A stretch of 64,000 nucleotides of DNA from [Phialemoniopsis] sp. UDSM-2020. Lineage: Eukaryota; Ascomycota; Sordariomycetes; Thyridiales; Thyridiaceae. A program made the position numbers and the translations under genes. The first letter of the stretch is position 1, and each line of letters starts with the position of its first letter. The stretch covers positions 2,046,001 through 2,110,000 of the forward strand of contig JAEILZ010000002.1 in the NCBI GenBank assembly GCA_018873225.1. The letters are read 5' to 3'. The notes beneath the pieces are model-generated. The model did no database searches and had not been told where the DNA came from. It was given only the letters and a program-made list of their open reading frames with translations. Below are positions 1-64,000 of the stretch, in pieces.

Positions 1-988
1 TGGGGTATCGGAAGATATGATGAATAGCCGAGTAGGTGTCTCGTGAGTATCGGCCTCGACACTGCTCTGAGAGCTCCTTTCAGTTGACTTGTCTGTAGTT
101 GGCTTCACAGGGCGTGCGGGACTTGTGAAATTTGCAAGACCGACTACACGCACTGCCCAAAACAGGACAATTCTGGCAGGGTAAGTTTGGAGAGCTTTTC
201 ATGATGAACTTTCAGGCCCGGGATGACGAAAAGCTGACCCTGTAAACAGAATGTCCCAGGGACCTTCCAACGTGCGTTCTCACACGATGCCCTTGTTAAC
301 AATTACTGCTGACTCTGATGAAGAATACTGTACTGCTGACGCAGCCTTCGTCACCAAGATCCCCGATCATGTAAAGCCTGAGCTGGCGGCTCCGGTCCTA
401 TGTGGCGGCATCGCCGTCTACAGTGCTCTCTGCAAAGCCAAACTGCAAGAAGGCGACTTTGTCGTCCTCCCAGGTGCCGGCGGTGGCCTCGGCCACCTCG
501 GTGTTCAGATCGCCTCCTCCCTTGGGTACCGCGTCATCGCGATTGACGCAGCGAATAAGGAGACTATCTGCAACGAGTCCGGCGCCACACACTTCATCGA
601 CTTCCGCAAAAGCTCTGATCTGGTCGCCGACGTACGCGCCTTGACATCGGGGCTTGGCGCTCACGCCGTGCTGTGCATAGCAGGTGCGCCGTCGGCGTAC
701 GATAGTGCGATCCCGATGCTGCGGAATTGTGGAAGACTTCTTTGCGTGGGGATTCCGCCCCCTGACTACTACCTCAAGGTTAGCCCCTTTGAGATGCTGG
801 TCAAAGGTTTGCAGGTCATTGGGGCAACGGTTGGCACCCGGGTCCAGATGCAGGAGCTGATGGAGATGTTGGTGCAAGGGAAGTTGAAGCCGAGGGTACG
901 GATGTATGATTTTGAACAGGTAGAAGAGGTCATGGGCAAGCTGGAGAGGGCTGAGATCTCGGGGCGAGCTGTACTACGAATCCCGTAG
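1..988 (+). CDS. Zinc-dependent alcohol dehydrogenase (MDR superfamily), 5' end outside window
   Basis: Oxidises or reduces an alcohol/aldehyde pair with NAD(P) and zinc. Visible exons are <1-42, 99-180, 250-271 and 324-988; the lengths sum to a whole number of codons. Exon 99-180 encodes the structural zinc loop C-x2-C-x2-C-x7-C (CGTCEICKTDYTHC). The 22-nt exon 250-271 restores the NVPGTFQQY segment typical of yeast-type ADH1. The last exon has the nucleotide-binding glycine run GAGGGLGHLG and ends at a TAG. Introns are 52-69 nt with GT-AG ends. The catalytic-zinc Cys and His near the N-terminus lie outside the window, so activity cannot be judged. It sits tail to tail with the aldehyde dehydrogenase, which fits alcohol-to-acid oxidation of an aromatic side chain feeding the gentisate genes, but that link is inferred. 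Confidence 0.9.
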
Positions 989-1493
989 AGGAGTCTTAAG
1001 ATAGAAAGACGCTGCTGATGATTCGTGTGTGATGTAATACTCAACTTTGCATGGCATCAGACAAATAAGTGTTCATATTCGCAAGACGTTCCCGCTGCGT
1101 GAGGATGCTGATACATCGACGCTACTCGCTGTGTCACTCCACGACAGTCAGACTGTTCCGTCACTCAGCTTATGGTGCACCTCCCAAGCGTTGCTATTGC
1201 AGATCAGAACCCCTAATTCAGAGGTCAAAGGGGTTCATGCTGACTGTTGCAAGTCAATTATTATATTGATTGCTAGGATACAATGGAAGCAGTCGCGGAG
1301 AATTTCAAAAGACTAGTCAACTCTCGAACTGAAAACTCATAGACTGTCGTGGTCAAATTTACGCGGACGGGTAACGTGTTTATTCTAGCTGGTTGACTCT
1401 CTATTCTTTTCAGTATGTATGGATATGTCAGAAGGCCTTTGCGTAAAGTATTCGAGTGCATGTAATCATCATCTTTCGCCTCGCGATATCATC
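989..1493. other. Intergenic, between convergent genes
   Basis: This 505-bp stretch separates the 3' ends of the alcohol and aldehyde dehydrogenase genes. It is AT-richer than its neighbours. I see no gene, RNA or repeat in it; it should hold both 3' UTRs. Confidence 0.6.
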
Positions 1494-2942
1494 TTAGTCT
1501 CGCCATGTAACCGACTTCACCTTCATCCATTCCTTGAGTCCATCGGTCCCGTTGAACCGGCCATACCCACTATCTTTCGATCCGCCGTGCGGCAGCCCGG
1601 ACTCGTCATGTATCGTCATATTGTTGATATGGACTGCACCAGCATCAATCTGCTTCGCTAATTTCAAGCCCCGCCTGAGGTCGTTTGTGAAAATGGCTGA
1701 TGTGAGGCCATACCGGGTATCATTAGCCAGGGCGAGGGCCTCCTCATCAGTGTCCACGACATATATCGAAACTAAAGGACCGAAAGACTCTTCGTAGAAT
1801 ATCCCCATGCTCTTGTCAACACCCTCGAGCGCGACTGGTGCCATGTGGTTGCTAGGACCGTTCTCTTGAGTGATGGCTCTGGTATCGCCATACAAGGCCT
1901 TGGCCCCCTTCGCCAGTGCATCCCTTACCAAGGCTCGGTTCTTGTCCGCGCTTTTCTCATTGATTAGTGTTGGCAAAGGCTTGTCTCTTGCAAAGATCTG
2001 TTCCACAGTCGCCTTGAACGCTTCCCTGAACGGCTCGTAAGCCTTTCGCAATACGATAATGCGCTCTGTGCTCATGCAGACCTGACCCGCGTGGCTGAAA
2101 GCCGCAAGTGCACACTGTTCTGCTGCAAGATCCATATCGGCATCCTCACACACAATAGCTGGCGCTTTGCCTCCCAGCTCTAGGACGCAGGGCTTGATGT
2201 TTTGCCCGCAGAGGCTTCCGATACTGGCACCCACGACCGTGCTGCCCGTAAAGTTGACCTTGCGGATAGCCGGGTGCTCGATGAGCTGTTTCGTGATCTG
2301 AACGGCATCTTCAGGCCGATGGTAGATGGTGTTGAGGCATCCAGCAGGAAGTCCTGCTTCATGGAGTATGTCTACAAGGTGCCATAGCGTCGCGGGAGCG
2401 AGCTCCGGTCCCTTCAGGACAACAGTGTTGCCCGCAGCGAGGGGAAACAGGCAGGCCCTGATTCCGAGTGCGTGAGGAGCATTCCAGGGCGATATCCCCA
2501 AAACAACACCGTAGGGCTCTCTCAGAACTAGGGCGCTTGTATCCGCCGCCTCTGGGTCGACAAACGTCCCCTTCTCGGTGCCGGCGATGGACGCCAGTTG
2601 AAAGCAGATATCGATGGCCCCGTTGTACTCAAAGCCAAACATGACCTCGGGCACCCCGGTCTCTGTCGTACTGTATTTCATACTCTCGTTGCGGCGCTCC
2701 TTCAGCAGCTGGTATGCACGAAGGAAGATGTCTCGACGCTGCCAGGGCTTCGTCAGCCGCCACGACTTGAACGCCTGCTCGGCGGATTCAACAGCGGCGA
2801 GGACGTCCTCTGGCCCAGCTGCAGATGCATTCCATAGCTCTTTATGAGTGGCTGGCGAGAAGACTGTGAACGATTTCTGAGTCTGCGTTTGCTGGCCATT
2901 GAGCCACAATGGCACTGGAGAGTCGATTGTAAAGGTAGTCAT
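1494..2942 (-). CDS. Aldehyde dehydrogenase, vanillin/salicylaldehyde dehydrogenase-like
   Basis: NAD(P)-dependent oxidation of an aldehyde, probably aromatic, to its acid. The frame is intronless and 482 aa from the ATG at 2942 (MTTFTIDSP), the usual ALDH length. The open frame runs on upstream to 3170, but that extra N-terminus is Arg-rich and matches nothing in the family, so I reject it. The catalytic glutamate lies in LELGGKAP and the catalytic cysteine in HAGQVCMSTE. The cofactor region is ISPWNAP and the substrate-loop glutamate is in EESFGPL. The overall pattern is like fungal vanillin dehydrogenases. Its place beside gentisate dioxygenase suggests it makes a hydroxybenzoate upstream of gentisate; that is inference. 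Confidence 0.92.
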   Translation of the reverse strand: MTTFTIDSPVPLWLNGQQTQTQKSFTVFSPATHKELWNASAAGPEDVLAAVESAEQAFKSWRLTKPWQRRDIFLRAYQLLKERRNESMKYSTTETGVPEVMFGFEYNGAIDICFQLASIAGTEKGTFVDPEAADTSALVLREPYGVVLGISPWNAPHALGIRACLFPLAAGNTVVLKGPELAPATLWHLVDILHEAGLPAGCLNTIYHRPEDAVQITKQLIEHPAIRKVNFTGSTVVGASIGSLCGQNIKPCVLELGGKAPAIVCEDADMDLAAEQCALAAFSHAGQVCMSTERIIVLRKAYEPFREAFKATVEQIFARDKPLPTLINEKSADKNRALVRDALAKGAKALYGDTRAITQENGPSNHMAPVALEGVDKSMGIFYEESFGPLVSIYVVDTDEEALALANDTRYGLTSAIFTNDLRRGLKLAKQIDAGAVHINNMTIHDESGLPHGGSKDSGYGRFNGTDGLKEWMKVKSVTWRD

Positions 2943-3437
2943 GATGTAGGCTTTGGCTCGGCTTCGGATTGCGCTACTGTGACACTGTGACCAGTACGAA
3001 TGACCAACAGAGTCAGACATATGGCCTCTCCCTACTAAGTATTGAATATCGAGCTTCTGCTTTGTCATCTCAATTACGAGGCGTCCATCGGTGTTAGTCC
3101 TGCGACGAGGCTTCGGGTAACGAGCCGCGGTATATCGGGTTCTGTCCCGCCGACGTCTTTTCACCACCAAATGATGGCGCGCACTTCGAAGTAGATCTTA
3201 CTTCGTCCGTGTTTCAGCCACGCAATCCGCGGGATCGAGGCATTTTGACGAACAATGCCGTCAGATTAGTCACAAAACATTAATTGTGGTATACCTGGGA
3301 GACATGACCAATTTGCCCAGGTTTGAAGCCTAGAGATTCAAGCCTCCAGTATTCGGAACCTCCGTTTTGGATGCCTGGGAAACGTGGTATATTCATCATT
3401 CTTTTAATATTATTCATGGGTATGACCGACAATATGT
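2943..3437 (-). promoter_or_regulatory. Promoter region of the aldehyde dehydrogenase
   Basis: This holds the upstream region of the aldehyde dehydrogenase and the 3' flank of the epimerase-like gene. A CCGCGG site with context AGCCGCGGTATA lies at 3123-3134, about 180 bp upstream of the ATG. It resembles sites in the other promoters of this cluster. No gene seen. Confidence 0.45.
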
Positions 3438-4679
3438 CTAATGGGCAGTCTTTGCTTGTAACAGCGGAGACATCGCAAGTGTCTTTGCTTCTGCAGCTAC
3501 AGTCTCGTCGATAGTCTCTTCAAGACGCACCCCACTCGGCTCCCAGCCTAGGTACTTTCTCGCGCGCTCCCCAATACCCTTTGAGTTCTTGCCGTAGGAA
3601 TGCGTTGATACCCCATCTATGGCTACCACCTCTGCCTGTGATACGCTCTTTGTCAATGGTTGAGGAATAAGCCCCTGTCGACACGCCGCCTCGGCAATCC
3701 AGGTTGCCACATCTGACCACCGGTGTACTGCATTTTCCGAAAAGAAGTATCCGTGCGGCCCAAAGATCTCCGGGTTGTTGGCCTTGGATGGATCTGTAGT
3801 CGCGTCTGCCAGTAGTACAAACAGCTTCCCCAGGTCGTCAATGTGCGCGTTGTCTGCCTCTGCCTTTCCCGCACCCACAAAACTGGCAAAGCCGTGAGCA
3901 AGTGCGGCCCTGGCCATGTCAGGTACCTGGATGCTGCGACGGTTTACTTCACCGGACCCGACACCGTAGATAGTTGGCGGGCACAGTATGGCGACTCTAA
4001 CCGCGTCAGAGTTTGCCGCCTGCACAATCTTATCCACCTTGCGATGGTCGGCTGAGTCTGACAGCGTCAAGAGTCGGTCGATGTCACGGATGTCGTGGTA
4101 TGTCTGATCGGGCAATGGTGCTTCTCCATAACGTTCATTGTCGGTGTCGTGCCACAGCAAGATACCCGTGCCAGAAGTGTGAATCCAGTAGCCGGGCTTC
4201 TCTGCTGAATGGCCAGCCGCGAGACCCTCAGCTATGTTCTTGGTAGCGGTCTCATTGTCGGCAGAATCAGCAGTATCTGATCATGTATCAGTCTCGTACA
4301 CGATCACTCTCATTTTTTGTCAGGAGCATTCACGCACGCACGACTATATCAGCCTCGGCAGCTGCCTGTCGCACTAGGCTTTCGTCTTCAAGTCTTCCAT
4401 AGGTGAATCTGGTGTTGGGATATCTGTCCTTGATCGGCCTAGCGCGCTCTTCGCTACTCACGAGCAGATTGAACTCCCAGTCGGGATGAGCATTAACCAG
4501 GTAGGCATGGGCTGTGCCGCCGACATAACCTTTGTAGGGGGACCAAGATTAGTAAATATCTCGGAAAACTTAATGAAATCAGGGATCCGTACCCGTTGCA
4601 CCAGTTCTAATGTTTCTTCAGTTAGTGTTGGCTCACAACATGTTGCTATCAGAACCTACAAGAACACCCCGTATGACAT
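3438..4679 (-). CDS. NAD-dependent epimerase/dehydratase-like (extended SDR), with 14-nt micro-exon
   Basis: Predicted NAD(P)-binding Rossmann oxidoreductase or epimerase; substrate unknown. I join four exons: 4679-4660, 4606-4593, 4529-4338 and 4276-3438. They sum to 1065 nt, giving 354 aa. The joined N-terminus reads MSYGVFLTGATGYVGG, the dinucleotide-binding GxxGxxG motif, and can only be formed with the 14-nt exon. Further landmarks are VVHTADSADN, where exon 3 meets exon 4, and PPTIYGVGSG, which corresponds to the usual PPxIYG region of NAD-epimerase proteins. The active-site Tyr-x3-Lys is not obvious, as in many atypical members. It lies between the aldehyde dehydrogenase and an SDR, all on the minus strand, so it may be co-regulated with the aromatic-catabolism genes. 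Confidence 0.85.
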
Positions 4680-5262
4680 ATTGGCGTATTGGCGTTGTAG
4701 ATGGCTATAGGGATGGACAAAAGCAAGATCAAATGAGGTATTAGCAACTTTGAGAATCGTAAAACAACACTACAAATGCCTGGGAACTTGTTAAGCTACA
4801 TTTTATGTACACTGGAAACGAGAAGACGAAGTAATGGCACCACGTAAATAGGGCAGGGATCTGCACAGGAACCCGTACCGGCAAATAAACTCATCCGCGA
4901 ATGATGACAAATGCCCGATCCGTCATCATTCATTGACTTGTCAGGAGAGAACATTGGAGTCAAGGAATGATCTCTGGTCCCCATTTTAAAAATAAGTCAA
5001 TGATCTTTAAGTGTGATACTAGCATCTGGAGAGCCTTTCCTGACTTGAGAGCTCCGGCGCGGGTCCGTAAAGGCCCAAGTGGGTGTAAGAAAGGTTGACG
5101 GGTTGGGATCGATCTCTACCCAAATCACTAACAAGCTGAATGATTCATATGCGCTTAGGTAGTGGGATAATCCTAGGCGAGTTCTTGACACTATCTCTTT
5201 GATCGTGCTGCACAGGACGCCAGACTGACCCGGCCATCTCAAGGAAAATGACAAGCTATTAT
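4680..5262. other. Intergenic
   Basis: This 583-bp stretch holds the promoter of the epimerase-like gene and the 3' flank of the SDR gene. I see no CCGCGG site here, unlike in neighbouring promoters, and no gene. Confidence 0.5.
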
Positions 5263-6204
5263 TTACGTTTGCAGGTGCCCTCCATCAACATTCAGAGCAG
5301 CGCCAGTGACATATGTGCTTCTTCCACCTGCCAGAAACAGGATAGCATCTGCAATCTCTTCTGGAGCACCCCACCGGTGCATAGCTAGCTTTGTCTTGAG
5401 ATAAGGTAGCTGTTCCTCTTGATACTTGGCGTCAAAGTTTATCGGCGTGGCTGTCCAGCCCGGGGAAACACAATTGACACGAATACCTTGTCCAGAATGG
5501 TCCTCCGACGCGGCCTTGGTCAAGCCGACCACCCCGTGCTTCGCAGCGCAGTAGGCTGAGTTCTCTGGGTTCGCAACGTGTCCCTGGGTGGATGCGAGGT
5601 TGACAATACTGCCACGCTCTTGCCGAGATGTTCTAATGATAACAAACAGAAGCTCATGTTAGCACTGAATCATCAGGCAGGGCTGTTACGTATGCTTTAT
5701 GATGGGTTGTCACTAACCTCTCGGAAACAGTTCGTGGTTCTTGCTTCAACATGGCGCGTGCTTGAGCCCTGCTGCAAAAGAAGACGCCGTCGAGGTCGAC
5801 GCGCATGGTCCGACTCCATCCTGCGGTGGTCATGTTCGCAAACCTCCCACCATACAGAACGATGCCGGCGCTGTTGACGGCAAAGTCGAGCCGTCCGAAC
5901 TTTTGCACAGTCTTCTCTACCATGTCCTCTACCTGTTGCTCGTTGGAAACATCGACAACAGAAGGACCGTGAAGGATTGCCGCCTAGCCTCCGGCACGAC
6001 CTGAGTGACTTCATCGGTAACTTTTTCGAGGGCGGACGCGCTCAGGTCAGCTAAAGCTATTCCGAGACATCCTTCTCGAGCAAAAGCTACCGCGGTTGCT
6101 CGTCCGATACCGGATCCTGCACCGGTGACAAGCTGTTCATTGTCAGTGTTGGAGAGGGATAACGGGGAACAGATGAGACACACAGCATAGCCATTGACCT
6201 CCAT
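5263..6204 (-). CDS. Short-chain dehydrogenase/reductase, apparent frameshift
   Basis: Classical SDR oxidoreductase. Exons are 6204-6184, 6132-5718 and 5632-5263. The joined N-terminus MEVNGYALVTGAGSGIGRA carries the TGxxxGIG cofactor motif. Later come NSAG (NNAG-type motif), the serine region IVNLAST, catalytic YCAAK and the C-terminal VTGAALNVDGG. The frame breaks near 5985-5995: the part ending in VVPEAR and the part beginning AAILHGPSVVDVSNEQQ are one base out of register. Exon lengths total 806 nt, one short of 269 codons. A 38-nt intron (gttacc...ctag) would also repair the frame but is shorter than other introns here and has a weak donor. So this may be a decayed gene, an assembly error or an unusual intron. 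Confidence 0.75.
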
Positions 6205-6921
6205 TTTGTTTGTTTGTAGACGGCCAGTGAGTCTCAGTTGCAGTACTGGTTCGTCAAAGCTATTGGCTCTAATCCCTTGAGTTGAGAAATAAGACGACAA
6301 CAGCGATGATGTTTTCCAGAGAAGTAGCCATCATAGAGCCCAAGAAGATCTTCCTCTTCTTATACTCGTCCAATTAGGCTACGATCAGCTTGCGCTCTTG
6401 CACAAGCTTGAGCCCAACTTTCGAGTTCCCCAACATTGCGAATTTCCAACGCTACCCTTGTCCGCCCTTGCTCTACCCCGCAAAGGTAATGTGGAGCAGT
6501 GCTTGGCAAGCACTGCTTGCTAAGGTGCACTATGTCTCCCCGGTCAATGCCCCTGTAGCTTGCCTGAGTGGCCCTAGCCTGGTCGGTTGTTTATCCTCGG
6601 TTTGGACGGCTCGGGTGTTATAGCCGCGGGGATAGGGAGGCTCAAGAAGGGCGTTGTCCAAGTTTGACGATCAGTGAGATGGATCATGTCACTCGCGAGG
6701 GCCTTGGTGTCCTATGAACAGTGCTTCAGCATTTTCAAAAGATTGAAGGCTTGTCCCTGGCGTCTCCAGTTGCAAGAACGGCAGTTCTGCCTGAAACTAC
6801 ACTTGAGAAAAGGTCTCTTAGTCTGCTCAGAATAGGAGCTGTAACTACCACGCGCACATTGAAACACAAGATGGAATGAAATAATTGGCATGTGAGATTT
6901 CATCTAGGTGAGGCCTAATTA
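6205..6921 (-). promoter_or_regulatory. SDR promoter region and gentisate dioxygenase 3' flank
   Basis: 717 bp without a supported gene. It contains AGCCGCGGGGATA at 6622-6634. The same 13 bases recur at 12687-12699 in the regulator/transporter promoter. Confidence 0.45.
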
Positions 6922-7990
6922 CTAGTCCGTAACCAGGGTCTCAACATCAACACCCTCGACACGGTAAAAGCCCAGAGCCGTTAACATTGGCTTATCGTGG
7001 AAGCGGTAAAGATACGCGTCTTCTTGAGCATCGGCCAAGTGCTTGTATGTGTACCAGGCTGGAATGCAAAAGGTATCGCCAGCCTCCCACTGAATCACTT
7101 CGTCGCCGACCTTGGATTGCCCTTTACCAGATACGATATGATAGACAGACGAAGCCGTCTCTCGGATTGGTGGGGACGAGCCACCAGCGGCCACTCGCTC
7201 GGCGGAACCACCCAAGACCTTGGAAACCGTCCTACCATCGGCCTTGAGGTAGTCCTTTTGTACCCAACTTTCGCCAGTGTCCAGTCGGGCTTTCATCTGG
7301 GCCCATGGGAAGACGATAGGAGAGTTGTTTGTGTCGACATCCTCGGCTGGGTAACGGGGCGCTTCGTAATGCTCAACAAAGTGGACCGGGAAGTGCCGGA
7401 AGTTGGGCAAGTCCAGGCCATCAAGCCAGATCATAGGCCCAGAACCATCTTTGCCATGATCATGCCAATTCCAGCTCGGGGTAAGGATAACATCGCCCCG
7501 CTGCATTTTGATTCGTCGGCCATGCACAGCAGTGAAGCCACCCTGCCCCTCGATTATGAACCGCATGGCGAAAGCGGTGTGACGATGGGCCCTTGCGACC
7601 TCATTGGGCATGACAAGCTGCAAGCCCGCGTATAGGGTATCGGTAGTGTAGGGAGCATCTGGAAGATGAGAGAACCGTTAGCAACCTTGAGCACTTTTCT
7701 TTTATTCAAGTCCAAGGAACTGCACCTCTAGCCGGATTGACCAGCATAAGAACGCGGCGTTCGGCCTGAGCCTCTGTGATCAACTCTCCAGCCTGCCCCA
7801 GACTAGGGCGAATATCTTTGTACCGCCAGATGTGTGGCACTGCCTGGGGATTGGGCAATGGCGGGTTTAGCTTGGTCATCTGCTCCCACAGGGGCATGGC
7901 GTGTAGCTTGCGCATCGTATTGGCCAGCTGTTTGGCGGCAGCCTGGCTGTCCGCGCCATTGTCGAGTACCTCAATCTTGCCAGGGGCCAT
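6922..7990 (-). CDS. Gentisate 1,2-dioxygenase (bicupin)
   Basis: Cleaves the ring of gentisate (2,5-dihydroxybenzoate) with O2 and Fe(II) to give maleylpyruvate. Exons 7990-7726 and 7658-6922 give 333 aa, matching the family length; the junction reads NPARDAPYTTDTLYAG. The first cupin carries the metal ligands: HRH in ARAHRHTAFAMRF and the distal His in SWNWHDHG. The second cupin (SSVYHIVSGKGQS to AGDTFCIPAWYTYKH) keeps the fold but not the His-x-His pair, as is normal for this family. It shares a 359-bp divergent promoter with the FAH-family hydrolase, the next pathway step, which strongly supports the assignment. 1-Hydroxy-2-naphthoate dioxygenase is a close alternative. Confidence 0.92.
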
Positions 7991-8349
7991 TGTTTTTCGT
8001 ATTGTTTTTGGTAATGGCTGCGTGTCTTTGCAGTCCGCTGATGGATACTGACAAGAACAAACACGTTATTTAACAGCATTAAGCTGCATGACAGGTCCGG
8101 TATTGCCGAGTGTATTGGTCCTTGCAAATTGCCGAACACATCGTAATGGATCGCTGGTGGGAACAGGCATCGGCTGTCCGGGATAGAACCCGCGGCACGG
8201 TCCCGGAGCAGCCAGTCCGGAGTTTCCATGCTAGGTGACTCAGCATTTCGATGTACATCGATGCCAGCATAAATGTTAATGCTGATTGAAAGGCAAATCA
8301 AAGCATCTCTTCAAGTCGGAGCACCTTAATACTGTCTCTTTGTTGTACC
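7991..8349. promoter_or_regulatory. Bidirectional promoter, gentisate dioxygenase / FAH hydrolase
   Basis: This 359-bp divergent region should drive both pathway genes. It contains CCGCGG at 8190-8195 and several CCGG/CGG-type triplets (around 8096, 8168 and 8217) of the kind Zn2Cys6 proteins often bind. Which are functional cannot be told from the sequence. Confidence 0.5.
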
Positions 8350-9416
8350 ATGTCTGTGTGTTGGGAGAGACTTATCAGATTCGTAGCCACGGATGGCCGG
8401 ATCCTGCGCGGCGAGCTCATCTTAACAAGGGGGGATATTGACTTGGGTCTTATCACCGCGAGAGATAACCTTCAGGCCAAAGTAATCACAGGCGATGATT
8501 CCCTCGATACAACTGGGGCCACGATTGTTTCAGATGAGGTCGTCACGGTGAAGAGGATACTTTGCCCCTTGGCAGCATCTGAGGTCCCGATCTTGCGATG
8601 CGTGGGTCTCAATTATGCAAAGCATAGTACGTATCGCAACCTCTTATGTTGTCTATAGCAATCTTCTAATTGGCAACCTGCAGTCCAACAAGCCAAGAGG
8701 ACGCCGCCACCAAACCCCTTCATATTCTTCAAGCCATCTACAACTATCCTGGATCATGGAGATGATGTGGTCATTCCCAAGATCTGTCAAAACGATCAAG
8801 CTGACTACGAAGGCGAATTGGTGCGAACCTCCGGACATGACCTTTCGTGGGTCTCACGGACACTAATCCTGTTGCAGGTCCTCGTCATCGGAAAGGACGC
8901 AAAAGACGTCTCTAGAGAAGACGCCCTCAACTATGTCGCCGCCTACACCGTCGGCAATGACATCTCCTCGCGCAAGCTGCAGAGAGATCCAGCTCTTGCT
9001 GGTCGCGTGCCGCAATGGGGGTTCTCCAAAGGCTTCGACACCTTTGCGCCTATGGGTCCCTGCTTGGTAGCCAAGCGTCTGGTGAATGATCCGCGCGAGC
9101 TGCATCTCCGTACCACGATCAACGGCGAAACACGCCAAGACGAATCTGTGTCGGACCTGCTCTTCGACTGCCAAGCCATTATATCGTACCTCTCGCAGGG
9201 TACAACTCTGCAGAAAGGCAGCGTCATCATGACGGGCACTCCAGGAGGTAAGTACAGGCGCGAATCTCGATTCTCTTGTGACAAAGCACTAATAAATCGA
9301 TTACTCTAGGAGTCGGGGGTGATATGCAGCCTCCTCGCTGGCTTACACCAGGAACGGATATGCAGGTGCACATTACCAATATTGGGACTCTGAAGAATGG
9401 TGTGAGGTTTGTTTAG
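8350..9416 (+). CDS. Fumarylacetoacetase-family hydrolase (fumaryl-/maleylpyruvate hydrolase candidate)
   Basis: Likely hydrolyses the ring-opened gentisate product to pyruvate plus fumarate or maleate. Exons 8350-8626, 8684-8820, 8878-9247 and 9310-9416 sum to 891 nt, or 296 aa. The metal-site segment DYEGEL spans the second intron into VLVIGKDAKDVS. The core YVAAYTVGNDISSRKLQ, then GFDTFAPMGPCLV and the GSVIMTGTPGGVGG motif identify the FAH C-terminal domain. The last codons NGVRFV then TAG give a normal end. A possible extra intron at 9408-9466 would add VHLDL instead. No maleylpyruvate isomerase is visible, so either that step is encoded elsewhere or this enzyme acts directly on maleylpyruvate. 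Confidence 0.9.
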
Positions 9417-9594
9417 AAATTATTAGCTGGTATGCTCATTGATCGTGGCTACACAATTCCAAATAGAGTCCATTTGGATCTGTGAGTCCTCTGTATGACT
9501 TCTCCTTGAAGGGCTATTACGTTGCTTTTGAAATTAGGTCGACACTGAGAATTTACATGTGCAACTTAGTTTGGATGTCCATCAAATGGGGTGT

Positions 9595-12538
9595 TCAGAG
9601 CGCGTGCTGGCTTGCCCCGTAATCTCCCATGAAATCAAGCCTTTCGTTACCCATGAAGTCAAAGTCCATAAACGTGAATCCCTCGTCCATGAAGTCTGGC
9701 TGGAATAAACTTGGTACTTCGGCGTATGTCGTGAAGGTAGGATTGAGTACCGGCCGTGTCGTTACATCCTGGTCATTAAGGCCTTCACAGAGGGAAGAGA
9801 GATCACTGTCAGCGAATCGGCGTTCTTGAGGCGTTTCCTTTGAAAGGAATTGGAATGGCAACATTACCAGATGTGTTCAGCATTGAACCCAGCTTTTTCA
9901 AGCACCAGTAGCAACGCTCGACCGTTAGGTTGCCTTTATCAATATGTCCGAGCGTTTCGATGGCTTTGAAGAAAGTCTCTTCTATTGCTCCAATGGAGAT
10001 CGATGGAGGTAAGACGATACTATTACTCCATCTCAAGAGAAGCAGTATTGTGAAAAGCACCATGGCTGCGTCAAAGACTGTTGAAGGTGAAGAGAAGAGA
10101 ATCGATGTTAGCCAAAACTCATGACTTCTAGGGGCAGGTCATTCTTACCGTAATACAAAGTAAACCACCAAGCACCCAGAAGCTGATGGCCAGCGATCCT
10201 CTCATTTTGCACGGCGTAGCTGACTAGGTTGATGATATCAGTAGAGGAGCGAATGCAAGCCTCTACTGCACTGCTTGCGACGTCACTCAGCTCCATCAAG
10301 TCGACTGCCTGTGTGACATCACTGTCTGCTACGAGCTCACAGATTCTGACAAGTACAATCCGGTGAGCCAATATGCGAAGGTTGTTGAATCTCAGGGTGA
10401 GAATCATGCGAAACCGGGAGATAATGAGGTCGGACACGAGCTCGTCTGGAAGCTTCTGGCTTTGTAACAGGTTCATCTGCGGCGGTAGTTGTCGCACCCA
10501 TTCGTCTAATAGCCGCCTAACCTTCATGATTGATATAGTGAGATCGCAGTTCGGCAGCTTCTCGCCGCACCCAAGATTCCCGCCGTAGAGGAGGTCGATA
10601 ACGTTTCCCATGACACAATAGAGTTGGCTAGTTGGTGTCAGTCGAATTGCAATTGGGGAATAGAAAGACAAGGCTTGCGGTTGCAGCCCAAGGACTTACA
10701 TGGTGGCGGTGAAGAAATCTGTACTCCCATGACTGACGGTCAGGTCCTGAGGCTGAGGATTCGTTCCTTCGATCAAGTCAAGATAAACGGGAAGGTCGAG
10801 ACGGCAATATGCTTGTGGAATCGAGGCTGGGCGGCCAAAGCTCATGCTGAGACTCCTGAAAGACGAGACGGTTAGCCATACCCTGTAGATTAAACTCGCT
10901 TATGATCCCGCCACTCCCGAGCTTACCGATCGAGCACGATGCACCCGAACCATACTCTCTTCCGCATCTCTCGTTCCAAAGGTGGAAACTTCTTGGACGC
11001 TTCTGTAGAATGTAGCCCCAACTGCATCGCGATCTTGACTGCTAGTCCATGCGTAGCGGATGTCTGTATCGAAGATTTGTTGCCCTGCATATACTGGCTG
11101 ACCAGGAGAAGGTACTGCACTATGTAAAGAAGCTCTTAGCTTGGGGAACTCTTCTCATGATAGTTAGGATAACAGTGCATTGAAAGCCTTACCCATCTCT
11201 AGGCTTGCGGTGTTCATTATGTGGCCGTCACATAGCCGATGAGCACGTCGGTAGAAGGCCTCAGAGTGACTTTGACGGTTAGTTGCCTGCTCGTCCGGTG
11301 CTGCAGATGTGTACAAGGCCATTGCGAGAACCATGTTCAATAGACCGAGCCAGGTGCGTCCTATTGAAGTGTAGTTTCCTTGTTTTAGTTTGGAGTAGGT
11401 CTCTCTGAAGGCGGCTTCGTCAATGTACGGGAACAGAAGAGCCGTGTTGCTGAAGAATCTGTCAATCAAAGCAGACGTTTCCTCCTCAGGAGGCAGATAG
11501 AACTGGGAAGAAGTAGAAGCGCCACCGCCGCTGGGCTTGCTCTTTTGCTGGCTTGGTGTTCCGGTACTCGTATCGACAGACTTCCGCCTCGGGATCCTAG
11601 CGATCCTGTAGCCTGGGTGAATCGGCCTCTCTTGTGTTTGCTGCAAGTTATGGTTACCCGAAGCCTGATCACGTTCCGATTGCGCAAGATAAAGTCGAGA
11701 CATGACGACAGAGACCTCAGAAGTGAAAGCGATGCTCGATGATGGACCTGTCCCACGTACGTTTTCGGTCAGCCTAGCAAACGTAAGAGAAGAACTTGTT
11801 ATTGACAAACCGAAAAAAGCACGATCCTCTTCGTCAGCAAACACGAAGTGACCCATGCCATCTGTGGGATCGTTCTGCTGCTGCCCTTCACCACTGTCAT
11901 CATCATCATCGAGGTCATCATGGATGTTGTGGTTCGTAGGCAAGGGACGAGAGATGGTTTCGTCGTCTTCGCCGCCATTGTGCAGATCAAAGGAGTCGAA
12001 GTCATCATCATCATTAGTATTCCCGCGGCAAGAGTCTGGCAAAGTGTCCATATGTTTGCCAACCACTTGCTCGAGGTGCCATAGACGGGCCTCGATGCGC
12101 TGCAGATGGCTGTCCACCAGGCAGCATAATGTCAGCCTCGGGCTCCATATGGCGTCTGAAACTGACCAGTGGGGAGAAAGACGCACTCCTTCCCGACACC
12201 TGGGATCTGGTTGGATCGGACGTCTATCGAAACGTACTCGCACTTCAGGTCTAGTTCCGTGCAAGTGCTACATCTTGGCCTTTGGCCGCTACACTACATG
12301 GTGGTTGATGAGCTGTCAGCTTGGGTAGAGGCAAACAACATACTATGCTCTCCTGAATCCGTGCATGGACCTTACGTACCCGTGACTTCCTGTTCCTACA
12401 GGATATGCATGCCATGCCAACTCGTCGTCGCTTTCGGCTAGGCGCCACCCCTGAGTCGGTTTGCGAAGCATTGCTCATAGGGCCACTATCACGGGACATG
12501 ATCCCGACTCTAGCCGACAATTGTCGGGCGGTAGACAC
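9595..12538 (-). CDS. Zn2Cys6 transcription factor with fungal-specific TF domain
   Basis: Probable pathway regulator in the nucleus. The start is the ATG at 12538. Splicing out an intron (donor gtacgt near 12380) gives MACISCRNRKSRCSGQRP, followed by two CxxC-spaced cysteine groups ending LKCEY, a complete binuclear zinc cluster. A second long intron (about 135 nt) then appears to join it to the dimerisation helix RIEARLWHLEQVV. Acidic low-complexity runs (DDDDDSGEGQQQ) follow, then the fungal_trans middle domain (YLLLVSQYMQGN, GLAVKIAMQLGLH, REMRKRVWFGCIVLDR). The C-terminus has repeated FMDFDFMG-type motifs, possibly an activation domain. At least seven exons; some junctions toward the 3' end are uncertain. 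It is divergent from the MFS gene, so it may control the whole cluster. Confidence 0.85.
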
Positions 12539-13273
12539 CTTGTTAGCTCGCGAATAGGAAGCTAAGGCGCGGAGATGGATCAGAGAGATATCGGATTCTA
12601 GGAGTCAAGCCGAGGAACGAATGCCCGACAAGCAAAACACTGTGGTCCGACGCAGTATATAGAAGGTAGAAAATGGTCGGGAACTGAGCCGCGGGGATAC
12701 AGATCCGGGGGAAGTTGGGTTTAAAGTCGACGCGGGGTACATGGAGCTAAAGTGTTGATCCTATTCCTTATCGAGCGTTGGGGTTTGGCAATGGAGCTGG
12801 GCTTGACTCTATGAAGCTTAGACTCTCTCATTAGGACGGGCGACACTAGAGTAAGACACAGCCTTCAGGACATAACATGCATTGTCGGTACCTACTTGCT
12901 TCCCAGATTTTGTGGTTACGAAGTTTCTCGTGGAAAGACTCATTGGCGAATGTTGTGATCTTCCAGGGTTTGCCTAGTCAAGCCTAGAATGCCGGCCTGA
13001 AGGCATGGGGAGACGAGGCTTCATTGCGAACTATTCGAGAGACAAGTTCAACCCCTGCCACTCTTTCACGAACCCGGCCAGGCCGCGGAAAAGTCGGAGC
13101 AGAGCACCATTTTGCAACTCTGTTGTTTCTCTCAACAAATGATTATAAAGGTGAATATCTTCGACCCCGGATTCCACCCCGCAGTACCTAGATTCCCGCC
13201 TTATCCTTCATGCTTCCATCTTTCTACTTCATAAACTTCAGAACTGGGCATTACCATCACACCTGTCGCCAAA
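12539..13273. promoter_or_regulatory. Bidirectional promoter, Zn2Cys6 regulator / MFS transporter
   Basis: 735 bp between divergent genes. It contains AGCCGCGGGGATA at 12687-12699, identical to the SDR-promoter copy at 6622-6634, and a second CCGCGG at 13082-13087. No gene seen. Confidence 0.5.
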
Positions 13274-15515
13274 ATGACCAAGTCCAGCGTGGAAGCGCTA
13301 GAGCCCAAGCACTCCATGGCCCACGAAGAGGAGAACGCTGTTCAGGTCGCTGAACTGGAGTCCGCAAAGGCCGCTCATCACCATGGCCATGGTCACGGTA
13401 TTGGTCACGTACTTGGAGAACACGCCGAAGACTACGAGAAGGATGAGCAAGTCGAGCATGCTTACACCCTCGACAGCTTAAGCGAGTCGCACAAGCAATA
13501 TCTGCTCGAACGCCATGGCAGACTCGACCTTGACCGTATTCCATCCTCCGATCCTAACGAGCCGTATAACTGGCCTCGCTGGAAGGTAATTTCATGTATC
13601 GCAATAGACAGAGCCTGCGTGGTCTCTAATTATTGGGGCATATAGACCAACGTAAATCTCGCACTCCTCTCGTTCCACGCCCTCATGATCGGATTCATGA
13701 CGGGCAGTCCCATTGCGTCTTTTGGAGCTCTCGCGGAGGAGTTTGGCGTTACTCTCGACCAGGCATCCTACATTGTTTCCATTCAGGTAATTTTAACATG
13801 AGCTCCAAACAAAACCCTTATCAAGTCTGTATTAGGGAGCACAGTTATTGACATTTCTATCCGCCTGCCAGATTCTTGTCCTCGGCGCCGCTCCACTTCT
13901 ATGGCAACCCCTCTCAAGGAGGTGCGGCCGCAGACCTGTTTGGCTTGTCTCGACACTGCTTTCTGGTGCCTGCAACGCTGGATGCGCCTTTTCGAAGAGT
14001 TATGGTGAGTTGCTCGTAGCCCGTATCTTCCAGGCCTTCTTCAATGCACCAGCTGGAGCTATCGGAGCCGCTGTTGTGGTCGAGATGTTTTTCGCTCACG
14101 AAAGAGGCCAGAAGATTGTGAGTTGACCCCCCCATAGAAGCGTGTTTACTTTACGAGTACTAAGCTGGGCTACTAAACTAGGGTGTTTGGACGTGAGTCG
14201 CTCCTAGAGTTTCCTAGTATTTAATCCTTCAAGCTAACAATTTGGAAAAAGACTTATGGTCATGATTGGGTATGTCTTTCTGACAGATGCTTAAGGCGAT
14301 CATTTGATTGCTTCCCACAGGCGAACTAACGACCTTTAGAAATCCGCTTGGCCCGATGTGCTTTGGCTTCGTGTCAACACGACTTGGTTGGAGATGGATC
14401 TTTAGGATACTAGCCGCGGTATGCCAGTACACTCTCGTCTTTCATTCGTTGTGCCCTTGAAGTTCAAACGTTGATCCTTGAGCAAATACAGATAAATCTC
14501 GGCCAGTTCATCATGTACTTCTTCTTCTCACCTGAGACCAGATATGTTCGATCCGACGAAGGACAACGTCCCGCCCCGGATACCACGTTCATTGGACGTT
14601 ACCTCAGGTTTGGCAAGATTTATGGCTCCAAGCCTCTAAAGGCCTTTGACTTTTGGTCTCCTCTCGCCATCCTTAAGAGATATAGCGTTTCTATTCCCGC
14701 GCTCGCTCACACCGTCCTGTTCTCCTACGTGAGCGTCCTCTGTATCGTCGAGGTTCCCGCCCTTATCGGAGGCAAATTCAATCTCAACTACGAGGAGATC
14801 GGGCTCAACTTTATCCCTGTCATCTTTGGGTATTATCATATCCTCCGGCCTTTACCTTATGGAACATTCGTACTGATACCTCTTTCACATCCCAGTACCC
14901 TCATTGGCGAACTGCTGGCTGGTCCGTTGAGCGACTGGTGGATGGCCTACGGGGCCAAGCGAGGCATCCAAGTCCACCCGGAGCGCAGGCTTTGGCTGTT
15001 CTACCCGGCTCTGGCCATAAGCGTTACGGGACTCTGCGTTTTTCTCGTCACCATAGAACAGTCTGCCCCTGGCAAGTGGAACGTTCGTCCTTGTATTGGA
15101 CTCTTGTTCGCGGCCATTGGCAATCAGATGAACACAACACCTCTCATAACTTGTAAGTGATCATTGAAAATCCCTGGGGGCGCTGCATAATCAGATCGGC
15201 TGGCTGACATCTTATCTTGCAGATGCCTGCGACAAGAATCTTGCCCACTCGGACCAGGTCGGAGTTGCCATCATTCTCTGTAGACAGGTTTGGGGTTTCG
15301 TAAGTATTCTTCTGCAAGGATGCCTTGAATTTAAAGACTCCAGATCACTAATCCAGCTTCTTACACAGATCGGTCCTTTCTGGTTTCCGACCATGTTTAG
15401 CTCGATTGGCCTGTACGGCACTGCAGGTCTCAGCAGCGCACTCATGATCGTATTTGGTGGTGGCGTCGTGTTGCTACAGCAGTTCGTCATCGGTCGCTAT
15501 GACTATTCTAACTGA
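13274..15515 (+). CDS. MFS transporter (DHA1-type), ten exons including 11-nt and 18-nt micro-exons
   Basis: Plasma-membrane proton-coupled carrier, perhaps importing an aromatic acid or exporting toxic intermediates. Ten exons give 541 aa: 13274-13585, 13646-13786, 13872-14117, 14182-14192, 14252-14269, 14340-14418, 14492-14829, 14896-15152, 15223-15299 and 15369-15515. Two exons of 11 and 18 nt supply GVWT and LMVMIG in a transmembrane helix. The 66-nt intron 14830-14895 has no frame break, so it can be mistaken for coding sequence. The soluble N-terminus has a His-rich run, HHHGHGHGIGH. The MFS signature is SRRCGRRPVWLVSTLL and a second repeat follows LAGPLSDWW. About 12 hydrophobic segments. 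It sits beside the regulator at the edge of the gentisate cluster. Confidence 0.88.
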
Positions 15516-16311
15516 GTAAGGAAACAAAGAGCTTTAGGGGATGAGGACTTGGTCAGTGGCCGCCATGATAAGTGCTGTCAGAAGTCAGATCTTCGCAGCA
15601 TCTTGGGACAAGTTTAGTGAAGCTCCATACAATATCTGTTTACTAGTGCCTGGTAACTATCATAGTGCCCTTGGGCCACGGTCATGACATTCATCCTGCT
15701 GTATAGCCAGTGCGGATCTCCTACACAGAAATGGAGTTGATTTGAATGGAAAGAATAGCAACATCAGACAGAGAAATAAAAGCATCTGTTGCCGATTTTG
15801 ACTGAGTTTCAGAGACACTGTGTTCCCAGACCAGGGTTGGCATGCAAGCATGCCATGCTGGAACAGCCGCTCGCCAGCGCGCACCAGTAGCTCGAAAGTG
15901 ATCCCGCCAAAAAACATTGGTTCCGAAAGGTTATGCGGGCATAAAAATCCGGTCACCATAAAGACCATTCAACAAAAGTGCCGGCATCACGATCTCCGCA
16001 CCAGTCCCCACGCCCCCCAGTCCCCCACACGTCGATTCAAGGCAAGCTTGGCCGGGGTAACGCCTAGTGTCGAATCACAACACTTACCGATATTTATTTT
16101 TCCTTCGGCACGAGGTCGCGTGATGATCGTCATTTGCTAGTTGCGATGCACAACTACGGTGACAGCATCACATCAACCCTTGATGTGTAACCGCAAGCTG
16201 CTTCCGGCTTCAAGTCGTTCAGCTATATAAGTAGCAGTACTCAGAAAGAGTCGTTCGAAGTAGACGATCATCACAGTTTGTCAATCGTATTGTGACCAAC
16301 CTTTGTTAGCC
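15516..16311 (+). promoter_or_regulatory. Upstream region of the apiosidase-like hydrolase
   Basis: 796 bp holding the MFS 3' flank and the glycoside hydrolase promoter. The only clear signal is TTCGGCACGAG at 16104-16114, the reverse complement of CTCGTGCCGAA, about 200 bp before the ATG. A TATA-like ctatataag lies at 16222-16230. Confidence 0.55.
16104..16114 (-). promoter_or_regulatory. CTCGTGCCGAA site, region B motif (copy 1)
   Basis: Read on the minus strand this is CTCGTGCCGAA. It is identical to the copy at 25192-25202 and one base from the three other copies. It lies about 200 bp upstream of the glycoside hydrolase start and is the evidence that ties that gene to the sugar cluster. 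Confidence 0.6.
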
Positions 16312-18009
16312 ATGAAGTTTCGTTCTTTGAGCCTACTTGCCGCCACGGCGCTCATTGAGTCTGCGTTATCGTCTGCTGTGCCTAAAACTGACTTTCCCTG
16401 GGCAAATGTGGCCATAACAGCGCCCTTGGAGGGACGGTATTTACATCGCACAAAGACCGGCGAACCTTTCATGTGGGTGGCCGATACAAACTGGGAGCTT
16501 TTCCACCGCCTCAACCGCACCGATGTCGACCTGTACCTTGCCGACCGGGCCGCCAAGGGGTTCACAGTGATCCAGGCGGTTGTCGTGTCCAAGTACAATG
16601 CAACCACATTACCCAACTTCTATGGGGATCTTGTCTTCGATAATGGTGATCCTACCACGCCCAATGAGAACTATTTCTCTCACGTCGACTGGGTCACAGC
16701 AAGAGCTGCGGAGTACGGTCTGGTCATGTGCCTTGTGCCTACCTGGGGCAGGTATGTGAACCATGGCTGGTATGGCACAGTCGGACCCATCCTTTTCAAC
16801 GAATCAAACGCGAAAACATTCGGCTACTTCATGGGCAAGCGCTATCCTGGCGTGCCCAAGCTCATGGGAGGAGACACCAACGGGTTCTGGGCCGACAACG
16901 TCCCTCAAGCCCGCGAAGCATGGAGAAAGAATACGACTGCAGACCCAACATCTTTCCTGGGACCCATAACCGACACCAGGAATGTCTGGGCTGCCATGAT
17001 GAAGGGCTTCAAGAAGGGCGAGGAAGAACACGGCTATGATGCATTCGTAGCCTTCCAACCTACCAGCCCTTATATCTCAGACCCACCAACACCTCTCCCC
17101 TATGGCCACAATGTGAGACACCTCCTCATTTCAAGATACTCAATGCGACTAGAATACTAATCCGAACGACTGTAGTACATCAATGGTTCTTTAGGTCGTT
17201 TATCCATGGATGCCGTTCAGTCTGGCCATGAACTTCCGGGTGCCAACGACGGTGACGATTTCAGCCCTCTTACATCATGGGACTCGACCAGGAACTACGA
17301 AAACATTATCCAGATGCGTGAGGAGTTTCCAGGTCCAGTCATGGATGTTGAGAATCACTACGAGGGTGCCAACTACGACTTCAATACCTCCAGGCCCTTC
17401 TGGAACGCGTCGGATGTGCGCCATGGGTTCTACAGTGCTGTGTTTAGCGGTGCATGTGGGTACACTTATGGAGGCCTGCCTGTTCAACAGAGCTACGAGA
17501 ACACGTCTCTCATTGCATCGCCCGGTCATTGGATCGAGCCACAGCTCTCGCTGTCACCTAACGCCAGCTGGCACGAGGGTCTCCACTGGCCGGGAGCGAA
17601 GCAGACTGGCTACGTCTGGAAGCTCTTCTCATCTCTCTCTCGCGAGGTCTTTGACGCGCTGGATCCTGCTCGAGAGCTCCTCTCGTCACCATACGGTGTG
17701 GCCGACGATATTTTGGCCTACGAGCAGAACCGATACGTCTCGGGTATCATCACCAAGGGTCACTACTGGGCATATGCGGGCTATGGTGACGCTTTTCAGC
17801 TTGATTTGGGCGCAATGTCGGAGCGTTGGGGGGAGCCTGGAGTTGAGATCAGTGCCTGGTGGTTTGATCCACGAACTGCGGATCGAACCGATATCGAGGA
17901 AATCGCCGGGTGCAACGCTGCTGGCAAAAAGCTGTTTGCTCCCCCAACAAGCGGCGGTGTTGACCATGATTGGGTCTTGGTCGTGAAGTCTAAGAACGCT
18001 TGTTCTTAG
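16312..18009 (+). CDS. Secreted DUF4038/apiosidase-like (GH140-type) glycoside hydrolase
   Basis: Extracellular TIM-barrel glycosidase; characterised relatives release apiose from plant rhamnogalacturonan II. Exons 16312-17112 and 17176-18009 give 544 aa. The N-terminus is a signal peptide (MKFRSLSLLAATALIESALSSA). The barrel begins with GRYLHRTKTGEPFMWVADTNWELFHRL, followed by FVAFQPTSPY and, across the intron, PYGHNYINGSLGRLSMDAVQSGHE. The next part contains MDVENHYEG, which includes a probable catalytic carboxylate, then RHGFYSAVFSGACGYTYGG. The C-terminal part (ISAWWFDPRT to HDWVLVV) matches the putative collagen-binding beta-sandwich common in this family. Several NxT/NxS sites are present. 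An upstream in-frame TTG is ignored; the ATG precedes the signal peptide. The family is known from Bacteroidetes and fungi; exact substrate unproved. Confidence 0.85.
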
Positions 18010-18345
18010 GAGTGACCTCGTCATATATATACTATCTTTCACGATTGAGTTGCTTTCTGCTGTAATGGTGCTTAGGTAGCATCCAGTCGGGTATCAATCG
18101 CAACTTGACGACATACTCGCCCCATGCCTGCCTTGTGTGACTTGCTTACACATCTTCCCGCTGGAATTTCAGATTTTTCACGATGATTGCCAATTACATA
18201 GTGGCCATTCAAATTCGCCGAATAACAGGACACTTTTACCTGGGGGTTAACGGTGAAGCGGACAAGACTTGACACCCTCACTGCACAACTTGTAGATCGC
18301 TGAACCTAATCTGCGATGAGGCTTATTACTACAACTACAAAACTT
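18010..18345. other. Intergenic, convergent
   Basis: 336 bp between the 3' ends of the glycoside hydrolase and the kinase gene. No gene or shared motif seen. Confidence 0.6.
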
Positions 18346-20241
18346 TCATTGAAAGATAATATCAAGCCCCTTTGCAAGGCCAGCCAGTATTTCGTACACT
18401 GCCCAAGCGCCCGGGTCCGGCAATTCCTGCCCCTTGGCGTCACCGACATATGTGGCGCGGCCAAAGCGCGCCTTCAAGTATCGTGAGGCCTCTGCCTTGT
18501 CCGCAGCTACCTTCACAGCTGATGCAAAATCTCCATGTTGACCGAACTCTGCTACAAAGGGGAGCAACACGTCCATGACTGTCCGGTCACCCTCTCGCGC
18601 AGCCGTGTGTGACTTGAGGGCATCGATTGCCGACGACAGAGCCGCTGCGTACACCACCGACGATTTCGCGTCAACGGAAGGATCTTCGCGAAGCCTTCGT
18701 TCAAGTGCGGCAGCGAATGCCGATATCAGGATCCCGAGAATGGCGCCGAGTGTGCCGCCCATGTCATCTAGGGCGTCTATCAAAGAAGCCAGAAAGCTCG
18801 TCACAGATCCAGTAGACGCTACACCTTCGTCCAAGCTGCGAATGACTGCCTCTGCGAGTCCCTTGACGGCTTCGCCACAGTCGCCATCACCCATTACCAT
18901 GTCCCACTCAGTGAGCTTCGGTTCAGCGTCAATTGCGAATTTGCAGGCGGATCGAATGCCACTATCGAGTAGCACCGGGTCGACGCTGAGGCTGTTAGCA
19001 CCCGCGGTGGTTTCCGAGACCTGCGGTTCAGGCACTGTAGTCTCCGACCTTGGTGCACTGGGAGGAGGGCGAGAAGTGTTTGGCCAAGCAACCGCAGTGG
19101 TGGCTCTGTCGAACCAACGTACTAACTGGTCGACGGCGACTTTAGCCTGTCTCGCAGCGGCAGAAATGTTGCAGAGAGATATAGAGAAACCTGGGGCATT
19201 CAGAGATGTCTCATAAGTGCCTGACAGTGTTCGGCAAGGCTTGATGTTCCAGTTCGCCTCTAGCTGCTGTAGAACCACGCTCGTGATGGCGCCAAGCTCC
19301 AATGGTGACAGACCACCGTAATTGTTGACACAAAGCATCACGCGGTCCTCGCCTTCGAATGGAACGAAAGCCCTCTCTGCGTCGGAAGGATCACACAGTC
19401 GTTTCAAGCATCGGTCAACCAGGTCGTCCACAGATGGGAACGGCTGGATCAACTCTTGCCCAGGTTCGTTGTGAATACCGGCTCCCAAAACACAGACATC
19501 GTCGCCAACTGACTGCATTTGTCGGCCTGGGACGTGGCAATGATCCAACGCCGTGCCGATAGACACGGTCTGGTCATTGACAGCCCTCCCCAACTCCAAG
19601 CATTCTTGAAACGGCTGCTTTTCAGCGGCTGCTGCTCCAAGAATCTTCATAGCTACAGCGAAATGACAGTCAGCGAATATCCATAAAAGTTCCCCCATCG
19701 AGTTTCCAGACATAGCCTCCAGCTGCGTGCAGTTGTCTAGATTTCAGAAGTCATACTTACTGAATACGTGACCTGGCATACCTCTCCTACCCACTCTGCT
19801 GCTCTTATTTCTTCCAATTGAGACATCATCCGTGAGAGCCAGCACTGCAACGTTCTCCAAACCTTCGGCTTTCGCCCTCTCTGCTGCAAGGCCAAAATGC
19901 AGTCTGTCACCCGTGTAGTTGGTGATCAGAAAGATGACACCTTCGCGCGACGGGGCCATGCGCATCGCAGCGAGGACTTGTTTCGTGCTTGGTGAGGCAA
20001 AGAGGTCGCCACAAGCTGCTGCAGCCAGCAATCCCTCTCCGACGAAGCCGCTCCAGGCCGGTTCGTGGCCGGACCCTCCGCCTCCGATGATGCTCACAGT
20101 GTTGGCATCGTGATATGCATCCGCCACAGCGCGCTCTGGCTCGTTTAGTGCAAGATGAGGATTCGCAGCGACGAGAGCATGAAGGAAACAAGGCACCAAA
20201 GTGTTTGCTGCAGTCGAGGGGAAGTAGTGCTTAGTGGACAT
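18346..20241 (-). CDS. DhaK-DhaL ketose kinase (dihydroxyacetone kinase family)
   Basis: ATP-dependent kinase for a short ketose. The family covers dihydroxyacetone, and known bacterial and yeast members act on erythrulose. Exons 20241-19761 and 19652-18346 sum to 1788 nt, or 595 aa, starting MSTKHYFPS; an in-frame ATG at 20265 would add eight residues. The junction gives GHVFTMKILGAAAAEK. The DhaK domain shows the glycine loop GGGGSGHEP and the covalent substrate histidine in GAGIHNEPGQE. A Ser/Pro-rich linker follows (about 350-385). The DhaL domain carries the ATP/Mg motif GDGDCG and GGTLGAILG. It is divergent from the aldolase across a promoter with a perfect palindrome. With the RpiB-type isomerase next door, an erythrulose- or apulose-like substrate is more likely than plain dihydroxyacetone; that is inference. 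Confidence 0.9.
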
Positions 20242-20265
20242 TGTGTCTATAATCCGTTGTCGCAT

Positions 20266-20684
20266 ACATATGTGTTACCGGGCGTTGAGCTATCGCCTGG
20301 CGGATCTGGGACTCGAAGTCACTCATCATTTCGGGTGATTTATCAAGAGATACCGTCACGGTTCATGACAATATGCTTCGTTTTGCATCACTAACAACAC
20401 ATGCCCGATGAGTCCACAGAGCTAGGCTACTTACCACATTCCCGAGCTTTCTCGGCACGAGAAAGCGCCCCGCATCTACCAACGCTAACAGACACAATGG
20501 GCGGACCCCGAGTCACGCACGCAGAGACTAGCTCCAGCTAAGTCATCATTCGATACTGACATGCTTCTGAAGCTTCAAGGACTACTCAGGCAGTTGAGTT
20601 CCTAGGTGAGATGTTATCTACTCTACAACAGCAGCTGAAGTACGCCTTGATGTGATCTGTAGCTGCACAACTTCCCAACTCACC
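20266..20684. promoter_or_regulatory. Bidirectional promoter, kinase / aldolase
   Basis: 419 bp between divergent start codons. Its centre holds a perfect 9+3+9 inverted repeat at 20446-20466 that includes the region B motif. Confidence 0.6.
20446..20466. promoter_or_regulatory. Perfect palindrome GCTTTCTCG-GCA-CGAGAAAGC, motif copy 2
   Basis: Nine-base arms around a three-base spacer. The inner 11 bases, CTCGGCACGAG at 20451-20461, are the reverse complement of the copies at 21892-21902 and 28725-28735. It lies about 190-220 bp from both start codons, a typical place for a dimeric Zn2Cys6 operator. Confidence 0.65.
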
Positions 20685-21615
20685 ATGGCACCCTGGGATC
20701 CGACAAAGAACAAGACCTACCAGATTTTGAAGGCAGCAGAAGAAGGTGGTTATGGTGTCCTTGCGCCTATTGCCTACAATATAGAGCATATCCTTGCAGC
20801 CGTAGCCGCTGCAGAGACGAAAAGATCACCACTCATCATTCAAGTTTTCCCTTGGGCTATTACTTTCTCCAATGGCTTGCTAGTACGCGCAGCAGCGATT
20901 GCAGCTCAGAATGCTTCTGTGCCTGTAGCCATTCATCTCGATCATGCTCAGGACGAGGCATTGATCCGCGAGGCAGCGGATAAGCTTCCGTTCGACAGTA
21001 TCATGGTTGATATGAGTCACTACGAGATGGACGAGAATCTCGTAAAAACTAAAGTTCTCGTGGCTTACTGTCAAGAGAGGGGTATTGCTACCGAGGCGGA
21101 GCCTGGCAGAATCGAAGGCGGCGAAGATGGTATTGCTGACACGGTCGATATGGAGGGCGCATTGACAACGCCGGAGCAAGTCGAGGACTTCATTGCAACT
21201 GGTATCGATTTCCTCGCGCCTGCTTTCGGGAATGTTCATGGCGAATATGGCTCGAGAGGTCCGGTGTTGGAGTATGATAGGTAAGTCCATCAAGATAAAG
21301 ACAACCGTCAAGCATCTCCAGATCAAAGCTAACAACTTATTTAGGCTAGACAGAATTCGCGAAGCTGTTGCTGGAAGAGTGCGGATTGTTCTTCACGGCA
21401 CAAATGACTTCCCCGAGGACGTCATGCAGAAATGCATCAGTGGAGGAGTATCAAAGATCAACGTGAATAAGCTGGTCCTTGACGACTACCTGCTCCATCT
21501 CAAGGAGAATGCCCCCAAGTTGGGTCTGACAACCTTGCTAGAACAGGGGGTCAAGGAGGCCCAGAAGCTGATGGAGTGGCAAATGGACGTAATTGGCTCG
21601 ACTGGCAAGGCATGA
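20685..21615 (+). CDS. Class II ketose-bisphosphate aldolase (GatY/KbaY-like)
   Basis: Zinc-dependent aldolase that would split a phosphorylated ketose into dihydroxyacetone phosphate and an aldehyde. Exons 20685-21280 and 21345-21615 give 288 aa, starting MAPWDPTKNK. Zinc-ligand regions are visible: HLDHAQD, GNVHGEYG and VLHGTNDFP. The last resembles the LHGASD-type loop of tagatose-bisphosphate aldolases rather than the HGGSG loop of fructose-bisphosphate aldolase, so the housekeeping enzyme is unlikely. In plants the same domain is fused to threonate-dehydrogenase-like domains; here the two are separate genes in one cluster. It is divergent from the kinase, suggesting sequential phosphorylation and cleavage. 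Confidence 0.9.
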
Positions 21616-22169
21616 ACCTATCTGAGTAGCTACAGTTTGTGTTGTTCTTCTGTAGAATAGCAGGAGTAAAATCGTACCAATGTTGGCCATGATCTTTCGA
21701 TTTTTTAGTGGCCGTCAAGCCACTATCGGGCAAGTTCTTGTTTTTCGGTTCGAGTAACATGGGGATGATTTGTGCCGACAAAGGAAAAATTACTTACATA
21801 CAGGCCAACAATAGCTTGCGATACAGGTTTCTTGCTGCGGTATCGCTCCCGAGAGCAAGTGCGGATCCATTCATCTCCACCAATTTCTCACCTCGTGCCG
21901 AGTTTGTGGATCCGTTGCCAAGTGCGTAGTGATCACATGGAACATCACTCTTGTTGGCATGGCCGACTTACAAGGACATTGGACTGTGAGAGTCGATGAT
22001 TTTTCTTCAATTGAGCGTAGTGAAGGGTGGGCAAGCATGCATGTGACCTGTTGAGTCCCCATTCAATTGCATCTTTGTAATTATCAATGATTACACCGGG
22101 GACCATTGCTAATCATTTTGATCATAACAGCTCGGTATTACTTCAACTCGAACAGACAGGGCTTTTTCA
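21616..22169 (+). promoter_or_regulatory. Upstream region of the RpiB-type isomerase
   Basis: 554 bp without a gene. It holds the aldolase 3' flank and, at 21892-21902, one CTCGTGCCGAG site. Confidence 0.5.
21892..21902 (+). promoter_or_regulatory. CTCGTGCCGAG site, region B motif (copy 3)
   Basis: Exact 11-base match, on the opposite strand, to the centre of the kinase/aldolase palindrome. It lies about 270 bp before the isomerase ATG. Confidence 0.6.
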
Positions 22170-22716
22170 ATGTCTCAAATGCGCATAGCCATCGGTGGTG
22201 ACGATGCAGGGTTCTCATACAAGTCCATCATCGCCAAGGACCTCGCTGCCAACGAGCGAGTGAGCGAGGTCGTGGACGTCGGGCCCCATGGACAAGAAGA
22301 CAAGACTGCATACTCTAGCAATGCCATTGCGGCGGCGGAAAAAGTGGCCAGCGGCGAGGTCGACCGTGCGCTTCTGATATGCGGTACCGGATTGGGCGTC
22401 GCCATCGCTGCCAACAAGGTCGAGGGCGTCCGCGCCGTCACGGCACATGACAGCTTTTCAGTAGAGCGTTCTGTTTTGAGCAACAACGCCCAGATCTTGT
22501 GTCTGGGCCAAAGAGTCGTTGGTATTGAGCTTGCTCGGAGGCTTGTCAAGGAGTGGCTGGGCTATCATTTCGATCCTGTAGGTTCAGCCGCGTGTTCCCG
22601 TACTTTTCTTGAGACTGTGTTGCTGACATTGCATGGTTTAGACATCGGCATCCGCCGCGAAGGTGGAAGTAATCGAGAACTATGAGACAGAGAAGAGGAT
22701 TTCTGTGACAAATTGA
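22170..22716 (+). CDS. RpiB/LacAB-type sugar-phosphate isomerase
   Basis: Aldose-ketose phosphate isomerase. RpiB interconverts ribose/ribulose 5-phosphate; relatives handle allose, galactose and erythrulose phosphates. Exons 22170-22577 and 22642-22716 give 160 aa. The N-terminal [15 protein letters not shown], the active-site loop [15 protein letters not shown] and [26 protein letters not shown] are typical. The spliced end reads [18 protein letters not shown]. The usual catalytic Cys is present in ICGTG. Fungi use RpiA for the pentose phosphate pathway, so a clustered RpiB points to a special substrate. DhaK-type kinase plus RpiB-type isomerase is the known combination for erythrulose phosphate conversion in mycobacteria and for erythritol use in Yarrowia. 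Confidence 0.9.
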
Positions 22717-22894
22717 TACCTCAAGTCAATGATGTAGAGAGAGTCTCGATGAAGCAGTAACAGAGTGGACGGGTAGAATGGAGCTTAATATTGATGAGAG
22801 CCGACTAAGCTAGAAACCGGACTGAACACCATGTGTTGGACCATCAATTTCAGACATTGGACCTTGTTTCAATGTGATTCTTGTCTATCTAAAT

Positions 22895-24947
22895 CTAAGC
22901 CCAAAATGCAGTAAGCGCTGCAACAGAACGATCATCTACCCTGTTATCGTTTGTTGCTCCCCGAATAACCTTCTCCGCCGCATCTAGCATGTTTGCAGGG
23001 AAATTCTGCTCTGTGATAACTTTATTCAATATGTCCTAGTTGTTTGTTAGAAGACTTAACACGAGTACCTCTCGACGAGGTAAGGATAGGTTGATCTTAC
23101 AAGAGTGTTAAGGGCTGCATTCAGCGTATCAGATCGAGTCGCTACTTTCGAGCTGAAAGATTGCGTTACCATGTTAGGAAAGTAGACGTTGAACTGAGCG
23201 CTGGACCCCGCGGCACCAGCAATCAGGTCGTAAACAAGTTGGGGAGAGACGTTTTCAGACCGGGCGAGACTGTAGCACTCTGCCGCCGCTGCTGCATGGA
23301 CTAGAGCTCCGTGTTGAATAACAAGCCACGTGGCAGTAGCGGTGCCCGGACGACCATGCACGGGGACCCCAACGATGGTTTCCGGCAATACGTCTCTAAT
23401 CTGAGTTGACATCTCATTGCTTTCTGCACTGAACAGGAGCTGATTTGGCAATTAGCACGATATGCTCAGTTCTCGTTTGGTGTCTTGAATGAACTTACCT
23501 CTAGATGGGAGAGATCTTGTGAGGGGAGAACATGGCAATCCGTAACCCTCAGATGTGGGAACTTGCAGGCTAGTTCGTCCGCATAACTCTTCACCTTTTG
23601 TGGATGGTGTAGCTTCGTTATCGCCACCACACTCCCCTCAGGAAGCTCTTCGAGAGACTTCTCATCGGCCTCTTCAGAGATGATCAATAATGACGGACCG
23701 CTACTCCGAGGAACCTCAGAAGTAAAGACGGCTCGAAGCTGTCCCGTGACACTCTCTGCCATCGACACACCAGGCAAAGCTTTCGCGGATAGTGTTTCTT
23801 CATTGGGTGGTGTAGGGAGTGGCTTATGGCTTATCTCGTCGCAAACCCGACTGCCGATGATCTCTTCGTAGTTGCAGACAACACTTGCATCGTCATCCCG
23901 ACCATGGCCTGCGGCATCTCGGGCGAGAAAGGCCTGAAGTGCGGCTAATGTAACTGGAGAGGGAAATGATGTCTTGTCTGCCGCCTGCTTGACAATTCCC
24001 TGTCAATGATATCCTGGTCAGCAAGAAAACCGCTTGTTATGGGAGACGTTCAAGAACATACGAGATCCTTGATAAAGATAGATACGGCAGATCTCGGGGT
24101 CCAGTCTGCCTTGAGCATTGTCACCCCCCGATCGCCAAAGATCCAGCTGCCTGCAATGCTCTTCATGACGATACGATGCGTTTCGCGCACGGAAAGTCCT
24201 AATAGCTTCGCAAATGAAAGCATCTCGGCTGCTGCCACAATGTGAGTACCAGCTAAGAGCTGGTTCAGCCTAGGGACTGGTCAGTACCTTTTTACTCCCT
24301 CTGCGGGCGCCGTAACCTACATCTTGATTGTACTGGCGGAACCCAATGGGCCGCAGCAAAACAATCGATTATTTGCTGCCATAGGAAGTAGATATGGTTT
24401 CAATTCCTGGTAGACTGTCGTGTCCGACCCGATCATAATCTGTTTGCGGCACATGTGTGAGGAAAGTTATAACTGAACGAACTCTCTTGTCCAGCATAGA
24501 AATTTGTAGATCGTAGTAGAATATTTTACTTACACTGAGTGTACCAGATTCTGCTCCAACAACGCCTCCAGATACCGGACAGTCCAATAGGCGTATATCC
24601 GTCCTGCCGCTTTTGGCCATCCTCGCAGGCAGGTCTAAGATATAATTTGGCGGCAGCGTACTCAAGAGACATAGTATAGCGTTTTCCGGTAGAGAGCATA
24701 GCAGACCATCTTCAGAAAACACTACAGAGTCGACCTGTCCAGGAGTCGCGACCATGACGAAAAAGACCTTGCTGCTTTTGCCTGCTTCGGACACCGATGT
24801 CGACACAGTCCCGCCATTCTCTGCGAACCTCTTCAGAGCATCTGGATTGAGATCAAATCCAGTAACTCTTACTCCGGCTTTCAGCAGATTTGTGGCCATT
24901 CCGAAGCCCATGGCTCCCAGGCCTGCGAAACCCACAGGTTCATACAT
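22895..24947 (-). CDS. L-threonate dehydrogenase-like (HIBADH family) tandem protein, second half degenerate
   Basis: NAD-dependent beta-hydroxyacid dehydrogenase family. Six exons (24947-24534, 24439-24321, 24269-24062, 23999-23499, 23439-23101, 23035-22895) give 573 aa, about twice a single-domain enzyme. The first half has the Rossmann motif GFAGLGAMGFGMATNLLKAG, the substrate motif DCPVSGGVVGAESGTLS and the catalytic lysine block GSASTIKMLNQ. The second half aligns with the same C-terminal helical domain, but its lysine block reads GTATATWLVIQ, with Lys replaced by Trp and Asn by Ile. Its Rossmann part is shortened and lacks a glycine motif. So only the first half should be catalytic. An in-frame ATG at 25055 would extend the N-terminus by 36 residues. 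It shares a promoter with the AKR gene. Confidence 0.85.
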
Positions 24948-25445
24948 CTCTCCTGGTTGCAGTGGAATCTGGAGGTGTGAACGCTCCGTAGGCAAGGTGA
25001 AAGAAGCCAGTCGTGAAAGCGGAGTAAGACGAGTATAATCAGTGATAGCATACATATTCAGGACACCATTATGCTTTCAATGATTGACTGATGCCGACAA
25101 AGGCACGGATGTCATCGAGGACGGCGGAGTCGGTCCACTAATACAAGTGGAACCAATCAGAGTGACTCGCGAAGTGCCAAGCATTCAGAATCTCGTGCCG
25201 AAATGGAGAACGAAGAGTGGGATAACCCGGCGAGCACGCAATAAGCTAAGGGCAAATCTTCGGGCAGGTTCTCCGAATTGCGGACATCATGCCGGCGCAA
25301 GTTTCCCAATGTCAATTCTCACGATCGTTCATGGGCTGTAGATTGAAAAACTACCCTGACCTGCATCAACATACCTTGCCGGCAATTCCCACCATACAGA
25401 GAGCAGTACCCGTACAAGCCACACCACGCGCAATTCACACTCGCC
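24948..25445. promoter_or_regulatory. Bidirectional promoter, threonate-dehydrogenase-like / AKR
   Basis: 498 bp between divergent genes, with one region B motif at 25192-25202 and no gene. Confidence 0.55.
25192..25202 (+). promoter_or_regulatory. CTCGTGCCGAA site, region B motif (copy 4)
   Basis: Same 11 bases as the glycoside hydrolase promoter copy read on the other strand. It lies about 245 bp from both start codons. Confidence 0.6.
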
Positions 25446-26558
25446 ATGTCGCCTCCAAAGAACCGCCTCATCCTTGGCACCATGACCATCGGTCCCGATG
25501 AGTCCATGGGTGCGCGGATTACATCTATGGATGAGTACAAGAAGTGTCTCGACTACTTGACATCCAAAGGCTACGACGAACTCGATACCGCCGCTGTCTA
25601 CGTCGGCGGTCTCCAGGAGGCATGGACGCGCGATGCCGGCTTCCGGGAGCGCGGTTTCTCCATTGCGTCCAAGATCATGCCAAAGCAGCCGCACGACCAC
25701 AAGCCAGAGAAACTGCGCGCGTCGTGGGAAACCAGCTTGCAGAAGCTCGGCGTCGAATGCGCCGATATCCTCTACCTCCACGCGCCTGATCGCACCACGA
25801 GCTATGAGGAGACGCTTGAGGGAGTAGACAAGCTGTACCGCGAGGGCAAGTTCAAGAAGCTAGGCCTCAGCAACTATGCGGCTTGGGAAGTCGCTGAAAT
25901 AGTTGGCATCTGCGAGCGAAGGTACGCTGTCTCAACTGTCGGTAGCCAAGACCACGTGGAACTAATGCTATGGACTTTGAAGGAACTTTGTCAAGCCTAC
26001 CATCTACCAGGGAATGTACAACGCGATAAGTAAGTTCTCAGATGTTTCATTGGGCGAACCCCATCAGGATCTGCCTGAGCTAACTATGCAGACCGAACAC
26101 TCGAGTCCGAGCTCGTACCGTGCTTGCGAAAGTTTGGTCTCTCTCTGATTATTTACAATCCATTAGCAGCTGGGTTGTTCTCCGGAAAGTATTCGACGCT
26201 GGACGAGCCTGCTGAGGGGCGCTTTAGCACGACCAACAACCTTGGCAAGCTCTATATGGACAGGTACTTCAAACAGTCCACTCTGGATGCTCTGGCCGTG
26301 GTCGAGCCTGTAGTGAAGAAACATGGAATCACCCTGATCGAGACTGGACTGCGGTGGTGTGTGCATCACAGCAAATTGCAGATGCGCTCACAGCCCGAGG
26401 GTGGAGATGACGGTATCATCATTGGCATTAGCTCATATTCTCAGCTTGAACAGAATATCGAGGCTTGTGAGAAGGGGCCATTGCCAGACGAGGTAGTGGA
26501 GGCCTTGGATAAAGCGTGGCACATCACAAAAGCAGACGCAGCGACCTACTGGCGGTAG
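25446..26558 (+). CDS. Aldo/keto reductase, AKR7 (aflatoxin-aldehyde reductase)-like
   Basis: NADPH-dependent carbonyl reductase in the cytosol. Exons 25446-25921, 25983-26029 and 26092-26558 give 329 aa. The 47-nt middle exon restores [32 protein letters not shown], a hallmark segment of AKR7. The catalytic tetrad regions are visible: ELDTAAVYVGG (Asp, Tyr), the lysine in SIASKIMP and the histidine in ILYLHAPDR. LIIYNPLAAGLFSGKY and the NADPH-binding IIIGISSYSQLEQN complete the fold. In this cluster it may reduce an aldose or ketose, for example to a polyol; substrate not readable from sequence. Confidence 0.88.
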
Positions 26559-26691
26559 TTCTTGACCAGTTGTACAGACGCTCAAGTCAACAAACACGAA
26601 CAAATAATTATAGACTTTTTTGACAGAGTGGCTTGATCTCATTGTGCTCCCCTCATGAGTCTCGAATCCACTTTCAAAATGGGTTGACGTC

Positions 26692-28634
26692 TCAATTACA
26701 CAAGCCCCAGTTCCTGAGAAGCTCGTCCGCAATGAAACCGGTCTTCCTGCCAGTCTGGCGTTGGCAATTCTTGATCAGCTCCAGTGTTCTTTTCCTCTCT
26801 TGCAGTCCTTCCGTCACTAAACCAGCTATGTACAAACACTGCGCAGACAAAAGACTCAATGCATCGGGGATGCCAGCATTTGCTGCTAAAAACACTTGCT
26901 CGCGTGAACGTTCGATTTCACGGCGAACTGAGAGCGAAGAGCACTTATTGAGGCCCCGTGGTGTTTGTAGCAGAGCTGGCTGATATAGCGCAAGAACAAT
27001 CTTGCTAGCATGATAAACTTGGTGAGCTACAGCTATTCCGAGCGAGGACGAGGTCAGAGATTCACAGCGCGAAGATGTTATTTAGAGGGTGGGACATACC
27101 GCATTGAGGATAGATAAACCATAGTGAAGGAAAATCCACCTCTAAGTCATCGTTGGTGGAGGGCTCTATCCGGAAACATGCCATTGCGAATGCTGCATTC
27201 GTTTGCCACTCGTCAAGAGCTAACGCCAGCTGGACCGCCCTTTCATTTCTTGACTGGAGAACTGATTCGGGGCCTAGACCGTCTCCTACTTCATGGCCGT
27301 TAGAGTAATCAATGCATTGCCCGAGAATGAAGATGGCTCGGTTGGCGATGTCTTCAACTTCCAGACCCTCAAACGATCCAGAGGGCTTCCAGTATGATTC
27401 GCTTAGGGAAATCTGGCGTCCGGTCTGAAGTGCTGCCCAGATCTCGTGTCGGTACCAGATCCAGTAGGCCGCCCCACGAACGCCATGCATATCACCTTGT
27501 ACCTGACGGGACTGAAGCAATGATGCTACCCCTTTTAGGTGTGAACCGAGATTCTCACCGGCAACATCGATCATCTCATAGCTATTACAACATAGTCAGA
27601 CGAAAGAGGACATCTGAATCAAAGTCACGAGGACAGCTTACGTAGACAAAAGAATGCATGCCGCCAAGACTTCATCACTATGGGCATACTGTGAATGAAG
27701 AAGGAGCTCGCGCACCATCTTGAGCGCAGACCTGTAGTATCGCAGTGGGGTACTCTCGTGAAACTTGGACGCCACATGGCTTCCTACAAGGACCATTTGC
27801 TTGGATGAGAGAGCTAAGCAGGACTGCATCAGGAGTGGGCATCGTAGCGCCCAAATTGACACGAGGCGACGAAAGGGTCGATCATGTGAGAAGGAGTCAA
27901 CCTTAAACATGCCTTAGCAACCACTTCGAGCTTGAAGAAGCAACCAGTAAGCTACGTACCCATTTGGAAACGTATTCCACGTAGTTTCGGAAGATGAGGA
28001 TCTCAGGTCCTGTCAACCTAATTCGCTCATCAACGAAGAGATCAGGTGGGACAGGAACGACCGGCCATCCGAATGATGCGCCATCGATGTGATCGGCTGT
28101 CTCCGGAATGTTCCTTGTTTGAGCGGCGTCGTCCGATACTCCAGGAACCGAGGTCCATTGCTCCAAGTTGATGAGAATGGAACCCAGATCAGCAAGGAAC
28201 GGCGAGCCAGCACTTGGTGTGGATGCCTGCCATTCCGTCGACGCTGGATACTGTAGTGCCTCGTGCTGCAGCAAGCTTGTCGATTGATCGGGAGGAACGC
28301 GCCTCTCAAGCAAGGGTGATCCGGAAAGGTCTTGCTGGACGACGGGCAAGGGCGTCCCGGTCTCCGGTGTTGCTGCTGCCGGCGACCCGACGCTTTCCAG
28401 ATCATCCGCTGGTGGGTCGTACTCGCATGGCCTGTTCTTCTTGGCACAATTGGCACATTGGGGCTTGCGCTCATCGCACTTGACGTGGCGCCTTCGACAT
28501 GTTCGGCTATTCTCAGCAGGTCAGCAGACGCGTTCAGAACTTGCCGAGACTCATCGACCATACCATCCAGTCGTCACACGCAGACCGCGAATCCGAGGCC
28601 GTGGCGTGTGGCCTGAGTGCCTTGCATCAGACAT
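26692..28634 (-). CDS. Zn2Cys6 transcription factor (Fungal_trans_2 type)
   Basis: Probable regulator of region B. The start is the ATG at 28634. Removing a first intron (gtatgg...aatag) yields TTGCRTCRRRHVKCDERKPQ, followed by CANC and the last Cys in RPCEYD: a complete zinc cluster of the GCxTCRxRHxKCDExxPxC type. A long Ser/Thr/Pro-rich region follows, then the ARCA-like fungal_trans_2 region with YEMIDVAGENLGSHLKGVASLL and GAAYWIWYRHEIWAALQTGR. The C-terminus ends WGLCN. About six exons; not all junctions were checked to the base. A region B motif lies 91 bp upstream of its ATG, suggesting autoregulation or shared control. Convergent with the AKR gene. Confidence 0.87.
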
Positions 28635-29037
28635 TCCGGGGATGCTGTGGGGGAGTGATGTTGCTGAGCTCGAGGCCCTATGAAAGGACATAGCGAGGTT
28701 TAGGAACAGAGGGAGATGTGCGAGCTCGTGCCGAGATATTTAAATATCCCCGCAAGCGAGTTTTTATGGCCTTTGCCGATCCCCGGACCACATAGCGTGG
28801 CTCGCGGCGCTAACTGACTAGCAGGTGTGGAGGAGAGGATCATGCCTTGAAAACCATGCTAGCGACCCCAGTATCCGGTTGCATCGCAGGATGGCTTGCA
28901 TCCGAAAAGGGTTGAAATACCCCGTGGGAAACCCGTCCAGTTGAGACAGAGGAGGTCAACTCAATCCTTCAGACCTCTTTCCCGGCATCCGCCAACATCC
29001 CCAGCCCATTTCTATCAATCTTGACCACTGAGCAACG
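28635..29037. promoter_or_regulatory. Bidirectional promoter, Zn2Cys6 regulator / ACS-type MFS
   Basis: 403 bp between divergent genes, with one region B motif at 28725-28735. A TATA-like atatttaaatat follows at about 28736-28747. Confidence 0.55.
28725..28735 (+). promoter_or_regulatory. CTCGTGCCGAG site, region B motif (copy 5)
   Basis: Exact match to the copy at 21892-21902. It lies 91 bp from the regulator ATG and about 300 bp from the transporter ATG. Confidence 0.6.
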
Positions 29038-30806
29038 ATGGACGAGCAGTCAAAGATGGAGCAGTCATCGGCCAAGCTGGACTGCGTTGAAAAGGCGCCA
29101 AACGAAGACTCTGCCAACACTGAGACTCTGTACGACGAGGCAGAAGTCAAGAAGATCCTTCGCAAGGTCGACTGGCGGCTGATTCCCATGCTCACTTTGC
29201 TTTATATCCTGTCCTTCATCGACCGAAGCAACAGTAAGTGCTTGCTCTACGGTGTCTGCGAAGAGATCAATCTTTAACAAAGCTACAACCTCTAGTCGGA
29301 AATGCAAAGGTAGCAGGCATGAACAAAGACCTGCACCTGACTGGAACACAGTACAACATTGCGTCAGTACCCCGGTCCACACATCAATCTGTTGTGAATT
29401 AAGGCATTGACACTATACAGATTGACCGTCTTCTTCTTCCCGTATGCGCTGCTCGAAATCCCCAGCAACATGGTACTCAAAGTCATCAAACCTTCCCTCT
29501 GGGTGGGCATCATGATGGTCACCTGGGGGGTCGTCATGACTCTCATGGGCATTGTCAAAGATTATCCGAGTCTTGCTGGCGCACGAGCTGCTGTAAGTTC
29601 AGTTGTGCGAGAATACGAGTCGAGGGCCCGAGCTAACCAGGATACACCATCAGCTTGGTGCGGCAGAGGCAGGTTTCTTCCCAGCAAGCACATATCTTCT
29701 CACGACTTGGTACAAACGCCTCGAGCTACAGAGCAGAATGGCCGTGTTCTACTGTGCTGCGTCTCTAGCTGGTGCGTTCTCGGGCCTTCTGGCCTTTGGC
29801 TTGCAGGAGATGGACGGTATCGCAGGGTTGGCCGGGTGGCGATGGATCTTTATCATCGAGGGTATCGTCACGGTCGTCGTGGGCTCCACCTGTTTCTTTC
29901 TCCTGCCCGATAGCCCCGACACCGCATCGTTCCTTAAGCCCGCCGAGCGCAAGTTTTTGGTCGACCGCCTACGTAATGACAGTGGCACCAAGGCCGGCAA
30001 AGTCCAAACACACGACAAGTTCCACCGGCCCACTATCAGGTCTGCCTTTTCGGATTGGAAGCTTTGGCTAGCCGTGATTATCTACTGGGTAAGAAGCTTG
30101 TTATATCAATTCTCCGTTTTGGACTAAACGGTTCGCTGTCGCTGCTTGCTTTGCTGACATTGCCCCCCAGGGTAACACTATTTCGATCTACGGCTTCAAC
30201 TACACCGCGCCTACCGTCATTCTCGGCCTCGGATACACGGCTGCACAGGCCCAGTTGCTCACCATACCGATTTATGTGCTCGCCGTCATTGGTACACCCG
30301 TCATCGCTTACTACTCCGACAAGCACAAGACGCGTTGGCCATTCATCGCCGGCCCGTACTGCATCTCAGCCATCGGCTTCGTCGGTCTCTTGTCCATTCC
30401 CCATCCTAAGCTACCCGGCCTGACCTATGCCTTCCTCTTCTGTATCCCTGTCGGCGTCTTCCCTCCTCTGATCGGTCTGGTCTCGTGGGTTGCCAACAAC
30501 ACCGCGCCGTCGTGGAAGCGTGCCGTCGCCATGGCGTTCCTCATCATGATGGGCAACCTTGGAGGCACCGTGGGCAGCAACATCTACCTGGAGGAACAAA
30601 AGCCGCATTACTGGCTCGGCTTTGGTATGGGTCTGGGCATCTCTATCGCGGCCATCATCTCGACCATCGTGCTTAAATTCGAGTACCAGAGACAGAACCG
30701 CCTGCGCGAGGCTATGGGCACGGAGGGGGAGATCTTGGCTCGGTACACCGAAGACGAGCTGCTCAAGATGGGTGACAAGAGCCCCTTGTTCCGGTACATC
30801 GTGTAG
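29038..30806 (+). CDS. MFS transporter, anion:cation symporter (ACS, Dal5-like) family
   Basis: Plasma-membrane proton symporter; the family typically carries carboxylates, vitamins and allantoate. Exons 29038-29233, 29296-29362, 29421-29592, 29654-30088 and 30171-30806 give 501 aa. The start segment KKILRKVDWRLIPMLTLLYILSFIDRSNIGNAK is the family hallmark. GAAEAGFFPASTYLLTTWY and GWRWIFIIEGIVTVVVG follow, then a loop, then IYWGNTISIYGFNY across the last intron. About 12 hydrophobic segments, cytosolic ends. It shares the promoter and motif of the region B regulator, so it is a good candidate importer for the cluster substrate. An ACS carrier hints that the substrate might be a sugar acid rather than a free sugar. 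Confidence 0.92.
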
Positions 30807-31072
30807 ACTACACGACGTTTAGGCTGTTCCACTTCGACACTCGTCAGAAGCAATACCGTTCTACGATAAGACAGAATAGTGTCAGTGTGAACCAGAGGAC
30901 ACTAGGCTACAAGAGAATTTCACAGATATTCCGGTAGTTTCAAGCAGACAAAATATTCAGGAGACCACAGTCAGGTTCGTGATTCAAACACTGCTAATGA
31001 CAACTCAAACGTGCCAGCTCGTGCCCTCAACCATGACATGTTTACCCCTTCAAAACCAGTCCGTCATTCCCT

Positions 31073-31450
31073 TTAGAATCCCTGCTTCTGGACCTGCGCC
31101 TTGGCGGCGGCGATCGTGGCAGCCGAGTTGGGGTCGACAAAGCCGCAGCCGGTCTTGCCGTTCTGGAACTCGGCGCCGATGCCGGAGCAGATGCCGACCT
31201 CGTTGCCCTGGGCATCCTCAGCACCGCCGGCGCAGCATCCCTCGGCGCAGTCGGCATCGGCGACGCAGCCACCGGTCGTGAATTGCTTGCCAGCTCCGTT
31301 ACCAACATCGCGGGCACCCGAGGCGTTGGGGGTCAGGGCAACGGCACCCAGGGCGACTTTCACGACAGGAGGTCAGCATGGTCTGGAGTGCATCCGCTGG
31401 AATGGGTGAGGCTTACAAGCAACAACGGCGACGAAGCTAATGCGAACCAT
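31073..31450 (-). CDS. Small secreted cysteine-rich protein, BAS2 (biotrophy-associated secreted protein 2)-like
   Basis: Predicted secreted protein; relatives in rice-blast and Colletotrichum species are expressed during plant infection. Exons 31450-31417 and 31356-31073 give 105 aa. The N-terminus MVRISFVAVVAFALGAVALTPNAS is a signal peptide. The mature part begins GARDVGNGAGKQFTTGGC and has six cysteines (C, C, CC, C, C) in the BAS2-like spacing ending GKTGCGFVD. No enzyme motif. It suggests a plant-associated life style, but similar proteins occur in non-pathogens. I recognise the family from pattern memory only. Confidence 0.75.
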
Positions 31451-32712
31451 TTTGAATGAGTGAAGGATGAAAATTCGATCAACGAATGTTTATATATGAA
31501 ATAGTACAATGAAGGTAGCGCGCAGCGCAGGTCGAAGAAACAGATATTCAAAGAGAATGGACGAGGAACTGGGGTTGAGGCAAGATCAATTCTCAATCAC
31601 GCCAACCCGGATCGCTCGCGGACTATTTATGCCCTCTGGACGCCGCGGCGATTCTTGGTACGCATGCAATCGCTGGACAGGTGTCGGCGAAGATCTTTTC
31701 GATTTTGGCAGTTTCTGACGCGAGCCCGTCTGGATGAAACGTCAGATCAGACGAAGGCAGATCGGGTGCCGCAGTTGCTGTCGCAGATCCGGCGCATGGT
31801 CCACACGGCGACCACACAACAGAATGGCTTGCCCATATCCTTGGCCAGCAGTTAGAACGTAAGCGATGTCTCAGTCATGTGCGAGCCAGCCATTGAGGCT
31901 CTTGTCATGTTTTTGCGTGGCGACTATGCGTGCGCGCTCGGTTTGCTGGGCGCCTGGGCGGAGATACCCTTGCTTTGAAGATCGGCTACGAGATCCGACG
32001 CGGTGTGACTGGAATAGATTGGCGGCCTCGAAAGTCGGCAGAACTTCAATCCAACGGATTGCCAATGACGAAAGAAATGTCGGGAGCTATTTTTGTTCTT
32101 CTCTTCACCACTCATGCCGCTTCTTGGCGATGCCTGCACATCAATGAAAACAGCGAAACTAGTCGTTTGAGCCGGGCATGCTTCAGGACGTCACTGGAAT
32201 CGCGGGATATGTAGGTAGGTATTTGAATTCCGCTCTTCTGCGATACGACTCAAGACTGGAGGCATCCCACGAATCCATGATTGAGGCTAGGAACAGCTCC
32301 CCATTTGTAGAATGATCGAGGTTGACGATTATCTACGTAAATGTGATTGACTGGCACGGCCCCTGTAGCGGAGGTCGGTCTTGATGAGGCCGACCGATCG
32401 GGGTCGACCAGTCATCATCAGTGGCCATGTAGTTACAGGGGTCTAGACCCAGAGTGGGGCATCGTCATTTCAATCACAGGCAGCGACAACTTTGCACGAG
32501 GGTCTCACAATGACGAAGCTACTACTTCACGCTGCATCGCCGTTCACCTCGACGGCGCACTTGCAACAGCTCATATTCTCGCAAGTCAATCACGGTTGCT
32601 CATGAGCCCTTCTCATTAGGTTCATAGAAGGCTTCCCGCGGCCAAGCGCCATCAGCCCGTTCAGCCCCCAGGCCCACCCCCTTTTTGCATCCGCGCCTCG
32701 TGCCCATCCATC
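31451..32712. other. Intergenic, nested short inverted repeats near its end
   Basis: 1.26 kb with no gene I can support; small open frames here lack family features. Around 32348-32414 are inverted arms TGACTGG (32348-32354) and CCAGTCA (32408-32414), enclosing a GGTCGG/CCGACC pair. This could form a hairpin. Confidence 0.4.
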
Positions 32713-33480
32713 ATGACGGCCCCACGCTGCCAAGGCAATCCGACCTTCAATGAAGTGTACGGAGGCGCCTACTCCGAGTGGCCCAAGCACATACCCGGCT
32801 TAATCTGCAAGACGCCGCCCGTCGGACGCGGTCGAGCAGCGCGTTTCGCCCAATGCTGCTCCGGCCCTCTCTACAACATCACGCACTTCACTGACCCTTC
32901 GGACCCGGCATACCCGGTCTCTTGTGCCGCCTTCTGCCAAGTGGACCCCAAGCTGAGTGAAAACAGCGGCGATCGATACCCCTATGGTTGGTCCGAGCAC
33001 TTTATGTGCCTGACCAATGGCGGGGAAGAGCCCTCCGAATGGGAGGTCGCCTGTGCCACAAACACCGTGTCGGGCATGTCGTTCCCGACCAGCTACGAGA
33101 GCACGATCAAGGGCCCATGGCAAACCAAGAGCTACTACCGCCCATCGGACGCGCATGACTATATAACGGTGGATCCGAACAGCCCAACGACAGAGCCTGC
33201 GACTACAACCTCCAGTCGAAGCAGCCGAAAGAGTACGCCGTCGACGGGTGATCAATCAAACAGGCAGACCTCGACTCCAGTGCAGACCACTTCCACTTCT
33301 TCATCCACCACAGGCCCTGTAACCACGGGGACTGCTCGCCAATCAACCCAAGCCACCACTTCCACAACCTCGGCAACGACAGGGACTTCAAGTGCAAGGA
33401 GCAGTGCCTCCAAGTCATCCATCTCCAAGGGCCTTGTCCTGGCGTGCGGGTTGATGTTGTCGACCATGATATATCTTTAA
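32713..33480 (+). CDS. Conserved fungal hypothetical protein with Ser/Thr-rich stalk and GPI-like C-terminus
   Basis: I do not recognise a named family. Single exon, 255 aa, starting MTAPRCQGNPTFNEVYGG. Residues 1-150 form a cysteine-containing globular part (CCSGPLYN, CAAFCQVD, HFMCL, VACATN) rich in aromatic residues. Residues about 155-235 are Ser/Thr-rich and probably O-glycosylated. The end is a Ser-rich stretch followed by the hydrophobic tail GLVLACGLMLSTMIYL, like a GPI-anchor signal. Oddly, no signal peptide precedes the first Met and I find no upstream exon supplying one. Either the true start is missed, or the protein enters the secretory pathway by another route. Confidence 0.65.
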   Translation: MTAPRCQGNPTFNEVYGGAYSEWPKHIPGLICKTPPVGRGRAARFAQCCSGPLYNITHFTDPSDPAYPVSCAAFCQVDPKLSENSGDRYPYGWSEHFMCLTNGGEEPSEWEVACATNTVSGMSFPTSYESTIKGPWQTKSYYRPSDAHDYITVDPNSPTTEPATTTSSRSSRKSTPSTGDQSNRQTSTPVQTTSTSSSTTGPVTTGTARQSTQATTSTTSATTGTSSARSSASKSSISKGLVLACGLMLSTMIYL

Positions 33481-34124
33481 CTCATCACCGTTTTTCTTTG
33501 TGTATCACCAAATCAGATAGCACACACAGATTTTACAGCTGGTCGTTGGCCTTGGACTTCGTGAAGAAATCATCTTGTGGCCCCAAGCCCTGAAAGTCAA
33601 GCGGCGCTCAAACGCCTCAAAAATCGAGTCTAGAGATAATTCGACTCAATGGTCATAGTCGGAGGGCACAAAGGCGGATAATGGCGATAAAAGCCGGGAG
33701 GTCAGCTAGGAAGGCGATGTTGGACCCGGATAATTGAAAGTTAAGGTGGTAGATGCAACACCCCCCCTCAGGCTCCAGAACTAATGATACCCGTGACTGT
33801 GGCCGACGAAGAAGCCGACTTGAATTGAGTGTAGTCTGGCTGAAAGGAACATGGATGTAACCTGTTTGCGCTGGGCCTGAATGAAAGAGAATGGCTGGGA
33901 TGAGTTCACAACCGATTTCGGAAGCCTTCTCTACCACATCTACCTGGGAACGATGAACCACGCTTCTGCAATCAATACGATGCTGGTGCACTGATCGAAG
34001 CCGTCTCTTCACATAGAACCTGTTTTCGTGATTTGTTTATGGGACGGCCAGTAGGAGCCAGCAGCTTGAAATATTGGACTCAACTATAGACAGGCTATAC
34101 CTTACTATGCAATAGATTCTCTCG

Positions 34125-34142
34125 AATATATTAACCCCAGAT
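34125..34142 (+). repeat. Direct repeat AATATATTAACCCCAGAT, copy 1
   Basis: Identical over 18 bases to 34231-34248. It may be a duplicated regulatory site or a local duplication; the surrounding sequence is not repeated. Confidence 0.7.
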
Positions 34143-34230
34143 TACATGACTGTTACCTAGCTCCAAACCCGGACACAAGATAAATGCCGATATGGCAAAG
34201 TCGAAGTCACGGTGCAATAAACTTTCACCC

Positions 34231-34248
34231 AATATATTAACCCCAGAT
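34231..34248 (+). repeat. Direct repeat AATATATTAACCCCAGAT, copy 2
   Basis: Second copy, about 130 bp upstream of the DUF1996 ATG. Confidence 0.7.
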
Positions 34249-34374
34249 GCACCCCAGACACGGACCAACTGCCGAGCCGGCTGGCCAGACTTAAAAACCA
34301 GCTTCCTGTGCTGCTCGAGTCCAGCCTCGCCCCAAATCGTATCACGAAGAAGGCCACTGTCCTAGAGCTTCACG

Positions 34375-35444
34375 ATGTTGCGTGTCATCGCCGCCCTCCT
34401 CGTGGGGTCCGCCTCCGCCCTCACTGACATCGAGCATAAGCCTTTCATGCGCAAGAACATAGACCCCATCGTTTTCCCAGGTCAATATGTATCTCACATG
34501 CACTCATTCTACGGCTCTGATGCAGTCACCAAAGACCTACCGACGACGGCACAACTCCAGAAAGGTTGTCCCTCGGGCGAGAATCCCAACGATCTTTCCG
34601 TCTACTGTAAGTCTTGTCCCGAGAACTCGTATCCCCTTACCCGGTAACGTATATGAACGTCGCATCTTCTTCAAGGGGCACCGACTCTTTACTACGTGAA
34701 CGGCGACACGTACACCGAGATCTACCCGGCCACCTTCAAGACGTACTACGAGCAGATCGACCACGCCGAGATCCCCTTCCCCAACGACTTTGTCGCCGTG
34801 GCCGGCAACGCGTCGGCCAAGTCGCAGTCCGACATCGACGAGAAGATCACGGCGCTGACCTGGTGGTGCGACGGCAACGGGCCCGAGGACCGCAACTCGC
34901 GCCCGCGCGCCGCCTTCCCGCGGTCGACCTGCAGCGCGCACATGCAGGCCATCCTGCGCTTCCCGGACTGCGTCGACCCCAACAAGATCTCCGACTACAC
35001 GTACGCCGCGGCCCACGGCGGGGGCTGCCCGGCCGGCATGAAACGGATGCCGTCGCTGCGCTTCTCGGTGCGCTACGACACTCGCAAAGCGATCCCGCAG
35101 GGCTGGAAGGGGGTGCCGCCGTTCAAGTTGGCTTGTGGAGAGGTAAGACAAACTGATGACGAGAACAAGCGAGTGTCCTGCGTACATCTAGGCTAGAGCT
35201 GACACTGTTTCAGATCGGTGACGGATACTGCTTCCATGGAGACTTCATCAACGGGTGGTTCGAGGACTCAGCCAAGGAGATGCTCAAGGCCAAAGGACAG
35301 TCTTTCATGAGGATCGATGGGGCTCATGGCAACGGAAAAATCCCTTTCAACCGGGCTTGCAAGCCCAAGGATGCGGACCCGGATAATGGGACCAGTGACT
35401 ATCACAAGAGTGTGGAGATGATGGGCCACCATATGAAGCGTTAG
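34375..35444 (+). CDS. DUF1996 secreted protein
   Basis: Fungal-specific secreted family of unknown biochemical role. Exons 34375-34606, 34676-35142 and 35214-35444 give 309 aa. A short signal peptide (MLRVIAALLVGSASA) is followed by the family motifs PIVFPGQYVSHMHSFYGSDAV, WAPTLYYVNG (formed across intron 1), WWCDGNG, CSAHMQAILRFPDCVD and GDGYCFHGDFINGW (after intron 2). Conserved His residues in SHMHSF and HGDF suggest a metal or catalytic site, but no activity is established to my knowledge. It ends HHMKR. The exon 2 region is strikingly GC-rich at third positions compared with its flanks. Confidence 0.9.
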
Positions 35445-35768
35445 CCATAGCCAACCGCTTGTATCGAGAAGCAGTCATGAGTCCTTGATCTTTGGCAATC
35501 TACATTTCTCCCAAGTGCTCTTCTTTCGCAGATAGCTTTGTTCTTGATACTTTTTCCTATTGCCAAGCTCCACATTGCCGATCACGACCGTTGTGCTGAC
35601 TGTAGCCGATGTTCCGGACGCGGGGTCTGCATTGGGGCGCAGCATCGCACAAAGTGAAAAGAAGATGTCCCTCGCCTATTTAAACGTGCATGCGGGGCCC
35701 CGAGCTTTCCTAACTCGAAAGAAGAAGGAAGATTCATATCTCATCACAAAGGATCCTCATCCATCACC
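35445..35768 (+). other. Intergenic
   Basis: 324 bp: DUF1996 3' flank and the promoter of the EthD gene. A TATA-like ctatttaaac lies near 35676, about 90 bp before the ATG. Nothing else seen. Confidence 0.5.
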
Positions 35769-36185
35769 ATGCAGCTCGGGTCAGGGTTGACGCTCACCAC
35801 GTGCGGGTTTCAGCTGCTCATGTTTGGCGGCCGGAAGGAGGGCATCACCCCGGAGCAGTACCGCGACCATTACGAAAACGTCCACATCCCCCTCATGAGG
35901 AATCTGACGGGGGATACATTTCCTCTGACCCACACGCGCCACTACGTCAAGCGAGACGGACCGCCGGACTTCCCTGCGGTTATCCTGGCAGGCGATCAAG
36001 CCGACTTCAACTACGACGCATTGGCGGTCCTCACGTATCGGGACAAGGCGCATTTTGACGCCAACTGGGCCTTCTTTGAGGATGAGGAGACTGCAAAGAT
36101 CATCAAGGAGGACGAATCCAAGTTCTCAGCTTGGACCAAGGGTGTGTTCATTGGGCCGACGATCACAACCGACACAAGAGCTTGA
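35769..36185 (+). CDS. EthD-domain protein
   Basis: Small ferredoxin-like dimeric alpha+beta barrel. Fungal EthD proteins act as dehydratases or decarboxylases in polyketide or aromatic metabolism. Single exon, 138 aa, starting MQLGSGLTLTT. The domain covers about residues 14-120: LLMFGGRKEGITPEQYRDHYENVHIPLM contains the typical GxxxExFxxYwxxxHxP-like signature, and YDALAVLTYRDKAHFDANW matches the second strand-helix unit. No signal peptide. No polyketide synthase is in the window, so the substrate cannot be guessed. It precedes the dipeptidase on the same strand. Confidence 0.82.
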   Translation: MQLGSGLTLTTCGFQLLMFGGRKEGITPEQYRDHYENVHIPLMRNLTGDTFPLTHTRHYVKRDGPPDFPAVILAGDQADFNYDALAVLTYRDKAHFDANWAFFEDEETAKIIKEDESKFSAWTKGVFIGPTITTDTRA

Positions 36186-36703
36186 GCTGGTTTCCGTGCT
36201 AGGGTGACGGGGAGCAAGTCTAGGAGATTCTTTATCATGGGTTTTGGTGAAGCTGTTTCTAGGTAGTAGGTCAATACAGGACTCTCGGTCAATCAGTGCA
36301 GGGTCTAGGTGCAGTAGTGTTCAGCCCACTCTGAGCCAATAGTGTGACAACCGGACCAAGCACCGGGTCACTCAGTCTACCAGCATCTTGGTCAGTCCCT
36401 GCATAATCATGTTCCTGTCACAATCCCAAGGAAGTGACGCACTTAGTGACCTCCGCAATGTCGAGGTGTGGAGAGTGCCCCGATAAGGTGTTGTGGGGCC
36501 GAGCGGATGGGCCGGGTTCTGAGAACGGCTGAGCCGACATCTCGTTACGGGGGGCTTGCAAGCAGCCGGCCAGCAGGACGACGACTTCTTGCCGTTTCAT
36601 GAATACGCGATATATAATCAGGCCACATCGAATCTTTCGTATCTGGAGTATCTACCATCCCTGGCGTTACAAACCTATCCGCAAGATTCCCGACGATAAC
36701 AAG
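36186..36703 (+). other. Intergenic
   Basis: 518 bp with the promoter of the dipeptidase. An imperfect inverted repeat (GTGACAACCGG with CCGGGTCAC) lies near 36343-36371 and a TATA-like tatataat near 36609. No gene. Confidence 0.45.
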
Positions 36704-38079
36704 ATGGGGTCTCTTGCACTGCCCGAAGAAGCAGACCATCCATACCAGTCACTGACCATTGATGAGAGAGTCAAGCGTGTGCTCCGTGACACCCCTCTGT
36801 TCGATGGACACAATGATCTTCCTCAACAGCCTCGCTGTGTCACACATGGCAAAATCTACAACCAGCCGCGGTTCGACTTTGAAAAGGGGTTTGAGAGGGG
36901 CATGACGGATATCCCTAGACTCCGGCAAGGTGAGAACTTGGCCCTCAGGTTTTACAGACGAAAGTCCCTGGGCTGATGATACTTTGTGTTCAAGGTGCTG
37001 TTGGCGCCCAGTTCTGGTCCATCTGCGTGCCCTGCCTGCGTTCGGCCGAGGACTTCACGACACCGGAATACAGCGACATGGCTCGAGACGCGATCGAACA
37101 GCTGGACTTGACCACACGGCTCATTGAGCTATACCCGCATGTCTTTGAGCTCGTTCGCGAGCCGGAAGATGTGAAGCGCGTATACGCTCAAGGCCGCATC
37201 GCGTGCTCAATCGGCATCGAAGGTCTCCACATGGCCGGCAACTCTATTGGCATCCTCCGCGCATTCTACAAGCTCGGCGCCCGGTATTGCACTCTGACCC
37301 ACAATGTCAACAACTGCTTCGCAGACTCCTCGCAGTCCGTCTCGGGGCCTGTCCATGGTGGATTGTCCTCCCTCGGTCGATCTTGTATCAAGGAGATGAA
37401 CCGACTGGGCATGATTGTGGATGCGTCGCATGTGACCATGGAGTGTGCGAGACAGGTTCTGGACCTAACACGAGCCCCCGTCATGTTCTCTCACAGCAAC
37501 GCCTTGTCTGTCTTTGATCACCCGCGCAATGTGTCGGATGACGTCCTCGATAGAATTCCTCAGAACAATGGGATAATCATGGTGACGTTTGTGCCGGAGC
37601 ATGTTGCCACCAACCGTCGCGATGCGACCATGGACCATGTTCTAGACCATCTGTTCTATATCGCGGGACGTATTGGGTGGGACCACGTGGGCCTGGGCTC
37701 GGATTTCGACGGCATCGCGACTCGCATCCCGGGTCTAGATGACGTACGCTGCTACCCGAACCTGCTCAAGGCAATCTTAGACCGTGGAGCTACCGAGGAG
37801 CAGCTCGCCAAGGTGGCGGGCGAGAACATGTTGCGAGTGTGGAGAGATGTCGTCAAGACCCGTGAGCAGATGAAGAAAGAAGGCGTCTTGCCAGTCGAGG
37901 ATGTCTGGGAGGGAAGACAGTGGTGGCGGTTCGATGGCAAATATCAAATGCCTGATCCAGATCCGGAGGACAAGCTGGGATATGATGTGAGTATCTACCT
38001 CTTCCATTGAACACAAATATTCACGCTAATGATAATCTCTTCGCAGTTCTTCGGCGTTCCCAAACCCGATGATGCTTGA
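36704..38079 (+). CDS. Membrane-dipeptidase-like zinc peptidase (family M19)
   Basis: Hydrolyses dipeptides, including ones with D-residues or dehydropeptides in related enzymes. Exons 36704-36929, 36995-37986 and 38047-38079 give 416 aa, starting MGSLALPEEAD. Zinc-site regions: FDGHNDLPQQ (His-x-Asp), IGIEGLHM (bridging Glu), YCTLTHNVNN and MFSHSNALSVFDHPRN (His ligands) and VGLGSDFDGI (Asp). The 33-nt last exon encodes FFGVPKPDDA. No signal peptide or transmembrane segment, so it should be cytosolic, unlike the mammalian renal enzyme. The start chosen excludes an upstream Arg-rich extension. Confidence 0.92.
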
Positions 38080-38143
38080 AGAAGTCCTATCCATTGAAAG
38101 AAGTACATTGGTCCATCTGTAATACATGATTGGTTTTTTAACG

Positions 38144-40087
38144 CTAGACTGGAGGTGACGTTAGGTCAGGAAGAGGCTCCTGGCCATCAAGCAAAGTCAT
38201 ATACTCGCTCCACCCAAAAGGAACTTGTGCAGAACTGCCCGTGGAGAAGTTATCTGCGTCGTCGAACAGACAGGGATCCATCGAGGTCATCTGAGCCTGT
38301 AAGCTCATGTGACTCCACAGATTGCGAATATGGAGTTGCGATTGTAGCCGTCGTAAGGCAGAAGGTTCCGATATCGTAAACATGATGTGACGAATCTTTT
38401 CAAAAAGCCGAGGAGAAACATTGCTTGGTTCCGGTAATCCGACAGATCCCGTTCCTTGTTCAGTCACTGAAGATAAGTCCAATCCAACGTCTTGGCCCAG
38501 GTCGATGCCATTTCCATCAACGCCAGTATTGTAAGCCGTTGCGTACAGAGCATTGATGAGTTCCACACTTTCGATCCATGAGGCAGCGATTGGCCATGTC
38601 TTCTGCCATGAGCGCAGGATCTCGACAAGTGATGACACTTTCTGAGCTAGGTCCTCCGTGGATCCCTCCACCAGCTGAGACCTCGAGTGATAGCTCCAGA
38701 GCTGAACGCAGGCCGAGCTCAGGATAGCAGCGCCAGAAAATGGCGATCGAAGCGAATCTCTGTCTCGGTCATCTCCTTGATGCAATGAACAGGCCATCTC
38801 TGCCACAACGTTTGCGTGGTAGTAGCATGTAGCTGCAACTTCCTGACGTGAAGTGTCTGGTGAACCAGATGCAATGAAGTCATGTGCCTGGGGCAGATGA
38901 GCTTGTTGGAGAGTGCACAAGGCATGATTGATGACCATGTGCAATGACACGAAGAGGTTCCCCTCCCCAAGCAGGCAAAACGTCCGATAGTTCGTCATCG
39001 ACCATGTCATTCGTGGAGGAAGATAGTTCATCCACTCCAGGACAGCAGTGTGTGCCCTTGAGAACTCGTCCTCGTTCTCGACTAAGCCTTCAGGTGACGA
39101 GTTCCCTACGGTCCCAAACAAGTCAATCAACACACTCCACAAATCCACTGCTTTGAGAAAGAAGGGCAATACTTCGGCATGCTCGAAGACGGGGGCTCGA
39201 AAATCTGCGATGCCCGGCCCTTGGAAAGCCTGGTCAAAGAGAAAGTTTCTCGCTGGACAGGGCAGCTGGATAGAGATATGCTTGGTCCTGAAAACTTGCG
39301 GACGAGCGGTCAGAAAGCAGAGCATGCGGTCCATGATGAAACAGGTCCACAATGCTCTCCGCCTTGTTTCCTGTTCTCTCACAGGACGGTTGTGAAAATA
39401 CTCCTTTCCAAGCCGCATCTCCTGAGCCATGCGGATAGCCAGTCCTGTGTACATCCACGCTCCCGTGATGCTTCGGCAGTAGAGTTCTCGAAGGCTGAGA
39501 ATAACATTCGCCTGTACTGATGACAGAGTTGGCTGATCAGATGAGTCTCTCGAGTACCCGTGAGCGGTCTTGGCCAGTCTTTGTGACAATTGCGCTGCGT
39601 CTTCGCCATTGAAGACATTGACGACGTCGTCCTCCGAGATATGGATGGCAGCAAGCGAGCAGATTGCGAAGAGTAGGAAGGGCTGTTGTGACAGTATAGG
39701 AGTCGTCTCAAATCTTGGCTGGTGTATGCTTTGCCGTATGAAACCCAGGTGTGCAGTGCTGAAGAAGATGTTCAAGAGGACCCTTGCATGATGCTCTGGA
39801 ATACCAGCAGCGGCTGGTGAGGTGCGTGGAGACTCAGACACGTCGTCTTGGCCACCATCAGAGTCCTCCTCGAGTGCAGGCCATTTACATTTGTCACGGA
39901 CCCGCAGACAATGTCTGCAGCATGGCCTCGCCCCGTTACACTTGACTTTGCGTCTTCGACTAACACAATGATTAGCAGTCAGTGACAAACAAGGAGGACT
40001 GCATGTAGGATATGAAAAAACAAAGGCTCACCATGGAATGCAGGCCATAATGGCCCTTTGGCGTTGTGTTACATCACCTTTGCCCAT
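38144..40087 (-). CDS. Zn2Cys6 transcription factor with fungal-specific TF domain
   Basis: Nuclear regulator. Exons 40087-40032 and 39959-38144 give 623 aa. The splice completes the zinc cluster: MACIPC from exon 1 joins RRRKVKCNGARPCCRHC, ending RVRDKCKWP. The fungal_trans domain shows LREL, GAWMYTGLAIRMAQEMRLG and ETRRRALWTCFIMDRMLCF. The C-terminus GWSEYMTLLDGQEPLPDL is acidic. It overlaps neither neighbour; it is convergent with the dipeptidase and lies 531 bp from the 3' end of an MFS gene. These three could form a small regulated unit, but no shared motif was found. Confidence 0.88.
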
Positions 40088-40618
40088 GTCTGTGAGCACA
40101 ATGTGTCGGTGCGAGAGGTAGCAATCGGTGGGGAGACCTGATTTATCATTGATGTAGATAGAAGTGTATCATCCTCGGATGATAAGGAGGCACATGGGCT
40201 GAACCCCTCTTTTGGAGAATGGGGGTCTAACGGACTAGGGCCAACTTTCGGCTCATGGCTTATGGCTGGTTCTTTAGGTGGCTCCACCAGGACCGAGTCG
40301 ACCGCATAGCGGGCTTATCTCAAAGAATGCTTAAGTCTAGACATGACACTCCAGCTACTACGCACTGGCTGAGCTTATATTGATGAAGTATACTTGAACA
40401 TCAAATTTCCAACTTGAGATCAAAAGTTCTGAGAATAATCAATGCTTCTTCTCGTTTCAATTAACTCAGGAACTCCATACTTCCCACCCAACACTAAACT
40501 TGAAGAAAAATGATCTACCGTTGCTGCTCATCATACAACCCCTTCCATTAATAACCACAGTATCATCACCAAAAAGTCAAAGAGACTTAAATACAAGCCC
40601 TACTGTCTATGTTCGCAT
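40088..40618. other. Intergenic
   Basis: 531 bp: promoter of the Zn2Cys6 gene and 3' flank of the MFS gene. A 72-codon frame here lacks recognisable features; I see nothing else. Confidence 0.45.
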
Positions 40619-42383
40619 TCAAGGTCTGAATCGGAAGCTAGGATCTGCAAAGCCTGCCGCACCTGACGGAGTAGGTGCAGTTACTTCAACCTGTGTCTCA
40701 CTCTGTGCCTTGCGATCACGTCTCTTATTTTCCATTCTCATCCACATAGAGTACGAGCCGGTCAGAAGCATGCAGACTCCGGCACATACGCAATTGGTCT
40801 TGAGCGCCGAGATGTACCGTGGGGCCTCACTAGTGATGAAGACGTTGCTAGCGAGAAGACCAGAAGAGTTGGCTAAAGTACGCTTGGTTAGAGAATATCA
40901 ACCACGTAAGGTTTGCTCGATAACATACTGAGTGACAGTAGTACTCCCATGGTTGCAGCTCTCGCGTTGAGATTGTTCATATTCGAAAGCATCCATGCGG
41001 AATAAAGGACAGAGATTGGATATGCCTATGTTGTAATGATTAGCAAACGAAGACCATCATGGAGATACAGACTGCGTACCCCTATGGTGCAGAGGAAGAT
41101 CGCAAAGTAAGCTACACCCATCTGAGTTGTCATGTCGACGGTCATAAGGAGAATATATCCCACAACGCTCGTGCTCAGAGCTAGAACCATATGGAAGCCA
41201 CGTTCTTGGAAGTGATCCGACGAAAAGCTAATTATCAAGAGTGTACAGGCAGATGTGATGGCGGGGGCTACAGTGTACTATGCAACGTCAGTCGGAGTAC
41301 ATCTTGCGAAGTAATGCCCTAGAACTACATACCAAATTGGTCTTCACAACACTGAACCCGAGTCGCTGGGTCATAATAGCTAGGAAATTCGCGTTCGAGT
41401 TCAGCAGTGTTCCGTAAGTAAAGCCAATGATGGCCCGCAGTGGAAAGTGCCACGATTTGAACTCGCTCAGAGCCTCGCTCCAGTTGATTTTAGGTGTGGT
41501 GTTGTGGACCGCATCCATCAACTGATTCATGATACCTGCATCCTTCTCCTCTGCAGTCAGGAAATAGGCCGTCTCAATGCTGCGAGGCAGCACGAAGTAC
41601 GCGATCACGGCGGTCACCAGTGTGATGCCGCCCTCGAGGAGAAAGAGGTAGGACCAGGTGAAGAGACCGTTCTTCCCAGGGAGATGAAAGACCCCATAGG
41701 CGAGAAGACCACCGAATGCGGATGCTGTGATGCTCGAAGCGTAGAAGATGCCGATCCGGAAGGCAATCTGCCTACGCGTGTAGAAGGTCGAGAAATAGAC
41801 CACCGAACTAAGCAACAGGTTTCAGCCTCTGTACAGTTTCTCGTATGTCGTGGGTCAAACTAACCTTGCCACAAAGCCGGACTCAAAGATACCGACGAAC
41901 AGCCGACAAACAATAAGGCTGCCGAAACTCTTGACAGCTGCTGTGCAGATCGATGCTGTGCCGAAGCCTAGCAGCATGAGGGGAATCCCGAATTTTCCAG
42001 AAAACTTCTTGGAAATCAATGTGCCAACCGGTCCAAACAGGATCATAGCAATATAGTAGACTGTCAAGCACATATTGTACTGGTTCTTGTGCAAGCCGAG
42101 ATCGTCCGAAAGGCCAGCTGTTTGTGCATTTCCGAGGTTGGAGCGGTCCAGGGAACTATCAACATGTCAGTCACAGGCGTTCAAGACGGAGACTGAAGGA
42201 CTTTTACTCAAGCAGATATGAAAAAGACACCATTGGAATGATAATAAGGTCGCATTTCAACGTATATCTCTTCAAGGCGGCGGAATCGATGTGCGCTTGA
42301 GCCGCGCCGTGCTCGACAGAGAGGACGCGAGTGGGTGCACCGCCCTGCATTTCGGACTTTTGCATTGACTCAACAGCGGCCAT
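40619..42383 (-). CDS. MFS transporter, ACS (Dal5/allantoate permease-like) family
   Basis: Plasma-membrane symporter for an organic anion or small peptide-like solute. The start is the ATG at 42383 (MAAVESMQKSEMQGG). The N-terminal family pattern IIPMVSFSYLLE, then LDRSNLGNAQTAGLSDDLG, is split by introns. The next exon carries YNMCLTVYYIAMILFGPVGTL, and VCRLFVGIFESGFVASSVVYFSTFYTR crosses a further splice. Later segments include LPGKNGLFTWSYLFLLEGGITLV and NNLNARAATMGVLLSLSNSSG. It ends FRFRP. At least five introns. About 12 membrane segments. Near a dipeptidase and a regulator; substrate unknown. Confidence 0.87.
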
Positions 42384-43115
42384 ATTGTGGAAAAGTTGTC
42401 AAATCTGGTAGCAGTATCGATGAGGTCGACTTGCTAGTCACGGCAAGCAAACAGTCATACTCGTCCATTCTTTATACTTCGTATGTTCGCGATCATGGCA
42501 GTTTGGAGGCGAAACAGACGCACCGGAGAGACCCGTGCTTTCAGCACGGAAAGAGCACGGAGAGTCGTTATCACGCCCACGGTGGAGACGTTTAGGGATG
42601 CTTGCGATAAAGGGGCAGGCTAGTGTGGTCCGGCTTGTCCGTACCCCGTGGACGGCTAGATAAGGAAAGATAGTTGGACCGAGGATAAACGATGAAAAGA
42701 TCGCCCTCGAGAGAGTGGGAACTTCCAGAACCCAGTACTAACTCATTACATCCGTACTTCCTTGTGATTCCCCCGGGTTGGACGTGCATTTGCAGCAAGA
42801 TCTCTCGGGGGTTCCCCGCAAAGCATATCAACAGGTCTCCACCTCCGCATTTCCACTTGACTGGTCGTTCCTCATCTGGCAGTTCGTCATTGTGGCGATT
42901 CCTCCCGAATATGCCCACAACTCAACCATCACATCAGTGCATTTCTTGTAGATTGAGCGAGTTTATTACATCACTACGTTAAGGTTCTCACCCTTTGAGG
43001 GTAAATGCACCAATGCCAGTGCCGAACTTTGCTTCCAATATGACCATTAGACTGAAGTCAACTCGTTCTCTCCAACAATCGCCCGGCAAATGCACAGAAG
43101 ATTGTGTGATCCATC
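42384..43115 (-). other. Intergenic
   Basis: 732 bp with the MFS promoter and the 3' flank of the sugar permease gene. No gene or strong repeat seen. Confidence 0.5.
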
Positions 43116-44771
43116 CTACTCCTTGTTCTCTATAGTCTCTGCGGTTCCTGCCACAGCGTCGATCTTGGTTGTCTTGAACTTGCGAGCATTGATCTTCTTG
43201 TCAAACAGGATATCCAATTCACCGTAGGTCCTTCCAGCCGGCTCGGGAAGTCGGAAGAAACACCACACTGCGCAAAGCAGGCAGATGCCGCCCCAGAAGA
43301 ATCCCGCCTTTCCTTTCCAGTTCCAGGCACTAGGATTGAGCATGTACGGCGTGAGCACAGCGTTGATGATGCCAAAGATGTTGTACAGGCTACGAGCGAG
43401 CACCACAGTCTTGGGACGGAGACGTGTCGATGGCATCTCGGCCACCAGCGAATAGCACACAGGCCCGACGAAGATGTCGTAGCAGAACGTGAAGACCAAA
43501 AGCATGGATCCGATCGCCCAGCTGGATGCGACCGTCTGGCTAGAGACCGAAATAATGCCGATGATAAACAGCAGCACGTCGAGGACGATGAGGCCCCAGA
43601 AGTAAAGCGTGCGTCGCCCGAAATAGCTCATGGCTACCCACGAAACGAGAGTTCCCAGGCAGGCAAGACCGCCTTGACCAAGGGACATATTGAAGGACTG
43701 CGTGACTGGTAGTCCAGCTTGCTGGCAGAAGTAGGTAGAGTAGCCCATGAAAGAATTGCCGCAGAGGTTCTGGATGGACCACACTGCGCACGCGATTTCC
43801 GTCCGACGCAGGTTGACTCCCTTGAAACAGTCCCAGTAGGTTGTACCGGCCGTGACCTCCTGTTCCATCTCGTTCGTGTGCACCATCATAGCAATCGTCT
43901 TGTCGGGGTCGAAGTTGGTCTTGCCTTGCATCTTTCGACTGGTGAGACGTAGGAGGGACTTTCGGGCTGCGTCAAGACGGTCCTTTCTCACCAACCACCA
44001 AGGCGACTCGGGCGCCAGGATGACTGCAACGAGGATTGGCAGTGGAAAGGACCATTGGATAGCGTATGGTACCCTCCAGGACCATTGGTCGGATGCAGGA
44101 CGGCCCACGAAGCCTCGCATAACACCAGCTTCTATAAATTGTCCCAATGTCCAACAGAGGTTCACGTATGTTGTCAGATAGGGGCGGAGGACGACGGGGC
44201 AGACTTCGGCGGCGTAAGTGGTCGTGATAGTCTGGAAGATGCCCCAGGGTATGCCCGTCAGGACATACCCAGTCTCAAGCATCCCGATATTGGTAGCGAA
44301 GAACATGATAAAGATGAAGCCGACCATCGCAATCAGAGATCCTATCATGACTTTTCGGTAGCCATACTTCTCCGAAAGAATACCACTAGCAAGCAGGCCG
44401 CAGATTTCACCAACATGTGCGCCGTTGGAAAGTCCGGACTGCCATGGAGCAGTAACCTGGTAAGTACCATTGGGCTGCTTCACGCCGAAGCGTTGCTGAA
44501 AGGCAGGGAATGCGTAAAGTGAGCCGAGGAGGTACTTGTCGTAGCCCTCCATGATCAGCGCGGATGAAAGTGCAATCGACCAGGCTGCAGCCTTGGGATA
44601 CAGCTTCAGGGATTCGATCAGTGACATTTGGTGCTCAGATGATGTCGCGTCCTGGACAAAGCCGAGGAATTCGGAATCTTTCTTCGGATCATGGTCCAAG
44701 TCTACCCGGCCAGCAGCCTCGACGTGCGACATGCTGTCCCTGCCGGGCTTTTCTTGGGCGGGGACGGCCAT
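43116..44771 (-). CDS. Alpha-glucoside (maltose) permease, MFS sugar porter
   Basis: Proton-coupled import of maltose or similar alpha-glucosides. Intronless, 551 aa from the ATG at 44771 (MAVPAQEKPG). The upstream open frame lacks family similarity and is excluded. Sugar-porter signatures: GLLASGILSEKYGYRKVMIG, PESPWWLVRKDRLDAA and a PESPR-like position, GYSTYFCQQAGL, FGRRTLYFWG and the C-terminal RLPEPAGRTYGELDILFDKKI, which is typical of fungal MAL permeases. Twelve membrane segments. It is divergent from the Zn2Cys6 activator and shares a palindromic site with the maltase promoter, forming a MAL locus. Confidence 0.93.
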   Translation of the reverse strand: MAVPAQEKPGRDSMSHVEAAGRVDLDHDPKKDSEFLGFVQDATSSEHQMSLIESLKLYPKAAAWSIALSSALIMEGYDKYLLGSLYAFPAFQQRFGVKQPNGTYQVTAPWQSGLSNGAHVGEICGLLASGILSEKYGYRKVMIGSLIAMVGFIFIMFFATNIGMLETGYVLTGIPWGIFQTITTTYAAEVCPVVLRPYLTTYVNLCWTLGQFIEAGVMRGFVGRPASDQWSWRVPYAIQWSFPLPILVAVILAPESPWWLVRKDRLDAARKSLLRLTSRKMQGKTNFDPDKTIAMMVHTNEMEQEVTAGTTYWDCFKGVNLRRTEIACAVWSIQNLCGNSFMGYSTYFCQQAGLPVTQSFNMSLGQGGLACLGTLVSWVAMSYFGRRTLYFWGLIVLDVLLFIIGIISVSSQTVASSWAIGSMLLVFTFCYDIFVGPVCYSLVAEMPSTRLRPKTVVLARSLYNIFGIINAVLTPYMLNPSAWNWKGKAGFFWGGICLLCAVWCFFRLPEPAGRTYGELDILFDKKINARKFKTTKIDAVAGTAETIENKE

Positions 44772-45468
44772 GGTGAGATGGCGAGCGTAATGATTTGAAG
44801 AGATAGAGTACAAGAAAGTCCAGGGAGAAGGAAGAAGGCTGGAGGATGAGGCCCTGGAGGTCATGCACTGATCATGGCGACTCAAAGGACAGAGGAGACA
44901 CCTTTTGTAGACAGGCGAATGGTCGGTCAGTGCTTTTATGGCTCTTGAACATGTGGCATGGTGTGCGGACCATGCGGGGGCCGGGATCAAGACCAAATTG
45001 AGAGTCCCCTCCATAACAATAGCATGTGAGAAAAGTGTAGACGAGCTGGGGAAGTTCGGGGTCGGCCAAGAAGAGGATATTGTTCTAGAGTTGTGCTCGG
45101 TCCGAGTCTGCGCCAATCAAATCCCTTAAACCCTTTCTTGCCCCTTACATGGCCTTGCTTAGGCTCTGGTCTAGAAAACTGAATTCATTCCCCGGTCTGG
45201 AGTTTGGCTAACACGGCATGGGTCAGGGTTTTCCACGCCTAATGACCACGGGCACCCGACCGGACCGAGTTTAAGCCAATCAAAGCAGCCTCCGAGTCAG
45301 TTCCTCGCCTTCATGGCCTCCTTGCCCAATGCCGCTTCGCCCCACAGGGTCTTTGCTCCAGAGGGTGTTTACACGCTAAACTACGGGTTATATGCACTGA
45401 AATAATCCAACGTGTGGAGCGACCCGCGACGCTGGGTGTCGGCAAGATCTCAACCTCAACCTTACCGC
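44772..45468. promoter_or_regulatory. Bidirectional promoter, permease / MAL activator
   Basis: 697 bp between divergent genes. Holds the palindrome CTCGGTCCGAG at 45096-45106, followed by a CCAAT box (45113-45117). A related CCGGACCGAG lies near 45261. Confidence 0.55.
45096..45106. promoter_or_regulatory. MAL palindrome CTCGGTCCGAG (copy 1)
   Basis: Perfect 11-base palindrome (5+1+5), identical to 49004-49014 in the maltase promoter. It contains a CGG-N-CCG core suited to a Zn2Cys6 dimer. Confidence 0.55.
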
Positions 45469-46953
45469 ATGCAGGCCGGACAGTCGTCTCCTGCCATGGA
45501 GAGCGACGGACGTCACGCTATTCGTCGGATCCGGCTTGCCTGTGATCCCTGCAGGGCAAGGAAGGTGAAGTGCAATGGCTGTCAGCCGTGCCAGCAGTGT
45601 CTCCATCTGAACCTCCGCTGTCAGTTCCCGCCCGACCGGACACCAAATCTCCCACGCAAAGGAATCAAACGGAGGAGTGTCATTGCGCATCACGCAAACA
45701 CAATCCCATCAGGCCATCGGCCCTTGGCGCCAGAGTCCGGTCAGGCAAAACAACCGAACTACCTAGCCGATATCGCTCTAGACGCCGAGTCTACGCGCAC
45801 TCTCACGCGACACTACACGGAACGAGTCTATGCGTTCTATCCAATAGTCACTCTTGACGAGGTCAAAGAATGCATAGCTCGCGCACCGCAGCATCGCGAA
45901 GATGCCGCGTTTGTCTGTGCCCTTGCCGCCGCCACCATCGGCTGGACGAGTCGGCACCTGACCCGTGACAAGGAGAGGTCTGCTCGAACCGAGGAACTCG
46001 CTCAGTGTGCTCTGGGGTTGCGTGGCCCCCTTCTCGACCCTGGGAGGCCCTCGGTAATTGCCATCATGACTCCACTGTTCGTGCACATCTCGCTGGCTGG
46101 CCTTCAGAAGCGAGAGGCTGCATGGTTCCATCTGTGCGAGGCAAGCACACTCGTCCAGCTGCACACCAGGGCGGAAGGATCGAGCCCAGGTCCCGACGAG
46201 ACGGAACGGGCCAGACGACAGAGGCTTTACTGGATGATTTTCATTCATGAACGGTTCCTCGCAACGCGACTCTGTCTCCCTGTCAAGCTGGCGCCGGCGC
46301 CAGAGCCTCCGCTTCCAGATCCTGCCTTACCCCCAAGTATTCACTGCCACTTCGCCTTGATGGCACGAATGTTTCCCCTCCTTGATGCCACATTCTTTAC
46401 CTACTGGCTGCGACCAGGCTCACAGGCGGATAATGCCGATATTGACGCGACGCTGGCATGGATCAAGACGGCACAGGCGCAGCTGGATCATGTAAGCCTA
46501 GGAGAACAGATGGCGGACTTGACTGATGTACAAAAGGCCGATGTGATCATCACGCGACAGTGGCTACACATGCTCTTCTGGCAAGTGGCAGTGCGAACGT
46601 GTCCCCTAAGCTTGAATACGAGGGACATGTGTCTGTCACTCAAGTTTCCACTCCACCTCACGCGCGATGTTTGCTGGACAATCAAGACGCTTTCCAAGAA
46701 TGCCATCGAGGTGCATGGCAACAGCATGGTGCATAAGCTATTTGAGCTCACAATCGCGATCGTTGACGTTGTCACTATCCTCGGTGCTGACGATCATGTT
46801 CAGCATGAGGGCGTGCTGAGCGATCTGAGTCTGCTCCTCACATTTGTGTTGGATATGGACCGTCTTGACGGCCTGCAAAGAACTTATTTGAACGACAAGC
46901 TGAGCAACCTCAATTCTGTACACACAGAGATACCATTTTTAGCAAATATTTAG
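45469..46953 (+). CDS. Zn2Cys6 transcription factor, MAL activator-like
   Basis: Probable activator of the adjacent permease and maltase. Intronless, 494 aa from the ATG at 45469 (MQAGQSSPAMES). The zinc cluster IRLACDPCRARKVKCNG then CQPCQQCLHLNLRCQFP starts near residue 20. The middle part has HYTERVYAFYPIV, ERARRQRLYWMIFIHERFLATRL and FPLLDATFFTYWL, the pattern of yeast MAL63/fungal amylolytic and maltose regulators. It ends close to the maltase stop codon (50 bp, convergent). Classic MAL loci have the same three partners. An in-frame GTG upstream is not taken as start. Confidence 0.88.
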   Translation: MQAGQSSPAMESDGRHAIRRIRLACDPCRARKVKCNGCQPCQQCLHLNLRCQFPPDRTPNLPRKGIKRRSVIAHHANTIPSGHRPLAPESGQAKQPNYLADIALDAESTRTLTRHYTERVYAFYPIVTLDEVKECIARAPQHREDAAFVCALAAATIGWTSRHLTRDKERSARTEELAQCALGLRGPLLDPGRPSVIAIMTPLFVHISLAGLQKREAAWFHLCEASTLVQLHTRAEGSSPGPDETERARRQRLYWMIFIHERFLATRLCLPVKLAPAPEPPLPDPALPPSIHCHFALMARMFPLLDATFFTYWLRPGSQADNADIDATLAWIKTAQAQLDHVSLGEQMADLTDVQKADVIITRQWLHMLFWQVAVRTCPLSLNTRDMCLSLKFPLHLTRDVCWTIKTLSKNAIEVHGNSMVHKLFELTIAIVDVVTILGADDHVQHEGVLSDLSLLLTFVLDMDRLDGLQRTYLNDKLSNLNSVHTEIPFLANI

Positions 46954-47003
46954 AAAACTACTTCTGTATTCAACTCTCTTCCGAGGCCTTCTTGACGCAG
47001 TCC

Positions 47004-48725
47004 CTAGATATACACCCTCGCTTCCCAAGGAGTTAGTAGCTCCCCCACATCGGTTGTCAGGTTCGTGAATGCCACCTTGAGCGAAATCTTCTCAATACCG
47101 ATAGGCCATGGGCATTCCTGTTTTGAGTCGGAGAAGTTCAGTACAACCACGGCGGTTTGACCTTCAAACTTCTTCGAGTACATGACCACGTTAGGATTCT
47201 CCAAGTCATGCACCTCGAAGAAGCCGTGAGTCAAGACGTCGGCGTGCTGCTTCCTAAAAACAACAGCGCTCTTCCAGAAAGACAGGAGGCTCTCGGGGTC
47301 ACTAATTTGCCGAGCCACATTTATCTCCTTGTAGTTGTCGTGGACCCGTGTCCAGGGCTCCCCCGTAGTGAAGCCCGCGGCGTGGGAGTCGTCCCACTGT
47401 ACCGGAGTACGGGAGTGGTCCCGGGCGACGTCCTGGATACCGATCATCCCAGCGGCCAGGGCGGCATCGCGATCAGGACCCGGCGGGTAGCGTGCCTTGA
47501 GCGCATTCCAGAAGTTCAGCGTGATGGTATCTTTGTACTCGTCTATCGGCCAGTCCACGGGCATGTTTCGCATCCCGATCTCCTGACCTTGATACAAGAA
47601 CAGTGTGCCAGTGAGTGTCGTGAGTAGGACCGCTAGTAGTTTGCCTGATTGGACTGCGTACTTGGAGTCTTTAGACCCAAACCGAGAGATAGAGCGGCCC
47701 TGGTCGTGGTTCTCAAGGAAGGATGTTGCCCACCCGCCCATATTGGCGATGTTTTGCTGCCTTGTCAAGGAGTTCTTGAAGTCAACCAGGTCAAACGGCA
47801 CCAGATTGAATTTGTCGGGTCTTCCATGTCCTAAAGTGACAGTATCAAATTGGAAGACCATGCTGAGTTGTTTCGCGTCGGGCCGAACGTACATCAACAC
47901 CTTCTCGGCAGTCTTGGTATGCGGCAACTCTCCGACCGTCATGACATCATTGTACTTGCAGAGAACCTGGGAGTTGATCTCCGTGAGAAATTCATGCATC
48001 CTTGGTCCATTCGCAAAATGGTCGGCAGCTGGCTGAAACTCTGAGTGGGGGTCGGTGACATCCACGTCCGGGAAGGCCATGTTCTTGCTGTAGAGGTTCA
48101 CCGTGTCTACGCGGAAGCCATCTACTCCCTTGTCAAGCCAGAACTTGACTGCCGACTTGTAAATAGCCTGTCTGCACTCATCCGAGTCCCAGTTCAGATC
48201 AGGCTGCTCAGGAGCAAACAGGTGAAAGTAGTACTCTTGAGTGGCCTCGTCCCACTCCCACGGAGAGCCACCAAAGTTGGAACGCCAGTTGTTTGGAGGC
48301 TTCCGGACGCCATTGACATAACGCGGCGGTCTCCAAATGTACCAGTCGCGCATAGGATGGTCCTTCGACTTCCTCGACTCTTGGAACCACGGGTGGAGGT
48401 AGGAGGTGTGATTGATCACCAGATCGAGGATCAGACGAATGCCCAGAGCATGACATTCACTGATGAGCCGATCCATGTCCGCGATCGTGCCATACGGGGG
48501 GTAAACATCTTCGTAGTTGGAAATGTCATATCCCATGTCAAGCTGCGGGCTGTCGTACATGGGTGAGAGCCAGATAACGTCGACCCCGAAATCTTTCAGG
48601 TAAGGGAGCTTGGTGATGATGCCGGGGATGTCTCCCATGCCGTCACCTCCAGAGTCCTTGAAGCTTGCTGGCCATATCTGGTAAACCACCCCATCCTTCC
48701 ACCAGTTTCGTTTCGGAGCAGCCAT
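47004..48725 (-). CDS. GH13 alpha-glucosidase / maltase (oligo-1,6-glucosidase type)
   Basis: Cytosolic hydrolysis of maltose or isomaltose taken up by the permease. Intronless, 573 aa from the ATG at 48725 (MAAPKRNWWKDGVVYQIWP). Upstream in-frame codons are rejected because MAAPKRNWWK is the family start. The four GH13 regions are present: LDLVINHTS, GFRVDTVNLYSK (nucleophile Asp), VGELPHTKT (acid/base Glu) and FLENHDQGRS (transition-state Asp). The Val after the conserved Asp in the first region is typical of the alpha-glucosidase subfamily. No signal peptide, so intracellular. The length matches yeast maltases. Confidence 0.95.
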   Translation of the reverse strand: MAAPKRNWWKDGVVYQIWPASFKDSGGDGMGDIPGIITKLPYLKDFGVDVIWLSPMYDSPQLDMGYDISNYEDVYPPYGTIADMDRLISECHALGIRLILDLVINHTSYLHPWFQESRKSKDHPMRDWYIWRPPRYVNGVRKPPNNWRSNFGGSPWEWDEATQEYYFHLFAPEQPDLNWDSDECRQAIYKSAVKFWLDKGVDGFRVDTVNLYSKNMAFPDVDVTDPHSEFQPAADHFANGPRMHEFLTEINSQVLCKYNDVMTVGELPHTKTAEKVLMYVRPDAKQLSMVFQFDTVTLGHGRPDKFNLVPFDLVDFKNSLTRQQNIANMGGWATSFLENHDQGRSISRFGSKDSKYAVQSGKLLAVLLTTLTGTLFLYQGQEIGMRNMPVDWPIDEYKDTITLNFWNALKARYPPGPDRDAALAAGMIGIQDVARDHSRTPVQWDDSHAAGFTTGEPWTRVHDNYKEINVARQISDPESLLSFWKSAVVFRKQHADVLTHGFFEVHDLENPNVVMYSKKFEGQTAVVVLNFSDSKQECPWPIGIEKISLKVAFTNLTTDVGELLTPWEARVYI

Positions 48726-49357
48726 GATCACAGGCGGCGGATCGTGGTCCGGATTGTACTGGCAATTGACAAGAACTGGTGAATGGCGAATGTTGTCTTC
48801 CAGCAAATGTTTGAAAAGAGCGCAATGGCTCGAGATCAAGTCCCTCTTGATCTAGGTTCAAAGAATGTTCGGTCCTGGCGGTTGTCGGCGGGTTGATGTC
48901 TAGTGCAACCGCTAGCTCAGTATGCATCGGAGCGGATCCGTCCAAAGGAGGGGCCGTCAAGACATCCTCCGGACCCGTCTACAAACGCGCTGATTGGCCA
49001 AAACTCGGTCCGAGACATTCTACATTGACACCGAAGATTAGATTGTGAAGACCTTTTCCAAGGTGTCCGGCCAATGTAGCACATGGTGCAACATGGCTCT
49101 ACGTGGAAATATGAAGGCCATTACTCGGGGCTTCCGAAGCGCGGAGTGCGGTGCTCCGCCGTCCCTCAGGCTTCTCCGGTACCGTAAGGCACTACGCACT
49201 CTTGTTGCTGCTTGAACGTTTTTTGGGTCAATTTGCCTTATCATTTTGATCCCCCCGTCCCTCATACTGATCTTTTGACTTCTTCTCTCTGCGATTCAAG
49301 CTTCTTGTCGTCGACATAGTGCACCATCCAGCGAAGACCTCGCTACAACCAGTCAAG
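48726..49357. promoter_or_regulatory. Bidirectional promoter, maltase / sulfatase
   Basis: 632 bp between divergent genes. Contains the second MAL palindrome at 49004-49014, next to an inverted CCAAT (attgg near 48993), and other CCGG/TCCGGA sites. Confidence 0.5.
49004..49014. promoter_or_regulatory. MAL palindrome CTCGGTCCGAG (copy 2)
   Basis: Identical to 45096-45106. It lies about 280 bp from the maltase ATG and 345 bp from the sulfatase ATG, so the sulfatase could share the control. Confidence 0.55.
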
Positions 49358-50911
49358 ATGACCTCCTGCACGCCCCCTCCAAACATAGTCTTCATCATGG
49401 CGGATGACCACGTCTCCAAGGCCATCAGCTGCTATGGCGCCGGTATCAACCACACGCCCAACCTGGACCGTCTGGCGCACGAGGGCATGCGTTTCAACCA
49501 CTGCTACGTGACCAACTCGATCTGCACACCGAGCCGCGCCGCCATCCTCACGGGCACGTACAATCACGTCAACGGCGTCGTCACGCTCGCGAGCAAAATC
49601 AACAAGGAGCTACCCAACGTTGCAAAATGCCTGCGCGCCTTTGGCGGCTACCAGACTGCCATGGTCGGCAAGTGGCACCTCGGCGAAGGCGAGGCCCACG
49701 AGCCCTCGGGCTTCGACTACTGGTCGGTCCTACCCGGGCAGGGGTCCTACTTCGACCCGGAGTTTATCAACCCGGACGGTGCGCGCTTCGAGAAGGGTTA
49801 CGCGACGGACATCATTACGGACAAGTCCCTGGCGTGGATTGACGCGCGGGACAAGTCCAGGCCGTTCTTTCTGATGTGCCACCACAAAGCTCCTCACCGC
49901 TCTTGGGAGTGTGATATCAAGCACCGAGGCTTATACCAGGAGGACATTAAGGTCCCCGAGACGTACGATGACGATTACAAGAATCAAGCCAAAGCAGCCG
50001 CCGCGGCGAAGATGAAGGTTGACGCAGATCTGACCTACTTTGACCTCGGGCTAGCACAGCCAGACGGTGGGTCAGAGGTCGGGGAGCCGGTCCGGCCAGG
50101 CGAGTGGGAGCGCAAAGTGCCGTGCCCTGAAGACGTGCGTGGGCTGCGGCTAGTCGATCGCGACACGGGCGAGGCGTTCACCTTCAGCTCTCAGCAGGAG
50201 CTGCGCCACTTCAAGTTTCAGAGGTATATGAAGCGTTATCTCCGCACCATAGCCTCTGTCGATGACAATGTCGGGAGAATGCTTGACTACCTCGATCAGA
50301 ACGGCCTGACAGACAACACTCTTGTGATCTATACGTCCGATCAGGGGTTCTTTCTGGGAGACCACGGCTGGTTCGACAAGCGGTTCATGTATGAGGAGTC
50401 ATTCCAGATGCCGCTACTTATACGATACCCAAAGGAAGTCAAGGCTGGGTCGGTATGTGACGATATTGTCTGCAATGTCGACTTTGCCGCGACCTGGCTT
50501 GATCTTGCCGGGATCCCCATCCCGTCATTCATGCAGGGCCGGTCGTTCCGTAGCCTCCTCTGTGGTCAGACTCCAGCTTTCTGGCCACAGGTAGCATATC
50601 ACCGGTACTGGATGCACCAGGAGGAAAATCACAATGCTTACGCACACTTTGGGATTCGAAACCAGAGGTACAAGTTGATCTACTGGTACAACGAAGGACT
50701 AGGGCTAGAGGGCACCCAAGCCGGTGGCCAGGACCCGGAGTGGGAGCTGTTCGACTGCGTGAAGGATCCGCTTGAGTTGTTCAACATCATCAACGAGCCC
50801 GAACACGCCCAAGTTGTGCGACAGATGGTCCTGCAGCTGAACACAAAGATGGCTGAGATTGGTGACGAACCTCGGCATGATCCCATCGGATTCCCAACGA
50901 CGGGGAGGTAG
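49358..50911 (+). CDS. Type I sulfatase (bacterial-like arylsulfatase/N-acetylglucosamine-6-sulfatase family)
   Basis: Hydrolyses a sulfate ester; substrate unknown. Intronless, 517 aa from the ATG at 49358 (MTSCTPPPNIVFIMADDH). Metal and catalytic motifs: IVFIMADDHVSKAISCYG (Asp-Asp), the formylglycine signature CTPSRAAILTGTY with Cys at position 59 or so, MVGKWHLGE and the C-terminal metal pair in YTSDQGFFLGDHGW. No signal peptide, so intracellular. The tail YKLIYWYNEGL to EWELFDCVKDPLELFN is typical of bacterial sulfatases. The Cys must be oxidised to formylglycine, yet fungi are generally thought to lack the standard generating enzyme. No introns and high GC would fit an acquired gene, but the maltase and permease here are intronless too. 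Confidence 0.92.
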   Translation: MTSCTPPPNIVFIMADDHVSKAISCYGAGINHTPNLDRLAHEGMRFNHCYVTNSICTPSRAAILTGTYNHVNGVVTLASKINKELPNVAKCLRAFGGYQTAMVGKWHLGEGEAHEPSGFDYWSVLPGQGSYFDPEFINPDGARFEKGYATDIITDKSLAWIDARDKSRPFFLMCHHKAPHRSWECDIKHRGLYQEDIKVPETYDDDYKNQAKAAAAAKMKVDADLTYFDLGLAQPDGGSEVGEPVRPGEWERKVPCPEDVRGLRLVDRDTGEAFTFSSQQELRHFKFQRYMKRYLRTIASVDDNVGRMLDYLDQNGLTDNTLVIYTSDQGFFLGDHGWFDKRFMYEESFQMPLLIRYPKEVKAGSVCDDIVCNVDFAATWLDLAGIPIPSFMQGRSFRSLLCGQTPAFWPQVAYHRYWMHQEENHNAYAHFGIRNQRYKLIYWYNEGLGLEGTQAGGQDPEWELFDCVKDPLELFNIINEPEHAQVVRQMVLQLNTKMAEIGDEPRHDPIGFPTTGR

Positions 50912-51407
50912 ACTCGTCATTCCTGAAGCTGAACCTGTAAGAAGGATTGTTAGTGTCCATCTCAGTTGCAAAACGGGTTTAGGGATTGTCATAGTGTCTC
51001 TGGAATCCCCCAGCCACTACCGGTGATAATGCTGTCCAACAGCGTCAACAAACTACTGTACCTCGGCTCACTGAAAGAATGCTTGGCTTTCAAGGTGAAC
51101 TAAAATCAAAGAGACCGTTCATTGGTTGCCTCTTTCTCAAAAAAAGGAGCTATTCCGAACACGTATACCAGTCTGGTCAGATTATAAATCGCCAGAACAC
51201 CACTCAATTGCCCCACATTCAACGTGTAAGACCGACCGGTTTGTTGAGCCGTCTTTTTAAGTCCTGCGTGGCCTTAAATGGACCCCAACCAAAATCAACT
51301 GTCCATTTCACCGTAAATATCGGCAGGCTATAAAGCCGCCAAGTTGTTACAGCAATGTAACAATCAATACGCTGTTGATCATCGGTTCCCCGCCTCTCCC
51401 CGCAGTC
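50912..51407 (+). other. Intergenic
   Basis: 496 bp with the sulfatase 3' flank and the alpha/beta hydrolase promoter. Nothing else seen. Confidence 0.5.
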
Positions 51408-52277
51408 ATGTCTGATACCACAACCTCCAGTGCCCAAGACCTTGTCTTCAAGACCAGTCAAGGCTCCCTTCTCAACTATATCGTTCGTGGCACGGGGCCT
51501 CCTGTTATCGTCCTTGCGCCGGCCTGGGGTCTCGGCTCTTCGTATCTCCAACATGGCTTCCAAAAGCTCGAAAGTGACTTCACCCTGATCTACCTCGAAT
51601 TCAGGGGGAATGCCAAGTCCACGAGACCTGAACCCGACCAGATGACCCCCTGGCATCTCGCAGAGGACGTGGAACATCTCCGTCAAGAATTGAAACTCGA
51701 CAAGATCCCCCGGCTGATGGGCCATTCCGGGGGCGGGACGATCGCCCTGTGGTACGCCATCAGGTTCCCCGACAGAGTCGACAAGCTGGTCTTGTTGACT
51801 CACCAGCTGGAAGGCTTCGACGATAGCCAGTCGATGATGGCAATCGTGGCGGAGAAGCAAAAAGACCCGAGACTCCAAGATGCGCTGGCGGCGTGGACGA
51901 GCTCATGGGACGACTTGTCCGACACAGAGTTCGCCGCGGTCAGCCGCAGGTTCTTGCCAGTATACTTCCACGACCCAACCCTGGCTTCTGCCTCTCCCTT
52001 GGCCACGATCACCGAGATGCCGCTATGGAACTTCCAGCACCTGCATGGCAAATATCGGAACATCAAGACGCAAGAAGACTACCTAGACAAAGTCAGGGCA
52101 AAGACGTTGATGATATTCACTCAGCAGGACCCTATCTGCACTCCTACGCAAGGGGCTGCCACGAAACGAGGCATTGCCGGTTCCGAACTAGTTGTATACG
52201 ACAACTGTGGTCATTTCCTGTGGGTAGAAAGGGCCGAGGAAACTCTGAGCAAAGTCAGCCAGTTCTTTTCATCGTAG
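51408..52277 (+). CDS. Alpha/beta hydrolase
   Basis: Serine hydrolase of unknown substrate, with a proline-iminopeptidase/haloperoxidase-like fold. Intronless, 289 aa from the ATG at 51408 (MSDTTTSSAQD). The oxyanion region is APAWGLGSSY, the nucleophile elbow is MGHSGGGTIALWYA, the acid Asp is probably in FTQQDPICTP and the catalytic His is in DNCGHFLWVE. A cap region lies between residues about 130 and 215. No signal peptide. Not obviously part of the MAL unit. Confidence 0.88.
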   Translation: MSDTTTSSAQDLVFKTSQGSLLNYIVRGTGPPVIVLAPAWGLGSSYLQHGFQKLESDFTLIYLEFRGNAKSTRPEPDQMTPWHLAEDVEHLRQELKLDKIPRLMGHSGGGTIALWYAIRFPDRVDKLVLLTHQLEGFDDSQSMMAIVAEKQKDPRLQDALAAWTSSWDDLSDTEFAAVSRRFLPVYFHDPTLASASPLATITEMPLWNFQHLHGKYRNIKTQEDYLDKVRAKTLMIFTQQDPICTPTQGAATKRGIAGSELVVYDNCGHFLWVERAEETLSKVSQFFSS

Positions 52278-52729
52278 ATGTCGGCATTAGGAGAGCAATA
52301 CAAAGTCTAAAAGTCATCTTGATGCTCAATCGGTCCGCTTCAGAAAGAGGCTACGATTGAGAGGCGACAAGAGCTTGACCCGCTTCAAATTCCATTCTAT
52401 GTATATTCCAGGTACTTCAATTGCAGAAATGACAGGACCAACGGAAAGGAAAGTTTGGTTGACTTGCGCCATACGAGTGTAAAATAGAACCACCAACTAG
52501 CTAGAAGACAGAATATAAACCTCCCAGTATCTTCTATAATGAAGTAAAAATGCTCGCTGTCCACATCGAATTCGTAAGTAATAGGTACTCAGGACCCCCA
52601 GGATGAGGTCGATTTATATGCAAGAACGGAGAATGCCACACCCTCCCACAACCCCTTTATGTAAAATGCTGCACCACGCGCCAGCCAAAACCCCCCAAAC
52701 AAAATCATGAAAAAGACAAGAATTCGGAA
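52278..52729. other. Intergenic, convergent
   Basis: 452 bp between 3' ends of the hydrolase and the next regulator. No gene seen. Confidence 0.5.
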
Positions 52730-54888
52730 TTACGAGTACTCCCCTGCTCTCCCCGCCGTGCCGTCCATATCCCATGTCGCAAAAGTCGGGTCCGGCCATG
52801 CCGCGCCCGCCAGCTCCGTGGGGCTGACCCATGAAGCGCTGACCGTATCGAACCACGCGGCCCAGTCGGCCTGCATCGCCTCCGCCGGCTCTGGCGGGCC
52901 AACACTCGGAACCACGGGTGGTGGCCCGGCCATGACGACGCTCGCGTTGGCCGGGGTCGGCACCCGGCTGGGTGCCTTGGGCGGCGCGGTCGTCGCAAAG
53001 TCGAGCGCCTTGAAGGACCGGATGCGCTCGGCCCACTGGTCGAACACGGCGTTGCGCAAAGGCCACCCGAACGGGTGCTGGCGCGTCTTGGCCTCCTCGA
53101 GGCGCAGCGCGAGGCGGTCCATAACGTCGCCGAAGGCCAGCATGTCGGGTGTGCAGCGGTCGGGCCAGCGCCTGCCGTACCAGAGCGAGGTGAGCTTGGC
53201 GAGGGTGACATCGGCGTGGGCGAGCTGCACGAAGAGGGCCATGGGGATGTTGAAGTAGTCGGAGCTGTCGAAGGTGAAGAAGACCTTGAAGAAGGAGCGC
53301 AGGGCGAAGAGGCACTGGCACTGAAGATCCTCCTGGACCGACGAGGGCCCGCGGGCTACGGCGTCGGCGGGCGAGATGGGCGGGGTGTCGGTCAGGGCGA
53401 TCTTGTACAGGTGGATCTCGGCTGTGTGGTAGCTCATGACGATTGATACTGCACAGATGTCAGTGAGTATAAGCTGAATCTTCCATGATCGGCGATGTAG
53501 CGCCTTCCATAGGGGGGGAACTCACCATCTTCACGTAGCACCTCCGGCAAGTTATGCCAAAACTGACTCAGCTCCTCCTGATAGGCCTTGACGAACATCT
53601 GAACTGGTATCCTGTGATCACCACCAAGATCGGCGTCCTTTTGCAGCTGGTAGATCTTCGAGGTGATATACTGCAATCTTGCCAGCTTCGCTAGCCGATA
53701 GTCTTGGCTGAGCGGGTTATTCCGCTCAAAAAGCTTGCAGGCTTCTTCGACCTGTGCCGAGTACTGCAACGCCGTGAGCATGTTGATGCTTGTGGAGATG
53801 GTAGAGCTGAGATAGAAGCAAGCCACAAGGGCCCTCCGCTCCTCAATAGTGTGGCCCATCCCCTCTGGGGGATGTGGTTGCTGCAGAGCGCGGGTAGAAA
53901 ACCTCTCCATGGGTGTCGGTGCCTTGTCTAGGCCGAGGTCCGTAGTGAGAGCCATTGCGACATGCAGCAGATTGGTGATTTGAGGGCTGATAAATATTTG
54001 CGAGCCATACCTACGCCCATTAGTTTCCTATTTCTCAAGATCCAGTCATCGTCCAGTACATACCAGTTGGCAAACACCAGCACACCCTGAAGAAGCTGCA
54101 GGCTCTTGCAGCCCTTCTTGAACAGCTGCTCGCTGATATAGGACATCAATACGCGCGTCAGTCTGTTCTGCTGGTCGATGTCGTGGTAAGATGAAGCCAT
54201 CATAATGGCAAGAAAGATCATGGGCTTCTCCTTGCGCAGAGACATGGCCGTTGCGGTGGGCGATAGTTCAACGAAGGGAGTAAAAAACTCTTGCCGGTGG
54301 CGGAACAGGCGCAAAATTTCTTCAGCATGAGCGTCTGAGATCTGCAGCTCCGCAAATACGGGATCATTCTCGTCCCCCTCCAATGGCGGAGGAGGTGGCG
54401 GCTGCTGGTGGTGCTGCTTCTTGGGAGGTTGGTGGTGAGGAGCCCTGGGCGTACTTGATGATGAACTCTTGACGCCATCTCCATTCTGTTGTGATGTCGG
54501 GGTTGCACTAGACACGTTCAGGTCAGATTCTCTTGCCAGAGGAGACAATCGTATCTCGACCCGCATGGAGAGCTACCTACTTTGACTCGGCCAGACGGCG
54601 CTTCTTCTTCGCCCTAGGGTTGATATGGCACTCCTTGCCTAATCTTTGACACCTACATGCGTACACAACGTCAGAATGTGAGACTCTCATCGAGTGTCGG
54701 GGACCACGTTGCGGCGCCTTGCGCTGCCGGTGGACGTAGCACCGCATGGAGGGCATGTCTCACCTCTCGCATTTCGCGGTGCCGTTGCCATCGTCAGGCC
54801 GTATGCACTTGGCCTTGGAGGCCGCACAGTTGGCGCAGGCCCGGTAGCCTCCCGGAGGCACAAACTTGAGCGTCGTCTCCATGAACAT
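52730..54888 (-). CDS. Zn2Cys6 transcription factor
   Basis: Nuclear regulator of unknown targets. The start is at 54888 (MFMETTLKF) or two codons later. The first intron separates the cluster halves: GGYRACANCAASKAKCIRPD with CERC, then CQRLGKECHINPRAKKKRRL. The cluster has an extended second loop (IRPDDGNGTAKC), as in the PRO1/LEU3-like subgroup. A Gln/Pro-rich stretch (QQPPPPPPLEG) precedes the middle homology region AEEILRLFRHRQEFFTPFVEL. VFANWYVLDDDWILRNR and a long C-terminal part (HTAEIHLYKIAL, RCTPDMLAFGDVMDRL) follow. About five exons. Third-position GC is notably high in the 3' exon. Confidence 0.85.
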
Positions 54889-57800
54889 TGCTTCTCGGCA
54901 GGCTCCTCTTTATGTCGATTCGTGTCAGGTACTCATACCGATGCCCCCCACTCAAGGGAGCAGCTCCGATCGTCGTGAAACGTTGCCCGGCAGGGGCATA
55001 GAAGCAGAACTAGACGTGGGCGGAGAGAATAGACAAGAGTGAAGCAGCAACAAAGAAGAGAATCAAAGCGGCACGGCGAATCACCAAAAGCGTTCTTGGG
55101 CTGGACCCGAGAGTCTGGGAACCTAGCGAAAGGGCCCGGGTCTTTAAAAGGGTCCCAAGGAGCGGGTATGTCTCGCAGCCCCCGGGGCGAGTGGCGTTCG
55201 GGGCCAGCGTACTTGGTAAGCGCGGGTAAAACGGACCTGGACGACGCCCTCCCAAAAGTCCCTCCCGGCCGGTTCCCTCTCTCTGGCTCTCGCCCTTACT
55301 TGACGTCGAGAAATGGAAGAACCCGCTGTGACGGTTAGACTTTCGGGTGCCGGAATTTAGGGTTTTTTTCTGCTTCTCCTCTTCGTCGTCGGGTGGCACG
55401 ACAGCGGCTGGTCCAAGCTCGCTAGAATCCCTGACACAAGCGTGACTTTGCTTTCTTCTGGTCCTTTTTCTTCCCTTCACGCTTGCCCCTCTTCACCCCT
55501 GATTCTTTTTTTGGTGCGCCAAGCAGCACAGCAGCTGAAGCAGAGTTTGATTGAGGGACGGATGACTGGCTTGGTGACGCGAGACGTGAAGGAAAAAGAA
55601 GGTTTGGACCTTTGATGGACCGGACTCTTCAGGTGGTGGCAGGGCAGTGGTGGTAGTGGCGGCACGTGAACTCTGGGCTACTCTTGGGCTAGCAGGTTCT
55701 GGGCCACCAGACTAGCCTTTTGGCCCTTCCAAGAACAGGCAGAGATGAGCCCAAAACTGGGGCCACTCCCAGGTCCAGATCCCCCGATTCAGACAAGTTC
55801 AGTCCCTGCGTCTCCTTTTCCTTTTTTTTCGCCCTCCTTCTCTTTTGCTCTTTTGCTTCCTAGCCCTACCTTCGTATTGCACCTCACTGATGTCATAGGG
55901 CGACGCCGTCCCCCATTCAATCGTTTGCTAAAAACCCAACATACCCGGCGGACACATCCAAAATGGGCACTGGTAGAGAACCTTAAAAAAAAAGGACAAA
56001 GAGCTAACGAAAAGGGGTGGCTTGTAATTTGGGGGAGGGGGACAAAAGTGGTGATGAAATCAGCCGCTGCCCGCCCTGAGATTTGATGGGTGGGGTTGAG
56101 AGGGGTGGCGCCCGTCACCGTCGCCCTACGGATGACAATGGAGGATGGGATGGGGATTGATTTGGAAGAGATGTACTGCACTCGATTGATCTCGATATCA
56201 TCTGATTGACACCTTGCCTCTTATGTTAGATAGAATACCACACATGCAGTAGACGAGACTACACAAGGACGGCCAAGAACATTCGTCGTCCTGGTGCGAT
56301 CAGGAGATTGAGAGATACTCGCTGAACAGCGGCGGGGGCGATGGTAAGAGTGTAGTACCAGTGCACACCTGGGATTTGCCTTTCGACTAGTCGCCGCCTG
56401 TCCAACTTGTCAAGCAAACTGAGTCGACAGCGAGCTAAAATGGCGCGTGGAGACGCTCAAGTGCTCTAGCCTCGACCTTAGCTGGCTGGGTAAGCACCAG
56501 GCACTTCGGGTCTGATATCATCAATAGCTGGCGACGATGACGATGGAAGGGAAATGCATCGGGAATTGCGATGATGAGTAAACAAGAGACTTGACTTCCT
56601 GCTACCGTCATTCCGCAGTTGTCCAGGACCCGCTCTGGCTGCGACCGTAGCAAAAAAGACAGAAGGCATCAGGTTCATCTTCGAGATATTGGCTCCTGCG
56701 TGCGGATGCATGAATCGCGTCTGGGTTCTGAAGAGTACCATGTCCCGTGCGGCGTACGGCACAGTAGCCTTAGTTAGGTCGACGGCGAGGAAAGAGAGTG
56801 TGAGGAAGAAAGCCCCCTCCCCAAGAATAGAAAACACGGGAGAGCGACCCTTCTGTCGCACGAGACCACGGGCGTCGATGGAGGTGGCGTCGGCCGAATG
56901 ACCCAGGCTGGCATTCTGGGAGCCGCGGAGGCGGTCAAGAAGGGGGCTTGGCAGCGCTGTCTGTGCCGGCCTGTGATGGGCCAGATGGCATCCTCTGCCG
57001 TCCGCCACATGGGGCTCTCTTCCGTCCCAATGGGCCGGGCTTGGGGAGAGAGCCAGTGGCTGGCTGACTGACTTGCTTCCGACCAGCCGGCTATCACCTC
57101 CTCCACGCCTGCATCTCCCACGATGGAACTTGCCGTCAGAAGGCATATCTTGGATAACAGAGTTAAAGCAATCAACATTAATTGCCCCTTCTCTCCACAC
57201 TCTACTGCCTCACTAAAGTTCCAGCTCAACCCAGTTACTCGAGTGACGTTATGTACATACTTTGATCTGCTCCTTGCCTATTCGAACCGGGTACAGAGTT
57301 TCAGAACGAGAGATCGACATGGCAGTCAGGTCATGAGCCACTCTGAAATCGACCTCTGCTCGACGGCCTCCAGACAGGCCTCAGGGCCTTCGTCACCAAT
57401 GAGCGGCAGGCAAATGCCGGCCGAAACAGCAAGCCAGTCAGGTCCAAGGTGGGATCTGCGAATCCTTGGTCGATCAACAAACGTCTAGGAGTGGGTGTGC
57501 AGATAACTTATGCCGTCAATGTCTGGGGTAATGTCAGGGCGGCGAAGCTGGCGTTTGTCCATCAGGAAGCCCGATCGATATCGTGTCAGACCATCAGATC
57601 ACTATTGTGCATCAAGAACCCGTGGTGTAGGTGAATATGTCTATGCCTCAATTATCCCGGGAACCTCAGATAACTACATCAAACAACCGGCACTTGCCCG
57701 TAGGCTATACATCGTCACAGTGCACGATTCTCTACCCTCCCACTTCCGGAGCCGAACTGGCTCATCTAGGGCCAGCTGTGTCGGGCTGGCCCTCAAAATC

Positions 57801-58250
57801 TACAACGAACGCTATGCTTCAGAACAGCGTACGTGCGTCCCCAACCGAGTCCGACAAAGAGGACAGAGGCACAAGGCGTCCGTCCTCTCGCCGTAAATCG
57901 GTTGTCCGCATCCGCGGCGGACGGTAGATAATCTCCACAAGCTCGGCACAGACGCGAGAAATCAGGTCGGATGATATGTGCGTCGAAGAGCCAATCATGT
58001 CTTGAGACATCAATGAAAGCAAGATCTAGTAAAGGAGAGGACGGCGTAGGGGCGAGCGACATTCCCCAAGGTATCACGTCCAGTTTCGTGACCCGCAAAA
58101 TGTGCATCCCTACACCTCGAATAAACGCCACCTAAAACTTGTGTCGGCAAAGGATCGGAATCGCCGGCAGCAAGAGTTGAATTCCAAACGCCGAATATGC
58201 CAATGGACAGGTAAGGTACAGGTCGTCGTGCGTCATGACTGGGGAAGAAC
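54889..58250. other. Long intergenic region, no supported gene
   Basis: 3.4 kb. Several frames of 100-240 codons exist on both strands, but they overlap each other, are low-complexity (Arg/Ser/Pro), and show no domain or plausible splice structure. Pyrimidine-rich tracts around 55380-55500 and 55800-55870 look like leader or promoter sequence. I see no tRNA or repeat. Confidence 0.45.
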
Positions 58251-59277
58251 TCAAGCGTTGGTAACCTGTTTGGATGAACTTCTGTCAGTTTCCGATTCCA
58301 AGGTGCATTTTCATGACATGGTCAACTTACCCGGAGGATCCTTCTTGAGTAGTCTTCGTTGTCGGCAATACTTCCAGAGCTCATCCTGCGCTGAGCCATG
58401 ACGGGGTCCATGCGGGAATCCGACGCGGAATAGCCACCACTGCTGCCAGGAGGCTTGCCCGAGTTCATGAAGGCGTTCACTGCGGCGTTACGGCGGTGCT
58501 CCTCTTCAATCTCGCGGTTGCGGCGGCGGCGCATGACGAAGAAGATACCACCAACAGCAGCGCCGATGACAACGACACCGACCACCACACCAGCAGCAAT
58601 GCCGGCGGTGTTGGGCTTCGACTTGTTGTTATCACTAGATGGGGCAGGCGTGTTGCTCTCGGTTACGAACACGGTCGGTGGAACTATGGCCTGTGTTAGT
58701 GACTGGTTATCAACATTCACAACAGTGGAGCCAACATACCTGATGAAGTAGTAGCTGCAGTCGGCTTGGATGAATCGCTTGATGTGCTAGACGGGTCGGG
58801 CGCATACTTGACGTCGACCAGCTCGACACCAGTGTTGTATACGGTATAGTATCCCAGACCACCACCTAGAAAGAGCAAAAGGGTCAGTCAAAGCCAAAAA
58901 GAAAACGTCGTTTATCGTGAGAAAATCATACAAGCTTCACCGAAGCCAGTGCATGTGGTGTTGCACATCTTGTCATCAGCCAGGCTGCTCTTCGGCGGGT
59001 ATGAGTCGCCGCAGTAGCATTTTTGGCCCTGGGTGGTGGCGGCAACCTTCTTGCCTAGTGCCTGGCAAATGGTCTTGCCGCACTTATCCTTGGACATGAA
59101 GTCCGGTGACGAGTTGAACTCGAGATCTCCGAATGATGAGAAGCATCCCTGAACAACAGGAATCATTGGTTTAGGGGCAGATGAAGGCTCCTGGACGGCG
59201 GGGGCTCGGACAACCTTGTCCGGGAGAGCCGACACGCCCATCGCCATCAGAGCTGTCAAGGCGTAGAATGACTTCAT
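58251..59277 (-). CDS. WSC-domain cell-wall integrity sensor-like membrane protein
   Basis: Plasma-membrane mechanosensor type that signals wall stress to Rho1/Pkc1. Exons 59277-58932, 58865-58740, 58683-58331 and 58265-58251 give 279 aa. Signal peptide MKSFYALTALMAMGVSALP. The WSC domain (about 44-140) has its cysteines in QGCFSSFGD, DKCGKTICQ, KCYCGDSYPP, NTTCTGFGEAC and the WSC end LGYYTVYNTG. A short Ser/Thr-rich stalk follows, then one membrane helix, AGIAAGVVVGVVVIGAAVGGIFFV, and a basic cytosolic start, MRRRRNRE. The tail has RRMSSGSIADNEDYSRRILRVTNA; the last four residues come from a 15-nt final exon and resemble the conserved ending of fungal WSC sensors. Confidence 0.92.
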
Positions 59278-62200
59278 TTTGACTCGTCTCTTTCGTCCAG
59301 TTCCTGGTCGATGAATTGATCGGGTTATGGCGGGTTTGGTATCGACAATCGATACGCTTCTTCCGGGTCCTCGACTATCGGGCGAGGACGAGAGCTATTG
59401 ACTATATCGATGAGTGATGCTTCGAGTTGAGTGAGAGCCTTTTATTGCTGGAAAAAGGCAAATGAGAAAACTAGATCGCTTTGAAAGAAAGATGGCTCGC
59501 TATGTGATTCCGCGTGGCGGATCGTGGGTGAAAAAAGGGTGTCAAAAGAATCGAACAAGTAATGAGATGTTGATGATCGAATTGAAAGGCAAGACGCGAT
59601 GGTCTTTGTTGACTTGGGTTTGTTTGTCTGTCGTCGATGATGCTGGTTCTCTCCCTTTGTGGGCTCGTTCACAGGTGGGTGGACATTTGAGTGCCTTTTC
59701 TTGTCGCTTGCCGAGTGTGAGAACAATCGATAAAGGTCGAAGAGAAAGTGTCTGTCAAGGGCGACTTTGTTCGGGTTCGGTTCGTCGATTGAAGGGATAG
59801 TGACCGACTTTGGATAGACGGGATGACTGTGATCGGAATGAAACGAGTGAAAACCGAGTCACAAGTGATGCAGGAAGCAAGAGTGGAGGGAGCGTGGCCT
59901 GTTTTGTTGAAAGGGGGGAGAAATGGAACACGAGCCCTGGGAGGGAGAGGAGAGGAAGAGGTGAGTGAGAGGGAAGGGGATATTGATGGGATGGGGCCAT
60001 CCAATCCACCTGGGTGCTGGTGCTGCGTGCAAAAGCGGGCAAGTCGCTGGGTCTTTTTTCGGGGGTGGGAAGAGAGGGGGTGTGGATAACTTGGGCCACG
60101 GGGGGAGGGGATCACGGACAGTGCGAGAGACAGGACAGAGAAACACACTTGTATGGCAGTACTGACGGATAGCGAGATGGGCACAAGAGTTCACTGCAAT
60201 GCTGTACGTACTGTGCTGGAACCACGCCATCTGGGGGCGCTGCGAGCCGGCGCGCGAGAGAGGGGGTGGATTGATATCTGGGAAATTACAGCGGATCTCC
60301 ACGGGTACCGACATCCCCCAAAGGTGTGCAACGCTTGTCAGCCAGCGAAAAAGGCAGCAGCACAGTGTGTCTCGGTGCACACTCGCCAGGTACCAATTCC
60401 TGGTTCAGTTGGTCGAACCCCCCTGCAGAGCTCCTCTGTTTTCCTATTTTTCCTTTTAAACGCGTTTCCTGATGCTTGTTGTGTGGTTGTGTTCCTGGCA
60501 GTAGCCACCCCACTACTGCTTCACCAACCGCCCATTGGGTTTAGAGCGATGGGGATCGGAGCAGGGGATGCAGCCAATGAAACCCGGTAATCGAGCAGAT
60601 GCCCCGGTCATTTCAGGTACCATTGGCCAGAACCGCTGCTCCCGTCTCCAGTTTTACCCCCTGCTGGGGGTTAAAAACGAGCGAAATAGTCTTCGATCCA
60701 ACCGACTCAAAAACCTGGACAAGCGCCAGGAACAGCTGCTGCTTTCAGGGGAAAGCAATGTCGATCCCTCTGCTACCCACCACGCCGACCTTTCTGGATC
60801 TCGTTGGTCCTGCCTCGACAAAACAGCCGGACCTGCGACACAGAAATTACAATCTGGACAGAATCGAACGGGAAGGAAACGATCGGACAGACTTGACTTC
60901 TCCTCGGGGTGACAGGTCTGGTCTTTGATCAGTGGACACGGCAACTTGGCAAGTTAGTGGCTGTTAGGCGAACACGGTCCGAACCCCTCTGCGCGACTAA
61001 CTGAAGTTTGACAATCTCGCTCTCAATTTCGTACCACACCAGGGCCTTGATCAGTTGGTTCTGTCAGCACAGGCTGCATGTGGGCACTTGATTAACTGAC
61101 ACTTCAACTGTGTGGTGCAGTTCCGGTAGTACTGTGCAGTGAGCGCGTAGCACAGTGTGCCCATCCACTTCGCGGGGGNNNNNNNNNNCCCCCCCCCCCC
61201 CCCCCCCCCCCTTTGTGAAGCAGACAAATCACCGCAATCGTGCAGCAGGTCGCGATGCCAATTGACCTTTACTGCCGTTGCTCTCAAGGATGGATGTATC
61301 TCGAGTGCTGGTCTGTTCATCCCAGCCATCCATCCTTGGATCCAACATTCGACGAAGTGGCCGTGGCCGTGGCGACGTATCCATAGCGATCAGAGCCAGA
61401 TTCATGTTTGTGGCTGTTGTTTCAGGTATGTTCAGGACTGTTTACCTGTGCCTAGGCAGCGCCACAGTAGCCTTAGCGGCTCGCACGGAGATGGATACTT
61501 GACAGTTATGCATCCACGCGGCGGACACCACCACAAGGCGGGACTGCATGCCTCTGCTATCAAGGTGGCATCAGGGTGCTCACTCAGTCCCCAAAATAGC
61601 GTGATGCCGCCGAATTTCGTGGTCGGGCAGCATTCACTGCAAAAGCACCACCAAAGAAAAGAATCACAAACAATTGACCAGACCGAGCATGCCGCATGTT
61701 GAATACGAGCATCACAAGTCCAGGCACGTCATCCCAATCCTGCTGCCGGCCTCTTGGCTGTACGTGGCTTGCATTAGATAGGCCGTAAAAAGCAACACGA
61801 ACCCACCCATCCTCCAAAGCAGCAGGGTCAGGCTTCACTGCATGCACGACAGCATTCAATTGTCTTGTCGTTCCGTGATTCATCCATCTCAACATCTTTC
61901 GTTCGTAGACTGTGGTCCACCCGAGCCGTATGACATGTTGCCGTCGGTCGACTCGACTCAATACACACAATGTTATACACTGTATCTCGTACGCCCTCAA
62001 TGCGAGCGACTTTGGCAATTTGGTCCAGCCAGCACGCACTGTGTCGCAAGCAATCGCACATGCGTTCAAGCAGCAGGGATGAGGGGGAAAGGCATCCGTC
62101 GCTGCGGCAGCTTGCCTGAACTGGACGGAGATTGAATACAGCACAGCCTCGACGCCAGGAACGAGGATAAGACCCGGCAAACCTTGGTCGCATGAGGATG

Positions 62201-64000
62201 CGACGGAGATCATGCATGCGAAACAAGATCTTCCCGCGCCCAAGCCCCCAATGGTCCAACTGTTTATAGGACCACCGTGCACTTCTACGCACAAAGGTAA
62301 AAGATCAGACGGATTGACAAAGGATAAGCACGAATGCGCTCGGGGCCATTTCCAGAGACGGCAAACCGATCCTCGCTTGCGACCATCAATCATCATTCCC
62401 TGGTAGAGGTAAGAGTGTGTATGTACATTACCATACACATCATTAGACCATGTACATGCATATGCACAATCCTGACCTGGATGTCATTTTGATACACCAG
62501 CACAAAGGCCATATGCAAGGGACGGGCTCCCACCAGGGCAGATCATCCCTCGCCAGCAACAAGCACCCAACGCTCGTCTATTTCGAAATGCTCTATCCAA
62601 AATTCAATTCCTGAACCTCCTTCCGGGCGCAACTTTTGACAGCCCTCTGAACATTAAGGTTATGCGTGCTTACATGCTGAACTAGTGAGGAACAGCATTC
62701 CTGTCGTGCGGAGCGACCCCATCACGCGTGGCTTTTGTTTCCACAGTGTTTTACCGTGGATGACGATGACAACGCGAGTTCCTGCATTCCAGTCCAGAGG
62801 CGGCGCGCGTCTATGACCACGCCTCTTTGCCTGTCTCTGTCTCATTGTTGACTGTTCATTCGGAGAGTACGTAAAGCATTGCCAAGGTGCATTGTGCCAT
62901 TATTTGCAATAGAGGCGAATCTCTCGTGGCCTCGAATTTTTGTGAGCATCTTGGCCGTCAATAAATCCCGCCCGCCAAGACCGCTTTTGCGAATGACGCG
63001 CCGCCGCGATGAAGTGCTACTGCTCCGCCCGGAGGAACCCGCGCGATCGTGCTCGCTCCTCGATCCAGCTCTCACCAACTGTACTGTACGGGGCCTGTGG
63101 ACCAGAGCAGCGGGAGCTGTTCGTGCCGACTCTCTAGTGGCCACGGCTAGTTTTTCTGGCAGCTTGGCTAGTCCGGGCTTGCCGGCGCGAGCAGGCAAAG
63201 TAGGTGCGGTGCTTGTGAAAGCCGAAGTGCATCAATCATCTACGTAGATACCCAAATGTTGAATGACCTGTCAAACCATTCATGTCTTGCTCAATGACGG
63301 GATATCGAAATGAGGCTCAATTATCAAAGGCTCCCTGGAAAGACCCGTTTCATGCTGGGACCCTGTGCCGCTGCGTGGCTGAACCCTCATCGAGATTAAG
63401 GATGCTGGGCTTGCTGACTTTGCTTCTTGCAGCGAGCGCACCAGCGAGCGGCCCACAGTGGAGAGCAGCACACGCCAAAATCCAAGGACGAGCCTCCTGG
63501 CATCGACTGAGGTCTAGAAGTGCACGTTCCAGCTTGGTCATCTTGCTGCACGGAAAAAGGAGCAATTTCACTGCTCCCAGACACTGTACTTTATCCCTCT
63601 GCACTGTCCAAAGATTTGACTGAGGTTCTCGAAGCCAAAAGACACACGAGTACTCCGTAGATTTGCTCGTAGACTTCACACATCCCCGTTCCCCGCGTGG
63701 GTGCCCTGGAGCGTGAAGCTGACCAGAGTCCACCCTGTATCATGGCAGAATCCTTGCCTCGTCAGTCGCCCATGCCTGTCCCAAAACCAAGCGACTTACA
63801 TAACTAGGCATTCTCTGACCTTCCACCACCACAGAACAAAATCTGCCTCGTGATTGTGGGGAGGTAGCAAGCATGTGGGGGTGGTCTCGTCCGTGCTGAG
63901 ATGCGAGCTTTTCTTGAAGCTCGGGATTTTTGGCGGCCTTGAGGAGAGGTTCCACAACCAAGCCTTCTCAGCTGAAAAGTCCGACTCCGGCACAGTCGCC
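59278..64000. other. Long gene-poor region upstream of the WSC gene
   Basis: 4.7 kb in which I cannot support a gene. The first 0.8 kb is polypyrimidine-rich on the minus strand, as in long fungal 5' leaders. The longest frame (61584-62438, minus, 284 codons) has no domain and a Cys/His-rich random composition. At the right edge (about 63740-63993, minus) the frame containing EPLLKAAKNPELQEKLASQ, followed by a tatgtaagt donor-like site, might be an exon of a gene beyond the window. Confidence 0.4.
61179..61211. other. Assembly gap of 10 N flanked by G5 and a 23-base C run
   Basis: Bases 61179-61188 are N; 61174-61178 are G and 61189-61211 are all C. This is a placeholder gap at a homopolymer where reads fail, so true length and linkage here are unknown. 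Confidence 0.95.

Follow-up and report, generated by a model that had tools for sequence, protein, structure and literature searches.

We propose, with a probability of roughly two in three, that the 11-bp word CTCGTGCCGAR is the operator of an eight-gene, pathway-specific fungal regulon, bound by the Zn2Cys6 regulator encoded in the block itself and most likely serving the use of apiose. The word stands before every gene of the block and occurs at chance level elsewhere in the genome, and is therefore probably where the regulator encoded in the cluster docks. A single regulon that includes the glycoside hydrolase had been claimed from a reading of the sequence, and both the statistics and the match of motif and block lend this claim good support.

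The proposed operator word and its positions

An exact search of the window, the whole 64-kb stretch of DNA that was analysed, returned exactly five copies of CTCGTGCCGAR, at the coordinates and on the strands that the sequence-only reading had given, and no other; allowing one mismatch adds a single match, at 5617-5627. The earlier estimate of well under one copy per 64 kb by chance agrees with 100 dinucleotide shuffles, in which the mean was 0.06 copies and the largest number 2. With gene models checked in frame, all five upstream intergenic regions of the block carry the word, as had been proposed, at 90 to 302 bp upstream of the predicted start codons of eight genes.

16104..16114, minus strand: operator copy 1, CTCGTGCCGAA, GH140 promoter, 197 bp before the start codon
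20451..20461, minus strand: operator copy 2, CTCGTGCCGAG, divergent kinase/aldolase promoter, start codons 209 and 223 bp away
20446..20466, no strand: 21-bp dyad around operator copy 2, perfect 9-bp arms with a 3-bp centre
21744..21754, minus strand: second, weaker dyad of the isomerase promoter, CTCGAACCGAA, sharing the arms but not the centre
21892..21902, plus strand: operator copy 3, CTCGTGCCGAG, RpiB-type isomerase promoter, 267 bp before the start codon
25192..25202, plus strand: operator copy 4, CTCGTGCCGAA, divergent dehydrogenase/aldo-keto-reductase promoter, 136 and 243 bp to the start codons
28725..28735, plus strand: operator copy 5, CTCGTGCCGAG, divergent regulator/transporter promoter, 90 and 302 bp to the start codons

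The invariant part of the five copies is CTCGTGCCGA. Its core, TCG-TGC-CGA, may be viewed as two TCG half-sites, inverted and 3 bp apart, which could be widened to CTCG-N3-CGAR. The half-sites had been given as CTCG and CGAG, which holds in part: three of the five copies form the full dyad CTCG-N3-CGAG, while the other two end in CGAA. The larger palindrome reported around the copy at 20451 is real, and one further perfect dyad of the same 9-3-9 form exists in the window, at 6496. Across the block promoters TCG-N3-CGA occurs six times (0.77 expected) and is present in all five, whereas none of the other TCG/CGA spacings from 0 to 12 appears in more than two of the five. We also considered TGCCGA as an extra half-site and rejected it; five of its nine promoter occurrences (about 2.5 expected) lie within the operators, and the remaining four are unremarkable.

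Genes of the block and their likely substrate

16312..18009, plus strand: GH140 apiosidase-like glycoside hydrolase, 544 aa, signal peptide by eye (exons 16312-17112, 17176-18009)
18346..20241, minus strand: dihydroxyacetone (DHA)-kinase-type kinase, single chain with Dak1 and Dak2, 595 aa (exons 19761-20241, 18346-19652)
20685..21615, plus strand: class II (FBP-type) aldolase, 288 aa, PF01116 E 2.6e-83 (exons 20685-21280, 21345-21615)
22170..22716, plus strand: RpiB/LacAB-type sugar-phosphate isomerase, 160 aa, PF02502 (exons 22170-22577, 22642-22716)
22895..25055, minus strand: tandem L-threonate-dehydrogenase-like protein, 609 aa, six exons
25446..26558, plus strand: aldo-keto reductase, 329 aa, PF00248 (exons 25446-25921, 25983-26029, 26092-26558)
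26692..28634, minus strand: Zn2Cys6 / Fungal_trans_2 regulator, 566 aa, PF00172 and PF11951 (exons 28564-28634, 27960-28506, 27642-27901, 27100-27581, 26692-27032)
29038..30806, plus strand: MFS transporter, 497 aa, PF07690 (approximate five-exon model, one junction uncertain)

Apiose is a rare branched sugar of plants; many of their glycosides contain it, as does rhamnogalacturonan II, a domain of pectin. The presence of an apiosidase-type hydrolase implies that the block probably frees and breaks down this sugar, which the sequence-only reading had not named. The hydrolase matches PF13204 with an E-value of 4.7e-93 and the solved structure 8t9w, named 'Apiosidase', with an E-value of 7.8e-56, and its GGD and DxE segments align with those of 8t9w and 3kzs; the roles of the catalytic Asp and Glu in GH140 are assumed here from BT1012. 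By its look the protein would be secreted, and its most likely substrate would be apiose, freed from plant pectin or apiosyl glycosides. No bacterial relative that could supply a context for the hydrolase was found in a search of genome contigs.

As a point against the reading proposed here, the families of the kinase and aldolase suggest an ordinary DHA kinase and an ordinary FBP-type aldolase. The kinase scores above the cut-off of NCBIfam TIGR02361, with the dihydroxyacetone kinase 26vk as its best solved chain, and the aldolase reaches at best 37% identity in comparison with plasmids, where the annotated matches carry FBP-type names. The isomerase is above the cut-off of TIGR02133 and below that of NF051858, D-erythrulose-4-phosphate isomerase. 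In the dehydrogenase, PF03446 and PF14833 (in two stretches) are recognized, and NF043037 is the best fit but below its cut-off; the start of the protein may lie 36 codons later. Also against the proposed reading, no dedicated decarboxylase or lactonase was found by Pfam among the eight block proteins.

From these families we tentatively outline a fungal regulon for apiose that has an operator and a catabolic route of its own and is controlled by a Fungal_trans_2 regulator recognizing TCG-N3-CGA. Apiose released by the secreted apiosidase would be oxidised to a branched C5 acid, which the tandem threonate-dehydrogenase-like enzyme might oxidise further, with subsequent loss of CO2, to erythrulose. 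The DHA-type kinase would then phosphorylate erythrulose, and the RpiB-type isomerase would act on the product, the pair thus feeding erythrose 4-phosphate. The enzymes of such a route are probably unlike those of the bacterial one. In favour of the proposed reading, a neighbourhood in Rhizobium gallicum pairs DhaK and DhaL with a dehydrogenase 40% identical to that of the block. Against it, linkage of the hydrolase with the rest of the block was not seen in the species compared, including Clonostachys byssicola and C. chloroleuca, where hydrolase and dehydrogenase genes lie on different contigs or bear distant tags.

A rather unlikely alternative, though the strongest competitor, is that the block serves another sugar acid or tetrose, such as threonate, erythrulose, or an erythritol-like compound, and that the GH140 gene joined it later or has a different glycan as its target. 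The dehydrogenase does fit L-threonate dehydrogenase best, the isomerase and kinase fit tetrulose or triose pathways, and the same genome holds three further kinase/isomerase modules. Moreover, among the matches listed, relatives of the regulator are present in many Aspergillus and Penicillium species, while the only species of these genera among the 120 of 2831 GH140 matches listed is A. stella-maris, which is absent among the regulator matches listed. Against this alternative, the GH140 gene carries the operator at a distance like that of the other block genes, and both the strength of its PF13204 match and the name of its closest solved relative point to apiose.

The candidate regulator and the genome-wide distribution of the word

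The local regulator, named as the probable binder in the sequence-only reading, is a plausible one. The protein has Zn_clus and Fungal_trans_2 domains, and a copy of the word stands 90 bp ahead of the start codon of its gene. Most of 14 aligned relatives show good conservation of the zinc-cluster segment; one relative of the regulator bears the name LYS14 in its source. We hypothesize that a dimer of this protein binds the operator, probably in the presence of a substrate-derived inducer. As for the direction of regulation, we infer activation, whereby the bound regulator would switch on hydrolase, kinase, aldolase, isomerase, dehydrogenase, reductase, and transporter together. The site before its own gene would allow autoregulation.

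It is distinctly less probable that the word, though a genuine operator of the block, is the site of some other factor, either a general plant-wall regulator or a Zn2Cys6 protein whose gene lies elsewhere, with the local regulator just one of its targets. In favour of this alternative, CTCG-N3-CGAG arms recur in a second cluster of the window (43-51 kb) that has a different regulator gene, so the arms alone cannot tie the site to one protein. Other fungi, however, show linkage of the local regulator gene to one gene of the block. In Aspergillus brasiliensis its neighbour is the dehydrogenase gene (regulator tag 003628, dehydrogenase tag 003627); in Colletotrichum sojae and C. plurivorum the two lie on equally long contigs, though in Thozetella on different ones.

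The genome-wide distribution also bears on this alternative. The 44.18-Mb genome contains 69 exact sites, compared with 70 for a reversed-pattern control, which puts the word at background level. A coding score was applied to 62 of the 64 sites outside the block (the two left out are both on C11), and 46 of the 62 scored as coding. The score is rough: of 14 points known to be coding, 2 fell below its cut-off, as did 13 of 13 known to be non-coding. Non-coding position applies to all five block copies, compared with 16 of the 62 other sites (Fisher P 0.002), or about 15 of them; L009:4418 is counted among the 16 and is coding by eye.

The 16 sites represent 15 loci, at 11 of which neighbouring genes could be named; at the remaining four, no frame was above score. 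Three carbohydrate-related frames, for a sulfatase, a GH75 chitosanase, and a glucose-receptor-like GPCR, have the site upstream, which favours a binder acting more widely and suggests that the regulon may extend beyond the block; a few distant members are conceivable. The other frames beside non-coding sites encode a HET protein, the 3' end of a sugar transporter, a P450, a poly(A) polymerase, a prephenate dehydrogenase, Sec23/24, an AhpC/TSA-type protein, and a tRNA synthetase, together with a weak alpha/beta-hydrolase match under the cut-off and a frame without any match. The nameable genes share no common pathway, which, with the background level of the word, makes a global regulator unlikely. 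The sequence-only reading had set as a refuting condition that the word be common in unrelated promoters; the outcome favours the reading, with the three carbohydrate-related frames as a reservation.

Other places where the word might be expected were also inspected. For each of the three paralogous kinase/isomerase modules a single promoter stretch of about 0.9 kb was scanned, and no copy was found with up to one mismatch, which is also the chance expectation. Around the genome's other apiosidase genes (C1, C8), the stretches examined contain no exact site, and a one-mismatch site lies downstream of the C1 gene. The site C6:2720353, about 1.4 kb from a Dak1 gene, scores as coding. Sites lie close together at just one further place (L009 on C10, separated by 533 bp); there, one copy precedes a frame that reads as Zn2Cys6 by eye and the other lies inside it, and the pair was taken as chance.

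Recurrence of the word and chance

Given how densely the 64 sites outside the block are spread, the 12.63-kb block should hold 0.018 copies; the probability of at least five is 1.7e-11, or 6e-8 once multiplied by the number of such windows. We further searched for the longest word, with one two-fold position allowed, common to the five block promoters, and obtained 11 letters. The same search reached 8 letters in 3 of 300 dinucleotide promoter shuffles, 7 in 237, and less in 60. In 1000 random draws of five segments from 60 other loci of the same genome, which are largely coding, it reached 9 letters in 2, 8 in 46, 7 in 860, and less in 92. A longer repeat or duplicated segment was rejected as the source of the copies: the genome count equals that of the control, and the flanks of the five copies differ. 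A coincidence from looking at many words, for which the post hoc choice of the motif and the mere five sites might speak, is highly improbable, since at least 10 letters were reached in none of the 300 shuffles and none of the 1000 genomic draws with all words searched.

Implications and comparison with known systems

A motif shared across the block suggests where the block ends and draws the hydrolase into the pathway. It also singles out a candidate regulator, and provides a handle for finding the same regulon in other fungi. Among the open-licence papers listed, none reported a fungal cluster for apiose breakdown, and the papers listed gave no printed precedent for the TCG-N3-CGA operator spacing. 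In its general form, the block is one more pathway-specific fungal regulon, a type already known.

TCGN5CGA, a word that occurs in aflatoxin papers, is the site of AflR. For GliZ, the site TCGGN3CCGA is proposed, as yet unproven, and is reported to stand before all but two genes of its cluster (PMC4006717). Going by these descriptions, AflR and GliZ are similarly cluster-specific Zn2Cys6 regulators with inverted TCG/CGA half-sites; however, five bases separate TCG and CGA there and three do here, and TCG-N5-CGA is absent from the five block promoters.

The erythritol cluster of Yarrowia comprises a Zn2Cys6 factor, a DHA-type kinase, and an RpiB-type isomerase. Like the block, it has a transcription factor and promoter motifs that belong to the cluster; the reported motifs are ATGCA, CGGAT, and CGGCTT, and differ from the word found here (cluster and EUF1, PMC10935855). 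Bacteria likewise cluster genes for apiose use: the D-apiose genes aplK, aptA, and aptB (PMC13001218), and the annotation of E. coli SE15, point to an FGGY kinase and transketolases. By Pfam, the eight fungal proteins include neither that kinase nor the two transketolases, which counts against the apiose reading, and the block has instead the DHA-type kinase, RpiB-type isomerase, class II aldolase, threonate-dehydrogenase-like enzyme, and apiosidase-type hydrolase. A comparison of the E. coli apiose operon with a Shinella neighbourhood of a related dehydrogenase was set aside, the transketolases being 31-35% identical and not specific.

Lys14 of S. cerevisiae recognizes TCCRNYGGA, which also has inverted triplets 3 bp apart, with TCC/GGA in place of TCG/CGA; according to the same source, Candida albicans Lys14 reads a different motif, which makes this likeness loose (PMC3601966). 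For RhaR, the regulator of the L-rhamnose (LRA) regulon of Aspergillus nidulans, the site is CGG-X11-CCG, and transcription of the regulator gene itself is reportedly not rhaR-controlled (PMC4245848). On the same account, RhaR differs from the block in its site, its sugar (rhamnose), and its enzymes, and resembles it in that a Zn2Cys6 regulator, its gene transcribed divergently from a catabolic one, governs secreted glycosidases as well as a sugar-breakdown gene (PMC4245848).

Putative operator copies in the sugar block

We found the 11-bp word CTCGTGCCGAR, a putative operator, exactly five times in the window, at the places and on the strands that the sequence-only reading had claimed, so that this observation is confirmed. 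In gene models built from the sequence, with predicted start codons, one copy lies in each of the five upstream intergenic regions serving the eight genes of the sugar block, again as claimed.

16104, minus strand, operator copy
20451, minus strand, operator copy inside a larger palindrome
21892, plus strand, operator copy
25192, plus strand, operator copy
28725, plus strand, operator copy

The copies stand 90 to 302 bp upstream of the predicted start codons, and divergent promoters account for three of the five regions. A single further match, at one mismatch, lies at 5617. The rarity expected by chance was borne out, dinucleotide shuffles giving a mean of 0.06 copies per 64 kb (maximum 2).

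The operator core is TCGTGCCGA, or TCG and its complement CGA with three bases between. Of the proposed CTCG/CGAG half-sites, the full dyad CTCG-N3-CGAG holds in three copies, while the other two end in CGAA. TCG-N3-CGA occurs six times across all five promoters (0.77 expected), and among spacings of 0 to 12 only N3 is found in all five, any other being found in at most two. The sixth copy, CTCGAACCGAA at 21744, is a second, weaker site in the isomerase promoter. The larger palindrome reported at the 20451 copy is indeed present, with 9-bp arms (20446-20466); the one other perfect 9-3-9 dyad in the window, GCAGTGCTTGGCAAGCACTGC at 6496-6516, is unrelated to the operator. No flanking sequence is shared around the five copies. 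Outside the operators, a 12-bp word, TGCCGACAAAGG, is common to the isomerase (21773-21784) and dehydrogenase/reductase (25092-25103) promoters, with no further copies in the window.

Chance and genome-wide controls

Because the motif had been picked post hoc, we searched all possible words, each with one two-fold position, for the longest common to the five promoters. It has 11 letters in the block; when these promoters were dinucleotide-shuffled 300 times, it had 8 in 3, 7 in 237 and fewer in 60. Five-segment draws of equal segment lengths from 60 other genome loci (central 80 bp with the site excluded) gave 9 in 2, 8 in 46, 7 in 860 and fewer in 92 of 1000, although the shuffles are the closer control since the drawn segments are largely coding.

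Across the 44.18-Mb genome (11 contigs), the word has 69 exact sites and the reversed pattern 70; at up to one mismatch the counts are 1715 and 2143, respectively. The word therefore lacks general enrichment and is instead concentrated in the block. At the genome rate, the probability of at least five copies in the 12.63-kb block is 1.7e-11, or 6e-8 when multiplied by the number of such windows. Of the 64 other sites, 62 were examined; 46 of them score as coding and the remaining 16, one of which is coding by eye, as non-coding, whereas all five copies in the block are non-coding (Fisher P 0.002). The word is not common in unrelated promoters, which favours a single regulon, with a reservation.

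Some non-coding sites do lie upstream of reading frames that encode a sulfatase, a GH75 chitosanase, a glucose-receptor-like GPCR and a HET protein, and the first three (loci L019, L034 and L051, elsewhere in the genome) could conceivably be a few distant regulon members. No common pathway emerged among frames at the 11 of 15 non-coding loci scanned, and we take these copies to be chance. Another copy, on contig C6 and some 1.4 kb away from a Dak1 gene, scores as coding.

In a second cluster (43116-50911; sugar transporter, Zn2Cys6 regulator, alpha-amylase-family enzyme and sulfatase), a different perfect palindrome, CTCGGTCCGAG, stands at 45096 and 49004, in front of likely start codons and, by eye, close to CCAAT words. 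Its outer arms are identical to the operator's, whereas its centre differs. CTCGGWCCGAG occurs at 29 places genome-wide, below the reversed control's 49. As a regulatory word it is only suggestive, since its count in the window with one mismatch, 3, was reached in 8 of 100 shuffles.

Gene families and relatives

The hydrolase matches PF13204 (Apiosidase, E 4.7e-93), its closest solved chain is 8t9w, named Apiosidase, and its N-terminus, judged by eye, resembles a signal peptide. The kinase joins Dak1 and Dak2 in a single chain, passes the NCBIfam glycerone kinase cut-off and has a dihydroxyacetone kinase as its closest solved chain. The aldolase belongs to PF01116, and the isomerase (PF02502) passes the RPI_actino cut-off while scoring 150 bits against a cut-off of 240 for D-erythrulose-4-phosphate isomerase. 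The dehydrogenase (22895-25055), a tandem of two threonate-dehydrogenase-like parts, carries NAD_binding_2 and two NAD_binding_11 stretches; its best model, L-threonate dehydrogenase, scores 287, below the cut-off of 350. An aldo-keto reductase, an MFS transporter and the regulator (Zn_clus and Fungal_trans_2) complete the block.

Plant and fungal relatives listed for the dehydrogenase include long fusions with PF07005/PF17042, which we take to be a DUF1537-type kinase; one unnamed relative adds PF01116 (class II aldolase). Such fusions tie these activities to one pathway. A Rhizobium gallicum neighbourhood combines a 40% identical dehydrogenase with a sugar-phosphate isomerase, DhaK and DhaL, with a LysR gene lying between them; this grouping suggests that a dehydrogenase and a kinase of these types can share one pathway.

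Among the candidates scored, 28 regulator relatives reach E <= 0.001, most of them from Aspergillus (12) and Penicillium (5), and 15 aligned proteins give the majority consensus LRVTTGCxTCRxRHVKCDExKPxCxNC for a regulator segment. Five species among the matches listed hold both regulator and dehydrogenase (E <= 1e-100) relatives. The two genes have adjoining tags in A. brasiliensis (003628 and 003627). Both lie on a 174,094-bp contig in C. sojae, a 21,955-bp contig in C. plurivorum and a 5.68 Mb scaffold in Aaosphaeria arxii, presumably the same one in each species; in Thozetella their contigs differ. This linkage makes regulator and dehydrogenase the steadier pair. The hydrolase's top relatives among the matches listed are from Phyllosticta capitalensis (75%) and Colletotrichum karsti (66%). 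No linkage to the dehydrogenase was seen in Clonostachys byssicola or C. chloroleuca (different contigs or distant tags), and the Fusarium decemcellulare matches, from different assemblies, are uninformative on linkage. The hydrolase's membership is indicated by operator and position here, not by synteny elsewhere.

In the genome itself, apiosidase-type genes number three and RpiB-type genes four, with Dak1 at about nine places and several genes for aldolases. RpiB-type and Dak1 modules outside the window lie at C10:3.20 Mb, C5:1.75 Mb and C5:2.53 Mb, two with an aldolase. One promoter stretch of about 0.9 kb from each held no operator at up to one mismatch; this agrees with a word tied to the block rather than to the enzyme type, although three absences are also expected by chance.

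Proposed regulon and known systems

We consider the eight-gene block very likely to be one regulon, and, from sequence, its local Zn2Cys6 regulator (26692-28634, minus strand) is likely the protein assigned to the operator. A regulator dimer would read TCG-N3-CGA in the five promoters and activate the eight genes together, the regulator's own among them, with apiose or an early product as the putative inducer. Apiose is the probable substrate. Drawing on family knowledge, we infer a route in which apiose would yield apionate, the threonate-dehydrogenase-like enzyme would oxidise this to a 3-oxo acid, loss of CO2 would give L-erythrulose, and the DHA-type kinase followed by the RpiB-type isomerase would lead towards erythrose 4-phosphate.

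In the open-licence literature searched, the spellings TCGN3CGA and CTCGN3CGAG had no match, and the exact word, in its G form, matched two papers, both of unrelated title. The block's arrangement would work like that of the rhamnose genes under RhaR in Aspergillus nidulans (PMC4245848). The bacterial apiose cluster has an FGGY kinase and transketolases in place of the block's enzymes (PMC13001218). The TCGN5CGA word has a half-site like the operator's at a different spacing, as does the proposed GliZ word (PMC4006717), and the yeast Lys14 site TCCRNYGGA, as given in PMC3601966, has a layout like that of the operator.
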